Source: Accumulibacter sp. (GTDB taxonomy: Bacteria; Pseudomonadota; Gammaproteobacteria; Burkholderiales; Rhodocyclaceae). Taken from it: a stretch of DNA of 36,956 bases. How positions within the stretch are numbered: position 1 is the first letter of the stretch; the number at the start of each line of letters is the position of its first letter. The position numbers and the translations under genes were made by a program. The notes under the pieces were generated by a model. It worked only from the letters and a program-made list of their open reading frames with translations, did not search any database and was not told where the DNA came from. The stretch is from assembly GCF_023806635.1 (NCBI RefSeq), contig NZ_JAMTDQ010000011.1, positions 1 through 36,956 on the forward strand, given 5' to 3'. This document shows, piece by piece, positions 1 through 36,956 of this stretch.

Positions 1-52
1 ATCGTCCTGAACCTCACCACTCCCGGCCATGGGGGTCGAAATGAGAACTGGT

Positions 53-90
53 GGCAGGTCGCTTCGTCGGCCAAGACGTCGCCACCTGCC
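53..90. repeat. Inverted repeat upstream of ugpB
   Basis: GGCAGGT at 53-59 is matched by its reverse complement ACCTGCC at 84-90, and GTGGC at 51-55 by GCCAC at 81-85. The right arm ends two bases before the -10 box of the ugpB promoter. It could be an operator or the end of an upstream transcript; no T-run follows, so a terminator is less likely. Function is inferred from position only. Confidence 0.35.
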
Positions 91-92
91 GC

Positions 93-98
93 TATAAT
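93..98 (+). promoter_or_regulatory. Probable -10 box of the ugpB promoter
   Basis: A perfect TATAAT lies 31 bases before the ugpB start codon. No good -35 hexamer is seen at 16-18 bases, so the promoter may need an activator, which would fit phosphate-starvation control of ugp genes in other bacteria. I do not see a clear Pho box. An AAGGA ribosome binding site follows at 120-124, five bases before the ATG. Confidence 0.5.
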
Positions 99-129
99 CG
101 CACTCTTTTCCCGTTACCGAAGGACTGCC

Positions 130-1404
130 ATGCTCTTGCGAAAATTCCTCCCGACGGCTCTGGCTCTCGCCCTTGCCGCTTCCATGCCCGGCCTGACGGC
201 GGCCGCGCCGGCCGAGATCCTGTTGTCGCACCAGCTCGACGAGGAGCGCGCCGAGCGCGTCGAGAAGGTGATCGAACGTTTCAACGGCAGCCAGAAGGAT
301 TACCAGGTCAAGCTGGTGCGCCGGGTTCAGGGCGAGCCGGCGACGGATCTCAACCTTGCCACGCGGGAGGAGCAGGGGCACTACGTCGCAGCCAAGGCGG
401 CTTTCAAACCGATCCAGCAGATCATGAGCGAAGCCGGAATTCCCTTCGACGGCAGCAGTATCGCGCCCGAACTGCGCGTCGGACTGACCGATGCAAGAGG
501 CAACCTGGCCGCGCTGCCGCTCGCTCTCGCCACCCCGATCCTGTTCATCAACAAGGGTGCGTTCCGCAAGGCGGGGCTCGATCCGGAGAAGCCCCCGCGG
601 ACCTGGGCCGAAGTGCAGAAGGCGGCAGACAAACTGTTCGACGCCGGCAGCAAGTGCCCGTATACCACTTCCTGGCCGGCATGGGTGCATATCGACAACC
701 TCAGTGCCTGGAACGGTGTCGAAGTGGCCGATGCCAAGGGTACCCTGATCTTCAACGGCCTGCCGCAGGTGAAGCACACGGCGCTGCTGACGACCTGGGC
801 GAAAGCGCGCTTCTTCATCTATTTCGGCCGCCGTGACGAGGCGGACCGGCGCTTCGCTGAAGGCGAGTGCGGCATGCTGACCTCCTCCTCGTCGCTGTTC
901 GGTGCGTTGCACGAGAGCCGCAGGGTCGACACCGGAGTGTCGCCGCTGCCCTATCACGACGACATTCAGGGAGCACCGCAGCAGACCCTTGCCGGTGGGG
1001 CCTCGCTATGGGCGGCTGGCGGCAGGAAGCCGGCCGATTACAAGGGAATCGCGCAATTCGTCCGCTTCCTGATGGAACCCAGCCTGCAGGTCGAATTCAC
1101 CGCCGCATCGGGCTTCCTGCCGATGACCGCCGCCGCGCGCGCCGCCGCTGGCAGCAAGCTGCTGCAGGCCGATGTCGCCGGTCTCAACATCGCCTATCGC
1201 CAGTTGCAGGGCCCGGCGGCGCTGCGCACGATCCGCGTTTCCGAGATCGAGAAGGTGCGCATCATCGTCGAGGAGGAACTGGAGGCAGCCTGGTCCGGCA
1301 AGACCCCGGCCAAGGAGGCGCTCGACATCGCCGTGCAGCGGGGCAACCTGGTCATGCACAAAGTGCCTGCGGCAGAGGGAAAGGCGCCAGCCAGGAAGAA
1401 GTGA
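130..1404 (+). CDS. ugpB: UgpB-like extracellular solute-binding protein (glycerol-3-phosphate type)
   Basis: Periplasmic solute-binding protein of an ABC importer, 424 residues, similar over its length to Escherichia coli UgpB, which binds sn-glycerol-3-phosphate and glycerophosphodiesters. A signal peptide with an AAA cleavage region occupies residues 1 to about 26. Recognisable UgpB blocks include FINKGAFRKAGLDPEKPP, a SAWNG segment, YFGRRDEADRRFAEGEC, GGASLW and the C-terminal IVEEELEAAWSGKTP. The first lobe differs: the UgpB stretch HSMEGELG reads HQLDEERA here, and the block corresponding to QVYEVGT is shortened, so the exact ligand is uncertain. The ATG has an AAGGA five bases upstream. 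It overlaps ugpQ by four bases. The ugpA, ugpE and ugpC permease genes that usually accompany it are not in the window. Confidence 0.85.
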   Translation: MLLRKFLPTALALALAASMPGLTAAAPAEILLSHQLDEERAERVEKVIERFNGSQKDYQVKLVRRVQGEPATDLNLATREEQGHYVAAKAAFKPIQQIMSEAGIPFDGSSIAPELRVGLTDARGNLAALPLALATPILFINKGAFRKAGLDPEKPPRTWAEVQKAADKLFDAGSKCPYTTSWPAWVHIDNLSAWNGVEVADAKGTLIFNGLPQVKHTALLTTWAKARFFIYFGRRDEADRRFAEGECGMLTSSSSLFGALHESRRVDTGVSPLPYHDDIQGAPQQTLAGGASLWAAGGRKPADYKGIAQFVRFLMEPSLQVEFTAASGFLPMTAAARAAAGSKLLQADVAGLNIAYRQLQGPAALRTIRVSEIEKVRIIVEEELEAAWSGKTPAKEALDIAVQRGNLVMHKVPAAEGKAPARKK

Positions 1405-2168
1405 GAGCCACGCCGCTGGGCTGGTGCTTGCCGCGCGTGTTTGCGCACCGCTGCGGCGGCGCGCTGGCACCCGAGAACACCCTCGCCGGCCTGCACATCG
1501 CCGCCCGTCTCGGCATCACGGCGGTCGAATTCGACGTCATGTTGTCGGCCGACGGCACGCCGTGGCTGTTCCACGACGAGACCCTCGAACGGACGACCGA
1601 CGGCGTCGGCCGCCTCGGCGCCGCCAGCGACGTGCGGCTGCGCGAGCTCGACGCCGGCATCCGCCGGCACCCGGCTTTCGCCGGCGAGCGTGTGCCGACC
1701 CTGGCGGCGGCAGCCGCCAGCTGTCGCCAGTTCGGCCTGTACGCCAACGTCGAGATCAAGCCCGCGGCCGGCTGCGAGGAACTGACCGGAGCGGTCGTCG
1801 CCAGGCAGGTGGAGGCGTTGTGGGCGGGCAGCGAGCAGCCGCTCGTCTCATCCTTCTCCGAGGTCGCGCTGCGGGCCGCGCGCGCGGTGGCGCCGACCCT
1901 GCCGCTGGGCTGCCTCTTCGAGCGCGTCCCCGCCGACTGGCGCCAACGCATGCGCCAGCTGGGCGCGCTGACATTGCATTGCGACGCCGCCCTGGTTGAC
2001 GATGATGTCGTCGCCGAAGCCGGGTCATGCGGCGTTCCGGTCCTCTGCTACACCGTCGATGATCCGTTGCTGGCGTCGGCGCTGTTCTCGCGTGGCGTCG
2101 CCGCCGTGTTTACCGACCGCATCGATCTCATGGGCGATGACCAAGGGGCAGCCGGGCACCCCTGGTAA
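1401..2168 (+). CDS. ugpQ: Glycerophosphodiester phosphodiesterase
   Basis: Hydrolyses glycerophosphodiesters to sn-glycerol-3-phosphate and an alcohol; UgpQ is the cytoplasmic member of the ugp system. The 255-residue product shows the GDPD-family metal and catalytic motifs: AHRCGG with APENT near residues 15-25, VEFDV, and LFHDETLERTTDG. The start is a GTG at 1401 that overlaps the ugpB stop (GTGA), giving translational coupling. An open frame continues upstream of it inside ugpB but only as an out-of-frame shadow. Family length is about 240-260 residues, so the gene is complete. Direct coupling to ugpB supports a joint role in using phospholipid head groups as carbon or phosphate source. 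Confidence 0.88.
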   Translation: MRATPLGWCLPRVFAHRCGGALAPENTLAGLHIAARLGITAVEFDVMLSADGTPWLFHDETLERTTDGVGRLGAASDVRLRELDAGIRRHPAFAGERVPTLAAAAASCRQFGLYANVEIKPAAGCEELTGAVVARQVEALWAGSEQPLVSSFSEVALRAARAVAPTLPLGCLFERVPADWRQRMRQLGALTLHCDAALVDDDVVAEAGSCGVPVLCYTVDDPLLASALFSRGVAAVFTDRIDLMGDDQGAAGHPW

Positions 2169-2483
2169 GCCATTGCAGCGGCGGCAACGTGCGGGTGGTT
2201 GCAGCGGCTGCCCATCACGCGTGCGAGTGCGACGGGCGTGAAGCGGGCATCGCTCGCCCCAGGCAAGCGGCTGCGCCGCCGCCGGGTCCGAGCGCGGTGG
2301 CCAGCTCCGGCCCCCCTTGCCGTACACGCGGCGGATCGGCCCGCTGTTCGATGCGGCTCCCTTTCGGCGTGCTCTCGAGGCAGCGTACCGGCTCTCTCCG
2401 TGCCTTGCGAGCCGGACCTTTCCTCGACCTCTTTCCCTTGCCGCGCCGCGTCTGGCGTGTCGCCAAGCTGCGCCCGGGGCCGT
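2169..2483. other. Convergent intergenic region, no gene seen
   Basis: This 315-base stretch lies between the converging ends of ugpQ and the EAL-HDOD gene. It is very GC-rich and has short open frames on both strands, but none shows a recognisable domain, a good ribosome binding site or normal amino-acid composition. No clear hairpin with a T-run was found. Confidence 0.5.
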
Positions 2484-3740
2484 CTACCCGCCGTTGCCGT
2501 TCAGCCAGCGCAGCGCGACACTGAGGCAGGTGTTGAGCGCTTGACGATCCAGATGCCCCGGCAGGTGGTCGAGCAGCGCGTCGCAGCCGCTGGCGTCATC
2601 GTTGTCGAAACACTCGAGCAGGGCGAGGATGCTCCCGAGGAGGCCGGCGTGCTCGCAAAGCGCGGTGCGCACCTCGTCCTCGACGGCGATCTGCGCGAGG
2701 ATCTCGTCGATTGGCAGCCCCAGAGCTGCCGGCATCATCGACAGGATGCCGGTCATGAAAGCCAGGTCGGCCAGCCTGCCGTTCGCTCCCGACGGGTCGC
2801 CAGCGATCAGCAGTTCCATCATGCGTCCGCGCAGGGCAGCCACCTGCAGCAGCGGTGAGCTTGCCGGGTCGCCGGCAACGCTGCCCGGCGCGAGCAGCAG
2901 AAGGGACAGCCAGCGCTGCAGATGGCGCCGCCCGAAGAGGTTGATCGCATGGCGCAGCGAGGTCACCGGTTGCGACAGGCGGTTGCCGCGGTGCCCGACC
3001 GAGTTGACGATGCGCAGGAGGTTCAGCGTCAGCGCCGGTTCGTGCTTGAACGCGTCCTCGATCAGGGCCACATCGACATCGCGTCCGACGAGGTTGATCA
3101 GGCGGATCAGCGCTGCCTGCGAAGCTGAAAGGCGGCGGCCGCTGACGATCTCGGCCTGCGCGAAATGGCGCCCCTGAAAGAGCGTGAAGCCCAGGTTGCG
3201 GCAACGATCCATCAGTTCGCGGCTGTCGACCCCTTGCGCCAGGAGCTTGATCGGCAGGTTGCGCAACGAGCCAGCGAGGTTGCCGAGCGTGCGCTCGTCC
3301 GTCTTGCCGGCGTCGATCTTGATCACATCGACCATCGGCAGCAGCGGCCGGCTGCGATCATCGATGCCGCGGTAGTCCGCGAGCGCCAGCGTGTAGCCGC
3401 GTTCGTGCAGGCGGCGACAACGGATCTGGACCGCCTTCTCCGGCGGGTGGTCGAGCAGCAGTTCAAGGACGACGCCCGCCGCCGGCAGCAGCTCGAGCGC
3501 CTCCTGCTGCAGGAAGTCCGGCGTGATGCCGAGGTAGGCGCAGGTGTTGCCGAGAGCGCTCTGCATGCCCAGCTCGAGGTAGGCGGCGCAGAGACCGGCG
3601 GTGTTGGGCGCCCGCTGGCGCTCATCGGCGTCGGGTTCGGCACTGCGCAGCAACAGCTGGTAACCGGCGAGTTCCTGCTGCCGGCTGACGATCGGCTGGC
3701 GAAAGAGAAAGGCTTTCCGCAGGGCTTGCTCGGTGATCAC
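2484..3740 (-). CDS. EAL-HDOD (YuxH-type) signalling protein with inactive EAL domain
   Basis: A 418-residue protein with an N-terminal EAL-like domain (about 1-200) and a C-terminal HDOD domain (about 205-400, beginning near the segment LINLVGRDVDVALIEDAF). The EAL signature is degenerate: residues 28-30 read QLL where the active phosphodiesterase has EAL (in GYEALLR), and the later EGV motif reads QGV. The scaffold motifs IKIDAG and LFQGRHFA remain. It should therefore be a c-di-GMP binder or a protein-interaction module and not a phosphodiesterase; EAL-HDOD proteins are generally regulators. The start is GTG with GAGGAG about seven bases upstream. It lies 42 bases downstream of the sugar mutase gene on the same strand and may be co-transcribed. 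Confidence 0.82.
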   Translation of the reverse strand: MITEQALRKAFLFRQPIVSRQQELAGYQLLLRSAEPDADERQRAPNTAGLCAAYLELGMQSALGNTCAYLGITPDFLQQEALELLPAAGVVLELLLDHPPEKAVQIRCRRLHERGYTLALADYRGIDDRSRPLLPMVDVIKIDAGKTDERTLGNLAGSLRNLPIKLLAQGVDSRELMDRCRNLGFTLFQGRHFAQAEIVSGRRLSASQAALIRLINLVGRDVDVALIEDAFKHEPALTLNLLRIVNSVGHRGNRLSQPVTSLRHAINLFGRRHLQRWLSLLLLAPGSVAGDPASSPLLQVAALRGRMMELLIAGDPSGANGRLADLAFMTGILSMMPAALGLPIDEILAQIAVEDEVRTALCEHAGLLGSILALLECFDNDDASGCDALLDHLPGHLDRQALNTCLSVALRWLNGNGG

Positions 3741-3782
3741 GATGGCTCCTCCTCGGCGATGTGCCGGGTCGTTGGCGGCCGG

Positions 3783-5162
3783 TCAGAACGGCAGGCGCAG
3801 ATCGGGCCGTGCCTCGTTGAAGACGCGACGGAAATCCGCCTGGATGCGTGCCAGCGCGGCGGCGGAGTCGGCCTCGAAGCGCAGGACGACGACCGGCGTC
3901 GTGTTCGACGGGCGGGCGAGGCCGAAACCGTCGGCATACTCGACGCGCAGGCCATCGATGGTGATGATCTCGCGCGCGCCGGCGAAGCGGGCTTGCCGCT
4001 GCAGCTGCTCGATCAGCGCAAAGGGCTCGCCCTCGCCCATGCCGATGTTGAGTTCGGGCGTCGAGCTGCTGTCGGGCAGGGCGCGCAGCACGGCGTTGGC
4101 GTCGGCTGCCTGCGAGACGATCTCGAGCAGCCGGGCGCCGGCATAGAGCCCGTCGTCGAAGCCGAACCAGCGTTCCCTGAAGAAGATGTGGCCACTCATT
4201 TCGCCGGCCAGCGGCGATCCGCTCTCCTTCAGCTTGGCCTTGACCAGCGCATGGCCGGTCTTCCACATCAAGGGTTCGCCACCGTGCTCGCGGATCCAGG
4301 GCGCCAGCCGGCGGGTGCACTTGACGTCGTAGATGATCGGTTGCCCGGGACAGCGGCGCAGGACATCGGCGGCAAAGAGCATCAACTGGCGGTCCGGGTA
4401 GATGATCTCGCCGTCGCGGGTGACGACGCCGAGACGGTCGCCGTCACCGTCGAAGGCAAGTCCGATCTCGGCCCCGCTGTCGCGCAGCGCCGCGATCAGA
4501 TCCTGCAGGTTTTCGGGCTTCGACGGGTCCGGATGGTGGTTCGGGAAGCTGCCGTCGACGGCGCAGAACAGTTCGACGAGTTCACAACCAAGGGCCCGGA
4601 AGAGTTGCGGCGCGATGCCACCGGAGACGCCGTTGCCACAGTCGACGGCGATCTTCATCGGCCGTGCCAGGCGGACGTCGCTGCCGATCCGCGCCAGGTA
4701 CGCCGGCTGCACGTCGGCGCTGCTGGCCTGGCCGGAACCGTGCTGCAGGCGATTGGCGTCGACGCGTTGCCGGATGCCCTGGATCGTCTCGCCGGCCAGC
4801 GTCTCGCCGGCGACGACCATCTTCAGTCCGTTGTAGTCGGGCGGGTTGTGGCTGCCGGTGACGGCGACGCAACTCTGGCAGCCGAGTTCGTGCGCCGCGA
4901 AGTAGACCACCGGTGTCGGCACGCAGCCGACGTCGATGGTGTCGATGCCGGCCATGCGGATGCCCGCCATCAAGGCCTCCGCCAGCTCCGGGCCCGACAG
5001 GCGCCCGTCGCGGCCGACCGCGATTGCGCACTGCCCACGTTCGACCGCCAGTGAACCGAGTCCATGGCCGATGCGGCTGACGATGGCGGGTGTCAGCGTG
5101 CGGCCGACGATGCCGCGGATGTCGTAGGCCTTGAAAATCTCTTGCGGCAGGGGAGGGTTCAT
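3783..5162 (-). CDS. Phosphomannomutase/phosphoglucomutase (AlgC type)
   Basis: Interconverts hexose 6-phosphates and 1-phosphates, feeding GDP-mannose, UDP-glucose and LPS or exopolysaccharide synthesis in the cytoplasm. The 459-residue product has the four alpha-D-phosphohexomutase signatures: the phosphoserine loop TGSHNPPDYNG (Ser104), the magnesium loop DGDGDRLG (238-245), the sugar-specificity loop GEMSGH (320-325) and the phosphate site RPSNTTP near residue 425. It begins with KAYDIRGIVG as in AlgC. The ATG at 5162 lies one base beyond the stop of the upstream yheT-like gene; the open frame extends upstream but the protein family starts here. Context with waaF suggests envelope sugar supply. 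Confidence 0.92.
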   Translation of the reverse strand: MNPPLPQEIFKAYDIRGIVGRTLTPAIVSRIGHGLGSLAVERGQCAIAVGRDGRLSGPELAEALMAGIRMAGIDTIDVGCVPTPVVYFAAHELGCQSCVAVTGSHNPPDYNGLKMVVAGETLAGETIQGIRQRVDANRLQHGSGQASSADVQPAYLARIGSDVRLARPMKIAVDCGNGVSGGIAPQLFRALGCELVELFCAVDGSFPNHHPDPSKPENLQDLIAALRDSGAEIGLAFDGDGDRLGVVTRDGEIIYPDRQLMLFAADVLRRCPGQPIIYDVKCTRRLAPWIREHGGEPLMWKTGHALVKAKLKESGSPLAGEMSGHIFFRERWFGFDDGLYAGARLLEIVSQAADANAVLRALPDSSSTPELNIGMGEGEPFALIEQLQRQARFAGAREIITIDGLRVEYADGFGLARPSNTTPVVVLRFEADSAAALARIQADFRRVFNEARPDLRLPF

Positions 5163-5163
5163 T

Positions 5164-6138
5164 TCACACCTCGTTCTGGAAATAGTGCAGGACTCGTCGC
5201 GGCAGCCAGACGAGCTGCCCCGGGGGACTGCCGGTGACGAAGCCGACGTGGCCACCCTGGCGCGGGAAATCGATGCGGACACTGCCGGCGACCTCGTTGG
5301 CGGCAGGCAGCGCCTGTGGCGGCAGGAACGGGTCGTTGACGGCGTTGAGCAGCAGCGTCGGCAGCCGGATGCTGCCCAGCCACGGCTTGCTCGACGCCCG
5401 TCGCCAGTAGTCGTCGGCACCGGCGAAACCATGCAGCGGCGCCGTGACGACATCGTCGAATTCGTACAGGTTGCGGGCGCTGCGCATCCGCCTTTCGTCG
5501 AAGAGCCCCGGGTAGCGGCGCAGCTTGCCCGCCGCGTTGTGCTTCAGGCTGTGCAGGAAGTGCCGGGTGTAGACGCGATTGAAGCCGTGCGCGAGATGAT
5601 GACCACAGGCGGCGAGATCGACCGGTGCGCTGATCGCCGCCGCTGCCTGCAGGCAGCTGCCGGCAGCGGTCCCGCTTTCGCCCAGCCACTTGAGCAGCGC
5701 GTTGCCGCCAAGCGAGACACCGGCCGCGTAGTGTCGCTGCTGCGGGAAAGCGGTTCGCAGACGGCGCAGGATCCAGTCGATCTCGTCGCTGTCGCCCGAA
5801 TGGTAGGCGCGCGGCAGGCGGTTGCTCTCACCCGAACAGCCGCGGAAGTTGACCGCTACCGCGGCCCAGCCGATCGCCGCCGCGGCACCCAGCAGCGCCC
5901 GCACGTAGTGACTGTTCGAACTGCCTTCGAGACCATGGAAGACCACCAGCAGCGATCGTGCCTCTTCCTTCCCGGTCACGGTGTCCGCACTGACCAGCCA
6001 GTCGAGGTCGATGAAGTCGCCGTCCGGAGTTTCCCAGCGCTGCCGCTGGTAGGGTATCGGGTCGGGGCGGATGAGCAGCGGATAGACGGTCTGCAGATGG
6101 CCGCCAGGCAGCCAGCCGGGAGCGCGATACGGGATCAA
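5164..6138 (-). CDS. YheT-family alpha/beta hydrolase
   Basis: A 324-residue serine hydrolase of the YheT family; substrates of these cytoplasmic enzymes are poorly known, lipids or esters being likely. The family N-terminus PGWLPGGHLQTVYP is present. The catalytic triad can be placed: nucleophile Ser142 in GVSLGGN, Asp in NAVNDPFLPP and His in GGHVGF. The start is TTG at 6138, forming a TTGA overlap with the stop of the SnoaL-like gene, and its stop lies one base from the ATG of the mutase. The run waaF, SnoaL-like, yheT-like, mutase therefore looks like one operon. Confidence 0.85.
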   Translation of the reverse strand: MIPYRAPGWLPGGHLQTVYPLLIRPDPIPYQRQRWETPDGDFIDLDWLVSADTVTGKEEARSLLVVFHGLEGSSNSHYVRALLGAAAAIGWAAVAVNFRGCSGESNRLPRAYHSGDSDEIDWILRRLRTAFPQQRHYAAGVSLGGNALLKWLGESGTAAGSCLQAAAAISAPVDLAACGHHLAHGFNRVYTRHFLHSLKHNAAGKLRRYPGLFDERRMRSARNLYEFDDVVTAPLHGFAGADDYWRRASSKPWLGSIRLPTLLLNAVNDPFLPPQALPAANEVAGSVRIDFPRQGGHVGFVTGSPPGQLVWLPRRVLHYFQNEV

Positions 6139-6578
6139 TGCAGCGTCCGCGGCGTGTTGCGGTCGCCGCTGCCATCGCCCTCGGCGGCTTCGCGCTCGGC
6201 CGCGGTGGATGAGTGGTGCGCCAGCAGCCGCCAGCCGCTGGCGCCACGCTGGAAGACGTTGGTGGCGAGCATCGGGCCGTGCGGCTTGCGGTCATCGCCG
6301 ATGTACAGCATCTCGACGACGGTGTGCACCGACAGCAGCATGCCGCTCCAGCGGACGCCGCGGCTCAGGCGCACCGACAGGCGCGGATTGTTGGCGAAGA
6401 TGCTGCGCCAGCTGTCACGGATCGCGTCGGCGCCGACCAGGCGCTGGCCCGTCGGGTGAATGCAGACGATTTCCTCGTCCTCGGCCCAGACGCTCATCAG
6501 GGCACCCAGGTCGGCACGGGCGATGGCCTCGTAAAAGGCCGCCTCGACATCCTCGGGTGTGGCAAAGATGACGATCAT
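6135..6578 (-). CDS. SnoaL-like / NTF2-fold protein
   Basis: A 147-residue protein with the cone-shaped NTF2/SnoaL-like fold signature: EDVEAAFYEAIARADLGALMSVWAEDEE, then CIHPTGQRLVGADAIRDSWRSIF and a terminal WRLLAHHSS. The family includes small-molecule enzymes and ligand-binding domains, and no specific reaction can be assigned. The ATG at 6578 overlaps the waaF stop by four bases (ATGA), and its own stop overlaps the TTG of the next gene. The last 20 or so residues are charged and low in complexity. It is translated as part of the waaF operon. Confidence 0.75.
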   Translation of the reverse strand: MIVIFATPEDVEAAFYEAIARADLGALMSVWAEDEEIVCIHPTGQRLVGADAIRDSWRSIFANNPRLSVRLSRGVRWSGMLLSVHTVVEMLYIGDDRKPHGPMLATNVFQRGASGWRLLAHHSSTAAEREAAEGDGSGDRNTPRTLH

Positions 6579-7591
6579 GCGGCGACTCCACCAAGGCAGG
6601 CGGCGAGCACGCGCTCGGGCTCGATCTGCTGCAGGCAGTCGAGGTGGCCGAGCGGACACTGCCGTTTGAAGCAGGGGCTGCAGGCGAGATTGAGGCTGAT
6701 GATCGTCGCCGTTGCCGACAGGGGCGGCGTGAAGTCGGGCGATGACGAGCCGTAGACGGCGACGACCCGGCGGCCGAGGGCGGCAGCCACGTGCATCAGG
6801 CCGGAATCGTTGCAGACGACCAGCGAGGCGGCACCGATGAGGTCGATCGCCTGTGCCAGCGTCGTCGTACCGCACAGGTTGAGCGGCAGGCTGCCGGGGC
6901 TGGCATGCTCGAGGATCTCCTCGCCGACCGCTCTGTCCTTGGTCGACCCGAGCAGCCAGACGGCATGGCCGCGCTGGGCCAGTGCGGCGGCCAGGGCCGC
7001 GAAGTGTCTCGCAGGCCAACGTTTTGCCGGCCCGTATTCGGCCCCCGGACAGAAGACCGCGAGTTTCGCCGGCAGGCTGACACCGAGCGCGGCCAGCGTC
7101 TCGATGCGCTGCGCCGGGCTGGTGCGCAGGCGCGGTTGCGGCAGGGGTCGAGGCAGTGGCGCTGCCGGCTCTTCGGCGAGTTGGGCGAAACGCTCCGCCA
7201 TCTGCGGCAGCAGCTTCTTGTCCAGCGTGTGGCGGCGGTTGATCAGGCCGTAGCGGGTCTCGCCGATGAAGCCGATGCGCTCGGGGATGTCGGCGAAGAA
7301 CGGGATCAGGGCCGACTTGAGCGAGTTGGGCAGGACATAGGCGCGCTGGTAGCCCTCTCGTGCCAGTTCGCGGGCGATGCGGTGGCGGGTGCGCAGCGAC
7401 AGCTCGCCATGCGCGAATGGGCTGTCGACGATACGGTTGATCTCGGGCATCCGCTCGAGGACCGGTGCCACCCAGCGCGGTGCAAGCGCATCGAGCTGCA
7501 GGCCGGGGGTTCGCTCGTGCAGCCGGGTGAACAGAGGCTGCGCCAGCACCGAGTCACCGATCCACGAAGGGGCGACGACGAGGGCTTTCAT
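6575..7591 (-). CDS. waaF: ADP-heptose:LPS heptosyltransferase II
   Basis: Adds the second L-glycero-D-manno-heptose to the LPS inner core at the cytoplasmic face of the inner membrane (glycosyltransferase family 9). The 338-residue product starts with MKALVVAPSWIGDSVLAQPL, matching WaaF (IGDxxMxQ). Further GT9 motifs are FCPGAEYGPAKRWP, LLGSTKD, the NLCGTTTLAQAIDLI block and VCNDSGLMHVAAALGRRVVAVYGSSSP. The C-terminal CSPCFKRQCPLGHLDCL is also typical of WaaF. Start is ATG. It is the first gene of the overlapping run that continues to the sugar mutase, and it shows that the organism makes LPS. Confidence 0.93.
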   Translation of the reverse strand: MKALVVAPSWIGDSVLAQPLFTRLHERTPGLQLDALAPRWVAPVLERMPEINRIVDSPFAHGELSLRTRHRIARELAREGYQRAYVLPNSLKSALIPFFADIPERIGFIGETRYGLINRRHTLDKKLLPQMAERFAQLAEEPAAPLPRPLPQPRLRTSPAQRIETLAALGVSLPAKLAVFCPGAEYGPAKRWPARHFAALAAALAQRGHAVWLLGSTKDRAVGEEILEHASPGSLPLNLCGTTTLAQAIDLIGAASLVVCNDSGLMHVAAALGRRVVAVYGSSSPDFTPPLSATATIISLNLACSPCFKRQCPLGHLDCLQQIEPERVLAACLGGVAA

Positions 7592-7634
7592 CGCTGGCTC
7601 TGCGGTACGCTACCCGTCTTCGGGTAGCGGAGGC

Positions 7635-7832
7635 TCAGTGGTGGCCTTTCGGGAGTCCACCCTGCAGCACGTAGTGGGCGCTGCAGTAAGGGCAGGTGGC
7701 CTCGCCGCTTTGCGTGATGTCGAGGAAGATGCGCGGGTGCCTGGCCCAGAGTGGTGCGTCCTTCGTCGGGCAATGCAGCGGCAGGTCGTTGGCGGTGACC
7801 GCGATGGGCTTCTGTTGGTCGTTCTGGGACAT
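7635..7832 (-). CDS. CHCC zinc-finger domain protein
   Basis: A complete 65-residue protein of the zf-CHCC family, related to the zinc-binding C-terminal part of the NDUFS6 subunit of complex I. The four metal ligands are Cys21, His32, Cys47 and Cys50 (HCP, RHPRIFLD, CPYC). Function of the free-standing bacterial form is not established. It starts at an ATG eight bases after the ilvE stop and is followed by the waaF operon. In many betaproteobacteria such a small protein sits beside ilvE and the heptosyltransferase, as here. Confidence 0.85.
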   Translation of the reverse strand: MSQNDQQKPIAVTANDLPLHCPTKDAPLWARHPRIFLDITQSGEATCPYCSAHYVLQGGLPKGHH

Positions 7833-7840
7833 CTTTTTGA

Positions 7841-8779
7841 TCACCTTGCAGAAGGCGTTTGGACGTAGGCAAGCCAGTCCTCGTGCGCCGGCACGCGGCC
7901 GTTCACGCAGTCGAAGAACAGGCTCTGGATTCTTGTCGTGATCGGGCCGCGGTGGCCGGCGCCGATCTGGCGGTTGTCGAGCTCGCGGATCGGCGTCACT
8001 TCGGCGGCGGTCCCGGTGAAAAAGGCCTCGTCGGCACAATACACCTCGTCGCGGGTGATGCGCTTCTCGATCACCGGAATGCCGAGCTCGTCGGCGAGTT
8101 CGAGGACCGAGGCGCGCGTGATTCCTTCCAGGCAGGACGTCAGGTCCGGCGTGTACAGCGTCCCCTTCTTGACGATGAAGACGTTCTCGCCGGCTCCTTC
8201 GGCGACATAACCATCGACATCGAGGAGCAGTGCCTCGTCGTAACCGTCGTGCGCGACCTCCTGGTGGGCAAGGATCGAGTTGGTGTAGGTGCCCACCGAT
8301 TTCGAGCGGCACATGTTGATATTCACGTGGTGGCGGGTGAAGGACGAGGTCTTGACACGGATTCCCTTCTCCATTCCCTCGGCACCGAGGTAGGCGCCCC
8401 ACGGCCAGGCGGCGATGGCGACATGCGTGCTGATCGTGGTGGCGGCGATGCCCATCGCCTCCGAGCCGTAGAAGACGATCGGCCGGATGTAGCACGACTC
8501 GAGGCCATTCGCGCGCACGACTTCCTTCTGGGCCTCGAGCAGGGTCTCGCGGTCGTAGGGCATCTTCATCTGGAAGATGTAGGCGGAGTTGAACAGGCGC
8601 TCGGTATGCTCGGCGAGGCGGAAGATGGCCGTACCCCTTGCCGCCTTGTAGGCGCGGACGCCCTCGAAGACGCCCATGCCATAGTGCAGGGTATGCGTCA
8701 GCACGTGGGTGGTGGCATCGCGCCATGGAACCAGCTTGCCATCGTACCAGATGAAGCCGTCGCGATCCGCCATGGACAT
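7841..8779 (-). CDS. ilvE: Branched-chain amino acid aminotransferase
   Basis: PLP enzyme (fold type IV) that catalyses the last step of valine, leucine and isoleucine synthesis. The 312-residue product contains HYGMGVFEGVRAY, YIRPIVFYG, the internal-aldimine Lys160 in CRSKSVGTYTNS, and EGAGENVFIVKKGTLYTP followed by SCLEGITRASVLELA. Family length is about 300-310. Two in-frame ATGs lie at 8779 and 8773; either could start the protein. Divergent from nudJ, with the upstream control region in 8780-8886. Confidence 0.93.
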   Translation of the reverse strand: MSMADRDGFIWYDGKLVPWRDATTHVLTHTLHYGMGVFEGVRAYKAARGTAIFRLAEHTERLFNSAYIFQMKMPYDRETLLEAQKEVVRANGLESCYIRPIVFYGSEAMGIAATTISTHVAIAAWPWGAYLGAEGMEKGIRVKTSSFTRHHVNINMCRSKSVGTYTNSILAHQEVAHDGYDEALLLDVDGYVAEGAGENVFIVKKGTLYTPDLTSCLEGITRASVLELADELGIPVIEKRITRDEVYCADEAFFTGTAAEVTPIRELDNRQIGAGHRGPITTRIQSLFFDCVNGRVPAHEDWLAYVQTPSAR

Positions 8780-8847
8780 CTTCTTCTCCCCTCGAGCCGG
8801 TAAACCTGAAGCGGAAATTCTAGCCGATTTCGCCCCCCCGTTGGCGC

Positions 8848-8853
8848 TAAAAT
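8848..8853 (+). promoter_or_regulatory. Possible -10 box for nudJ
   Basis: TAAAAT lies 33 bases before the nudJ ATG in the divergent ilvE/nudJ region, in the only AT-richer patch there. No convincing -35 sequence is visible at the usual distance. Confidence 0.25.
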
Positions 8854-8886
8854 GGCGGCTTCGCCGACCTTCTCAGGGCTGCTGCC

Positions 8887-9342
8887 ATGATCTGGAAACC
8901 GAACGTCACCGTCGCCTCGGTACTCGAACGTGACGGCCGTTTCCTGCTCGTCGAGGAGGAAACCGAGTACGGCATCCGCTTCAACCAGCCGGCAGGCCAC
9001 CTCGACTGGGGTGAGTCGCTACTCGATGCCGCCGTCCGCGAGACGCTCGAGGAGACGGCGTACACGATGCGCCCGGATTCGCTGCTCGGCGTCTACCTCT
9101 ACCCGACCGGCGCCGGCGATCTCGCCTATCTGCGTTTTGCCTTCGCCGGCGAGATCGTGTCCCACGACCCGGCGCGGCAGCTCGATGCCGGCATCCTCGC
9201 AGCGCACTGGCTGACGGTGGACGAAATCCGGGCGCGGCAGGCGGAGCACCGCAGTCCGATGGTGCTGCGCTGCATCGACGACTGGCTGTCCGGCAGGCGT
9301 TACCCGCTGCAGCTTCTGAGCCATTTCCCGTGCGCTGGCTGA
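8887..9342 (+). CDS. nudJ: Nudix phosphatase NudJ
   Basis: A 151-residue Nudix hydrolase like Escherichia coli NudJ (YmfB), which acts on nucleoside tri- and diphosphates and HMP-pyrophosphate. The Nudix box runs GHLDWGESLLDAAVRETLEETAY, keeping the metal-binding REtxEE glutamates; the last glycine is replaced by alanine. The C-terminal RSPMVLRCIDDWLSGRRYPL matches NudJ. Location next to mnmA is the same as in enterobacteria, which supports the assignment. It overlaps the next gene by 13 bases. Confidence 0.88.
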   Translation: MIWKPNVTVASVLERDGRFLLVEEETEYGIRFNQPAGHLDWGESLLDAAVRETLEETAYTMRPDSLLGVYLYPTGAGDLAYLRFAFAGEIVSHDPARQLDAGILAAHWLTVDEIRARQAEHRSPMVLRCIDDWLSGRRYPLQLLSHFPCAG

Positions 9343-9950
9343 TCGTCCTGTTGTTGGCGGCGTCGGCGCAAACGGCTGTCGCCGACGTGACGCTGCGGGT
9401 CTGCTACAACTACGGCTGCCTGCAGGAGGCCGAGGTGCGCTACAACGATCGGCAGCTGGCGCTGGTGGGAGCCTTTCTCGCCGCAGCCGGCGACGCCGCC
9501 GACGAGCGCGACCGGTTGGCACTGGTGATCGGCTGGCTGCTCGGCTGGGCGGGTGAGCAGAGCGCGATCGCCGCCGACCGTGGCGGCAATGTTGCCGACG
9601 ACGGGGTCGATGGGCGAATGGACTGCATCGATCATGCGCTGACGACGACGCGGCTGCTGCGCATGCTCGACGATCATCGCTGGTTGCGCTTCCATGAGGT
9701 TCGCGAACCGGTGCTGCGGACGCGCTACCTGTTCGCTGACCATTTCTCGGCGCAGATCGCGGAAAGGTCGGCGGCGGCGACACCGGACGGCGTCGCCGCG
9801 ACGGCGAGGCTGCACGTCGTCGACAGCTGGTTTCACGACAATGGCCAGCCGGCGGTGGTCATGTCGCTGCCGGAATGGCTGGCCGGCGGCGGTGAGGTGG
9901 AGAGTGCGGTGCCTTCGCTGATCGCCGGCATGCCGGCTTTTGGACCGTGA
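9330..9950 (+). CDS. Secreted hypothetical protein between nudJ and mnmA
   Basis: A 206-residue protein that I do not recognise. A signal peptide is clear (residues 1-18, hydrophobic core LIVLLLAAS with a cut near AVA-D). The mature part has cysteines in CYNYGC and DCIDHALTTTRLL, and segments such as LRFHEV and HVVDSWFHDNGQPAVVM. The pair of cysteines and histidines suggests a folded periplasmic domain but no catalytic motif can be named. The start is GTG at 9330 inside the end of nudJ, so translation is coupled. Next gene, mnmA, follows after 27 bases. Confidence 0.7.
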   Translation: MRWLIVLLLAASAQTAVADVTLRVCYNYGCLQEAEVRYNDRQLALVGAFLAAAGDAADERDRLALVIGWLLGWAGEQSAIAADRGGNVADDGVDGRMDCIDHALTTTRLLRMLDDHRWLRFHEVREPVLRTRYLFADHFSAQIAERSAAATPDGVAATARLHVVDSWFHDNGQPAVVMSLPEWLAGGGEVESAVPSLIAGMPAFGP

Positions 9951-9977
9951 GATGATGATGGCTGCGGGGACAAGGAG

Positions 9978-11078
9978 ATGAACGAAGGAAGAACGGTGCT
10001 CGTCGGCCTCTCGGGCGGCGTCGATTCGGCGGTTGCCGCGCTGCTGCTCAAGCAGCAGGGCTGGCGCGTGCTTGGCCTGTTCATGAAGAACTGGGAGGAC
10101 GACGATACCGACGAGCATTGTTCGTCGCGCCAGGACCTGGTCGATGTCATGAGTGTCGCCGACACGCTCGGGATCGACGTCGAGGTGCTGAACTTCGCCG
10201 CCGAGTACCGCGAGCGCGTCTTTGCCCATTTTCTGCGCGAGTACGAGGCGGGGCGGACACCGAACCCGGATGTCCTGTGCAATTCCGAGATCAAGTTCAG
10301 GGCTTTCCTCGAGCATGCGGCGCGAATCGGCGCCGACCGCATCGCCACCGGCCACTACGCCGGCGTGCGCGAGTTCCAGGGCGCGTGGCAGCTGCTCAAG
10401 GCCGAGGATGGCACCAAGGACCAGAGCTATTTCCTGCATCGGCTGCAACAGGAGCAACTGGCGGCGACGCTGTTCCCGCTCGCCGGGCTGTACAAGCGGG
10501 AGGTCCGCCGGATTGCCGCCGATGCCGGCCTGCATGTCGCGCTCAAGAAGGATTCGACAGGCATCTGCTTCATCGGCGAGCGACCCTTCAAGGAGTTCCT
10601 GATGCGCTACCTGCCGCCGCAGAAGGGCGAGATTCGCTGCCTCGACGACGACCGCGTGCTCGGTGAGCACGACGGCGTCGCCTATCACACCATCGGCCAG
10701 CGCAAGGGGCTGCACATCGGCGGCGTCAAGGGCGGCAAGGGTGGCGCGAGCGGCGACCACGACGCCTGGTTCGTCGCCGGCAAGGACATCGTCAACAACG
10801 TCCTGCACGTCGTGCAGGGCCACGATCACCCTGCGTTGCTCGGTGACGAACTGACCGCGCGCGATCTCTCCTGGGTGTCCGGCCATCCGCCGCACGCGCA
10901 CTGGGTGTATACGGCGAAGACGCGCTACCGGCAGGCGGATGCGCCGTGCGAGATCGAGTGGGTGGCAGCGGACGCCTGCAGCATCCGCTTCGCCGAGCCG
11001 CAGTGGGCGGTGACTCCCGGGCAGTCGGTGGTGGTGTACGAGAGTCGCGTCTGTCTCGGCGGCGGCGTCATCGCCTGA
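9978..11078 (+). CDS. mnmA: tRNA-specific 2-thiouridylase
   Basis: Adds sulfur to U34 of tRNA-Lys, -Glu and -Gln in the cytoplasm, taking it from the Tus relay. The 366-residue product has the PP-loop SGGVDS (12-17) for ATP, the catalytic cysteines Cys101 in [12 protein letters not shown] and Cys197 in [10 protein letters not shown], and the conserved [14 protein letters not shown] and [13 protein letters not shown] blocks. Length fits the family (360-380). ATG start with AAGGAG a few bases upstream. Confidence 0.95.
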
Positions 11079-11105
11079 GCGACCGCCGCCACGCTGCACT
11101 TCGCT

Positions 11106-12728
11106 TCAGGCGATGCCCTGGCTGGCGAGGTAGTCCTCATAGTTGCCGAGGTAGTTGACCAGCGTGCCGTCGGGGCGGATTTCGAGCACGCGCGTCGCCA
11201 GTGAGGAGACGAACTCGCGGTCGTGCGAGACGAAGATCAGCGTGCCCTTGAACTTCTCGAGCGCGGTGTTGAGCGACTCGATCGATTCCATGTCGAGGTG
11301 GTTGGTCGGTTCGTCCATCACCAGCACGTTCGGCCGCTGCAGCATCAGCTTGCCGAAGATCATCCGCCCCTGTTCGCCACCGGAAATGACGCGCACCGGC
11401 TTGTGCACCTCGTTGCCCGAGAACAGCAGCCGGCCGAGCGTGCCGCGGATCAGCGTTGCCAGGTCATCGCCTTCCTCTGCGCTGCCGCGCGCGTAGCCGC
11501 CGATCCAGTCGGTCAGGCTGCGATCGCTGTCGAAGTCGAGCGCGTGGTCTTGCGCGTAGTAGCCCGGGCGCGCCTTTTCGGCCCACTTGATGCTGCCGCG
11601 CTGCGGTTGCAGTTCCCCCATCAGCAGCTTCAGCAGCGTCGTCTTGCCGACGCCGTTCTCGCCGATGATCGCCAGGCGCTCACCGCCGTTGAGCGTCAGG
11701 TCGAGCTTGCTGAAAAGCGGCCGTTCGGCAGCGTGATGGGCGAAGCCGAGATTCTGGATCTCGACCGCCTGCCGGTGCAGCTTTTCCTTGTCGTCGAACT
11801 CGAAACGGATCCACGGGTACTGACGCGACGACGGCTTGACGTCCTCGGGTTTCAGCTTGTCGATCAGCTTCAGGCGTGATGTCGCCTGTCTGGCCTTCGA
11901 TGCGTTGGCCGAGAAGCGGCGGACGAAGCTCTGCAACTCGGCGATCCGTTCCTTCGCCTTGGCGTTGGCACTCTGCTGTCGTTGCCGCGCCTGCGTCGAG
12001 GCTTCCATGAAATCGTCGTAGTTACCCGGGTAGACGGTGATCCTGCCGTAATCGAGGTCCGCCATGTGCGTGCAGACCTGGTTGAGGAAATGGCGATCGT
12101 GCGAGATGATGACCATCGTGCTGTTGCGCTCGTTGATCACGTTCTCCAGCCAGCGGATCGTGCCGATGTCGAGGTTGTTCGTTGGCTCGTCGAGGAGCAG
12201 GATGTCCGGGTCGGCGAACAGCGCCTGAATCAGCAGGACACGCAGCTTCCAGCCCGGCGCAACATCGCTCATCGGCCCGTAATGCTGCGCCGCCGGGATG
12301 CCGACGCCGAGCAGCAGTTCGCCGGCGCGCGACTCGGCGCTGTAGCCGCCATATTCGGCAAAGCGGGCTTCGAGGTCGGCGGCGTGCATGTAGTCCGCCT
12401 CGCTCGCATCGGGGTTGGCGTAGATGGCGTCCTTCTCGAGCATGCAGGCCCACATCTCCTCATGTCCCATCATGACGACGTCGATGACGCGCTGCTCCTC
12501 GAAGGCGAACTGGTCCTGGCGCAGGTAGGCCATGCGTTCGTGTACGTCCTTCGTGACGTTGCCGGCAGTCGGTTCGAGCTCGCGCGCGAGAATCTTCATG
12601 AAGGTCGACTTGCCCGAGCCGTTGGCGCCGATCAATCCGTAACGAAAGCCCTCGCCGAACTTGAGCGAGACGTTCTCGAAAAGGGGGCGCGCCCCGAACT
12701 GCATGGTGATGTTGTTGGCGATGAGCAC
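11106..12728 (-). CDS. ybiT: ABC-F family ATPase (YbiT type)
   Basis: A 540-residue soluble ABC-F protein with two nucleotide-binding domains; the family acts on ribosomes and not in transport. Domain 1 has Walker [10 protein letters not shown] (34-42), the unusual signature [13 protein letters not shown] that is typical of YbiT, and [11 protein letters not shown]. The linker (about 240-310) contains the YbiT-like block [22 protein letters not shown]. Domain 2 has [18 protein letters not shown] and [18 protein letters not shown]. The end, [12 protein letters not shown], also matches YbiT. It is convergent with mnmA (27-base gap) and divergent from the universal stress gene. Confidence 0.92.
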
Positions 12729-13090
12729 GAAGGAACCTCTGGAAGATCGTATGCGTGAAAGTCAGGCCGAAAACGGGCGATGGGGGCGGCAAGCGCAGGT
12801 GAGCGAACGGCGCCGAGGGTCGGGGGCATGCCGCCTGCCGGCATGTCACGGCTGCTGCAGCGGGACAAGGGCGCCGCCTGGCGACGGCCGGCAATTGTAC
12901 CGCAGGCGTTCGTATCGCGGCGGTACGATGTGAGCGGGCAATTGACGCCGTTCCCGGCACGGGCCTACCATAAGGCAACGCGTTTCGTTCTTCCTCCTGC
13001 CGCCGGCGGCTCCGCTGGGGAGGTGTGTGCCGCGGGACACGACGAGGTGGGCGTCCCCTTCGACCCAATAGTCTTCCAGGAGCAAGCCAC
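12729..13090. promoter_or_regulatory. Divergent control region of ybiT and the stress protein gene
   Basis: This 362-base stretch separates two divergent genes and should carry both promoters. An inverted repeat GTACCGC (12897-12903) with GCGGTAC (12920-12926) is the clearest structured element. No good -10/-35 pair could be fixed. An AGGAG ribosome binding site lies just before the ATG at 13091. No protein-coding frame in it looks real. Confidence 0.4.
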
Positions 13091-13534
13091 ATGTTCAAGA
13101 ACATCCTCATTCCGACCGATGGTTCGGTCGTCTCGCGCAAGGCGATCAAGGCCGGTATCAGGCTGGCAAAGTCTCTCGGGGCGAAGGTCACCGGTTACTA
13201 CGCGATGCCGCTGCTGCACCCCGCCGCTTTCGGTGACGGCGATCTGATCGACAAGAAGGTGCTGATCACGCTCGACCGGATGGCGCGGGCGACCGGTGAG
13301 GCATACCTCGACGAGATTGCGCAGGCAGCGCAGGCGGCTGGCGTCGATTATGCGGGGCTGATCGGCAAGCCGGCGACCACCCATGAAGGAATCATCGACG
13401 CCGCGCGGAAGAGGCGATGTGACGCCATCTTCATGGCCTCGCGCGGACGCAGCGAGATCAAGAAGCTGCTTCTCGGCAGCGTGACGCAAAAAGTGCTGTC
13501 GTACTCGCGGGTGCCGGTGATCGTCTTCCGCTAG
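13091..13534 (+). CDS. Universal stress protein (UspA family)
   Basis: A 147-residue single-domain universal stress protein. It begins FKNILIPTDGSVVSRKAIKAG and ends with the ATP-binding-type loop ASRGRSEIKKLLLGSVTQKVLSYSRVPVIVF (G-x2-G-x9-G(S/T) pattern, with GRSEIKKLLLGS as the core). Acts in the cytoplasm in survival under starvation or redox stress; the exact role is not known. Start chosen at 13091 because the family always begins a few residues before the first beta strand and an AGGAG precedes it. It is the last conserved gene before the accessory island. Confidence 0.88.
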   Translation: MFKNILIPTDGSVVSRKAIKAGIRLAKSLGAKVTGYYAMPLLHPAAFGDGDLIDKKVLITLDRMARATGEAYLDEIAQAAQAAGVDYAGLIGKPATTHEGIIDAARKRRCDAIFMASRGRSEIKKLLLGSVTQKVLSYSRVPVIVFR

Positions 13535-13541
13535 CCGTGCG

Positions 13542-13558
13542 CCGGCGGTGGCCGCCGG
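13542..13558. terminator. Hairpin between converging genes
   Basis: CCGGCGG, a three-base loop TGG, and CCGCCGG form a perfect seven-pair stem eight bases after the universal stress gene stop. It lacks a T-run, so it is at best a weak or factor-aided terminator. It sits at the junction of the conserved backbone and the accessory island. Confidence 0.35.
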
Positions 13559-13618
13559 GCAGCCGTCGTTCCCTGCTGGCGAAGCGAAACGTGCCGCTGT
13601 TGCCGCTGTATCACGGCA

Positions 13619-15229
13619 CTAGGGTTCCCGCAGTTGCACCAAGGCTCCGAGCAGGCGGCGGTGGCAGCCTGCTACCTGCGCGACACTGTAGGGGTCTGCA
13701 AGGGAAGCGAGGCTGATTGGCGCGAATGTCAGCCGTCCCTGGCCAACACGCAGCGTTGCACACACGATGCGGGGGGAGTGCGGCTCGTTGCTCTCGGTGA
13801 TCACGATTGCCCCGTCTGCTGCGGCCGGTGGTCGCAGCAGACGGACCAGTCGGAGGTCGAGCGCCAGTGTCCACGGCGCGTGTCGCGCCAGGCACCCGGT
13901 ACCGCGCACCTGCCACACGGTCTGAGGGTCGCCAGGTCGCGCACTCCAGTCGGCCAGATCACCTCCAAACTCCGACAGAACGCGCCTGATGGCGCGCTCA
14001 CCGGCTCCCCAGCTCTCGTAGAGAGCCAACAGGTGGCCACCAGCCGCCAGAAGCTCGCGGTTGCCGGCAGCAAGCACCTCAGTCACGGCATCTCCCAAGA
14101 GCAACAGAGTGGTCCGTGCCGGCGCTGCGAAGCCAGGCGCACGGGGCTCGGTCGCCAATGGCGCTGGAGCGACGGCGCGAAGGTGGAGCAGCGCGCTTCT
14201 GGTGGTCCGCTCGTTGGCGATCAATGCGAATGCGCGCGAACTTGGTCGGCGCAACCAGAGATCGACGGCCTGAGCCTGAATCCGGTCAAGCAAGTCGGAG
14301 ACGCCGTCAAGCGCGACGCCAGCGTTCTCCGTTTGCCCCGCCGCGAGTTTCCCGATCAGTGCGAGATCGTGCCTGAACGTCAGCGATGACGCGTTGCACC
14401 GGTTGCCGAGCAAGGGGCCGGTGGTATAGATCGGAGTTCTGCTGATACGGCGACCGTAGTCCTGCCACGTGTTGATAGTCAGCTTAAGAAGGTCCGGCAC
14501 GCGCAGATGCTGCTGCACCTCATGGCGACCAAACTGGGCTCGCTGTGCGTCGACTGGCTGCCAATGCGCTGCAACCCGTACCTCGCACGTCGGGTGATAG
14601 AAGCTCCGGATACCCAGCCATCGGCACAGCATCGGCGGCGCCTGCCGCCAGACCTGCTTCGCCTGCGCGTGCCAGACGGGCGGGATCAGCGCCACCTCTT
14701 CTACCAACCGTGCCGGGATGAACAGAGCCCGACACAGCGCCGTGACTACTTGGGCGATATGCAGCGAGCTTCCCCGGCGGCGGGCGATGATCTCGAGAGG
14801 GGTCGCGGTGCCCCACTCGGGAGACCATGCGACGGTACCTCCGACCCACCAGAAAACTCGATACGCCGCTTCCTCTGGTGAGGATGCCCCTGCTGCAATG
14901 TCCCAGGCCAAGTCACGGTGGCGTTCGAAGGAATCGGGCGGGAGATAGGTGGTCACCCGTTGCACGACCGGCACCCAGTCCGGAAGGCAATGATCGATGA
15001 AGGTACGCCAGTCCGGCGGGGCCCAAGGCGGCAGCCGGGCGAACATCGCCCTCAGGGAATCGGCGCCGTGCCACTGGACAAAGCGCAACAGACTGGCATC
15101 GTCAGCGCCTTCGAGCAGGGACTCGACCCACGGGCGTGACGCCGTCGGGACCGCGCTCAAGACGTAGGTGCGCACCGCATCCCGGAAAGGCGTTGAGAGT
15201 CGTCGCCAGGCTGGCGGCGCCGCAAGCAA
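13619..15229 (-). CDS. Transglutaminase-like protein with Ser replacing the catalytic Cys
   Basis: A 536-residue protein of a type I do not recognise as a named family. Residues about 115-230 resemble the transglutaminase-like core: PLEIIARRRGSS, then ALCRALFIPARLVEEV, SFYHPTCEVRV and HWQPVD. The catalytic His212 and Asp227 can be aligned, but the position of the usual Cys (in G-x-C) is Ser155. A C-terminal domain (about 370-536; LLLLGDAVTEVL, GGHLLALYESWG, GQGRLTFAPISL) looks like a flavodoxin/amidotransferase-like alpha-beta fold; this is only an impression. It is the last gene of the island's minus-strand run. The TTG start at 15229 overlaps the decarboxylase by 73 bases; a GTG at 15175 would overlap by 19 and is a real alternative. 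In lasso-peptide systems a transglutaminase-like protein removes the leader, which is one possible role here. Confidence 0.6.
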   Translation of the reverse strand: MLAAPPAWRRLSTPFRDAVRTYVLSAVPTASRPWVESLLEGADDASLLRFVQWHGADSLRAMFARLPPWAPPDWRTFIDHCLPDWVPVVQRVTTYLPPDSFERHRDLAWDIAAGASSPEEAAYRVFWWVGGTVAWSPEWGTATPLEIIARRRGSSLHIAQVVTALCRALFIPARLVEEVALIPPVWHAQAKQVWRQAPPMLCRWLGIRSFYHPTCEVRVAAHWQPVDAQRAQFGRHEVQQHLRVPDLLKLTINTWQDYGRRISRTPIYTTGPLLGNRCNASSLTFRHDLALIGKLAAGQTENAGVALDGVSDLLDRIQAQAVDLWLRRPSSRAFALIANERTTRSALLHLRAVAPAPLATEPRAPGFAAPARTTLLLLGDAVTEVLAAGNRELLAAGGHLLALYESWGAGERAIRRVLSEFGGDLADWSARPGDPQTVWQVRGTGCLARHAPWTLALDLRLVRLLRPPAAADGAIVITESNEPHSPRIVCATLRVGQGRLTFAPISLASLADPYSVAQVAGCHRRLLGALVQLREP

Positions 15230-16425
15230 ACCAAGTCACCGTCCCGTTGTTGGAGCAGTACGGGGCAGTGCCCGTGAATGAACTCAAATGCCAGTGCCAA
15301 ATCGTAGCACCCCACCGCACCGATCTTGAGCAGGTCACCCACGGCCAGGTCGGCCGGCAAGGCGCAATCCGCCCGGATGATGTCTGTTTCCATGCACAGC
15401 GCGCCGCACAGGAGGGTTGAGCGAAGGCCATTCAACGCTTCGTCGCATTTGCCGACGCGTGCCACCGGGTGTCGCAGCCAATTCGCCGTAGGAACCTGAT
15501 GTACACCGCTGTCGCAGGTGACCTGGCGTCCGACCGCGCCTTCGCGTACATGGACAACGCGAGTGACCAGCACCGCCGAATCCTCGACGAGGATCCGCCC
15601 CGGTTCCAGCCACAACTCGACGCGATGCAGCAGTCGAGTCGTTGCCAGCGCGTTGCGTATTTCGGCAACGATGGAACCGGGACCGTCCGGACGCCACTGG
15701 CCGGGCGACTGGTGCAGCGGGCAGGAAGTAGGCGTGGCGAAGCCACCGCCAAAATCAAGCACCTCCAGGCGCCGGCCAAGAACCCGCTCGATGTCGCGCC
15801 AGCGTTCCGCCAACTGACCGGCCGCCTGACCATAGCTTGCGGCGGCTGAGATGTTCGTTCCCAGGTGGCAGTGCAGCCCGACGACCTCGAGGGACGGCGA
15901 TTCGGCAGCCAGCGCCAACGCTGCAGCAAACTCCGCACCCTCCACGGGCATGCCGAAACGGCTCCAGCCCGCTCCGCCCGCTTGCCCCGGACGCACGCGC
16001 AACAGCACGCGGGCCGGGCGCTGCCTCGAGGCAACGGCAGCGACAGAGCGTATGTCGGCGACGCCGTCAGCGACGACGGTTGCTCCCAGCGCGATGGCGC
16101 CGCGAAAGGTCGTTGCATCCCGCGCCGGCTGATTCAGGATCAGCGAGTCGGCGGCGATTCCGTGCGCCGTCGCCGCTGCGAGTTCCCTGCCCGAAGCCAC
16201 TTCAGCGCCCAGCCGCGCGGCTGCGAAATAGCGCCGGACATGGCTGAGGGGGCTGGCCTTGTAAGGCAGAAACAGCCGGGCCCCTGCCGTCGCCTCTTCG
16301 ACCAGGCGCCGCCGAGAGTCCAGCGACGCCTCATCAATCAGGATGAAGGGGGTGCCGAAGTCCTGCGCGAGGTCTCGGGCGGTGCGCGCATCAAGCCGGT
16401 CGAATGCCGATTGCCAAGGGTGCAT
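15157..16425 (-). CDS. Type III PLP-dependent decarboxylase (LysA-like)
   Basis: A 422-residue enzyme of the alanine racemase-like barrel family that contains diaminopimelate, ornithine and arginine decarboxylases. The PLP lysine is Lys56 in LPYKASPLSHVRRYF. Further motifs are GLHCHLGTN (183-191), the phosphate-binding GGG (226-228), EPGR (274-277), the CMETD loop with Cys344 and Asp348, and Tyr374 in GCYD. All expected catalytic residues are present, so it should be active. It is unlikely to be the housekeeping LysA: the substrate-binding segments differ and it sits in a peptide-modification cluster. I chose the ATG at 16425, which shares a base with the stop of the 61-residue peptide (TGATG coupling); a GTG at 16452 is possible but badly spaced from any ribosome site. 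Substrate is unknown: a free amino acid or a residue on the peptide. Confidence 0.8.
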   Translation of the reverse strand: MHPWQSAFDRLDARTARDLAQDFGTPFILIDEASLDSRRRLVEEATAGARLFLPYKASPLSHVRRYFAAARLGAEVASGRELAAATAHGIAADSLILNQPARDATTFRGAIALGATVVADGVADIRSVAAVASRQRPARVLLRVRPGQAGGAGWSRFGMPVEGAEFAAALALAAESPSLEVVGLHCHLGTNISAAASYGQAAGQLAERWRDIERVLGRRLEVLDFGGGFATPTSCPLHQSPGQWRPDGPGSIVAEIRNALATTRLLHRVELWLEPGRILVEDSAVLVTRVVHVREGAVGRQVTCDSGVHQVPTANWLRHPVARVGKCDEALNGLRSTLLCGALCMETDIIRADCALPADLAVGDLLKIGAVGCYDLALAFEFIHGHCPVLLQQRDGDLVCLRRRQPGDDSQRLSGMRCAPTS

Positions 16426-16610
16426 CAGGAGGCGCCGCCGGTCTCGCGCCACTCCTCTGCCCGCGCGCTGTCAAGCCGGGCGGGCGGCTTCCCCTCGTCG
16501 GCTGGTTCGGGGCTGGGAAGGAAGCCGGGCATCTTGGCCGACGAAGTCGCGAAAAAGGGCGCGATGCGCTCGATCGACGGCGCCGAATACGGTCGCCTGA
16601 TGTCAGACAC
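16425..16610 (-). CDS. 61-residue peptide, candidate RiPP precursor
   Basis: A small protein between the ATP-grasp ligase and the decarboxylase. Residues 8-13 read Y-S-A-P-S-I, followed by ERIAPFFATS, matching the Y-x-x-P-x-(L/I) leader motif that lasso-type precursors use to bind PqqD-like recognition domains; such a domain is encoded two genes upstream. The remaining part (about 24-61) is rich in Pro, Ala and Glu, has no cysteine, and has a single Trp54. The GTG start overlaps the ligase stop by eight bases, has GGAGGGG six bases upstream, and the stop shares a base with the decarboxylase ATG. This fit on both sides argues for a real gene. The leader role is inference; a carrier peptide on which a residue is built is another possibility. 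Confidence 0.7.
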   Translation of the reverse strand: MSDIRRPYSAPSIERIAPFFATSSAKMPGFLPSPEPADEGKPPARLDSARAEEWRETGGAS

Positions 16611-17658
16611 TCAACACCCCTCCAACGGCGACGTCCACGAAGCGCGACAACGGAATCGTCCGGTCATGGTGTTGCCGTACCATCACGAGTCCGGTGCGAA
16701 AGCCCGGGTCAACGTCGAGAGGCTCTCCCCGGAGAAGCCGGATGAGATCGAAGGGTAGGTTGCTGCCAACCTCCGTCGCGATGCCAATCCACGATGGGAA
16801 ACGTGTGTTGAGTTCCAGCAAGGTCAGCATTCCGCTGGTCTCATCAATCTTCGCCTCGACCTCGCATGGCCCGGACCATTGCAGAATTTCCAGCAGGCGC
16901 TCACAGGCCGTGAAAAAGGAATCGTTGCGGAAGGTCACGCCACACCATGTTGTTCCTTGCTCGTTCATGCCGAACTTGCGCATGGCGATCCAGCGCCGCA
17001 AGCGTCCGGGCCGGTCACAGAGGCAGGCGGCGACGATCTCCGCTCCAATTGCCTGCGCCTGTACCAACACGGGCAGGCCCCAACGGCCTGCCAGAGCCCG
17101 GAACAGCGCTGGAATCTCATCCGCTTGCTCTGCCCTGTGGGCTTCGTAGAAAGCGCCCTTGACCATCACCGGGAAGCCGATGAACTCTGCAGCGCGCAGC
17201 GCTTCGTCGAGCGTCCGGGCTGTTCGTAGCGTCGGCACGCGGAAACCGGCTGTCCGGCCCGGCTCAGCGATTGCCCACTTGGCAGCCTGTGCGGCCGCCG
17301 ATGGTGTTGGCAGCAGGGCGCGCAGGCCATGCTGCTCGAGCCAACGCTCCTGCCCGGCAAGAAATGCAACCTCCGGATCGAGTGTCGGCAGCAACGCCCC
17401 GGCGCCCGTCGCTGCAGCGACCGCGTGCAGGCGTTGCAGGTACGCTTGCGGGTCGGCTTCGATGCGCGGCATGCGGTATACCCGGTCGAACAGACCATCG
17501 ACGTAGGCGCCCGTGTCGGTGGGCTCGTAGCACAGGCCGATCACGCGCACGCCTTCGTGTCGCAGGCAGCGGGCGACGGAAACGCCCGGAGACGGGTTGT
17601 CGACCGCATGCAGACCAGTCACCAGCACCGCATCACGCGCACCGGCGTTCGCGCTCAT
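16603..17658 (-). CDS. ATP-grasp ligase (CarB/PylC-like)
   Basis: A 351-residue ATP-dependent carboxylate-amine ligase. N-terminal pre-ATP-grasp fold (1-115) with a DAVLVTGLH strand; ATP-binding lysines Lys127 in AAKWAI and Lys167 in FPVMVKG; the adenine-side QAQAIGAEIV loop; and the magnesium-binding E-x-N-x-R at 282-286 (LLELNTRFP). It should activate a carboxylate as an acyl phosphate and join it to an amine. The ATGA overlap with the PqqD gene and the eight-base overlap with the peptide gene suggest that the peptide is its substrate. It does not show the extended features of microviridin-type graspetide ligases, so the bond type is unknown. Confidence 0.82.
   Translation of the reverse strand: MSANAGARDAVLVTGLHAVDNPSPGVSVARCLRHEGVRVIGLCYEPTDTGAYVDGLFDRVYRMPRIEADPQAYLQRLHAVAAATGAGALLPTLDPEVAFLAGQERWLEQHGLRALLPTPSAAAQAAKWAIAEPGRTAGFRVPTLRTARTLDEALRAAEFIGFPVMVKGAFYEAHRAEQADEIPALFRALAGRWGLPVLVQAQAIGAEIVAACLCDRPGRLRRWIAMRKFGMNEQGTTWCGVTFRNDSFFTACERLLEILQWSGPCEVEAKIDETSGMLTLLELNTRFPSWIGIATEVGSNLPFDLIRLLRGEPLDVDPGFRTGLVMVRQHHDRTIPLSRFVDVAVGGVLSV
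16617..16623 (-). promoter_or_regulatory. Ribosome binding site of the candidate precursor peptide
   Basis: On the minus strand this reads GGAGGGG, six bases before the GTG at 16610. It lies inside the 3' end of the ATP-grasp gene. It decides the start of the 61-residue peptide and is one of the strongest ribosome sites in the island, as expected for a precursor made in excess of its enzymes. Confidence 0.6.
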
Positions 17659-17915
17659 ACCAGGAGTCCGTAGTCGCGCAGACGCGTCAGGAAGGCTTCC
17701 ACATCACCAGCCACATCGGTGCCCGGTGGTACGTCGAAGCTGTCGGCGACGGCAGCCATCAGCGACGCCAGCGACTGTTCCGCCGACAGCAGCTGCTCGA
17801 CCAGCAAGGCACCGGCCGCGTCGAGCAGATAGACAAAGCCGTAACGCTCCTCGAACAGGAAGGTCTGCCCGTCGGAACTGCTCTCGACCCGTGCGCCCGG
17901 CAGCTCAAGACGCAT
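17655..17915 (-). CDS. PqqD-like protein (RiPP recognition element)
   Basis: An 86-residue protein with the PqqD fold pattern: a beta hairpin region (FLFEERYGFVYLLDAAGALLVEQLLS) then helices ending DVEAFLTRLRDYGLLV. PqqD-like domains bind the leader of ribosomally made peptides and present them to modifying enzymes. Length (about 85-95) is normal and the protein looks complete. Its ATG lies inside the 3' end of the KGGVGR ATPase gene (11-base overlap) and its stop overlaps the ATP-grasp start (ATGA). No pqqA, pqqB, pqqC or pqqE is near, so it is not part of PQQ synthesis. The likely partner is the 61-residue peptide. Confidence 0.82.
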   Translation of the reverse strand: MRLELPGARVESSSDGQTFLFEERYGFVYLLDAAGALLVEQLLSAEQSLASLMAAVADSFDVPPGTDVAGDVEAFLTRLRDYGLLV

Positions 17916-20574
17916 TCGTGCCTTGGCGCCGCGGTGACCACAGAGGCACGTTCAATTGGCCAAGCGCTTGCCAGGCGGCCTTCAGGTGGGGGTTGCTGCT
18001 GTGGGCGACAAAAGCCACCGGCAAGGTCCACGGCCAACTCGCCAGGCCAGGGTTCGTCGGGACGGCGCCGTCGAGCGGTTGATCCGGTTCCCTGACGGAG
18101 CCGCCGGGGAGTTCGGAAAGCGATCTCAGCAGCGCCGGAGCATGCGTTCCTGCATCGAGCAGCGCCAGGACCAGGCGCAACTGTGCAGCCCGCAGACTGT
18201 ATCCGGCCTGCTGACGACTGTCCGCCTCGTCACTCAAACGTTTACTCAGGCGCTTCCGTTCCGCGTCATCACCTGAGCCCCGTGCCACCGCCAGGATACC
18301 CTCGAGCAGTAGTAGCGGGTGACGCAATTCCGGATCGAGGTCAGGAGGAGAAGGCGCTTCGACGCGTGCAGCACGATCCCGATACGTGCAGACCTGCTGC
18401 CAGATGCCTTGCGCTCTGTCCAGGCCGCCACGATCGTCACGATCGTCCGAGCAGCTCAGCAAGAGCCGTACATGTTCCAGAGCGATCAGCGCCGGCAGTG
18501 CCGGGTCGAAACGCCACGTCTGAACAAGAGCGTTCGTGTCCTTGAGACCGGCGTCCAGGAACTCCTGACTTCTTTCCAGGGATCCGTCCCAGTAGTCGCT
18601 CAATGGACTCAGTGCCTTGGATAGTTCGCCAGCAATGCGGTCAACGTCCCCTTTGGTCCAGGCATGTGTCGCGAGAAATCCGCTCCATCTGGCGAGGGCC
18701 AGCCGGAACGCCGTTGCCGGGATGCGCAATTCGATTGCATGCCCGATCCGCTCCCGCCAGTCGTCTGGCTCGCGGTCGTCAATCACGAACAGGGAAGACT
18801 GCAGCACATCCAGATCGGATTCTCCGACGCGATCCTTGTCCTCGCGGAAAAGTTCCAAGGCTATCTTGATGCATTCCCCGGCCGGGACTCCCTGCCCCTG
18901 CTCGTACCGCAGAAGCCCCATGGCGTGATGGAAGTCAGCCGCGACATGCTGGCTGAGGATTCGTGCGAAAGGGGCTGACGGTGACGGCTGATCCGACGAT
19001 CCTTGAATACAGCGTTCGGCATCCGCCAGTGTCGCCTCGATCCCGTCGAGTTCCGTGCCCCGCGCGAGATCGATTCGCGCCATCTGGCACTGAGTGAGGG
19101 AGAGCAGAAGCGGTCGCGCCGCCAGCCTGCGATAGAGGTCGCAGGCCTTAGCAGTCCGCCGCGCGGCATCTTCCCACCGGTTCGACAGCATCCAGGCATA
19201 GCCTTCGCGCAGGTTGGCCAGCGCCAGAAGATCCCGAATCCGCGCGTCGTTGTCGTATTCACTGGAGAGGGCCTCGAGCCCATGCCGGGCTTCATTGGCG
19301 GCTTTGGCCGAGTCGGGAAACCTGTTCAGCAGGATGTAACGGAATGCCAGCGCCAGCCCCAGACGAGCCTGCTCGATTCGGATCGGTTTGCTTGTGGTGT
19401 TGGTGTTGTCGATGTCGTTGAGCTTTTCGGCAGTAGCGTCGGGGTCGAGCGCGTCGAGGTCGGCAAGCAGCCATCCCAGACGCGCCTCCTGCCACGTCAG
19501 ATCCTGCCGCGTCGGGTTCTGGTTCGCAGGTCCGTCTGCTTGCGGGATTCGCTTGGCGAGTTGCTCGATCCTTTCGCGCGCTTCGTCGTAATGGGCCTTC
19601 GACACCCGCCACAGTCCCATTTCCCACAACCTTCTGCCGCTTTCGATCAGATTCTCGGGCGATTCCGGATTGCGCCTGGCGATCTCGCCAGCAAGCTGCT
19701 GATACGGCCGTGTCACGCTGGCGAGAAAGGCGTCGCCAGTCGGATCGTCGCTGTTCATGCGACGAAGCAGAATCTGGTCTGCTTCACCGACTGCCAACAG
19801 ATCCAGATAATCGATCTCGACGTCGACGGGTCGGCCCAACTTCGCGCGCACGGCTGCGACCCGCTCGTTGCGCAAGCTCCACTCGCCGCGCGGCATTGGC
19901 GAAGCGGCAACGACGATCTCGATCGGCGTTTTTTCGTACCCCGGTTTGCGCTTTGTCGATCCGTCCCGGGCGCAATCGCGGTTGCATTTTTCGATGGATC
20001 TGATGCGGCCGGCGATGCCTTCGATCGACTGTTGCGCCAGATTGGTCAGCAGGACGACGAGATCGGGCATATGAACGGTGCTGATGAATGCGACATCGGT
20101 CAGTCCGGTCCGCGCGTCGATGAAGAGGTATTCGTAGCCCAGATAAGCCAGATCGGCGGCCAGATTGACCATGAACCGGTCGCCCTCATGCCTGATGTAG
20201 AAGTCGTACCAGGAAAACGTGTGCAGTTGCGACTCGTAGCTCTCGTCGGTGTGGTTGCCGGCTGCCAGGAGTGCGATGCGTCCCCCGGGTCCCAGCCCCT
20301 CTCGGAGATACTGCTGGTTCCAGTTCGGCGGAACGTCCTTACGTTCCTGATAATAGGTCGCCAGCTCGCAGAAACCCATCCGCCGTTGGTGCGATTCAGT
20401 CGATGGTGGACTCGCCGGATCACGCAGGTTTGCAAAAGACAGCCCAGGAGCCTCGAGATCCAGATCGAGCAGAGCGATACGCCGACCACGCAGCGCCATG
20501 AACCAAGCCGTGTTCAGTAGCGTCGCCGTCCTCCCGACGCCACCTTTGTAGGAGTAGAAGGAGACGATAAACAT
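17905..20574 (-). CDS. KGGVGR-type ParA/MinD-like ATPase with TPR-like helical half
   Basis: An 889-residue protein. The N-terminal third is a SIMIBI-class P-loop ATPase: deviant Walker A YKGGVGRT (9-16), LLDLDLEAPGL (35-45), and the Walker B-like LFIDARTGLTD. The exact KGGVGR form and the long helical repeat region after it (about 290-889, with alternating Ala/Leu/Arg helices such as ARLGLALAFRYILL and ARIRDLLALANLREGYAWML) match a class of ATPases that other work has placed in NTP-dependent signalling and conflict systems. It starts directly after the stop of the upstream gene (TAGATG) and overlaps the PqqD gene, tying the two modules together. No nuclease or other toxic domain is seen in it. 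Its actual function is not known. Confidence 0.8.
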   Translation of the reverse strand: MFIVSFYSYKGGVGRTATLLNTAWFMALRGRRIALLDLDLEAPGLSFANLRDPASPPSTESHQRRMGFCELATYYQERKDVPPNWNQQYLREGLGPGGRIALLAAGNHTDESYESQLHTFSWYDFYIRHEGDRFMVNLAADLAYLGYEYLFIDARTGLTDVAFISTVHMPDLVVLLTNLAQQSIEGIAGRIRSIEKCNRDCARDGSTKRKPGYEKTPIEIVVAASPMPRGEWSLRNERVAAVRAKLGRPVDVEIDYLDLLAVGEADQILLRRMNSDDPTGDAFLASVTRPYQQLAGEIARRNPESPENLIESGRRLWEMGLWRVSKAHYDEARERIEQLAKRIPQADGPANQNPTRQDLTWQEARLGWLLADLDALDPDATAEKLNDIDNTNTTSKPIRIEQARLGLALAFRYILLNRFPDSAKAANEARHGLEALSSEYDNDARIRDLLALANLREGYAWMLSNRWEDAARRTAKACDLYRRLAARPLLLSLTQCQMARIDLARGTELDGIEATLADAERCIQGSSDQPSPSAPFARILSQHVAADFHHAMGLLRYEQGQGVPAGECIKIALELFREDKDRVGESDLDVLQSSLFVIDDREPDDWRERIGHAIELRIPATAFRLALARWSGFLATHAWTKGDVDRIAGELSKALSPLSDYWDGSLERSQEFLDAGLKDTNALVQTWRFDPALPALIALEHVRLLLSCSDDRDDRGGLDRAQGIWQQVCTYRDRAARVEAPSPPDLDPELRHPLLLLEGILAVARGSGDDAERKRLSKRLSDEADSRQQAGYSLRAAQLRLVLALLDAGTHAPALLRSLSELPGGSVREPDQPLDGAVPTNPGLASWPWTLPVAFVAHSSNPHLKAAWQALGQLNVPLWSPRRQGTNAS

Positions 20575-21708
20575 CTAACCAGGGCCGCCTACGCTATCCT
20601 TCTGTTGCGCCGGATTGCCCTTGTGCATCCAGTTCTCCCCGGATCCGCTGCCACTCTCTTTTTTTTTGCCCTTGGCGGCCAGATACGCCTCAATTGACGT
20701 AACGTTGTCCGGCAGCCCGTTGGCTGAAGCCTTACCACTAGCAGTCTGGCCACCCGGGGGTGAACGGTTAGCTGCCAGCCACTCGCTTACCTCAACGGCG
20801 ATTTTCCTCCCCGACGCCGTCAGCTCGTATCGATCCTCCTGACTGTCGACCCGGCGAATCGGCGGAGAACTGAGAGCAAACACCAACTGCTCACTGAAGC
20901 GGTCGGGTTGCTCGACACGAGGCTCGGACCGCAGCTTTTCGCGAATGGCTGCACCTTCGAGTAGTGTGGTTGCCGTCGCCGCGTCACCGAACCAGGCAAG
21001 GAAGCTGAGCAAACTGCAGTCCGCGATCGACGAAACGGCTTTCTCCAGATCCTCGGCCTGCAGAGCACGCGCCGTCTTGTAGCCCCAGCGCGTCAGCTCG
21101 TAGAGACCAGCGCTGGGGCCGGCTCGTTTGACGAGCCGATAGGCTGTCAGGGTCTGGAGGCGGTTGAAAACCGCGTTCAGTTTCGGCTGCGTGTCATCGT
21201 CGTTCGTCGACCCTCGCGCATCGTCTTCGCTGGGCCCCTCTGAGCGCGTGCTGCCGGTTTCCCCGACACGCGCGGCGATCTCGGACAGCCTTCGGGGAAC
21301 CGGATCTCCGGTTTCGTTGAGGAACGCAAGCAGGTAACCCGGGCGTTTGTCATCTGCCCTGACGAAGGCCAGGAGTTCTCCGACGTTGCCGCCAGGTTCG
21401 CTCCTAAGCCCTGCTTCAGCCAACAGCACGCCCCACGCCCAAGCATGTCCCCAGTCCGCCAAGGTCCATCTCTCCCGTGGGCCGTCGCCGTGCCGGAAAG
21501 CCTCATGAGCGGCCCTGTTGAGCGCGTCGCGTGTCCTCTTCACGGCGTTGCGCTGCGAATCCACCAACGCCTTGGCGAGCATGGTCCGAAGGTCCTCATC
21601 GAGCTGGCCCAACTTCTGTTCCGTCGGCGAAGAGAGCGTGTCTGCCGTCTGTGCGCGCACCTGGCGCAACCGCTCTTCAAATTCCTCGTCCGGATTTCCC
21701 TGGTTCAC
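20575..21708 (-). CDS. Unknown protein with two winged-helix-like segments
   Basis: A 377-residue protein that I do not recognise. The N-terminal part (1-75) is charged and probably coiled coil. Two later segments look like winged helices: KLNAVFNRLQTLTAYRLVKR with YELTRWGYKTAR (about 175-215) and PIRRVDSQEDRYELTASGRKIAV (about 285-307). The end is low in complexity, with a KGKKKESGSGSG run. It could be a DNA-binding regulator or an adaptor for the ATPase, to which it is fused back to back (no bases between the genes). The start is GTG with AGGAGG exactly six bases upstream; no better start exists. Base composition looks lower in GC than the flanking backbone genes. Confidence 0.6.
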   Translation of the reverse strand: MNQGNPDEEFEERLRQVRAQTADTLSSPTEQKLGQLDEDLRTMLAKALVDSQRNAVKRTRDALNRAAHEAFRHGDGPRERWTLADWGHAWAWGVLLAEAGLRSEPGGNVGELLAFVRADDKRPGYLLAFLNETGDPVPRRLSEIAARVGETGSTRSEGPSEDDARGSTNDDDTQPKLNAVFNRLQTLTAYRLVKRAGPSAGLYELTRWGYKTARALQAEDLEKAVSSIADCSLLSFLAWFGDAATATTLLEGAAIREKLRSEPRVEQPDRFSEQLVFALSSPPIRRVDSQEDRYELTASGRKIAVEVSEWLAANRSPPGGQTASGKASANGLPDNVTSIEAYLAAKGKKKESGSGSGENWMHKGNPAQQKDSVGGPG

Positions 21709-22018
21709 TGTAATCCTCCTGACCCTGGCTGGTCGGTGGGCCCGCCGCTACCGCGCTGGTCGCTGGCGGTCACCGTCTACATCGCATGCGCCATGGGCTG
21801 CCGCGTCTCGGCGAGACGCTCCCGGCAATCAGTAAAGTTTACCTCGAAACTACACGGATAGTACACGCTACACATACGCATCGCGCTCAAGAGGGCTACG
21901 GACGGCATCCGGACAGCGAAGACAACGTCGCGGGAGTGCCACACCTGTGAACGAAGTGAATTGGGCGTGTAGTGACGAGCGAACGGTTCTCTCGCGGTCG
22001 CGTTCGTTACGGTTCCGC
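21709..22018 (-). promoter_or_regulatory. 310-base control region before the KGGVGR operon
   Basis: The only sizeable break in the island's minus-strand run. It holds a 17-base palindrome at 21803-21819, a second short palindrome GTAAAGTTTAC at 21832-21842, and the AT-rich patch 21830-21880 with a TACTAT that could be a -10 box on the minus strand. No convincing -35 is seen. The AGGAGG at 21715-21720 is the ribosome site of the next gene. No gene of its own was found. Confidence 0.4.
21803..21819. repeat. 17-base perfect palindrome, operator-like
   Basis: GCGTCTCG, one central base, then CGAGACGC: an 8-1-8 perfect inverted repeat about 95 bases before the GTG of the winged-helix-like gene. 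Its form fits binding of a dimeric regulator; as RNA it would give a seven-pair hairpin with a three-base loop. Confidence 0.4.
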
Positions 22019-23770
22019 TCAACTCCAGTCCGGGCAGGCGACTTCTGCGATCCACAGACATTCCCGGCAGACCTCGCAGCAAGGTGCCCCTTTCTTCGCG
22101 CACTTTTCCACGTCCGCCGGCTGCTCCCGATCTTCCGCTGTGCTCAGACTCGAGCAGACCTCCGGCGTCAGTGGCGGTACGACGGCGCCGTCAACCGGGC
22201 TGCTCGGCCCATTGGCGCGCTTCCATTTCACTCGTGGCTTCCCGTCTGGCGAACGCGAGGAAGACGCCAGCCCGGCACGCGCAGCGTCCCAGGCACTGAA
22301 CTGCTCGATCAGCCAGCAGGCGTTCGCCATTATCGAGGTAGTCCCGGAAGTGTTGGCGAAGTCCTTCGCACGCCACTGGAACTCTCTTGTGCTTGTGCTC
22401 GCGGCCGGCACCAGGATCCAGTCGGCCAGACCGGCATAGCGTGGCAGCGCGCTGCGCCCTGCGGTCTTGAGAAAATCAAGACAGATGGTTACCCAGACGC
22501 GCCCGATCGGCGTATCGACGACCAGAATCTCCTCTGCGACGCGGGAAGGCTCCACGCTGACCGCATGATGGTCCAGACCGAATTGCGAGTAGTGTCCTGT
22601 CGGACCCTTCTCCTGCCGCCGCAGCTTGAACTGATGTCGCTTGTCTACCAGCCACTTCCTCCAGCCCAGAGCCGGATTCGTGGATTCGTTTGGCGTGATC
22701 TTGGCTTCGCATCCATCGCCGGTCAACACGACGCAGCGGTTGCGGAACGACGGAGGATCAGCAGCGGCTTTCGATTCAACTGCCGACTTATCTGCCGGAT
22801 CAGTTTGATCGTCATGATAGCTGCCACAGACGACGAGCCAGGGAAAACCTTCCGCCGAGTTGCTCTTCTTGGCGTCCCAGTGCTTGCCGAGCAACTCCTG
22901 AAACCACTTGACGAAGCCCGCACTGCTGGTCAACTCGGGGATCAGCACGACATCGATTCGGTTGCGCGCGCAGGCTTCCAGGACGGTCTCCGCCTGGGCT
23001 TGCCGAGCGGCGCTCGTCAGATCGTCGGGAGGCTTGATGCGATACACGCCATACGTGTCGTCGCTGCCGCGATGGGGGCTCGGCAGCTTCCCGGTGTATT
23101 GCCCACACATGGCGAGCTCACGGCCAATCGGCCAGACGCCAATCCTCACAGCCGGCTGCACTCCGGAATGCTCGTCGCGGTTGCCGGGTGGCGCAAACCA
23201 TAAGCTGTGCACCTGCAATCGGGCACCATCGAGCGACAGCGGCAGAATCGACAGCATGGTCAACCACTGAACGTCCTCGAGCGAATGGCCAGTCGGCGGG
23301 ATGGGGGGATGCCGCGGACAGATCTGGTAGTCCGTTCCGTGCAGCGAACGCGCCTTGCGGACCGTCGGTCGCTGCCATTTCGCGGGACTCCACGGTCCCG
23401 TTTCTGCCACGGCCCATCCCCAGGTGGTCGAGAGTGCGTCTTCGAGCGCTTCGAGCAGCATCAAGAGCCGCAGCTGGCAGGAGTACGGCTCTTTGAGGAT
23501 TGCGGTGACATCAGGCGAAAAGGGCGTTGCGCCCGCGGCCGCAGCGCGCCACTCATCCAGGAGCAGGCTGAGCAGTTCCTTCTTGTCCCTTGCGTACGTC
23601 CCCAGTGAGGTCGTCCCCATTGCGGCCCACGCATTGAGCATCGCCGCTTCATGTTCCAGGACAAATTCATGCAGCGTGACGAACACCGCGGCAGCCGACG
23701 CCGGATCACTCGCAGGCGGTGCCAGGATCTCGTTCCACAGCTTCTCTGCTGCCTCAGCGGCAAGGGTCAT
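22019..23770 (-). CDS. Nitrilase-superfamily (C-N hydrolase) protein with long N-terminal extension
   Basis: A 583-residue protein. Residues about 205-490 form a carbon-nitrogen hydrolase domain with the Glu-Lys-Cys triad: Glu279 in VVLIPELT, Lys377 in LVDKRHQF and Cys430 in VTICLDFLK. Members cleave amides or nitriles or transfer acyl groups. The first 200 residues are mostly helical and unrecognised. The C-terminal tail has a cysteine cluster, Cys557, 564, 565, 568, 571 and 579, that is not part of the usual family and could bind a metal. It follows the radical SAM gene by 18 bases with GGAG before its ATG, and is separated from the next gene by a 310-base gap. Substrate is unknown; it could be NAD-like, amide-bearing or the peptide product. 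Confidence 0.75.
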   Translation of the reverse strand: MTLAAEAAEKLWNEILAPPASDPASAAAVFVTLHEFVLEHEAAMLNAWAAMGTTSLGTYARDKKELLSLLLDEWRAAAAGATPFSPDVTAILKEPYSCQLRLLMLLEALEDALSTTWGWAVAETGPWSPAKWQRPTVRKARSLHGTDYQICPRHPPIPPTGHSLEDVQWLTMLSILPLSLDGARLQVHSLWFAPPGNRDEHSGVQPAVRIGVWPIGRELAMCGQYTGKLPSPHRGSDDTYGVYRIKPPDDLTSAARQAQAETVLEACARNRIDVVLIPELTSSAGFVKWFQELLGKHWDAKKSNSAEGFPWLVVCGSYHDDQTDPADKSAVESKAAADPPSFRNRCVVLTGDGCEAKITPNESTNPALGWRKWLVDKRHQFKLRRQEKGPTGHYSQFGLDHHAVSVEPSRVAEEILVVDTPIGRVWVTICLDFLKTAGRSALPRYAGLADWILVPAASTSTREFQWRAKDFANTSGTTSIMANACWLIEQFSAWDAARAGLASSSRSPDGKPRVKWKRANGPSSPVDGAVVPPLTPEVCSSLSTAEDREQPADVEKCAKKGAPCCEVCRECLWIAEVACPDWS

Positions 23771-23788
23771 CGGCCGGCTCCGGTTGGA

Positions 23789-25069
23789 TCAAGTCAGCGT
23801 CGTTGCGGCGACGGCGTTCCGCGCGTTCGCCAGGGCCAGCAGTCGTTCCCAGGCAGACTGGATGTACGCGTCGGAACAATCCGAGAGGTTGGGTGCGTCC
23901 GCCCCGTACTCCGTGTAGACGTGCTGCGGTCCGAACTGCGGTGCGCTTGCCGCTGCCAAAGGCGTGTTGGGAAGAGGATTATAGCGGAAGGCGTCGACCA
24001 GGAGTCCAGGCTGCGCCTGCACGGCCGCCAGCGTTCGTTCGATCGCTGTCCGGCTCTCGCCCGGCCAGCCGATGACGACCGACGCACGCACGCGAAACCC
24101 CATCGCCATCGCCCGCTGCAGCGCCCCGCCGACGCCCCCTGCGGTCGGACCCTTGCGCAGCATGCCGCGGTGCGCGGCGTCGTCGGCTGTCTCGAAGCCC
24201 ATGTAGAGGGCTCGGCAGCCACCCTGCCAGAGTTCTCCAAGGGTCGCCGAAGTGGCCTCGGCGGTGCGCAGATCGACACCCCACAGCAGGGGGACGTCGA
24301 GGGCCCGGAGTTCCTGGCAGAAGTCCCGGCGCCATCGGGCACGGCTGACGAGTCCGTCGTCGACGAAGTAGAATCCGGTGACGCCGTAGCGCTGGTACAG
24401 GCCGCGGAGGCCGTGGGCCAGAAGCGGCGCTGGCATCTCGCGCAGGCCGGATGGTGCATGCGCAAGGGTGTAGCAAAAGGAGCATCGCGCGACGCATCCC
24501 CGGGAACCTGAGACGAAAAGGGTTGGTACGTCGAGGTCGGATCGTTCCGCCGGACGGACGTAGGGCCGCAAGTCAAACAGAGGTGCCGGGTCGAGGCAGC
24601 AGGCACCCAGATCAGCGTCCTGCGCTGGTGAGGCGTCCCTGAGGTTCGGCATCCCGGCCGCCATCCAGCGCAACAGCGTCGTTTCCCCATCGCCGGGCAG
24701 GACCGCGTTTACCAGCGCTGCAATGGTCGCGTTCGCCGGCAAGGTGGCCGCCAGTGGGCCGCCGAGTACACGACGAACGGCCGGATGGTGCGCTGCCGCG
24801 TGACGAAACAGTCGCTCGGCTCGGCGGGCTGCGCGGCCCCATTTTCCGGTCACGCCAAGGATGTCCGGCCGGAAATCGATGACTTGGCGGTCGAGAGCGG
24901 TTTCGAGCGCCGGCTCGCCATTCCAATCGACCACCTGTACGACGTGTCCGCTCCGCGCCAGGGCCTGACCCACGAAAATGACGCCCCAGGGTGGAAACTC
25001 TCGTCGCGCTCCGGTCTCATCGATTCCTGGATGGGCAAGGAGGACGCGAAGAGGTCGTGTTGCGATCAT
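23789..25069 (-). CDS. Cobalamin-binding-type radical SAM enzyme
   Basis: A 426-residue radical SAM protein. An N-terminal Rossmann-like domain (1-150; VLLAHPGIDETGARREFPPWGVIFVGQAL, PDILGVTGKWG, VLGGP) resembles the B12-binding domain of class B enzymes, though a DxHxxG cobalamin loop is not seen. The [4Fe-4S] cluster motif is C192-x3-C196-x2-C199 in SGSRGCVARCSFCY. Further barrel motifs are GFYFVDDGLVS, YMGFETADDAA and VIGWPGESRTAIERTL. Such enzymes perform methylations, ring closures and other difficult carbon chemistry, often on peptides or antibiotics. It is the first gene of the island's minus-strand run, divergent from the Nudix-like gene. Whether it acts on the 61-residue peptide cannot be told from sequence. 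Confidence 0.82.
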   Translation of the reverse strand: MIATRPLRVLLAHPGIDETGARREFPPWGVIFVGQALARSGHVVQVVDWNGEPALETALDRQVIDFRPDILGVTGKWGRAARRAERLFRHAAAHHPAVRRVLGGPLAATLPANATIAALVNAVLPGDGETTLLRWMAAGMPNLRDASPAQDADLGACCLDPAPLFDLRPYVRPAERSDLDVPTLFVSGSRGCVARCSFCYTLAHAPSGLREMPAPLLAHGLRGLYQRYGVTGFYFVDDGLVSRARWRRDFCQELRALDVPLLWGVDLRTAEATSATLGELWQGGCRALYMGFETADDAAHRGMLRKGPTAGGVGGALQRAMAMGFRVRASVVIGWPGESRTAIERTLAAVQAQPGLLVDAFRYNPLPNTPLAAASAPQFGPQHVYTEYGADAPNLSDCSDAYIQSAWERLLALANARNAVAATTLT

Positions 25070-25193
25070 GGGTGTCGTCTCGGGGGAGAGGGAAGGACCG
25101 TGACGGCGCGGCTTCGGCTACTCTCCGCGCCAGCTACGCCCGAGAACTGCCGCATTTCCGGAGATATGCCCGTCGACCATCCCAGGGCAGGCT

Positions 25194-25199
25194 ATCATA
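25194..25199 (-). promoter_or_regulatory. Possible -10 box for the radical SAM gene
   Basis: TATGAT on the minus strand, in the 224-base divergent region 25070-25293. The same bases read as TATCAT on the plus strand one position to the left, so the patch could serve both directions. No good -35 at 16-18 bases. Confidence 0.25.
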
Positions 25200-25293
25200 A
25201 CCGACTGGCAGAGTCGCAAGTTCCTCCGACTGGAGTATGGCTCCAGCGGACGGGAACCACGACACACTCGACGGACATGAGGGAGCGGCGTTT

Positions 25294-25968
25294 ATGGGAA
25301 GTGCCGTGATTGAAGACTGGGGGACGTGGCTCGCCGACCAGAGGCACTCCTGGATTGCTCACGTGCGCGCGGGGGGTGACGGATTTTTCCAGATTGGCAG
25401 CGGTGTTGGGCTGGGTGCGGTGGCCTTGTGTGTGGATGAGTTCACCGGTGACATCCTCGTGGTGCGCAAGTCTGTGCGCCCTGGGTACGAGTTCAGCAAC
25501 TTGTATGCGCTGCCCGGAGGGATGATTCGTTGGCGCACGGCCACTGAAGCTCTGCGGGACGCGATTGCCGGCTCCCTCTCTTCTCGGTGCGAGCGCGAAA
25601 CAGGGCTGCTGTTGTCCTGCGAGACGCCGCTGATACCCATCGACCTCTTCCCACCGCCGACCACGCGTTATCTTGCCAGAGGCGTTGTGCGGCATACGCT
25701 TGTGCTTCCCTTCCGCGTCGCCAGGGTGAGGCGCTTCGTTCCCCACGCCGGCGACGCGTCGGTCACCGAGGCGAGTTGGCAGCCCCCTGCCGTGGTCCTG
25801 CCAGCGATGGCGCCAGCGAACCGAGTCATTCTTGCCCACGGCTTGTGGTCCCGGCTGTCCGCAACTGCGCGGCGAGAGCTGGTTCCGTGCGTCCAGGAAG
25901 CAGTTGGCGTTTGTGCGGAGTGGGCCCGTTCGGTGGGCGTCGCGCCTGTCAGCCACTCATGGTCCTAG
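25294..25968 (+). CDS. Nudix-like protein with degenerate Nudix box
   Basis: A 224-residue protein with the Nudix fold order (GLGAVALCVDEFTGDILVVRK, then SNLYALPGGMIRW) but a damaged catalytic motif. Where the family has G-x5-E-x7-REuxEExGu, the region after Gly75-Gly76 has about seven extra residues and ends SRCERETGL (97-105), keeping only Glu102 of the metal-binding glutamates. Nucleotide hydrolysis is therefore doubtful, and a ligand-sensing role as in other non-catalytic Nudix proteins is possible. I chose the ATG at 25294, preceded by GAGGGAG; the frame is open upstream to 25237. It is divergent from the radical SAM gene and seems to end the island. Confidence 0.65.
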   Translation: MGSAVIEDWGTWLADQRHSWIAHVRAGGDGFFQIGSGVGLGAVALCVDEFTGDILVVRKSVRPGYEFSNLYALPGGMIRWRTATEALRDAIAGSLSSRCERETGLLLSCETPLIPIDLFPPPTTRYLARGVVRHTLVLPFRVARVRRFVPHAGDASVTEASWQPPAVVLPAMAPANRVILAHGLWSRLSATARRELVPCVQEAVGVCAEWARSVGVAPVSHSWS

Positions 25969-26269
25969 CTGCCCATCGGACTTCAGATCGGGAAAACCTT
26001 CCGGTGTCACGATGCGGCATGAATGGACCTCGGTTTCGCGATTTCCCTGCCGTTTCGCGGGTTGTTCCGTCGTTCATTGGGACTGAGGACGCGATGCCGC
26101 CATGCGCCTCGAGCTCTACGGTAACCAGAGCAGCGGTCCACTCGCCGGTGATCTGGTTCAATCTGCGCAGGGAGAACTGCTGAAGACCCTGTAGCGGTTC
26201 GATGATGCCGGAGACCGGTTCGACCGCCTGCCTGCGCAGACCGTGGAGGGTTCGGTTGGCCTTTGTCGG
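25969..26269. other. Convergent intergenic region, no gene assigned
   Basis: About 300 bases between the Nudix-like gene and the DASS transporter gene. Short open frames exist on both strands but lack recognisable domains. A small stem, GTCGG with CCGAC, overlaps the transporter stop codon on the minus strand; it has no T-run. The stretch may be the right edge of the island. Confidence 0.45.
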
Positions 26270-27682
26270 TCAGCCGACCCAGAGTATCCACGGGGTGCCG
26301 ACAACCAGAAACACCAGCAGGCAGAAAGTCGTCGTCAGCAGTCCCAGGCGGTAGAGTTCTCCCTGCTTGAGATAGCCACTGGCGACAAAGATGATGTTCT
26401 GGCTCCCTCCCTGTGGCGTGATGACCGAGAAGTAGCTGCTGGCGAACAGCAGCGCGTAGGCCATCAGGGCAACCGGCACACCCGATTTCACGCCAACGTC
26501 GAGAAAGACGCCGAGGAGCGCCAGCACCTGCGCGTTCTGACTGACGAACATGTAGTGCAGCAGGACGTAGATGACGAGCAGCGAGACGTAGGCCAGCGGC
26601 CAGGAGATGCCTTCGAGCGCCATCGCCAGTCGTTCTCCGACGTAACCCATGAAGCCCATCTCGTTGAGTTGTCCGCTGATGCCGAACAGCACCGCCAGCC
26701 AGATGAAGGTGACCAGCGTGCCCCCCTGTTGTTGCATGTCGTCGAGCGTCAGGACGCCGCTGATCAGCAGTGTTGCCAGGCCGGCAAGCGCGATCGCCGT
26801 CAGGTTGAGCTCATAGGGGGCTGCCAGCACCCAGCCGGTGATCATGACGGCGAAGGTCACCGCCGTGATCTGCTCGTGCACCGACATCGCTCCCATCGTC
26901 CGCAACTCGCGTCGTGCGTGTTCCGGAGCATGCGGAGTGTCGGTGATCCCTGGGGGGAAGAGCCGGTACAGCAGCAGCGGCAGCAGGGCAATGACCAGCA
27001 GCGATGGTACACAGGATGCGAGGAGCCAGGAGCCAAAGCTTACCTGCAGCCCGTGCTCGGCGGCCAGCCCGGCGCCGATCGGGTTGCCCGATGTGGCCGT
27101 GAACCACAGCGCCGAAGTGATCGCCAGGCTGGCCATACCGCAGAACATCAGGTAGCCGCCGAGGCGCCGCTTGCTGTCGTCGTCGGGTGTCGAACCACTG
27201 TTCTGGGCGAGCGCCAGGATGACCGGGAAAAGGACGCCGCCGCGCGCCGTGTTGCTCGGAAAGCCGGGCGAGATCAGTGTATCGGTGATGAAGATACTGT
27301 ACGCCAGGCCGAGTGTCGATTTCCCGAATAGCGACACGACCAACAGGCTGATCCGTTTGCCGAGGCCGCTCTTGACCACCGATTGCGATACCAGGAAAGC
27401 CGTTACGACCAGGAGGACGGTGGAGTTGGCGAAGGAGCCATAGGCCTTCGCCGGTGGCAGTGTGCCGGTCAGGACGACCAGCGCGCAGGCCAGCAGGGCG
27501 GATGTGAGGAGCGGCAGTGCATTGAGTACCACCGAGAGAATGGCGGCCGCGAAGATCGCAAAAAGTCGCCACGCGTCGCGCGTCAGTCCCTCGGGCACCG
27601 GCATGAACCAGAGACCACAGAAGACGAGCAGGACGGCCGCCAGCTTGAGGTTTCTTGCGCTTGCGAAACCGGATGTGCTCAT
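26270..27682 (-). CDS. DASS-family sodium-coupled anion/dicarboxylate transporter
   Basis: A 470-residue inner-membrane protein with about 11-12 hydrophobic segments, of the divalent anion:Na+ symporter family (SLC13/CitT). The two Ser-Asn-Thr sodium/substrate sites of the family are represented by SPGFPSNTARGGVLFPV and the TPQGGSQNI segment. It starts NLKLAAVLLVFCGLWFMPVPEGLTRDAWRLFAIFAA as do DASS carriers. Substrate (C4-dicarboxylate, citrate, sulfate) cannot be fixed. Its ATG overlaps the stop of the upstream lipoprotein gene (ATGA). It is the last gene of the minus-strand envelope run. Confidence 0.88.
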   Translation of the reverse strand: MSTSGFASARNLKLAAVLLVFCGLWFMPVPEGLTRDAWRLFAIFAAAILSVVLNALPLLTSALLACALVVLTGTLPPAKAYGSFANSTVLLVVTAFLVSQSVVKSGLGKRISLLVVSLFGKSTLGLAYSIFITDTLISPGFPSNTARGGVLFPVILALAQNSGSTPDDDSKRRLGGYLMFCGMASLAITSALWFTATSGNPIGAGLAAEHGLQVSFGSWLLASCVPSLLVIALLPLLLYRLFPPGITDTPHAPEHARRELRTMGAMSVHEQITAVTFAVMITGWVLAAPYELNLTAIALAGLATLLISGVLTLDDMQQQGGTLVTFIWLAVLFGISGQLNEMGFMGYVGERLAMALEGISWPLAYVSLLVIYVLLHYMFVSQNAQVLALLGVFLDVGVKSGVPVALMAYALLFASSYFSVITPQGGSQNIIFVASGYLKQGELYRLGLLTTTFCLLVFLVVGTPWILWVG

Positions 27683-28254
27683 TTGCCTTCTCCCGTTTTG
27701 ACCGGAGATACGGCTTCGGACCGGTCGACCTGCGCCCAGCCCTGCAGCCCGACGACGCGGCCCGCAAGTTCGTCGCCTTCGACCGGGCTAAGGCGCTGCC
27801 AGTCGAAACGGTACTCGCCTCGTATGCCCGCATAGCGACCGGTGCCACCGATGATGCTGCCTTCGATTCGCCGTCCCGGACCGATCCCTTCTCCGCGTAG
27901 CTCGCTGAACACGCGGTCGCCATGCTCGTCGGTCCACACGCTGCGGGCGAGCAGGCCGCTGGCGGTATCCGAGAAACCAATGACCTCGGCTCCGAACGCA
28001 CGCGCCAGGCGCTGTTTGCCGGTCAGCATGAGCGAACCGCTGAGCCGGAAGACGCCCGCCCGCCGTCCTGCTCCAAGATCGAGAACCTGTTGCGTTCCGT
28101 TCGGGCTCCAGTTGCCGGAGAACGGCTGCCTCTCGCCGGGGATCATGGCCGTCGTTGCCTGCTCAGGCTCGCCGCAGCCACTGGCCAGGAGCGTCACGAG
28201 GACGATGATCCGCAGCAGGCCGTGCGGGCTGGTGGACTCTCGGAGAAGACTCAT
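27679..28254 (-). CDS. Putative lipoprotein, function unknown
   Basis: A 191-residue protein with a lipoprotein signal: hydrophobic LLRIIVLVTLLASGC with the lipid-modified Cys27. The mature part has short repeats of glycine-rich strands (RAGVFRLSGSLMLTG, GSIIGGTGRYAGIRGEYRFDW), reminiscent of allene-oxide-cyclase-like or similar beta-barrel proteins; this is only a resemblance. Start chosen at ATG 28254, three bases after AGGAGG and seven after the upstream stop; an upstream reading is open but has no signal sequence. It overlaps the transporter gene by four bases. Confidence 0.65.
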   Translation of the reverse strand: MSLLRESTSPHGLLRIIVLVTLLASGCGEPEQATTAMIPGERQPFSGNWSPNGTQQVLDLGAGRRAGVFRLSGSLMLTGKQRLARAFGAEVIGFSDTASGLLARSVWTDEHGDRVFSELRGEGIGPGRRIEGSIIGGTGRYAGIRGEYRFDWQRLSPVEGDELAGRVVGLQGWAQVDRSEAVSPVKTGEGK

Positions 28255-28261
28255 GAGCCTC

Positions 28262-28609
28262 CTATTTCGGTGTTCCCGCGGCGGCGTCGACTGGCTTGCG
28301 CGCCAGGAAGGCGAGCCCGCCCGGTTGGGCAAACCATGCCAGGTTGACGCCGTCGAGGACGATGATCACCGGCACCTCGTGGCTCTTGCCGGCGTGGCGG
28401 ATCGTCGCCACGCCCTCGAGTTGCTTGTCCTGTCCGCCGGTGACGCGGACCTCGAGAACCTCGATGCCCTGACCCTTGAACTGCGGATCGTAGCGAAAAT
28501 ACTCCTGCATCGACACGCGGGTGAGTTCCCCTGCCTTCTCGGGCCCTGGCGTGCAGGCCGCGAGCAGCAGGCAGACGGCGATCACTGCGCGCCGCACACG
28601 CACCGTCAT
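28262..28609 (-). CDS. Small putative lipoprotein
   Basis: A 115-residue protein with a clear lipoprotein signal (RRAVIAVCLLLAAC, lipidated Cys19). The mature part is a single small domain, with EYFRYDPQFKGQGIEVLEVRVTGGQ and HEVPVIIVLDGVNLAWFAQPG. I do not recognise the family. It lies seven bases upstream of the next lipoprotein gene and 97 bases after the HD-domain gene, so it is probably part of the same transcript. Confidence 0.65.
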   Translation of the reverse strand: MTVRVRRAVIAVCLLLAACTPGPEKAGELTRVSMQEYFRYDPQFKGQGIEVLEVRVTGGQDKQLEGVATIRHAGKSHEVPVIIVLDGVNLAWFAQPGGLAFLARKPVDAAAGTPK

Positions 28610-28706
28610 CGGCCCCGCCGCTTGGCGCAGCGGGTTTGCGTTCGGTCCGCCTGGCGTCGCCGTGGCGCACGGCGTCGGCAGCCGCGTGTGCGACCGGGCG
28701 CGGGAA

Positions 28707-29222
28707 TCAGCCATCGGTGGCCGCCGCAATGTCATCCGGCGCCAGCAGCCTGTCGAGTTCGCACCACAGGGGTTCGCAGAGGCCGGGGCGGTACGCCGCG
28801 GCACGGAAGGCACGATGCTCGTGGCGGTAGATCTCCCAGAGACGCTGCCGGCGGTCGGCGATGCAGCTCCTGACGTTGGCCAGGCGGTCGGCTGCCTTGA
28901 CCACCAGTGCCAGTTCCGACGGGCCACTGACGGCCGCCAGCCGGGCGTAGGTCTGCGCCTTGCGCTCGGCACGGGTGGCGCCGGGGCCGTCGGTCAGCAG
29001 GCCGACGCATTCGCCGACGAAGGGTCCGAAACGGGCGTTGACTTCGTCGTCGCTGACTGCCGTGTCCTCGACGATGTCGTGCAGATAAGCGATGACCTGC
29101 GCCTGCGCGCCGTACGGTGCGAGCAGTTCGGCGACTGCTTCGAGGTGCCAGGAGTACGGGCGCGCGCCGTACATCTGGCCGTCGTGCGCGCGCAACGCGA
29201 AGGCGCGCGCATCAGCCAGCAT
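28707..29222 (-). CDS. HD-domain phosphohydrolase (SpoT/MESH1-like)
   Basis: A 171-residue single-domain HD protein. The metal ligands are His26 (SWHLEAV), His48-Asp49 in YLHDIVEDT and the Asp in VVKAADRLANVRSC. This pattern matches the hydrolase domain of SpoT and small alarmone hydrolases that degrade (p)ppGpp, although no synthetase domain follows. The ATG at 29222 lies within the last codons of the fatty acid hydroxylase gene (11-base overlap). Function as an alarmone hydrolase is inference. Confidence 0.75.
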   Translation of the reverse strand: MLADARAFALRAHDGQMYGARPYSWHLEAVAELLAPYGAQAQVIAYLHDIVEDTAVSDDEVNARFGPFVGECVGLLTDGPGATRAERKAQTYARLAAVSGPSELALVVKAADRLANVRSCIADRRQRLWEIYRHEHRAFRAAAYRPGLCEPLWCELDRLLAPDDIAAATDG

Positions 29223-30216
29223 GCGAGCCTTCCGGCTGTCGCTCGCCCGCGTCATGGCCGCGTGGCCGCAAGGCAGCGGCGAAGGCCTGCAGCCCCTCCC
29301 ATTGCTGTCGCCAGAAGCCGCTGCGCTCGGCTCCAGGCGGCAGCGGGCCGCCGGCAAGACCGCAGGGCGGCAAATCCTGTCCGTGGTACTGGGTGCCGAA
29401 GAGCTGGTCCCAGATCGGCAGCAGGACGGCGAAGTTGCAGCCGTGGCGGTAGCGACGGCCCGGCGGCAGGTGCAGCGCGTGATGCCAGCGGTGGTAGCGC
29501 GGGCTGACCAGCAGCCGTTCGCCGAAGCGTCCGAAAGAGAGACGCGCATTGACGTGGGCGAGGTTCTCGACCGTCTTGACGACCAGCAGCAGGCCGATGA
29601 ACTGTCCTGGCGGCACACCGACGAGCAGCGCGACGCTGGCGAACCAGAAGCCTCCGATCAGGTCCTCGAGCAGATGGTTGCGGCTGTCCGTCCACAGGGT
29701 CATCCGCCGCTGGCTGTGGTGGATGGCGTGCAGCGCCCACCACCAGCGCAGGATGTGCGACAGCCGGTGGCGCCAGTATTCGGCGAAATCGAGGAGCAGC
29801 AGGTACACCAGGAAGGCGAGCAGAGGCCTCGTGTCGAGGGCGGGGAAGATGTCCTCGATTTGTGGCGGTATGATGTCGTGCAGGCGCAACCAGCCATCGA
29901 TGAATGCGAAGACCGGCGCCAGCAGTGCGAACACCGCCAGCGGAACGATTCCCAGCCGGTCGAGCAGCGAGTAGAGTACATCGACGCGGACTGCACGGCG
30001 GTCAGGCCAGACCTCGACCGGCCGCCATGCCTCGATCGGCCGCAGCAGCAGGTAGGCGAAGCCGATCTGCAACACCCCGGCGAGGAAGAACTGGATGCCG
30101 TCGAAAGCCATTTCGAGGTGGCTGCCCATTCCGAGCGCAAGCAGCGGCGGTTGCACCACATGATCGAGCAACCAGCCCTGCAGGAAGACGAAGGACTCGG
30201 TCAGTGAATCGATCAT
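29212..30216 (-). CDS. Fatty acid hydroxylase / sterol desaturase family membrane protein
   Basis: A 334-residue integral membrane di-iron oxygenase. Histidine motifs of the family are present: EYWRHRLSH, HAIHHSQ and HRWHHALH, together with four or more membrane segments (for example GVLQIGFAYLLL, IVPLAVFALLAPVF, LLAFLVYLLLLDF). Members hydroxylate or desaturate lipids such as ceramides, sterols or carotenoids; the bacterial substrate is not evident. ATG start overlaps the deacetylase stop (ATGA). The last 40 residues are polar and unconserved. Confidence 0.85.
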   Translation of the reverse strand: MIDSLTESFVFLQGWLLDHVVQPPLLALGMGSHLEMAFDGIQFFLAGVLQIGFAYLLLRPIEAWRPVEVWPDRRAVRVDVLYSLLDRLGIVPLAVFALLAPVFAFIDGWLRLHDIIPPQIEDIFPALDTRPLLAFLVYLLLLDFAEYWRHRLSHILRWWWALHAIHHSQRRMTLWTDSRNHLLEDLIGGFWFASVALLVGVPPGQFIGLLLVVKTVENLAHVNARLSFGRFGERLLVSPRYHRWHHALHLPPGRRYRHGCNFAVLLPIWDQLFGTQYHGQDLPPCGLAGGPLPPGAERSGFWRQQWEGLQAFAAALRPRGHDAGERQPEGSHAG

Positions 30217-30965
30217 GTCTGCCCGCGCTGCGTGGCAAAACAGAAGCCCTTCGCCTTCAGGCCGGCGATCAGCGGCTCGATCATCGGCGCGAAGGGGTCC
30301 TTGCGCGACCAGATGCCGAGGTGGGCCATGACGATGTCGCCATCGCGGAGGCGCTCGAGCGCGCGCTGCAGCAAGATCGAATTGGGGTGCGTCTCCGACG
30401 GCAGCTCGTCGCCAAGGAAACCGGCTGCCGCCCAGCCGACATGGCGGTAGCCGCAGGACTGTGCCGCCGCCAGCGTGTTCGGCGTCGTCCGGCCACCGGG
30501 GGCCCGCCAGAGCGGGTCGAGGCGGCGGCCGGTGAGTTCCTGGAAGCGGGTGTCGGGCCGTTGCAGCTCGGCGCAGATGGCGGCAGCGTCCATCGTCTCG
30601 CTGCTGCCATCCTGCAGCCGGTAGCGGACCAGCCTGCCGCTGTCGCCACGAAAGCTGCCGTGGCGCCAGGTGTGGCTGCCAAAGGCGTGGCCTTCGGCGA
30701 CACGCGCGCGCCAGTAGGGGGCCCAGCTGGGGTCGAGGGCGCTGTCGCCGCGAGTGGTCCTTTCCTGCGCGAGGAAGAAGGTCGCCTTGACCCCGTGTCG
30801 TGCCAGGGTGTCGGCGATCAGGTCTGCATGGCGCATGTTGCCGGTGTCGAAGGTGAGATACAGTGTCCCCTTGCAGCCCAGCGGTGGCGTGCCGGTTCCG
30901 CCGGCTTCCGCGCCCGCCGTCGCCAGCCCGAGCACCAGGGCGAGTGCCCGATGAAACCTCGGCAT
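30213..30965 (-). CDS. Polysaccharide deacetylase (NodB-like) with altered metal motif
   Basis: A 250-residue secreted carbohydrate esterase family 4 protein with an N-terminal signal peptide (residues 1-22). The first motif reads TFDTGN with Asp40 kept but the second, zinc-binding Asp replaced by Thr41. The His pair is in SHTWRH (His98, His102), and the later RAPGG and IVMAHLG motifs are present. Metal binding may thus be altered, or the subfamily uses a different ligand. Start at ATG 30965, two bases after the stop of the beta-propeller gene. A role in trimming an envelope or exported polysaccharide is inferred. Confidence 0.78.
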   Translation of the reverse strand: MPRFHRALALVLGLATAGAEAGGTGTPPLGCKGTLYLTFDTGNMRHADLIADTLARHGVKATFFLAQERTTRGDSALDPSWAPYWRARVAEGHAFGSHTWRHGSFRGDSGRLVRYRLQDGSSETMDAAAICAELQRPDTRFQELTGRRLDPLWRAPGGRTTPNTLAAAQSCGYRHVGWAAAGFLGDELPSETHPNSILLQRALERLRDGDIVMAHLGIWSRKDPFAPMIEPLIAGLKAKGFCFATQRGQT

Positions 30966-30967
30966 GC

Positions 30968-31960
30968 TTACCTGAGCCCGGCGTGGTTGAGGAAGAAGAC
31001 CCCGTGCGGCGAACTGCCGACCGGGATCGACAGCTTCAGCTGCTTGCTCACCAGATCTACGACCTGCACCTTGCGCGCGAAGCGGGCGGTCGCCCACAGC
31101 TCCTTGCCATCGGCGCGGACCATCATGTCATCGGGGCCGCCGGGGACGTCGTACTTCTCGACGACGCTCATCGTCTGCGTGTCGAGCAGCGAGATGCTGC
31201 CGTCGATCGTCCGGTTGGAAACGTAGAAATGGCGGCCATCGCCCTTCGGCTGCAGGTTGTGCGCCGCGGTCGCCGTGGGGATCTTGCGTACGCTCCTGCG
31301 GGCGCGCCATTCGATCACCTCGACCACCCCTTCGCCCATGCTGGCGACCAGCAGGTGGCGATTGTCCGGTGACATGACGATACCCGCCGGCGTCGGCGCG
31401 ACCGGCATCACCCAGGCGACCTTCTGCGTCGGCAGGCTGATCGCCATCACCTCGTTCGAGTCCTGCAGGGTGACGAAGACGAACTGGCTGGCATCGTCGA
31501 AGGCCATGTGCGACGGCGTCTTCGGCGCCGGCAGGCGGGCGATCAGGCGGAAGTCGGCAGCGTCGTAGATGTCGACGCGATCGAGGCGCAGCGAGGTGGC
31601 GACGAACCACTTGCGGTTCGGCGAAAAGCCGATCTGGTAGGGGTCCGAAATGTCGCGCACGCGTCGCTGCTCCTGGCCGGTCAGCGGGTCGTAGAAGACG
31701 AGCTGGTTTGATGCCGCGCAGGCGACGATCAGCGATTTGTCGTCAGGGGTCGGCATCAGGTGGTGCGGCTCCTTGCAGACGTTGATCTTGCCGGTGACCT
31801 TGTAGCTGTCGGTGTCGATCAGGCTGAGCGTCCCATCGGCCGAGTTGAGCGCGATCGCGAGGCCCGCATGTGCTGCCATCTGGTTGCCGCAAAGGAAGAC
31901 CAACAGGGCCAGCAGTCGGGGCAGGAGACGAGCGAGCGATGCAGGGTGGCGGTGGGTCAC
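30968..31960 (-). CDS. YVTN-type beta-propeller protein, secreted
   Basis: A 330-residue protein with a signal peptide (LLPRLLALLVFLCGNQMAAHA) and about seven repeated strands of the YVTN/SMP-30 propeller kind: LNSADGTLSLIDTDSYKVTGKI, KSLIVACAASNQLVFYD, KWFVATSLRLDRVDIYD, QFVFVTLQDSNEVMAI, HLLVASMGEGVVEVIEW and ELWATARFARKVQVVDL. No catalytic residues can be named. Probably a periplasmic binding or scaffolding protein. Start is GTG at 31960. It heads the minus-strand envelope run. Confidence 0.82.
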   Translation of the reverse strand: MTHRHPASLARLLPRLLALLVFLCGNQMAAHAGLAIALNSADGTLSLIDTDSYKVTGKINVCKEPHHLMPTPDDKSLIVACAASNQLVFYDPLTGQEQRRVRDISDPYQIGFSPNRKWFVATSLRLDRVDIYDAADFRLIARLPAPKTPSHMAFDDASQFVFVTLQDSNEVMAISLPTQKVAWVMPVAPTPAGIVMSPDNRHLLVASMGEGVVEVIEWRARRSVRKIPTATAAHNLQPKGDGRHFYVSNRTIDGSISLLDTQTMSVVEKYDVPGGPDDMMVRADGKELWATARFARKVQVVDLVSKQLKLSIPVGSSPHGVFFLNHAGLR

Positions 31961-32107
31961 GTCAGTCGGAATCCGGTTGCGAACGAGAGTGGTCGGCGAG
32001 CGTCGTGGTCCCCACCCGGCGCCTGGCAGCCGCCGAGGTGGCTGCCAGGGTTGGCCGGGCGCCGATGGCGAATCGCCCGGAGCGTGATTCTGCAGGAAAA
32101 TTCGCCC

Positions 32108-32710
32108 CTAGGCCAGAACCACCAGTCGCGGATCGTCGAAATGATCGACGAGGATGCGGCGGACCCGATCCTGCCACAGGCTGGCGAACAGTCTGCGGGT
32201 GTCCGGGTCGTCGTCGCCGGCAAGAAGTCGTTGCAGCAGCGATGGCAGTCGGGGGTCGGCGGGGACCGGCGCGAGTTGCCGCGTTGCCGTGACGCTCCGC
32301 CCATTGTCGAGGCGTCGGAAGCGGATGTCGCCTGGCAGATCCTGCGCGAAACGCAGCAGGTCGCGGCGCACGAAGCGACCGGCCAGCCCCTTGAAGCCAC
32401 CGGCCCCGGCGGCGCCGGTGAGCAGTCCGACGACCGTCGCCATGACGCCGCTGACCCCGGCGTCGGCCGCCGCGCGGAAGTCGACGGCGATCTCGCCGCG
32501 CAGTGGTGTCTCATCGCCGTGCAGGGCGCGCAGGGCACGATGGCTCAGCAGGTAGCTGCCGGCCACGGTCGGGCACGAGTGACCGGCAAGGCGGACGGCA
32601 TCGGCATAGCCGTACTCGATCAGCCCGCCGGCAGCGGCGCCGAGGAAGTCGGCGAGGCGATCGCGCAGGACGATCGATGGCACCTGAGCGAAGAAGGCCG
32701 GGAAGCCCAC
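32108..32710 (-). CDS. FmdE-like protein
   Basis: A 200-residue protein with the FmdE core (formylmethanofuran dehydrogenase subunit E family) GYADAVRLAGHSCPTVAGSYLL; His44 and Cys46 are the expected metal-binding pair. In methanogens the family goes with molybdenum enzymes, but the bacterial stand-alone form has no known role. Start is GTG at 32710, four bases after the gloA stop, so the two are co-transcribed. A gap of about 150 bases without a gene follows. Confidence 0.72.
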   Translation of the reverse strand: MGFPAFFAQVPSIVLRDRLADFLGAAAGGLIEYGYADAVRLAGHSCPTVAGSYLLSHRALRALHGDETPLRGEIAVDFRAAADAGVSGVMATVVGLLTGAAGAGGFKGLAGRFVRRDLLRFAQDLPGDIRFRRLDNGRSVTATRQLAPVPADPRLPSLLQRLLAGDDDPDTRRLFASLWQDRVRRILVDHFDDPRLVVLA

Positions 32711-32714
32711 GAAC

Positions 32715-33101
32715 TCAGCCCTTTTTCTGGATCAGCTCGATGCGGTAGCCATCGGGATCCTCGACGAACGCGATCACCGTCGTGCCGTGCTTCATCGGCC
32801 CAGCCTCGCGAACGACCTTGCCGCCACGCGCCCGGATTCGCTCGCAGGCAGCATAGGCATCGTCGACCGCGATCGCCACATGGCCAAAGCCGTTGCCGAT
32901 CTCGTACGCAGCGGTATCCCAGTTGTGCGTCAGTTCGAGCACGGCCCCCTCCGACTCGGGCCCGTAGCCGACGAAGGCGAGGGTGAAGCGCCCGCCGGGA
33001 TAGTCCTGGCGGCGCAACTCGCGCATGCCGAGGACTTCGGTGTAGAAGGCGATCGATCGATCGAGATCGCCGACACGCAGCATGGTATGCAGGATTCTCA
33101 T
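32715..33101 (-). CDS. gloA: Lactoylglutathione lyase (glyoxalase I)
   Basis: Converts the methylglyoxal-glutathione hemithioacetal to S-lactoylglutathione. The 128-residue product has all four metal ligands: His5, Glu56 in VLELTHN, His74 in GFGHVAIAV and Glu122 in [11 protein letters not shown]. The glutathione-contact NxFYxxxLGM pattern is present as [10 protein letters not shown]. Family length is about 130. The frame is open far upstream, into a decayed binding-protein gene, but the enzyme starts at ATG 33101 ([10 protein letters not shown]). Confidence 0.95.
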
Positions 33102-33827
33102 GGCAGGTCCCCAGGGGATTGGACTTGAGTGACAGGGCACGCCGGGGCTGCCGACGATGCCGAGCGTGGCATGCGCCGGAGGATAGCAAACCCATGGGTC
33201 CCAAGGCCAGTCCATCACACGAAACAGCACCATGAGTGTCGTGCCATAGACGCTGATCTGCTCATGGAAGCGGCGAATCAGCGGATCGGTGGGCACGGTG
33301 GTCGGCAGCGAGCCCTTGCAGGGCACGACCTGCAGCAGGGCCACTGCCTCGGAAGCCAGGCTGAAGAGCTGGCCGATGGTGGTCGCGTGCTTCTTGTCGA
33401 AGGTCATCTGGCCGAGGCAGCCGGCCGTCACCCATTCCTTTGGCAAGCCGCGCTTGCTGGCTACGTCACTCCACTTGCTGCCCTTCTGGAGCACGGGCAT
33501 GGGCGCGAGCATGCGCGATGCGTCGTGCTCCTTGTGGATGACAAAGGCAGTGGCGCTTTCTTTCTCGTAGAAGCCCAGCAGGTCAGCCATGATCAGCGGA
33601 CTGGCGTGCGTGATGGGAATGAAGCCGGTCCTGAGGCACTTCGTCGCCAGTGAACCCTTGTCCTGGGCCATCGCTTCGACGGCGCCGGAGGGGATGATGG
33701 ACGAGATCGCGGCCCAGGCCGCCGACGCGCCAACGCTGTGCAGAAACTCGCGGCGCTCGTTGTCGCGCGCAAGCAGTGCGTGCAGCACGGATGTCTCGAT
33801 GACGCGGTGGTTGAGGACGTCCGCCAC
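33102..33827 (-). pseudogene. Remnant of an NrtA/CmpA-like ABC substrate-binding protein
   Basis: The reading frame upstream of gloA is open for about 240 codons and contains pieces of a nitrate/bicarbonate-type binding protein: a twin-arginine-like start [16 protein letters not shown], the family opening [27 protein letters not shown] and [13 protein letters not shown]. Between and after these the family's middle and C-terminal domains are missing or unrecognisable. I take it as a decayed gene with internal deletions, whose frame by chance runs into gloA. No transporter partners remain nearby. Confidence 0.6.
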
Positions 33828-33947
33828 GATGCCGCGCCGTTGCCCGCGGGCGCCGCTGGTTTGCAGCGGGTTTACGTGTCGCTACGGTGGTGCAGGGGGC
33901 CGACATACCCTCATAATTCCGGCTCATCCGCCGACCCTTCCATCCTC

Positions 33948-34911
33948 GTGAAAAGCTCGCCCAATACTGCGTACGTGCTGGATCAAGCCCTGCTCACGGC
34001 CTTGTTCGATTCCCTGCTGGAGGCGGTTGTCGTCTATGACCCGGCCGGCCGCGTCGTTGCCGCAAACGAATCGGCGCCGGAAATTCTCGGGCTGAGCCTT
34101 GCCGAGATCACCGGCGAGACGGCCATGGATCTGGACTGGCGGGCAGTGCGTGCCGATGGCAGCCCATTTCCCGGCAAGCAGCACCCGGCGATGATCTGCC
34201 TGGAAACGGGGGTACCGGTCCGGGATGTGATCATGGGCGTAACGAGACGGGCCGGAAGAGAACGGCGCTGGCTCCGGATCCATGCCAGTCCGTTGCGGGT
34301 CGAACGCAAGCTTGTCGGTGCGTTCGCCTGTTTCGAGGACATCACCGACCGCAGGCGCATCGAGGCACAACTGTCTGAAGCTCATGAAAAGCTTGAACTG
34401 GCGCTGGTCGGTGCCAGCCTGGGCACCTACGATGCGCACCTGCCGAGCGGCCGCACCGAGGTCAATGACCGTTACCTGGCCCTGCTGGGGTATGCCCCCG
34501 GGGAACTCGCGATGTCGGTGGCGGCCTGGATGGATCGTGTCAACCAGGAAGACCTGCCGCGCATACAGTCGCACTACGACCGCGTTGTCACGGGCGACCT
34601 GCGGAATGTCGACATCGAGTACCGTCTGCGTCACAGGGATGGCAGCTGGGTGTGGCTGCATGACCGCGGGCGGGTCTTCAGTACCGATGCGCAGGGGCAG
34701 CCGATCCGGATCGCCGGTACGCTACTGGATATCACCGCCCGCAAGCAGGCCGAACTGGCGTTGCAGGAAAGCGAAGCGCGTTACCGCACGGTCGTCGAAT
34801 CGGCGCCCGATGCCATCCTGATCTTTCTCGACCAGCGTGTCGTCGTGGCCAACCCGGCCAGTGTCCGGCTGTTTCGGGCGACCTCCGAGCAGGAACTGCT
34901 CGGCCGAGAGC
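33948..34911 (+). pseudogene. PAS sensor histidine kinase, 5' part, interrupted by an IS element
   Basis: The first 321 or so codons of a cytoplasmic sensor kinase, from a GTG at 33948. Three PAS domains are visible: ALFDSLLEAVVVYDPAGRVVAANESA (first), LALVGASLGTYDAHLPSG with RHRDGSWVWLHDRGRV and GTLLDITARKQAE (second), and YRTVVESAPDAILIFLDQRVVVANPASVRLFRATSEQELLG (third, cut). Translation then runs into the insertion element. The gene continues at 36514 in another frame. No transmembrane segment is seen, so it probably sensed a cytoplasmic signal when intact. Confidence 0.82.
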
Positions 34912-34921
34912 CTGTGAAAAT
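34912..34921 (+). repeat. Left terminal inverted repeat of the IS1182-family element
   Basis: CTGTGAAAAT. Its first seven bases match the right end, and the whole decamer recurs inverted at 34974-34983, just inside the element. Confidence 0.55.
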
Positions 34922-34958
34922 ATTCCGCCAAGTCCGCCCGTCAGCCTGGCGCGTCCTG

Positions 34959-34964
34959 TATAAT
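34959..34964 (+). promoter_or_regulatory. -10 box of the transposase promoter
   Basis: A perfect TATAAT between the two inverted copies of the decamer at the left end. The in-frame ATG at 34963 overlaps it, so translation must start further on, most likely at 34996. No clear -35 is visible in the left end. Confidence 0.5.
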
Positions 34965-34995
34965 GACGTGGTCATTTTCACAGTGCGCCCTGCTC

Positions 34996-36378
34996 ATGAC
35001 CCAGACGGCAGCCTTGTTCCCCGACGAACCGACACAGCCGGCCAGACCAAGCGGCGAAGGCGCTGCGAGAAGCGCTCTGCCCAAGCCTGCGGCCCGTGTT
35101 CTGATGCCCAACCGCAATCAACTGGAACTGCGGGCAAGCGATCTGGAGTCGCTGTTGCCACCTGGGCATCGAGCACGGTTGGTTTGGGGCTACGTCGAAC
35201 GGCAGAACCTCGAAGGGCTATACGCCGGAATCAAAGCGGTGGAAGGCGGCGCGGGACGAGCGGCGATCGCCCCGGAGATTCTGTACGCCTTGTGGCTCTA
35301 CGCCACCCTGGAAGGCGTGGGCCATGCGCGTGGGATCGCGCGACTGACGCAGTCGCATGAGGCGTACCGGTGGATCTGTGGTGGCGTCCAAGTCAATTAC
35401 CACACCTTGGCGGACTTTCGCAGCCAAGAGGGCGATGCCCTGGACGACCTGCTGACCGATAACGTGGCGAGCCTGATGGCGGCAGGTGCCGTCAAGCTGA
35501 AGACAGTCGCGCAGGACGGGATGCGGGTCCGGGCGAGCGCCGGGGCCGCCTCGTTCCGGCGGGAGGAGCGGTTGAAAGCCTGCCTGGAGGCGGCGCGCCA
35601 GCAGGTCGCCACGCTGAAAGCACAACTGGCAGACGATCCGGCGGGCGAGACCGCGCGCAAGCAAGCGGCACGGCTGCGTGCGGTCAGCGAACGGGAAGCG
35701 CGCATTGAAGCCGCCCTGGCCCGGCAACCGGAGCTGGCGGCGATCAAGAAGCAGCAAGGCAAGGACCCGGAGGAGGCCCGTAGTTCGACGACCGACGCCG
35801 ACGCGACGATCATGAAGATGGGCGACGGAGGATTTCGCCCGGCGTTCAACTTTCAGTACGCCAGCGATACCGAAAGCCAGGTGATCATTGGCGTCGAGGT
35901 CGTGACCGCCGGTAGCGATCAAGGGCAGATGTCACCGATGGTTGAGCAGGTCAGCGAGCGCTGTGGTCAAAGTCCGGAGAACTGGCTGGTCGATGGCGGC
36001 TATCCGGGGCACGGGCAGATTGACGCCGTGGCCGAAACGACGACCGTCTATGCGCCTGTGCCCAAGGCCAAGAACCCCGAAACGAATGTTCACCAAGCGA
36101 AGCCGAAGGACAGCCCGGCGGTGGCCAAGTGGCGGGAGCGAATGGGCAGCGATGCCGCCAAGCTGCTCTACCGGGATCGCGCAGCGACTGCCGAGTGCGT
36201 GAATGCTCTGGCGCGCAACCGTGGCTTGAATCGACTCCAGGTTCGTGGTCTGAAGCGTGTCAAAGGGGTCGCGCTGCTGTTCGCCCTGGCGCACAACCTC
36301 ATGCGCGCTGTCAGCCTCGCACCCCAACTCGTCGGCATAGGGACAGGCACGTCCGTCGTACCGCAAGTGGCGGGATAA
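34996..36378 (+). CDS. IS1182-family transposase
   Basis: A 460-residue DDE transposase, complete. Family features: the DUF772-like N-terminal half (LESLLPPGHRARLVW, EILYALWLYATLEG, VNYHTLADFR), then the catalytic acidic residues in VAQDGMRVRAS, LVDGGYPGHG and the Glu in RAATAECVNALARNRGL. The end LLFALAHNLMRAV is also typical. A helical insertion (about 180-250, EERLKACLEAARQQVATLK) is normal in this family. I chose ATG 34996 because the upstream ATG at 34963 lies within the -10 box. Confidence 0.9.
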   Translation: MTQTAALFPDEPTQPARPSGEGAARSALPKPAARVLMPNRNQLELRASDLESLLPPGHRARLVWGYVERQNLEGLYAGIKAVEGGAGRAAIAPEILYALWLYATLEGVGHARGIARLTQSHEAYRWICGGVQVNYHTLADFRSQEGDALDDLLTDNVASLMAAGAVKLKTVAQDGMRVRASAGAASFRREERLKACLEAARQQVATLKAQLADDPAGETARKQAARLRAVSEREARIEAALARQPELAAIKKQQGKDPEEARSSTTDADATIMKMGDGGFRPAFNFQYASDTESQVIIGVEVVTAGSDQGQMSPMVEQVSERCGQSPENWLVDGGYPGHGQIDAVAETTTVYAPVPKAKNPETNVHQAKPKDSPAVAKWRERMGSDAAKLLYRDRAATAECVNALARNRGLNRLQVRGLKRVKGVALLFALAHNLMRAVSLAPQLVGIGTGTSVVPQVAG

Positions 36379-36506
36379 TCGGGAAAAAGTCACCGAAAAC
36401 CGGTCAATCGCGGGCAAGCAGCTCGCCAATTCATGCATTTTGCATACTCCGGCCCAGGGTGGCGTCAAGGGCTCGGTTGCGTCAATCGTGGCGCAGAACT
36501 GAAAAA

Positions 36507-36513
36507 TTCACAG
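36507..36513 (-). repeat. Right terminal inverted repeat of the IS1182-family element
   Basis: TTCACAG on plus, the inverse of the left-end CTGTGAA. The 135 bases from the transposase stop (36378) to here hold no gene. Confidence 0.55.
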
Positions 36514-36952
36514 CCTCCGAGATGTCTGGTCCCTGACCAGCCCGCGGTCGCACCCACTGCTGCGAGGGCGGATAGGGCGTGCCCTCGAGCCGGGAGGGGT
36601 GAATCCCGTTGCTGAGGTCGAGATCAGTTGCTGCGATGGGACGCCATTGCCCGTCGACGGCGTTTCGGCGGCCATTGAATACCAGGGGCGCCGCGCCGTC
36701 CATGTCACGATGCGCGACGCGACGCCGCGCAAGCACGCCGAAGCGCTGGTGCGGCAGCATCGGGAAGAGATGGAGCGGACGCTGGCCCTCCAGGTGGCGC
36801 ATCAGACCGTCGCCGGCATCGCACATGAATTGAACCAGCCGCTGAACGCCATCACCACGTTGGCCGAGGCTGCTCGCCAACAGTTGCACGGCTGCAATCC
36901 GGTTTGCGGTGGTTCCGGTCGTCTGGACAGCCACCGGGGTCGAATAAGCTAA
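36514..36952 (+). pseudogene. PAS sensor histidine kinase, 3' part, degenerate
   Basis: Beyond the element, the frame beginning near 36512 (SLRDVWSLTSPRSHPLL) completes the third PAS domain (VEISCCDGTPLPVDGVSAAIEYQGRRAVHVTMRDATPRKHA) and gives the histidine kinase dimerisation helix with its H-box VAGIAHELNQPLNAITTL. After this, the protein becomes unrecognisable (GCNPVCGGSGRLDSHRG) and ends at a TAA at 36950-36952, before any ATPase domain. A frameshift in the last 60 bases is likely, but the window ends four bases later, so the true fate of the gene is not known. Confidence 0.78.
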
Positions 36953-36956
36953 GGCC

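What the first reader, a model, noticed from the sequence alone, without database searches (positions are those of the whole stretch)
13619..17915. Possible new RiPP-like pathway: PqqD, ATP-grasp, peptide, PLP decarboxylase, transglutaminase-like protein
Five genes are joined by overlaps. PqqD-like domains present precursor peptides, ATP-grasp enzymes form amide or ester bonds, and a LysA-type decarboxylase in such a cluster is not a combination I know from a named RiPP class. It suggests that an amino acid (or the peptide end) is ligated and then decarboxylated, or that the peptide serves as a scaffold for building a small molecule. No asparagine synthetase-like cyclase, no transporter and no YcaO or LanM-type enzyme is present, so it does not fit lasso, graspetide or lanthipeptide pathways.
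Basis: inference. Interest (0 to 1): 0.85.

Follow-up and report, generated by a model that had tools for sequence, protein, structure and literature searches.

The report
Peptide-guided amino-acid ligase and decarboxylase operon
A bacterial operon pairs a peptide-binding protein and a small peptide with an enzyme that probably attaches an amino acid to something and another that probably strips its acid group, and its core is a rare relative of a gene set found in many groups of bacteria whose product is unknown.

Summary
The five genes are real and overlap. They end a nine-gene operon at 25069-13619 (-): B12-radical SAM, nitrilase-like, winged-helix-like, KGGVGR ATPase, PqqD, ATP-grasp, 61-aa peptide, decarboxylase, transglutaminase-like. 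One other locus found, L043, has all nine in order. The peptide is coding: its 16-residue centre is identical in both, with 10 synonymous and 0 replacement codons. PqqD, ATP-grasp and decarboxylase are an old core: of the 80 best ATP-grasp relatives fetched, 73 have PqqD and 78 the decarboxylase. There the peptide's W/YxxPxI/L sequence is fused to the decarboxylase N-terminus (98 of 101 loci; about 4 expected by shuffling), and a urea-transporter-related protein follows in 63 of 69. The decarboxylase is nearest N-citrylornithine decarboxylase, which acts on a conjugated amino acid; it is not the genome's LysA. Best reading: ATP-grasp conjugates an amino acid, the decarboxylase acts on the conjugate, PqqD plus peptide dock or carry it. 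'RiPP-like' is partly supported; a released peptide product is unproven. The searched library showed no description. New variant of a known kind.

The parts
23789..25069 (-). B12-binding radical SAM protein (426 aa), CxxxCxxC at residue 192; first gene of the operon
   Evidence: (PF02310, PF04055); 63% identical in L043
22019..23770 (-). nitrilase-like protein (583 aa) with invariant E279, K377, C430 in five homologues
   Evidence: no Pfam match itself, CN_hydrolase only at E 0.032, below cut-off, for the L043 copy; 34% identical in L043
20575..21708 (-). 377-aa protein, probably winged-helix, partner of the nitrilase-like and ATPase genes
   Evidence: no match over a cut-off (best PF25213, E 0.034); L043 copy weakly Csa3-like (E 0.0028); 32% to L043; 23.5% over 200 aa to L149 (E 0.002)
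17905..20574 (-). KGGVGR-motif ATPase (889 aa) with a possible TPR-like C-terminal part
   Evidence: NF047398, 118.1 bits over cut-off 90; TPR matches are below cut-off and only in the L043 copy
17655..17915 (-). PqqD-type RiPP recognition element (86 aa)
   Evidence: PF05402 38.6 bits; TIGR04353 39.0 bits
16603..17658 (-). ATP-grasp ligase (351 aa), carbamoyl-phosphate-synthase-like; E282 and N284 invariant in 12 sequences
16425..16610 (-). 61-aa peptide: PYSAPSI recognition sequence, conserved centre IERIAPFFATSSAKMP, variable tail; GTG start overlaps the ATP-grasp stop
   Evidence: 60% to L043
15157..16425 (-). PLP decarboxylase of alanine-racemase fold (422 aa); catalytic motif C-M-E-T-D; not the genome's LysA
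13619..15229 (-). transglutaminase-like domain (Cys replaced by Ser, His and Asp kept, by eye) plus a C-terminal half of unknown kind; likely start GTG at 15175
13535..26275 (.). 12.7-kb stretch absent between uspA and the anion transporter in relative G009; it holds the operon and a divergent ORF at 25237-25968

Best explanation
This is a probably horizontally acquired operon for a small, amine-bearing product, built on a peptide-guided ligase/decarboxylase pair. PqqD binds the YxxPxI sequence of the 61-aa peptide (inferred from motif and family). The ATP-grasp enzyme joins an amino acid through its side chain to an acceptor, either the peptide itself or a small acid held by the complex (inferred). 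The decarboxylase removes the alpha-carboxylate of that conjugated amino acid (inferred from kinship with FigC/FslC and BtrK and from the Cys-Met loop). The transglutaminase-like and B12-radical SAM proteins tailor or move the product (guess). The nitrilase-like, winged-helix-like and ATPase proteins are a separable module that may release or sense it (guess). In the relatives the recognition sequence is fused to the decarboxylase, so its first job is probably to bring PqqD/ATP-grasp and decarboxylase together; here and in L043 it stands free and has a conserved centre of its own. Shown: gene order and its conservation, motif, purifying selection on the peptide, enzyme families. Not shown: co-transcription, substrates, binding, chemistry.
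For: Nine-gene order kept in L043. Of the 80 best ATP-grasp relatives 73 have PqqD and 78 the decarboxylase. [WY]xxPx[ILVMFT] before the decarboxylase domain in 98 of 101 loci; in the 99 with enough sequence 98 against 3.7 expected from shuffles; 21 of 592 other ORFs have it; full spaced motif 92 of 101 against 0 of 592. W/Y/LxxP/L/I is the recognition sequence of the PqqD, FusE, McjB and StsC RRE groups (PMC12710340, passages). In the model of a fused relative (L066) the decarboxylase domain is confident and residues 11-29 of the tail are below pLDDT 50, as for a free arm. N-citrylornithine decarboxylase (7kh2) is the best solved relative by profile (325.8 bits), by single sequence and by fold of L066. 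The residue after the catalytic Cys is Met, as in FigC (M355), where L/ODC, ADC and DAPDC have the acid that meets the substrate's side-chain amine (PMC7857480, passages); C-M-x-x-D was parsed in 71 of 78 relatives, L043 included, and is CMETD here. BtrK acts on a glutamylated carrier protein. The genome's LysA is elsewhere (C91, 519 bits, against 154 for the window enzyme).
Against: No substrate, product or binding has been measured. BtrK is second only by single sequence; by profile several DAP and D-Orn decarboxylases score above it and by fold it is rank 35. The Lys of the fused NKFG motif is kept in 85 of 98 tails but lost in six members of the window's genus, so a Lys-linked carrier cannot be universal. 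The window peptide lacks NKFG. ATP-grasp relatives also include carbamoyl phosphate synthase, carboxylases and D-Ala-D-Ala ligase, so the bond is inferred. L060 (Marinobacterium jannaschii) has PqqD and ATP-grasp but no decarboxylase in the locus. The nine-gene form is known from two genomes only, one a MAG.
Confidence: 0.5

Rival explanations
1. Covalent carrier (a sub-reading of the best explanation): the peptide takes the place of the BtrI carrier protein. ATP-grasp loads an amino acid onto a residue of the conserved centre (for example the Lys of SSAKMP), the decarboxylase and tailoring enzymes act on it there, and a hydrolase frees it.
For: BtrK is the second solved relative of the window enzyme by single sequence and decarboxylates glutamyl-BtrI, an 87-aa carrier. 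BtrJ-like enzymes are placed with carbamoyl phosphate synthases (PMC4431377, passage), like this ATP-grasp. Centre 16 of 16 identical with only synonymous changes. Lys in 85 of 98 fused tails at the NKFG place. A nitrilase-like protein is in the operon.
Against: Lys replaced by Thr, Ser, Arg or Pro in L016, L018, L019, L021, L022, L023; BtrK ranks lower by profile and fold; no modification observed; BtrI carries its load as a thioester, a different bond.
Confidence: 0.27
2. Classical RiPP: the peptide is a precursor whose centre is modified, cut and released as the product.
For: RRE, recognition sequence, small separate ORF, ATP-grasp, radical SAM and transglutaminase-like genes in one set; centre conserved, tail variable.
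Against: In 98 of 101 relatives the same kind of sequence is the tail of the decarboxylase, which would be spent in one turnover; apart from the transglutaminase-like protein, no peptidase and no exporter among the nine proteins by Pfam/NCBIfam.
Confidence: 0.17
3. Docking only (a sub-reading of the best explanation): the peptide is a non-covalent adaptor or regulator and the product is an ordinary small molecule such as a polycarboxylate metallophore.
For: The fused tail of L066 is predicted unordered; FigC, SbnH and AcsE act on citryl amino acids of siderophores; a urea-transporter-related protein follows in 63 of 69 relatives, which suggests a small product.
Against: Does not explain why the 16-residue centre beyond the recognition sequence is kept; no NIS synthetase in the operon.
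Confidence: 0.33
4. Conflict or sensing system: the nitrilase-like/winged-helix-like/ATPase module drives an immune-like response and the peptide-guided enzymes supply its signal or toxin.
For: The nitrilase-like/partner/KGGVGR-ATPase set occurs without matches to the biosynthetic genes in L149 and, with an unrelated middle gene, in L150; its first two genes are in L148 at a contig end. Radical-SAM proteins go with FxSxx peptides in NTPase conflict systems (PMC7159879, passages). Insertion-like setting in both hosts.
Against: PADLOC matches are weak: the P-loop of the ATPase (PDC-M28B) and Csa3 at E 0.0028 for the L043 partner; no known effector domain; no relative of TG or ATP-grasp confirmed in viral contigs.
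Confidence: 0.2

Closest known systems
BtrJ/BtrI/BtrK of butirosin biosynthesis (ATP-grasp ligase, carrier protein, PLP decarboxylase)
   Same: ATP-grasp plus alanine-racemase-fold decarboxylase working around a small carrier; BtrK is the second solved relative of the window enzyme by single sequence. The role of BtrJ as the glutamate ligase is recalled.
   Different: Carrier is a carrier protein; here a PqqD protein with a YxxP peptide (or a tail fused to the decarboxylase). BtrJ's own sequence was not compared here.
N-citrylornithine decarboxylase FigC/FslC (7kh2)
   Same: Best sequence and fold match; Met next to the catalytic Cys
   Different: Far below the NCBIfam FslC cut-off (135.5 of 500 bits); no NIS synthetase in the operon; relatives carry an RRE-type tail
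PqqD/RRE-dependent RiPP pathways, lasso peptides above all
   Same: Discrete PqqD-type protein, W/YxxP recognition sequence, transglutaminase-like protein
   Different: No asparagine-synthetase cyclase; transglutaminase Cys replaced by Ser; recognition sequence usually fused to the decarboxylase in relatives
Microcin C (MccE decarboxylase)
   Same: LysA-fold decarboxylase acting on a peptide conjugate (PMC7857480, passages)
   Different: MccE acts on a 3-amino-3-carboxypropyl group of a peptidyl nucleotide; no RRE or ATP-grasp (recalled)
Unnamed PqqD / ATP-grasp / tailed decarboxylase / urea-transporter-M23 gene set
   Same: Same core trio, same order, similar recognition sequence
   Different: Window has a free peptide, no urea-transporter/M23 protein, and five further genes

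Membership tests
RiPP pathway (general) | separate precursor-like peptide gene with a recognition sequence next to an RRE | tested here: met
   YSAPSI in the 61-aa peptide, PF05402 protein one gene away
RiPP pathway (general) | product is a released, modified piece of the peptide | not testable with these tools
   needs mass spectrometry; the fused tail in 98 of 101 relatives speaks against it for the family
lasso peptide | asparagine-synthetase-like cyclase (PF00733) | tested here: not met
   no match in the nine operon proteins
lasso peptide | B2 protease with catalytic Cys of the transglutaminase fold | tested here: not met
   Ser at that place in both copies (by eye); matched PF01841, no lasso B2 model
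graspetide | graspetide-type ATP-grasp | tested here: not met
   ATP-grasp matched carbamoyl-phosphate-synthase-like, carboxylase, ATPgrasp_Ter, ATP-grasp_5 and PylC-like models, no graspetide model
graspetide | core peptide with ester or amide rings | not tested
   no core-motif search was made
butirosin-type carrier pathway (BtrI/J/K) | BtrK-related decarboxylase with an ATP-grasp ligase | tested here: met
   kinship only, activity not tested
butirosin-type carrier pathway (BtrI/J/K) | carrier protein of acyl-carrier type | tested here: not met
   no such domain among the nine proteins
FigC/FslC N-citryl amino-acid decarboxylases | Met in place of the acid after the catalytic Cys | tested here: met
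   CMETD in the window; 71 of 78 relatives parsed as C-M-x-x-D; FigC M355
FigC/FslC N-citryl amino-acid decarboxylases | curated family score | tested here: not met
   135.5 bits against cut-off 500
diaminopimelate decarboxylase LysA | curated LysA score and being the genome's lysine enzyme | tested here: not met
   154.9 against 297.9 bits; LysA at C91 with 519 bits
HPr-rel-A system | PqqD of TIGR04353 type | tested here: met
   39.0 bits, cut-off 35; relative L026 only 22.2
HPr-rel-A system | HPr-kinase-related protein | tested here: not met
   no HPr-kinase match in the nine proteins
nitrilase superfamily | Glu-Lys-Cys triad | tested here: met
   E279, K377, C430 invariant in 5 sequences; that these are the triad positions is judged by eye
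nitrilase superfamily | curated Pfam score (CN_hydrolase) | tested here: not met
   no Pfam match for the window protein; 14.0 of 23.2 bits for the L043 copy

The most novel reading that the evidence does not exclude
A peptide plus PqqD has replaced the acyl carrier protein: amino acids are loaded by an ATP-grasp enzyme onto a ribosomal peptide arm, decarboxylated and tailored there, then released. In most bacteria that have it, the arm is built into the decarboxylase itself, which would make it a self-carrying enzyme; the window and L043 show the arm set free and tied to an ATPase/nitrilase-like module.
Probability: 0.25. Interest if true: 0.88.

Novelty: new variant of a known kind. Interest (0 to 1): 0.7.

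Why it matters
RRE proteins are read as markers of RiPP pathways. Here an RRE-type recognition sequence sits on a metabolic decarboxylase in loci from many phyla, which suggests a second use of RREs: holding together, or carrying substrates in, a small-molecule pathway. The gene set is found in uncultured and cultured bacteria, yet I saw no description in the open papers searched, and the free-peptide form gives a compact system to test docking against carrier chemistry.

Tried and rejected
Rejected: the decarboxylase as the housekeeping LysA; lasso, graspetide and HPr-rel-A membership; the peptide ORF as chance. Not found: a plasmid home (no plasmid match for TG or the nitrilase-like protein; three distant ATP-grasp matches); a viral home for TG or ATP-grasp (only records holding the degenerate patterns are examined).

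Led nowhere: structure of the transglutaminase-like protein with two sequences (mean pLDDT 36.4, unusable); solved-structure searches for it and for the nitrilase-like protein (0 matches each); its C-terminal half has no Pfam match better than E 0.3, and my impression of an amidotransferase-like fold is untested. The decarboxylase tree (36 rows) puts the window and L043 together on a long branch outside 32 relatives; the tool warns that long branches meet, so depth is unsure. More copies of TG: 1 of 150 relatives and 1 of 398 genomes of the phylum (with the L043 protein), both the window's own genome; the two samples may overlap.

Rows dropped or not counted: L037, L038, L040, L060 and L118 gave no decarboxylase hit; L118 and L037 end soon after the ATP-grasp. 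L039, L043 and L120 have no fused recognition sequence: L043 has the free peptide, L120 has its hit in two pieces, L039 is a more distant homologue with a short start. L005-L014 were left out of the counts because L015-L023 are longer cuts of the same places. In the Cys-motif count one relative read differently and six were not parsed. The 80 loci are the best of at least 545, so they are not a random sample. The shuffle control covers the 99 loci with at least 25 residues before the domain. My first count of urea-transporter/M23 relatives (64 of 69) took a match anywhere in the locus; the count used here asks for a urea-transporter match within 1.5 kb downstream on the same strand, 63 of 69, with both parts in 62.

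Literature searches; no title, abstract start or passage that I saw describes this gene set. Only open-licence papers are held. Passages only were seen of PMC12710340, PMC8939145, PMC7159879, PMC7857480, PMC4431377, PMC11405602 and PMC8503589.
Full report
What is there. The five frames of the finding are confirmed on the - strand: PqqD 17915-17655, ATP-grasp 17658-16603, a 61-aa peptide 16610-16425, a LysA-fold PLP decarboxylase from the ATG at 16425 to 15157, and a transglutaminase-like protein ending at 13619. The peptide starts with a GTG that overlaps the ATP-grasp stop by 8 nt, with GGAGG just before it, and the decarboxylase starts inside the peptide's stop (TGATG). I call it an operon from this layout; transcription was not tested.

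The gene order is real elsewhere. None of the other 79 loci, which vary in length, matched the radical SAM, nitrilase-like, winged-helix-like, ATPase or TG proteins at E 1e-6. TG was not found in 149 other relatives nor in 397 other genomes of the phylum; these samples may overlap. So the nine-gene form looks rare, but is not unique.

The peptide is a gene. Codon by codon against L043 the first 32 codons have 9 identical, 13 synonymous and 10 replacement codons; within them IERIAPFFATSSAKMP, the stretch picked as identical, has 10 synonymous changes in 16 codons, while the tail keeps 2 of 29 residues without gaps. In L043 too the GTG start overlaps the ATP-grasp stop, and the peptide ends in TAG directly before the ATG of the decarboxylase.

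The wider family. PqqD was detected by tblastn in 73 of the 80 loci and the decarboxylase in 78; record titles name Aquificota, Bacteroidota, Planctomycetota, cyanobacteria, myxobacteria, Gemmatimonadetes, Cloacimonadota, Zetaproteobacteria and others. The decarboxylase begins with a tail, commonly like KKxYEKPxIxKxxxGxMNKFG. Over 101 loci with a decarboxylase hit, 98 have [WY]xxPx[ILVMFT] in the 60 residues before the domain. In the 99 with enough sequence, 98 have it and shuffling predicts 3.7; of 592 other ORFs of at least 200 aa in the loci 21 have it in their first 60 residues; the full spaced motif is in 92 of 101 and in 0 of 592. W/Y/LxxP/L/I is a published recognition sequence of PqqD-like RREs (PMC12710340, passages). 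In a model of the L066 enzyme the domain is confident and residues 11-29 of the tail are not. Of 69 loci with at least 1 kb after the decarboxylase, 63 have a urea-transporter match within 1.5 kb downstream on the same strand, 62 of them with the M23 part as well (domains shown for L049). In the window and L043 the recognition sequence is instead in a free peptide, and the urea-transporter/M23 protein is missing.

What the enzymes may do. By profile, by single sequence and, for L066, by fold, the nearest solved structure is N-citrylornithine decarboxylase; BtrK is second for the window enzyme by single sequence, but lower by profile (behind DAP and D-Orn/D-Lys decarboxylases) and rank 35 by fold. 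[quoted passage not shown] The window has CMETD, and 71 of 78 relatives, L043 included, parsed as C-M-x-x-D. The inference is a decarboxylase of a side-chain-conjugated amino acid, made by the ATP-grasp. The genome has its own LysA elsewhere. The ATP-grasp keeps the E-x-N of the fold and is carbamoyl-phosphate-synthase-like, the group in which BtrJ-like enzymes are placed (PMC4431377, passage).

Docking, carrier or product. A tail fused to an enzyme can hardly be a product released at each turnover, so for the family docking or a reusable carrier arm are the better readings. The Lys of NKFG is present in 85 of 98 tails but replaced in six members of the window's own genus, which speaks against a universal Lys carrier. 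The free peptide of the window has a longer conserved centre with Ser, Thr and Lys, so a covalent role there is open. I put the shared core (conjugation, then decarboxylation, guided by RRE and peptide) at 0.5. Docking and carrier are sub-readings of it, so the confidences given to the rivals overlap.

The extra module. The nitrilase-like protein keeps E279, K377 and C430 in five homologues. It is found with a partner related to the winged-helix-like protein (L043 copy against L149, E 3e-9; window copy, E 0.002) and a KGGVGR ATPase in L149; with a 353-aa protein of no clear kinship and the ATPase in L150; and with a weakly related partner (L043 copy against L148, E 2e-4; window copy not significant) at a contig end in L148; none of the three showed PqqD, ATP-grasp, decarboxylase or TG matches in the stretch fetched. 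They came from a search in which 4 of 398 genomes, the window's own included, matched. So the operon joins two separable modules. NTPase conflict systems with FxSxx peptides and radical SAM proteins are described (PMC7159879, passages), which makes an immune or signalling role possible but unproven; PADLOC gives only the P-loop of the ATPase and a weak Csa3 match (E 0.0028) for the L043 partner.

Mobility. In relative G009 uspA and the anion transporter that flank the operon lie about 85 bp apart, against 12.7 kb in the window; in three more relatives the gap is 1.1, 1.3 and 4.8 kb, with other ORFs in it. Four further loci matched only the uspA side. No part of the operon matched these eight loci by blastn at E 1e-8. 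In L043 the nine genes lie between two copies of a 159-bp stretch (92% identical) from the 5' part of smc. Both settings look like insertions, though no recombinase or tRNA was identified (ARAGORN found no tRNA in the window; recombinases were not searched for).

Noticed in passing
L043 1183-1341 and 12986-13144: The nine-gene set of L043 is bounded by a 159-bp direct repeat from the 5' part of smc (92% identical), with the long smc ORF after the second copy: an insertion-like setting.
   Followed up: partly
L037 and L042 (genome G513): A variant that seems to have two ATP-grasp genes between PqqD and a tailed decarboxylase, whose tail (PYVRPALSPLPFFTVNKQG) looks intermediate between the window peptide and the common NKFG tail; the two pieces lie at contig ends and share sequence.
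   Followed up: no
L049 10369-13898, L064 10506-14305: Urea-transporter domain fused to an M23 peptidase domain (L049), followed by a protein without family match and (L049) a TPR protein: frequent partners of the wider gene set, function unknown.
   Followed up: partly
L060 (Marinobacterium jannaschii): PqqD and ATP-grasp present without a decarboxylase hit in the locus.
   Followed up: partly
window 25237-25968 (+): ORF divergent from the operon, inside the inserted stretch; no Pfam match, possibly NUDIX-like by eye.
   Followed up: partly
L024 3425-5572 (genome contig C85): A second PqqD domain of the genome sits in a 715-aa protein next to a SecA-like protein.
   Followed up: partly
window 34963-36378 (+): DDE transposase ORF near the contig end, overlapping the end of a PAS-domain ORF at 33738-35360.
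   Followed up: no
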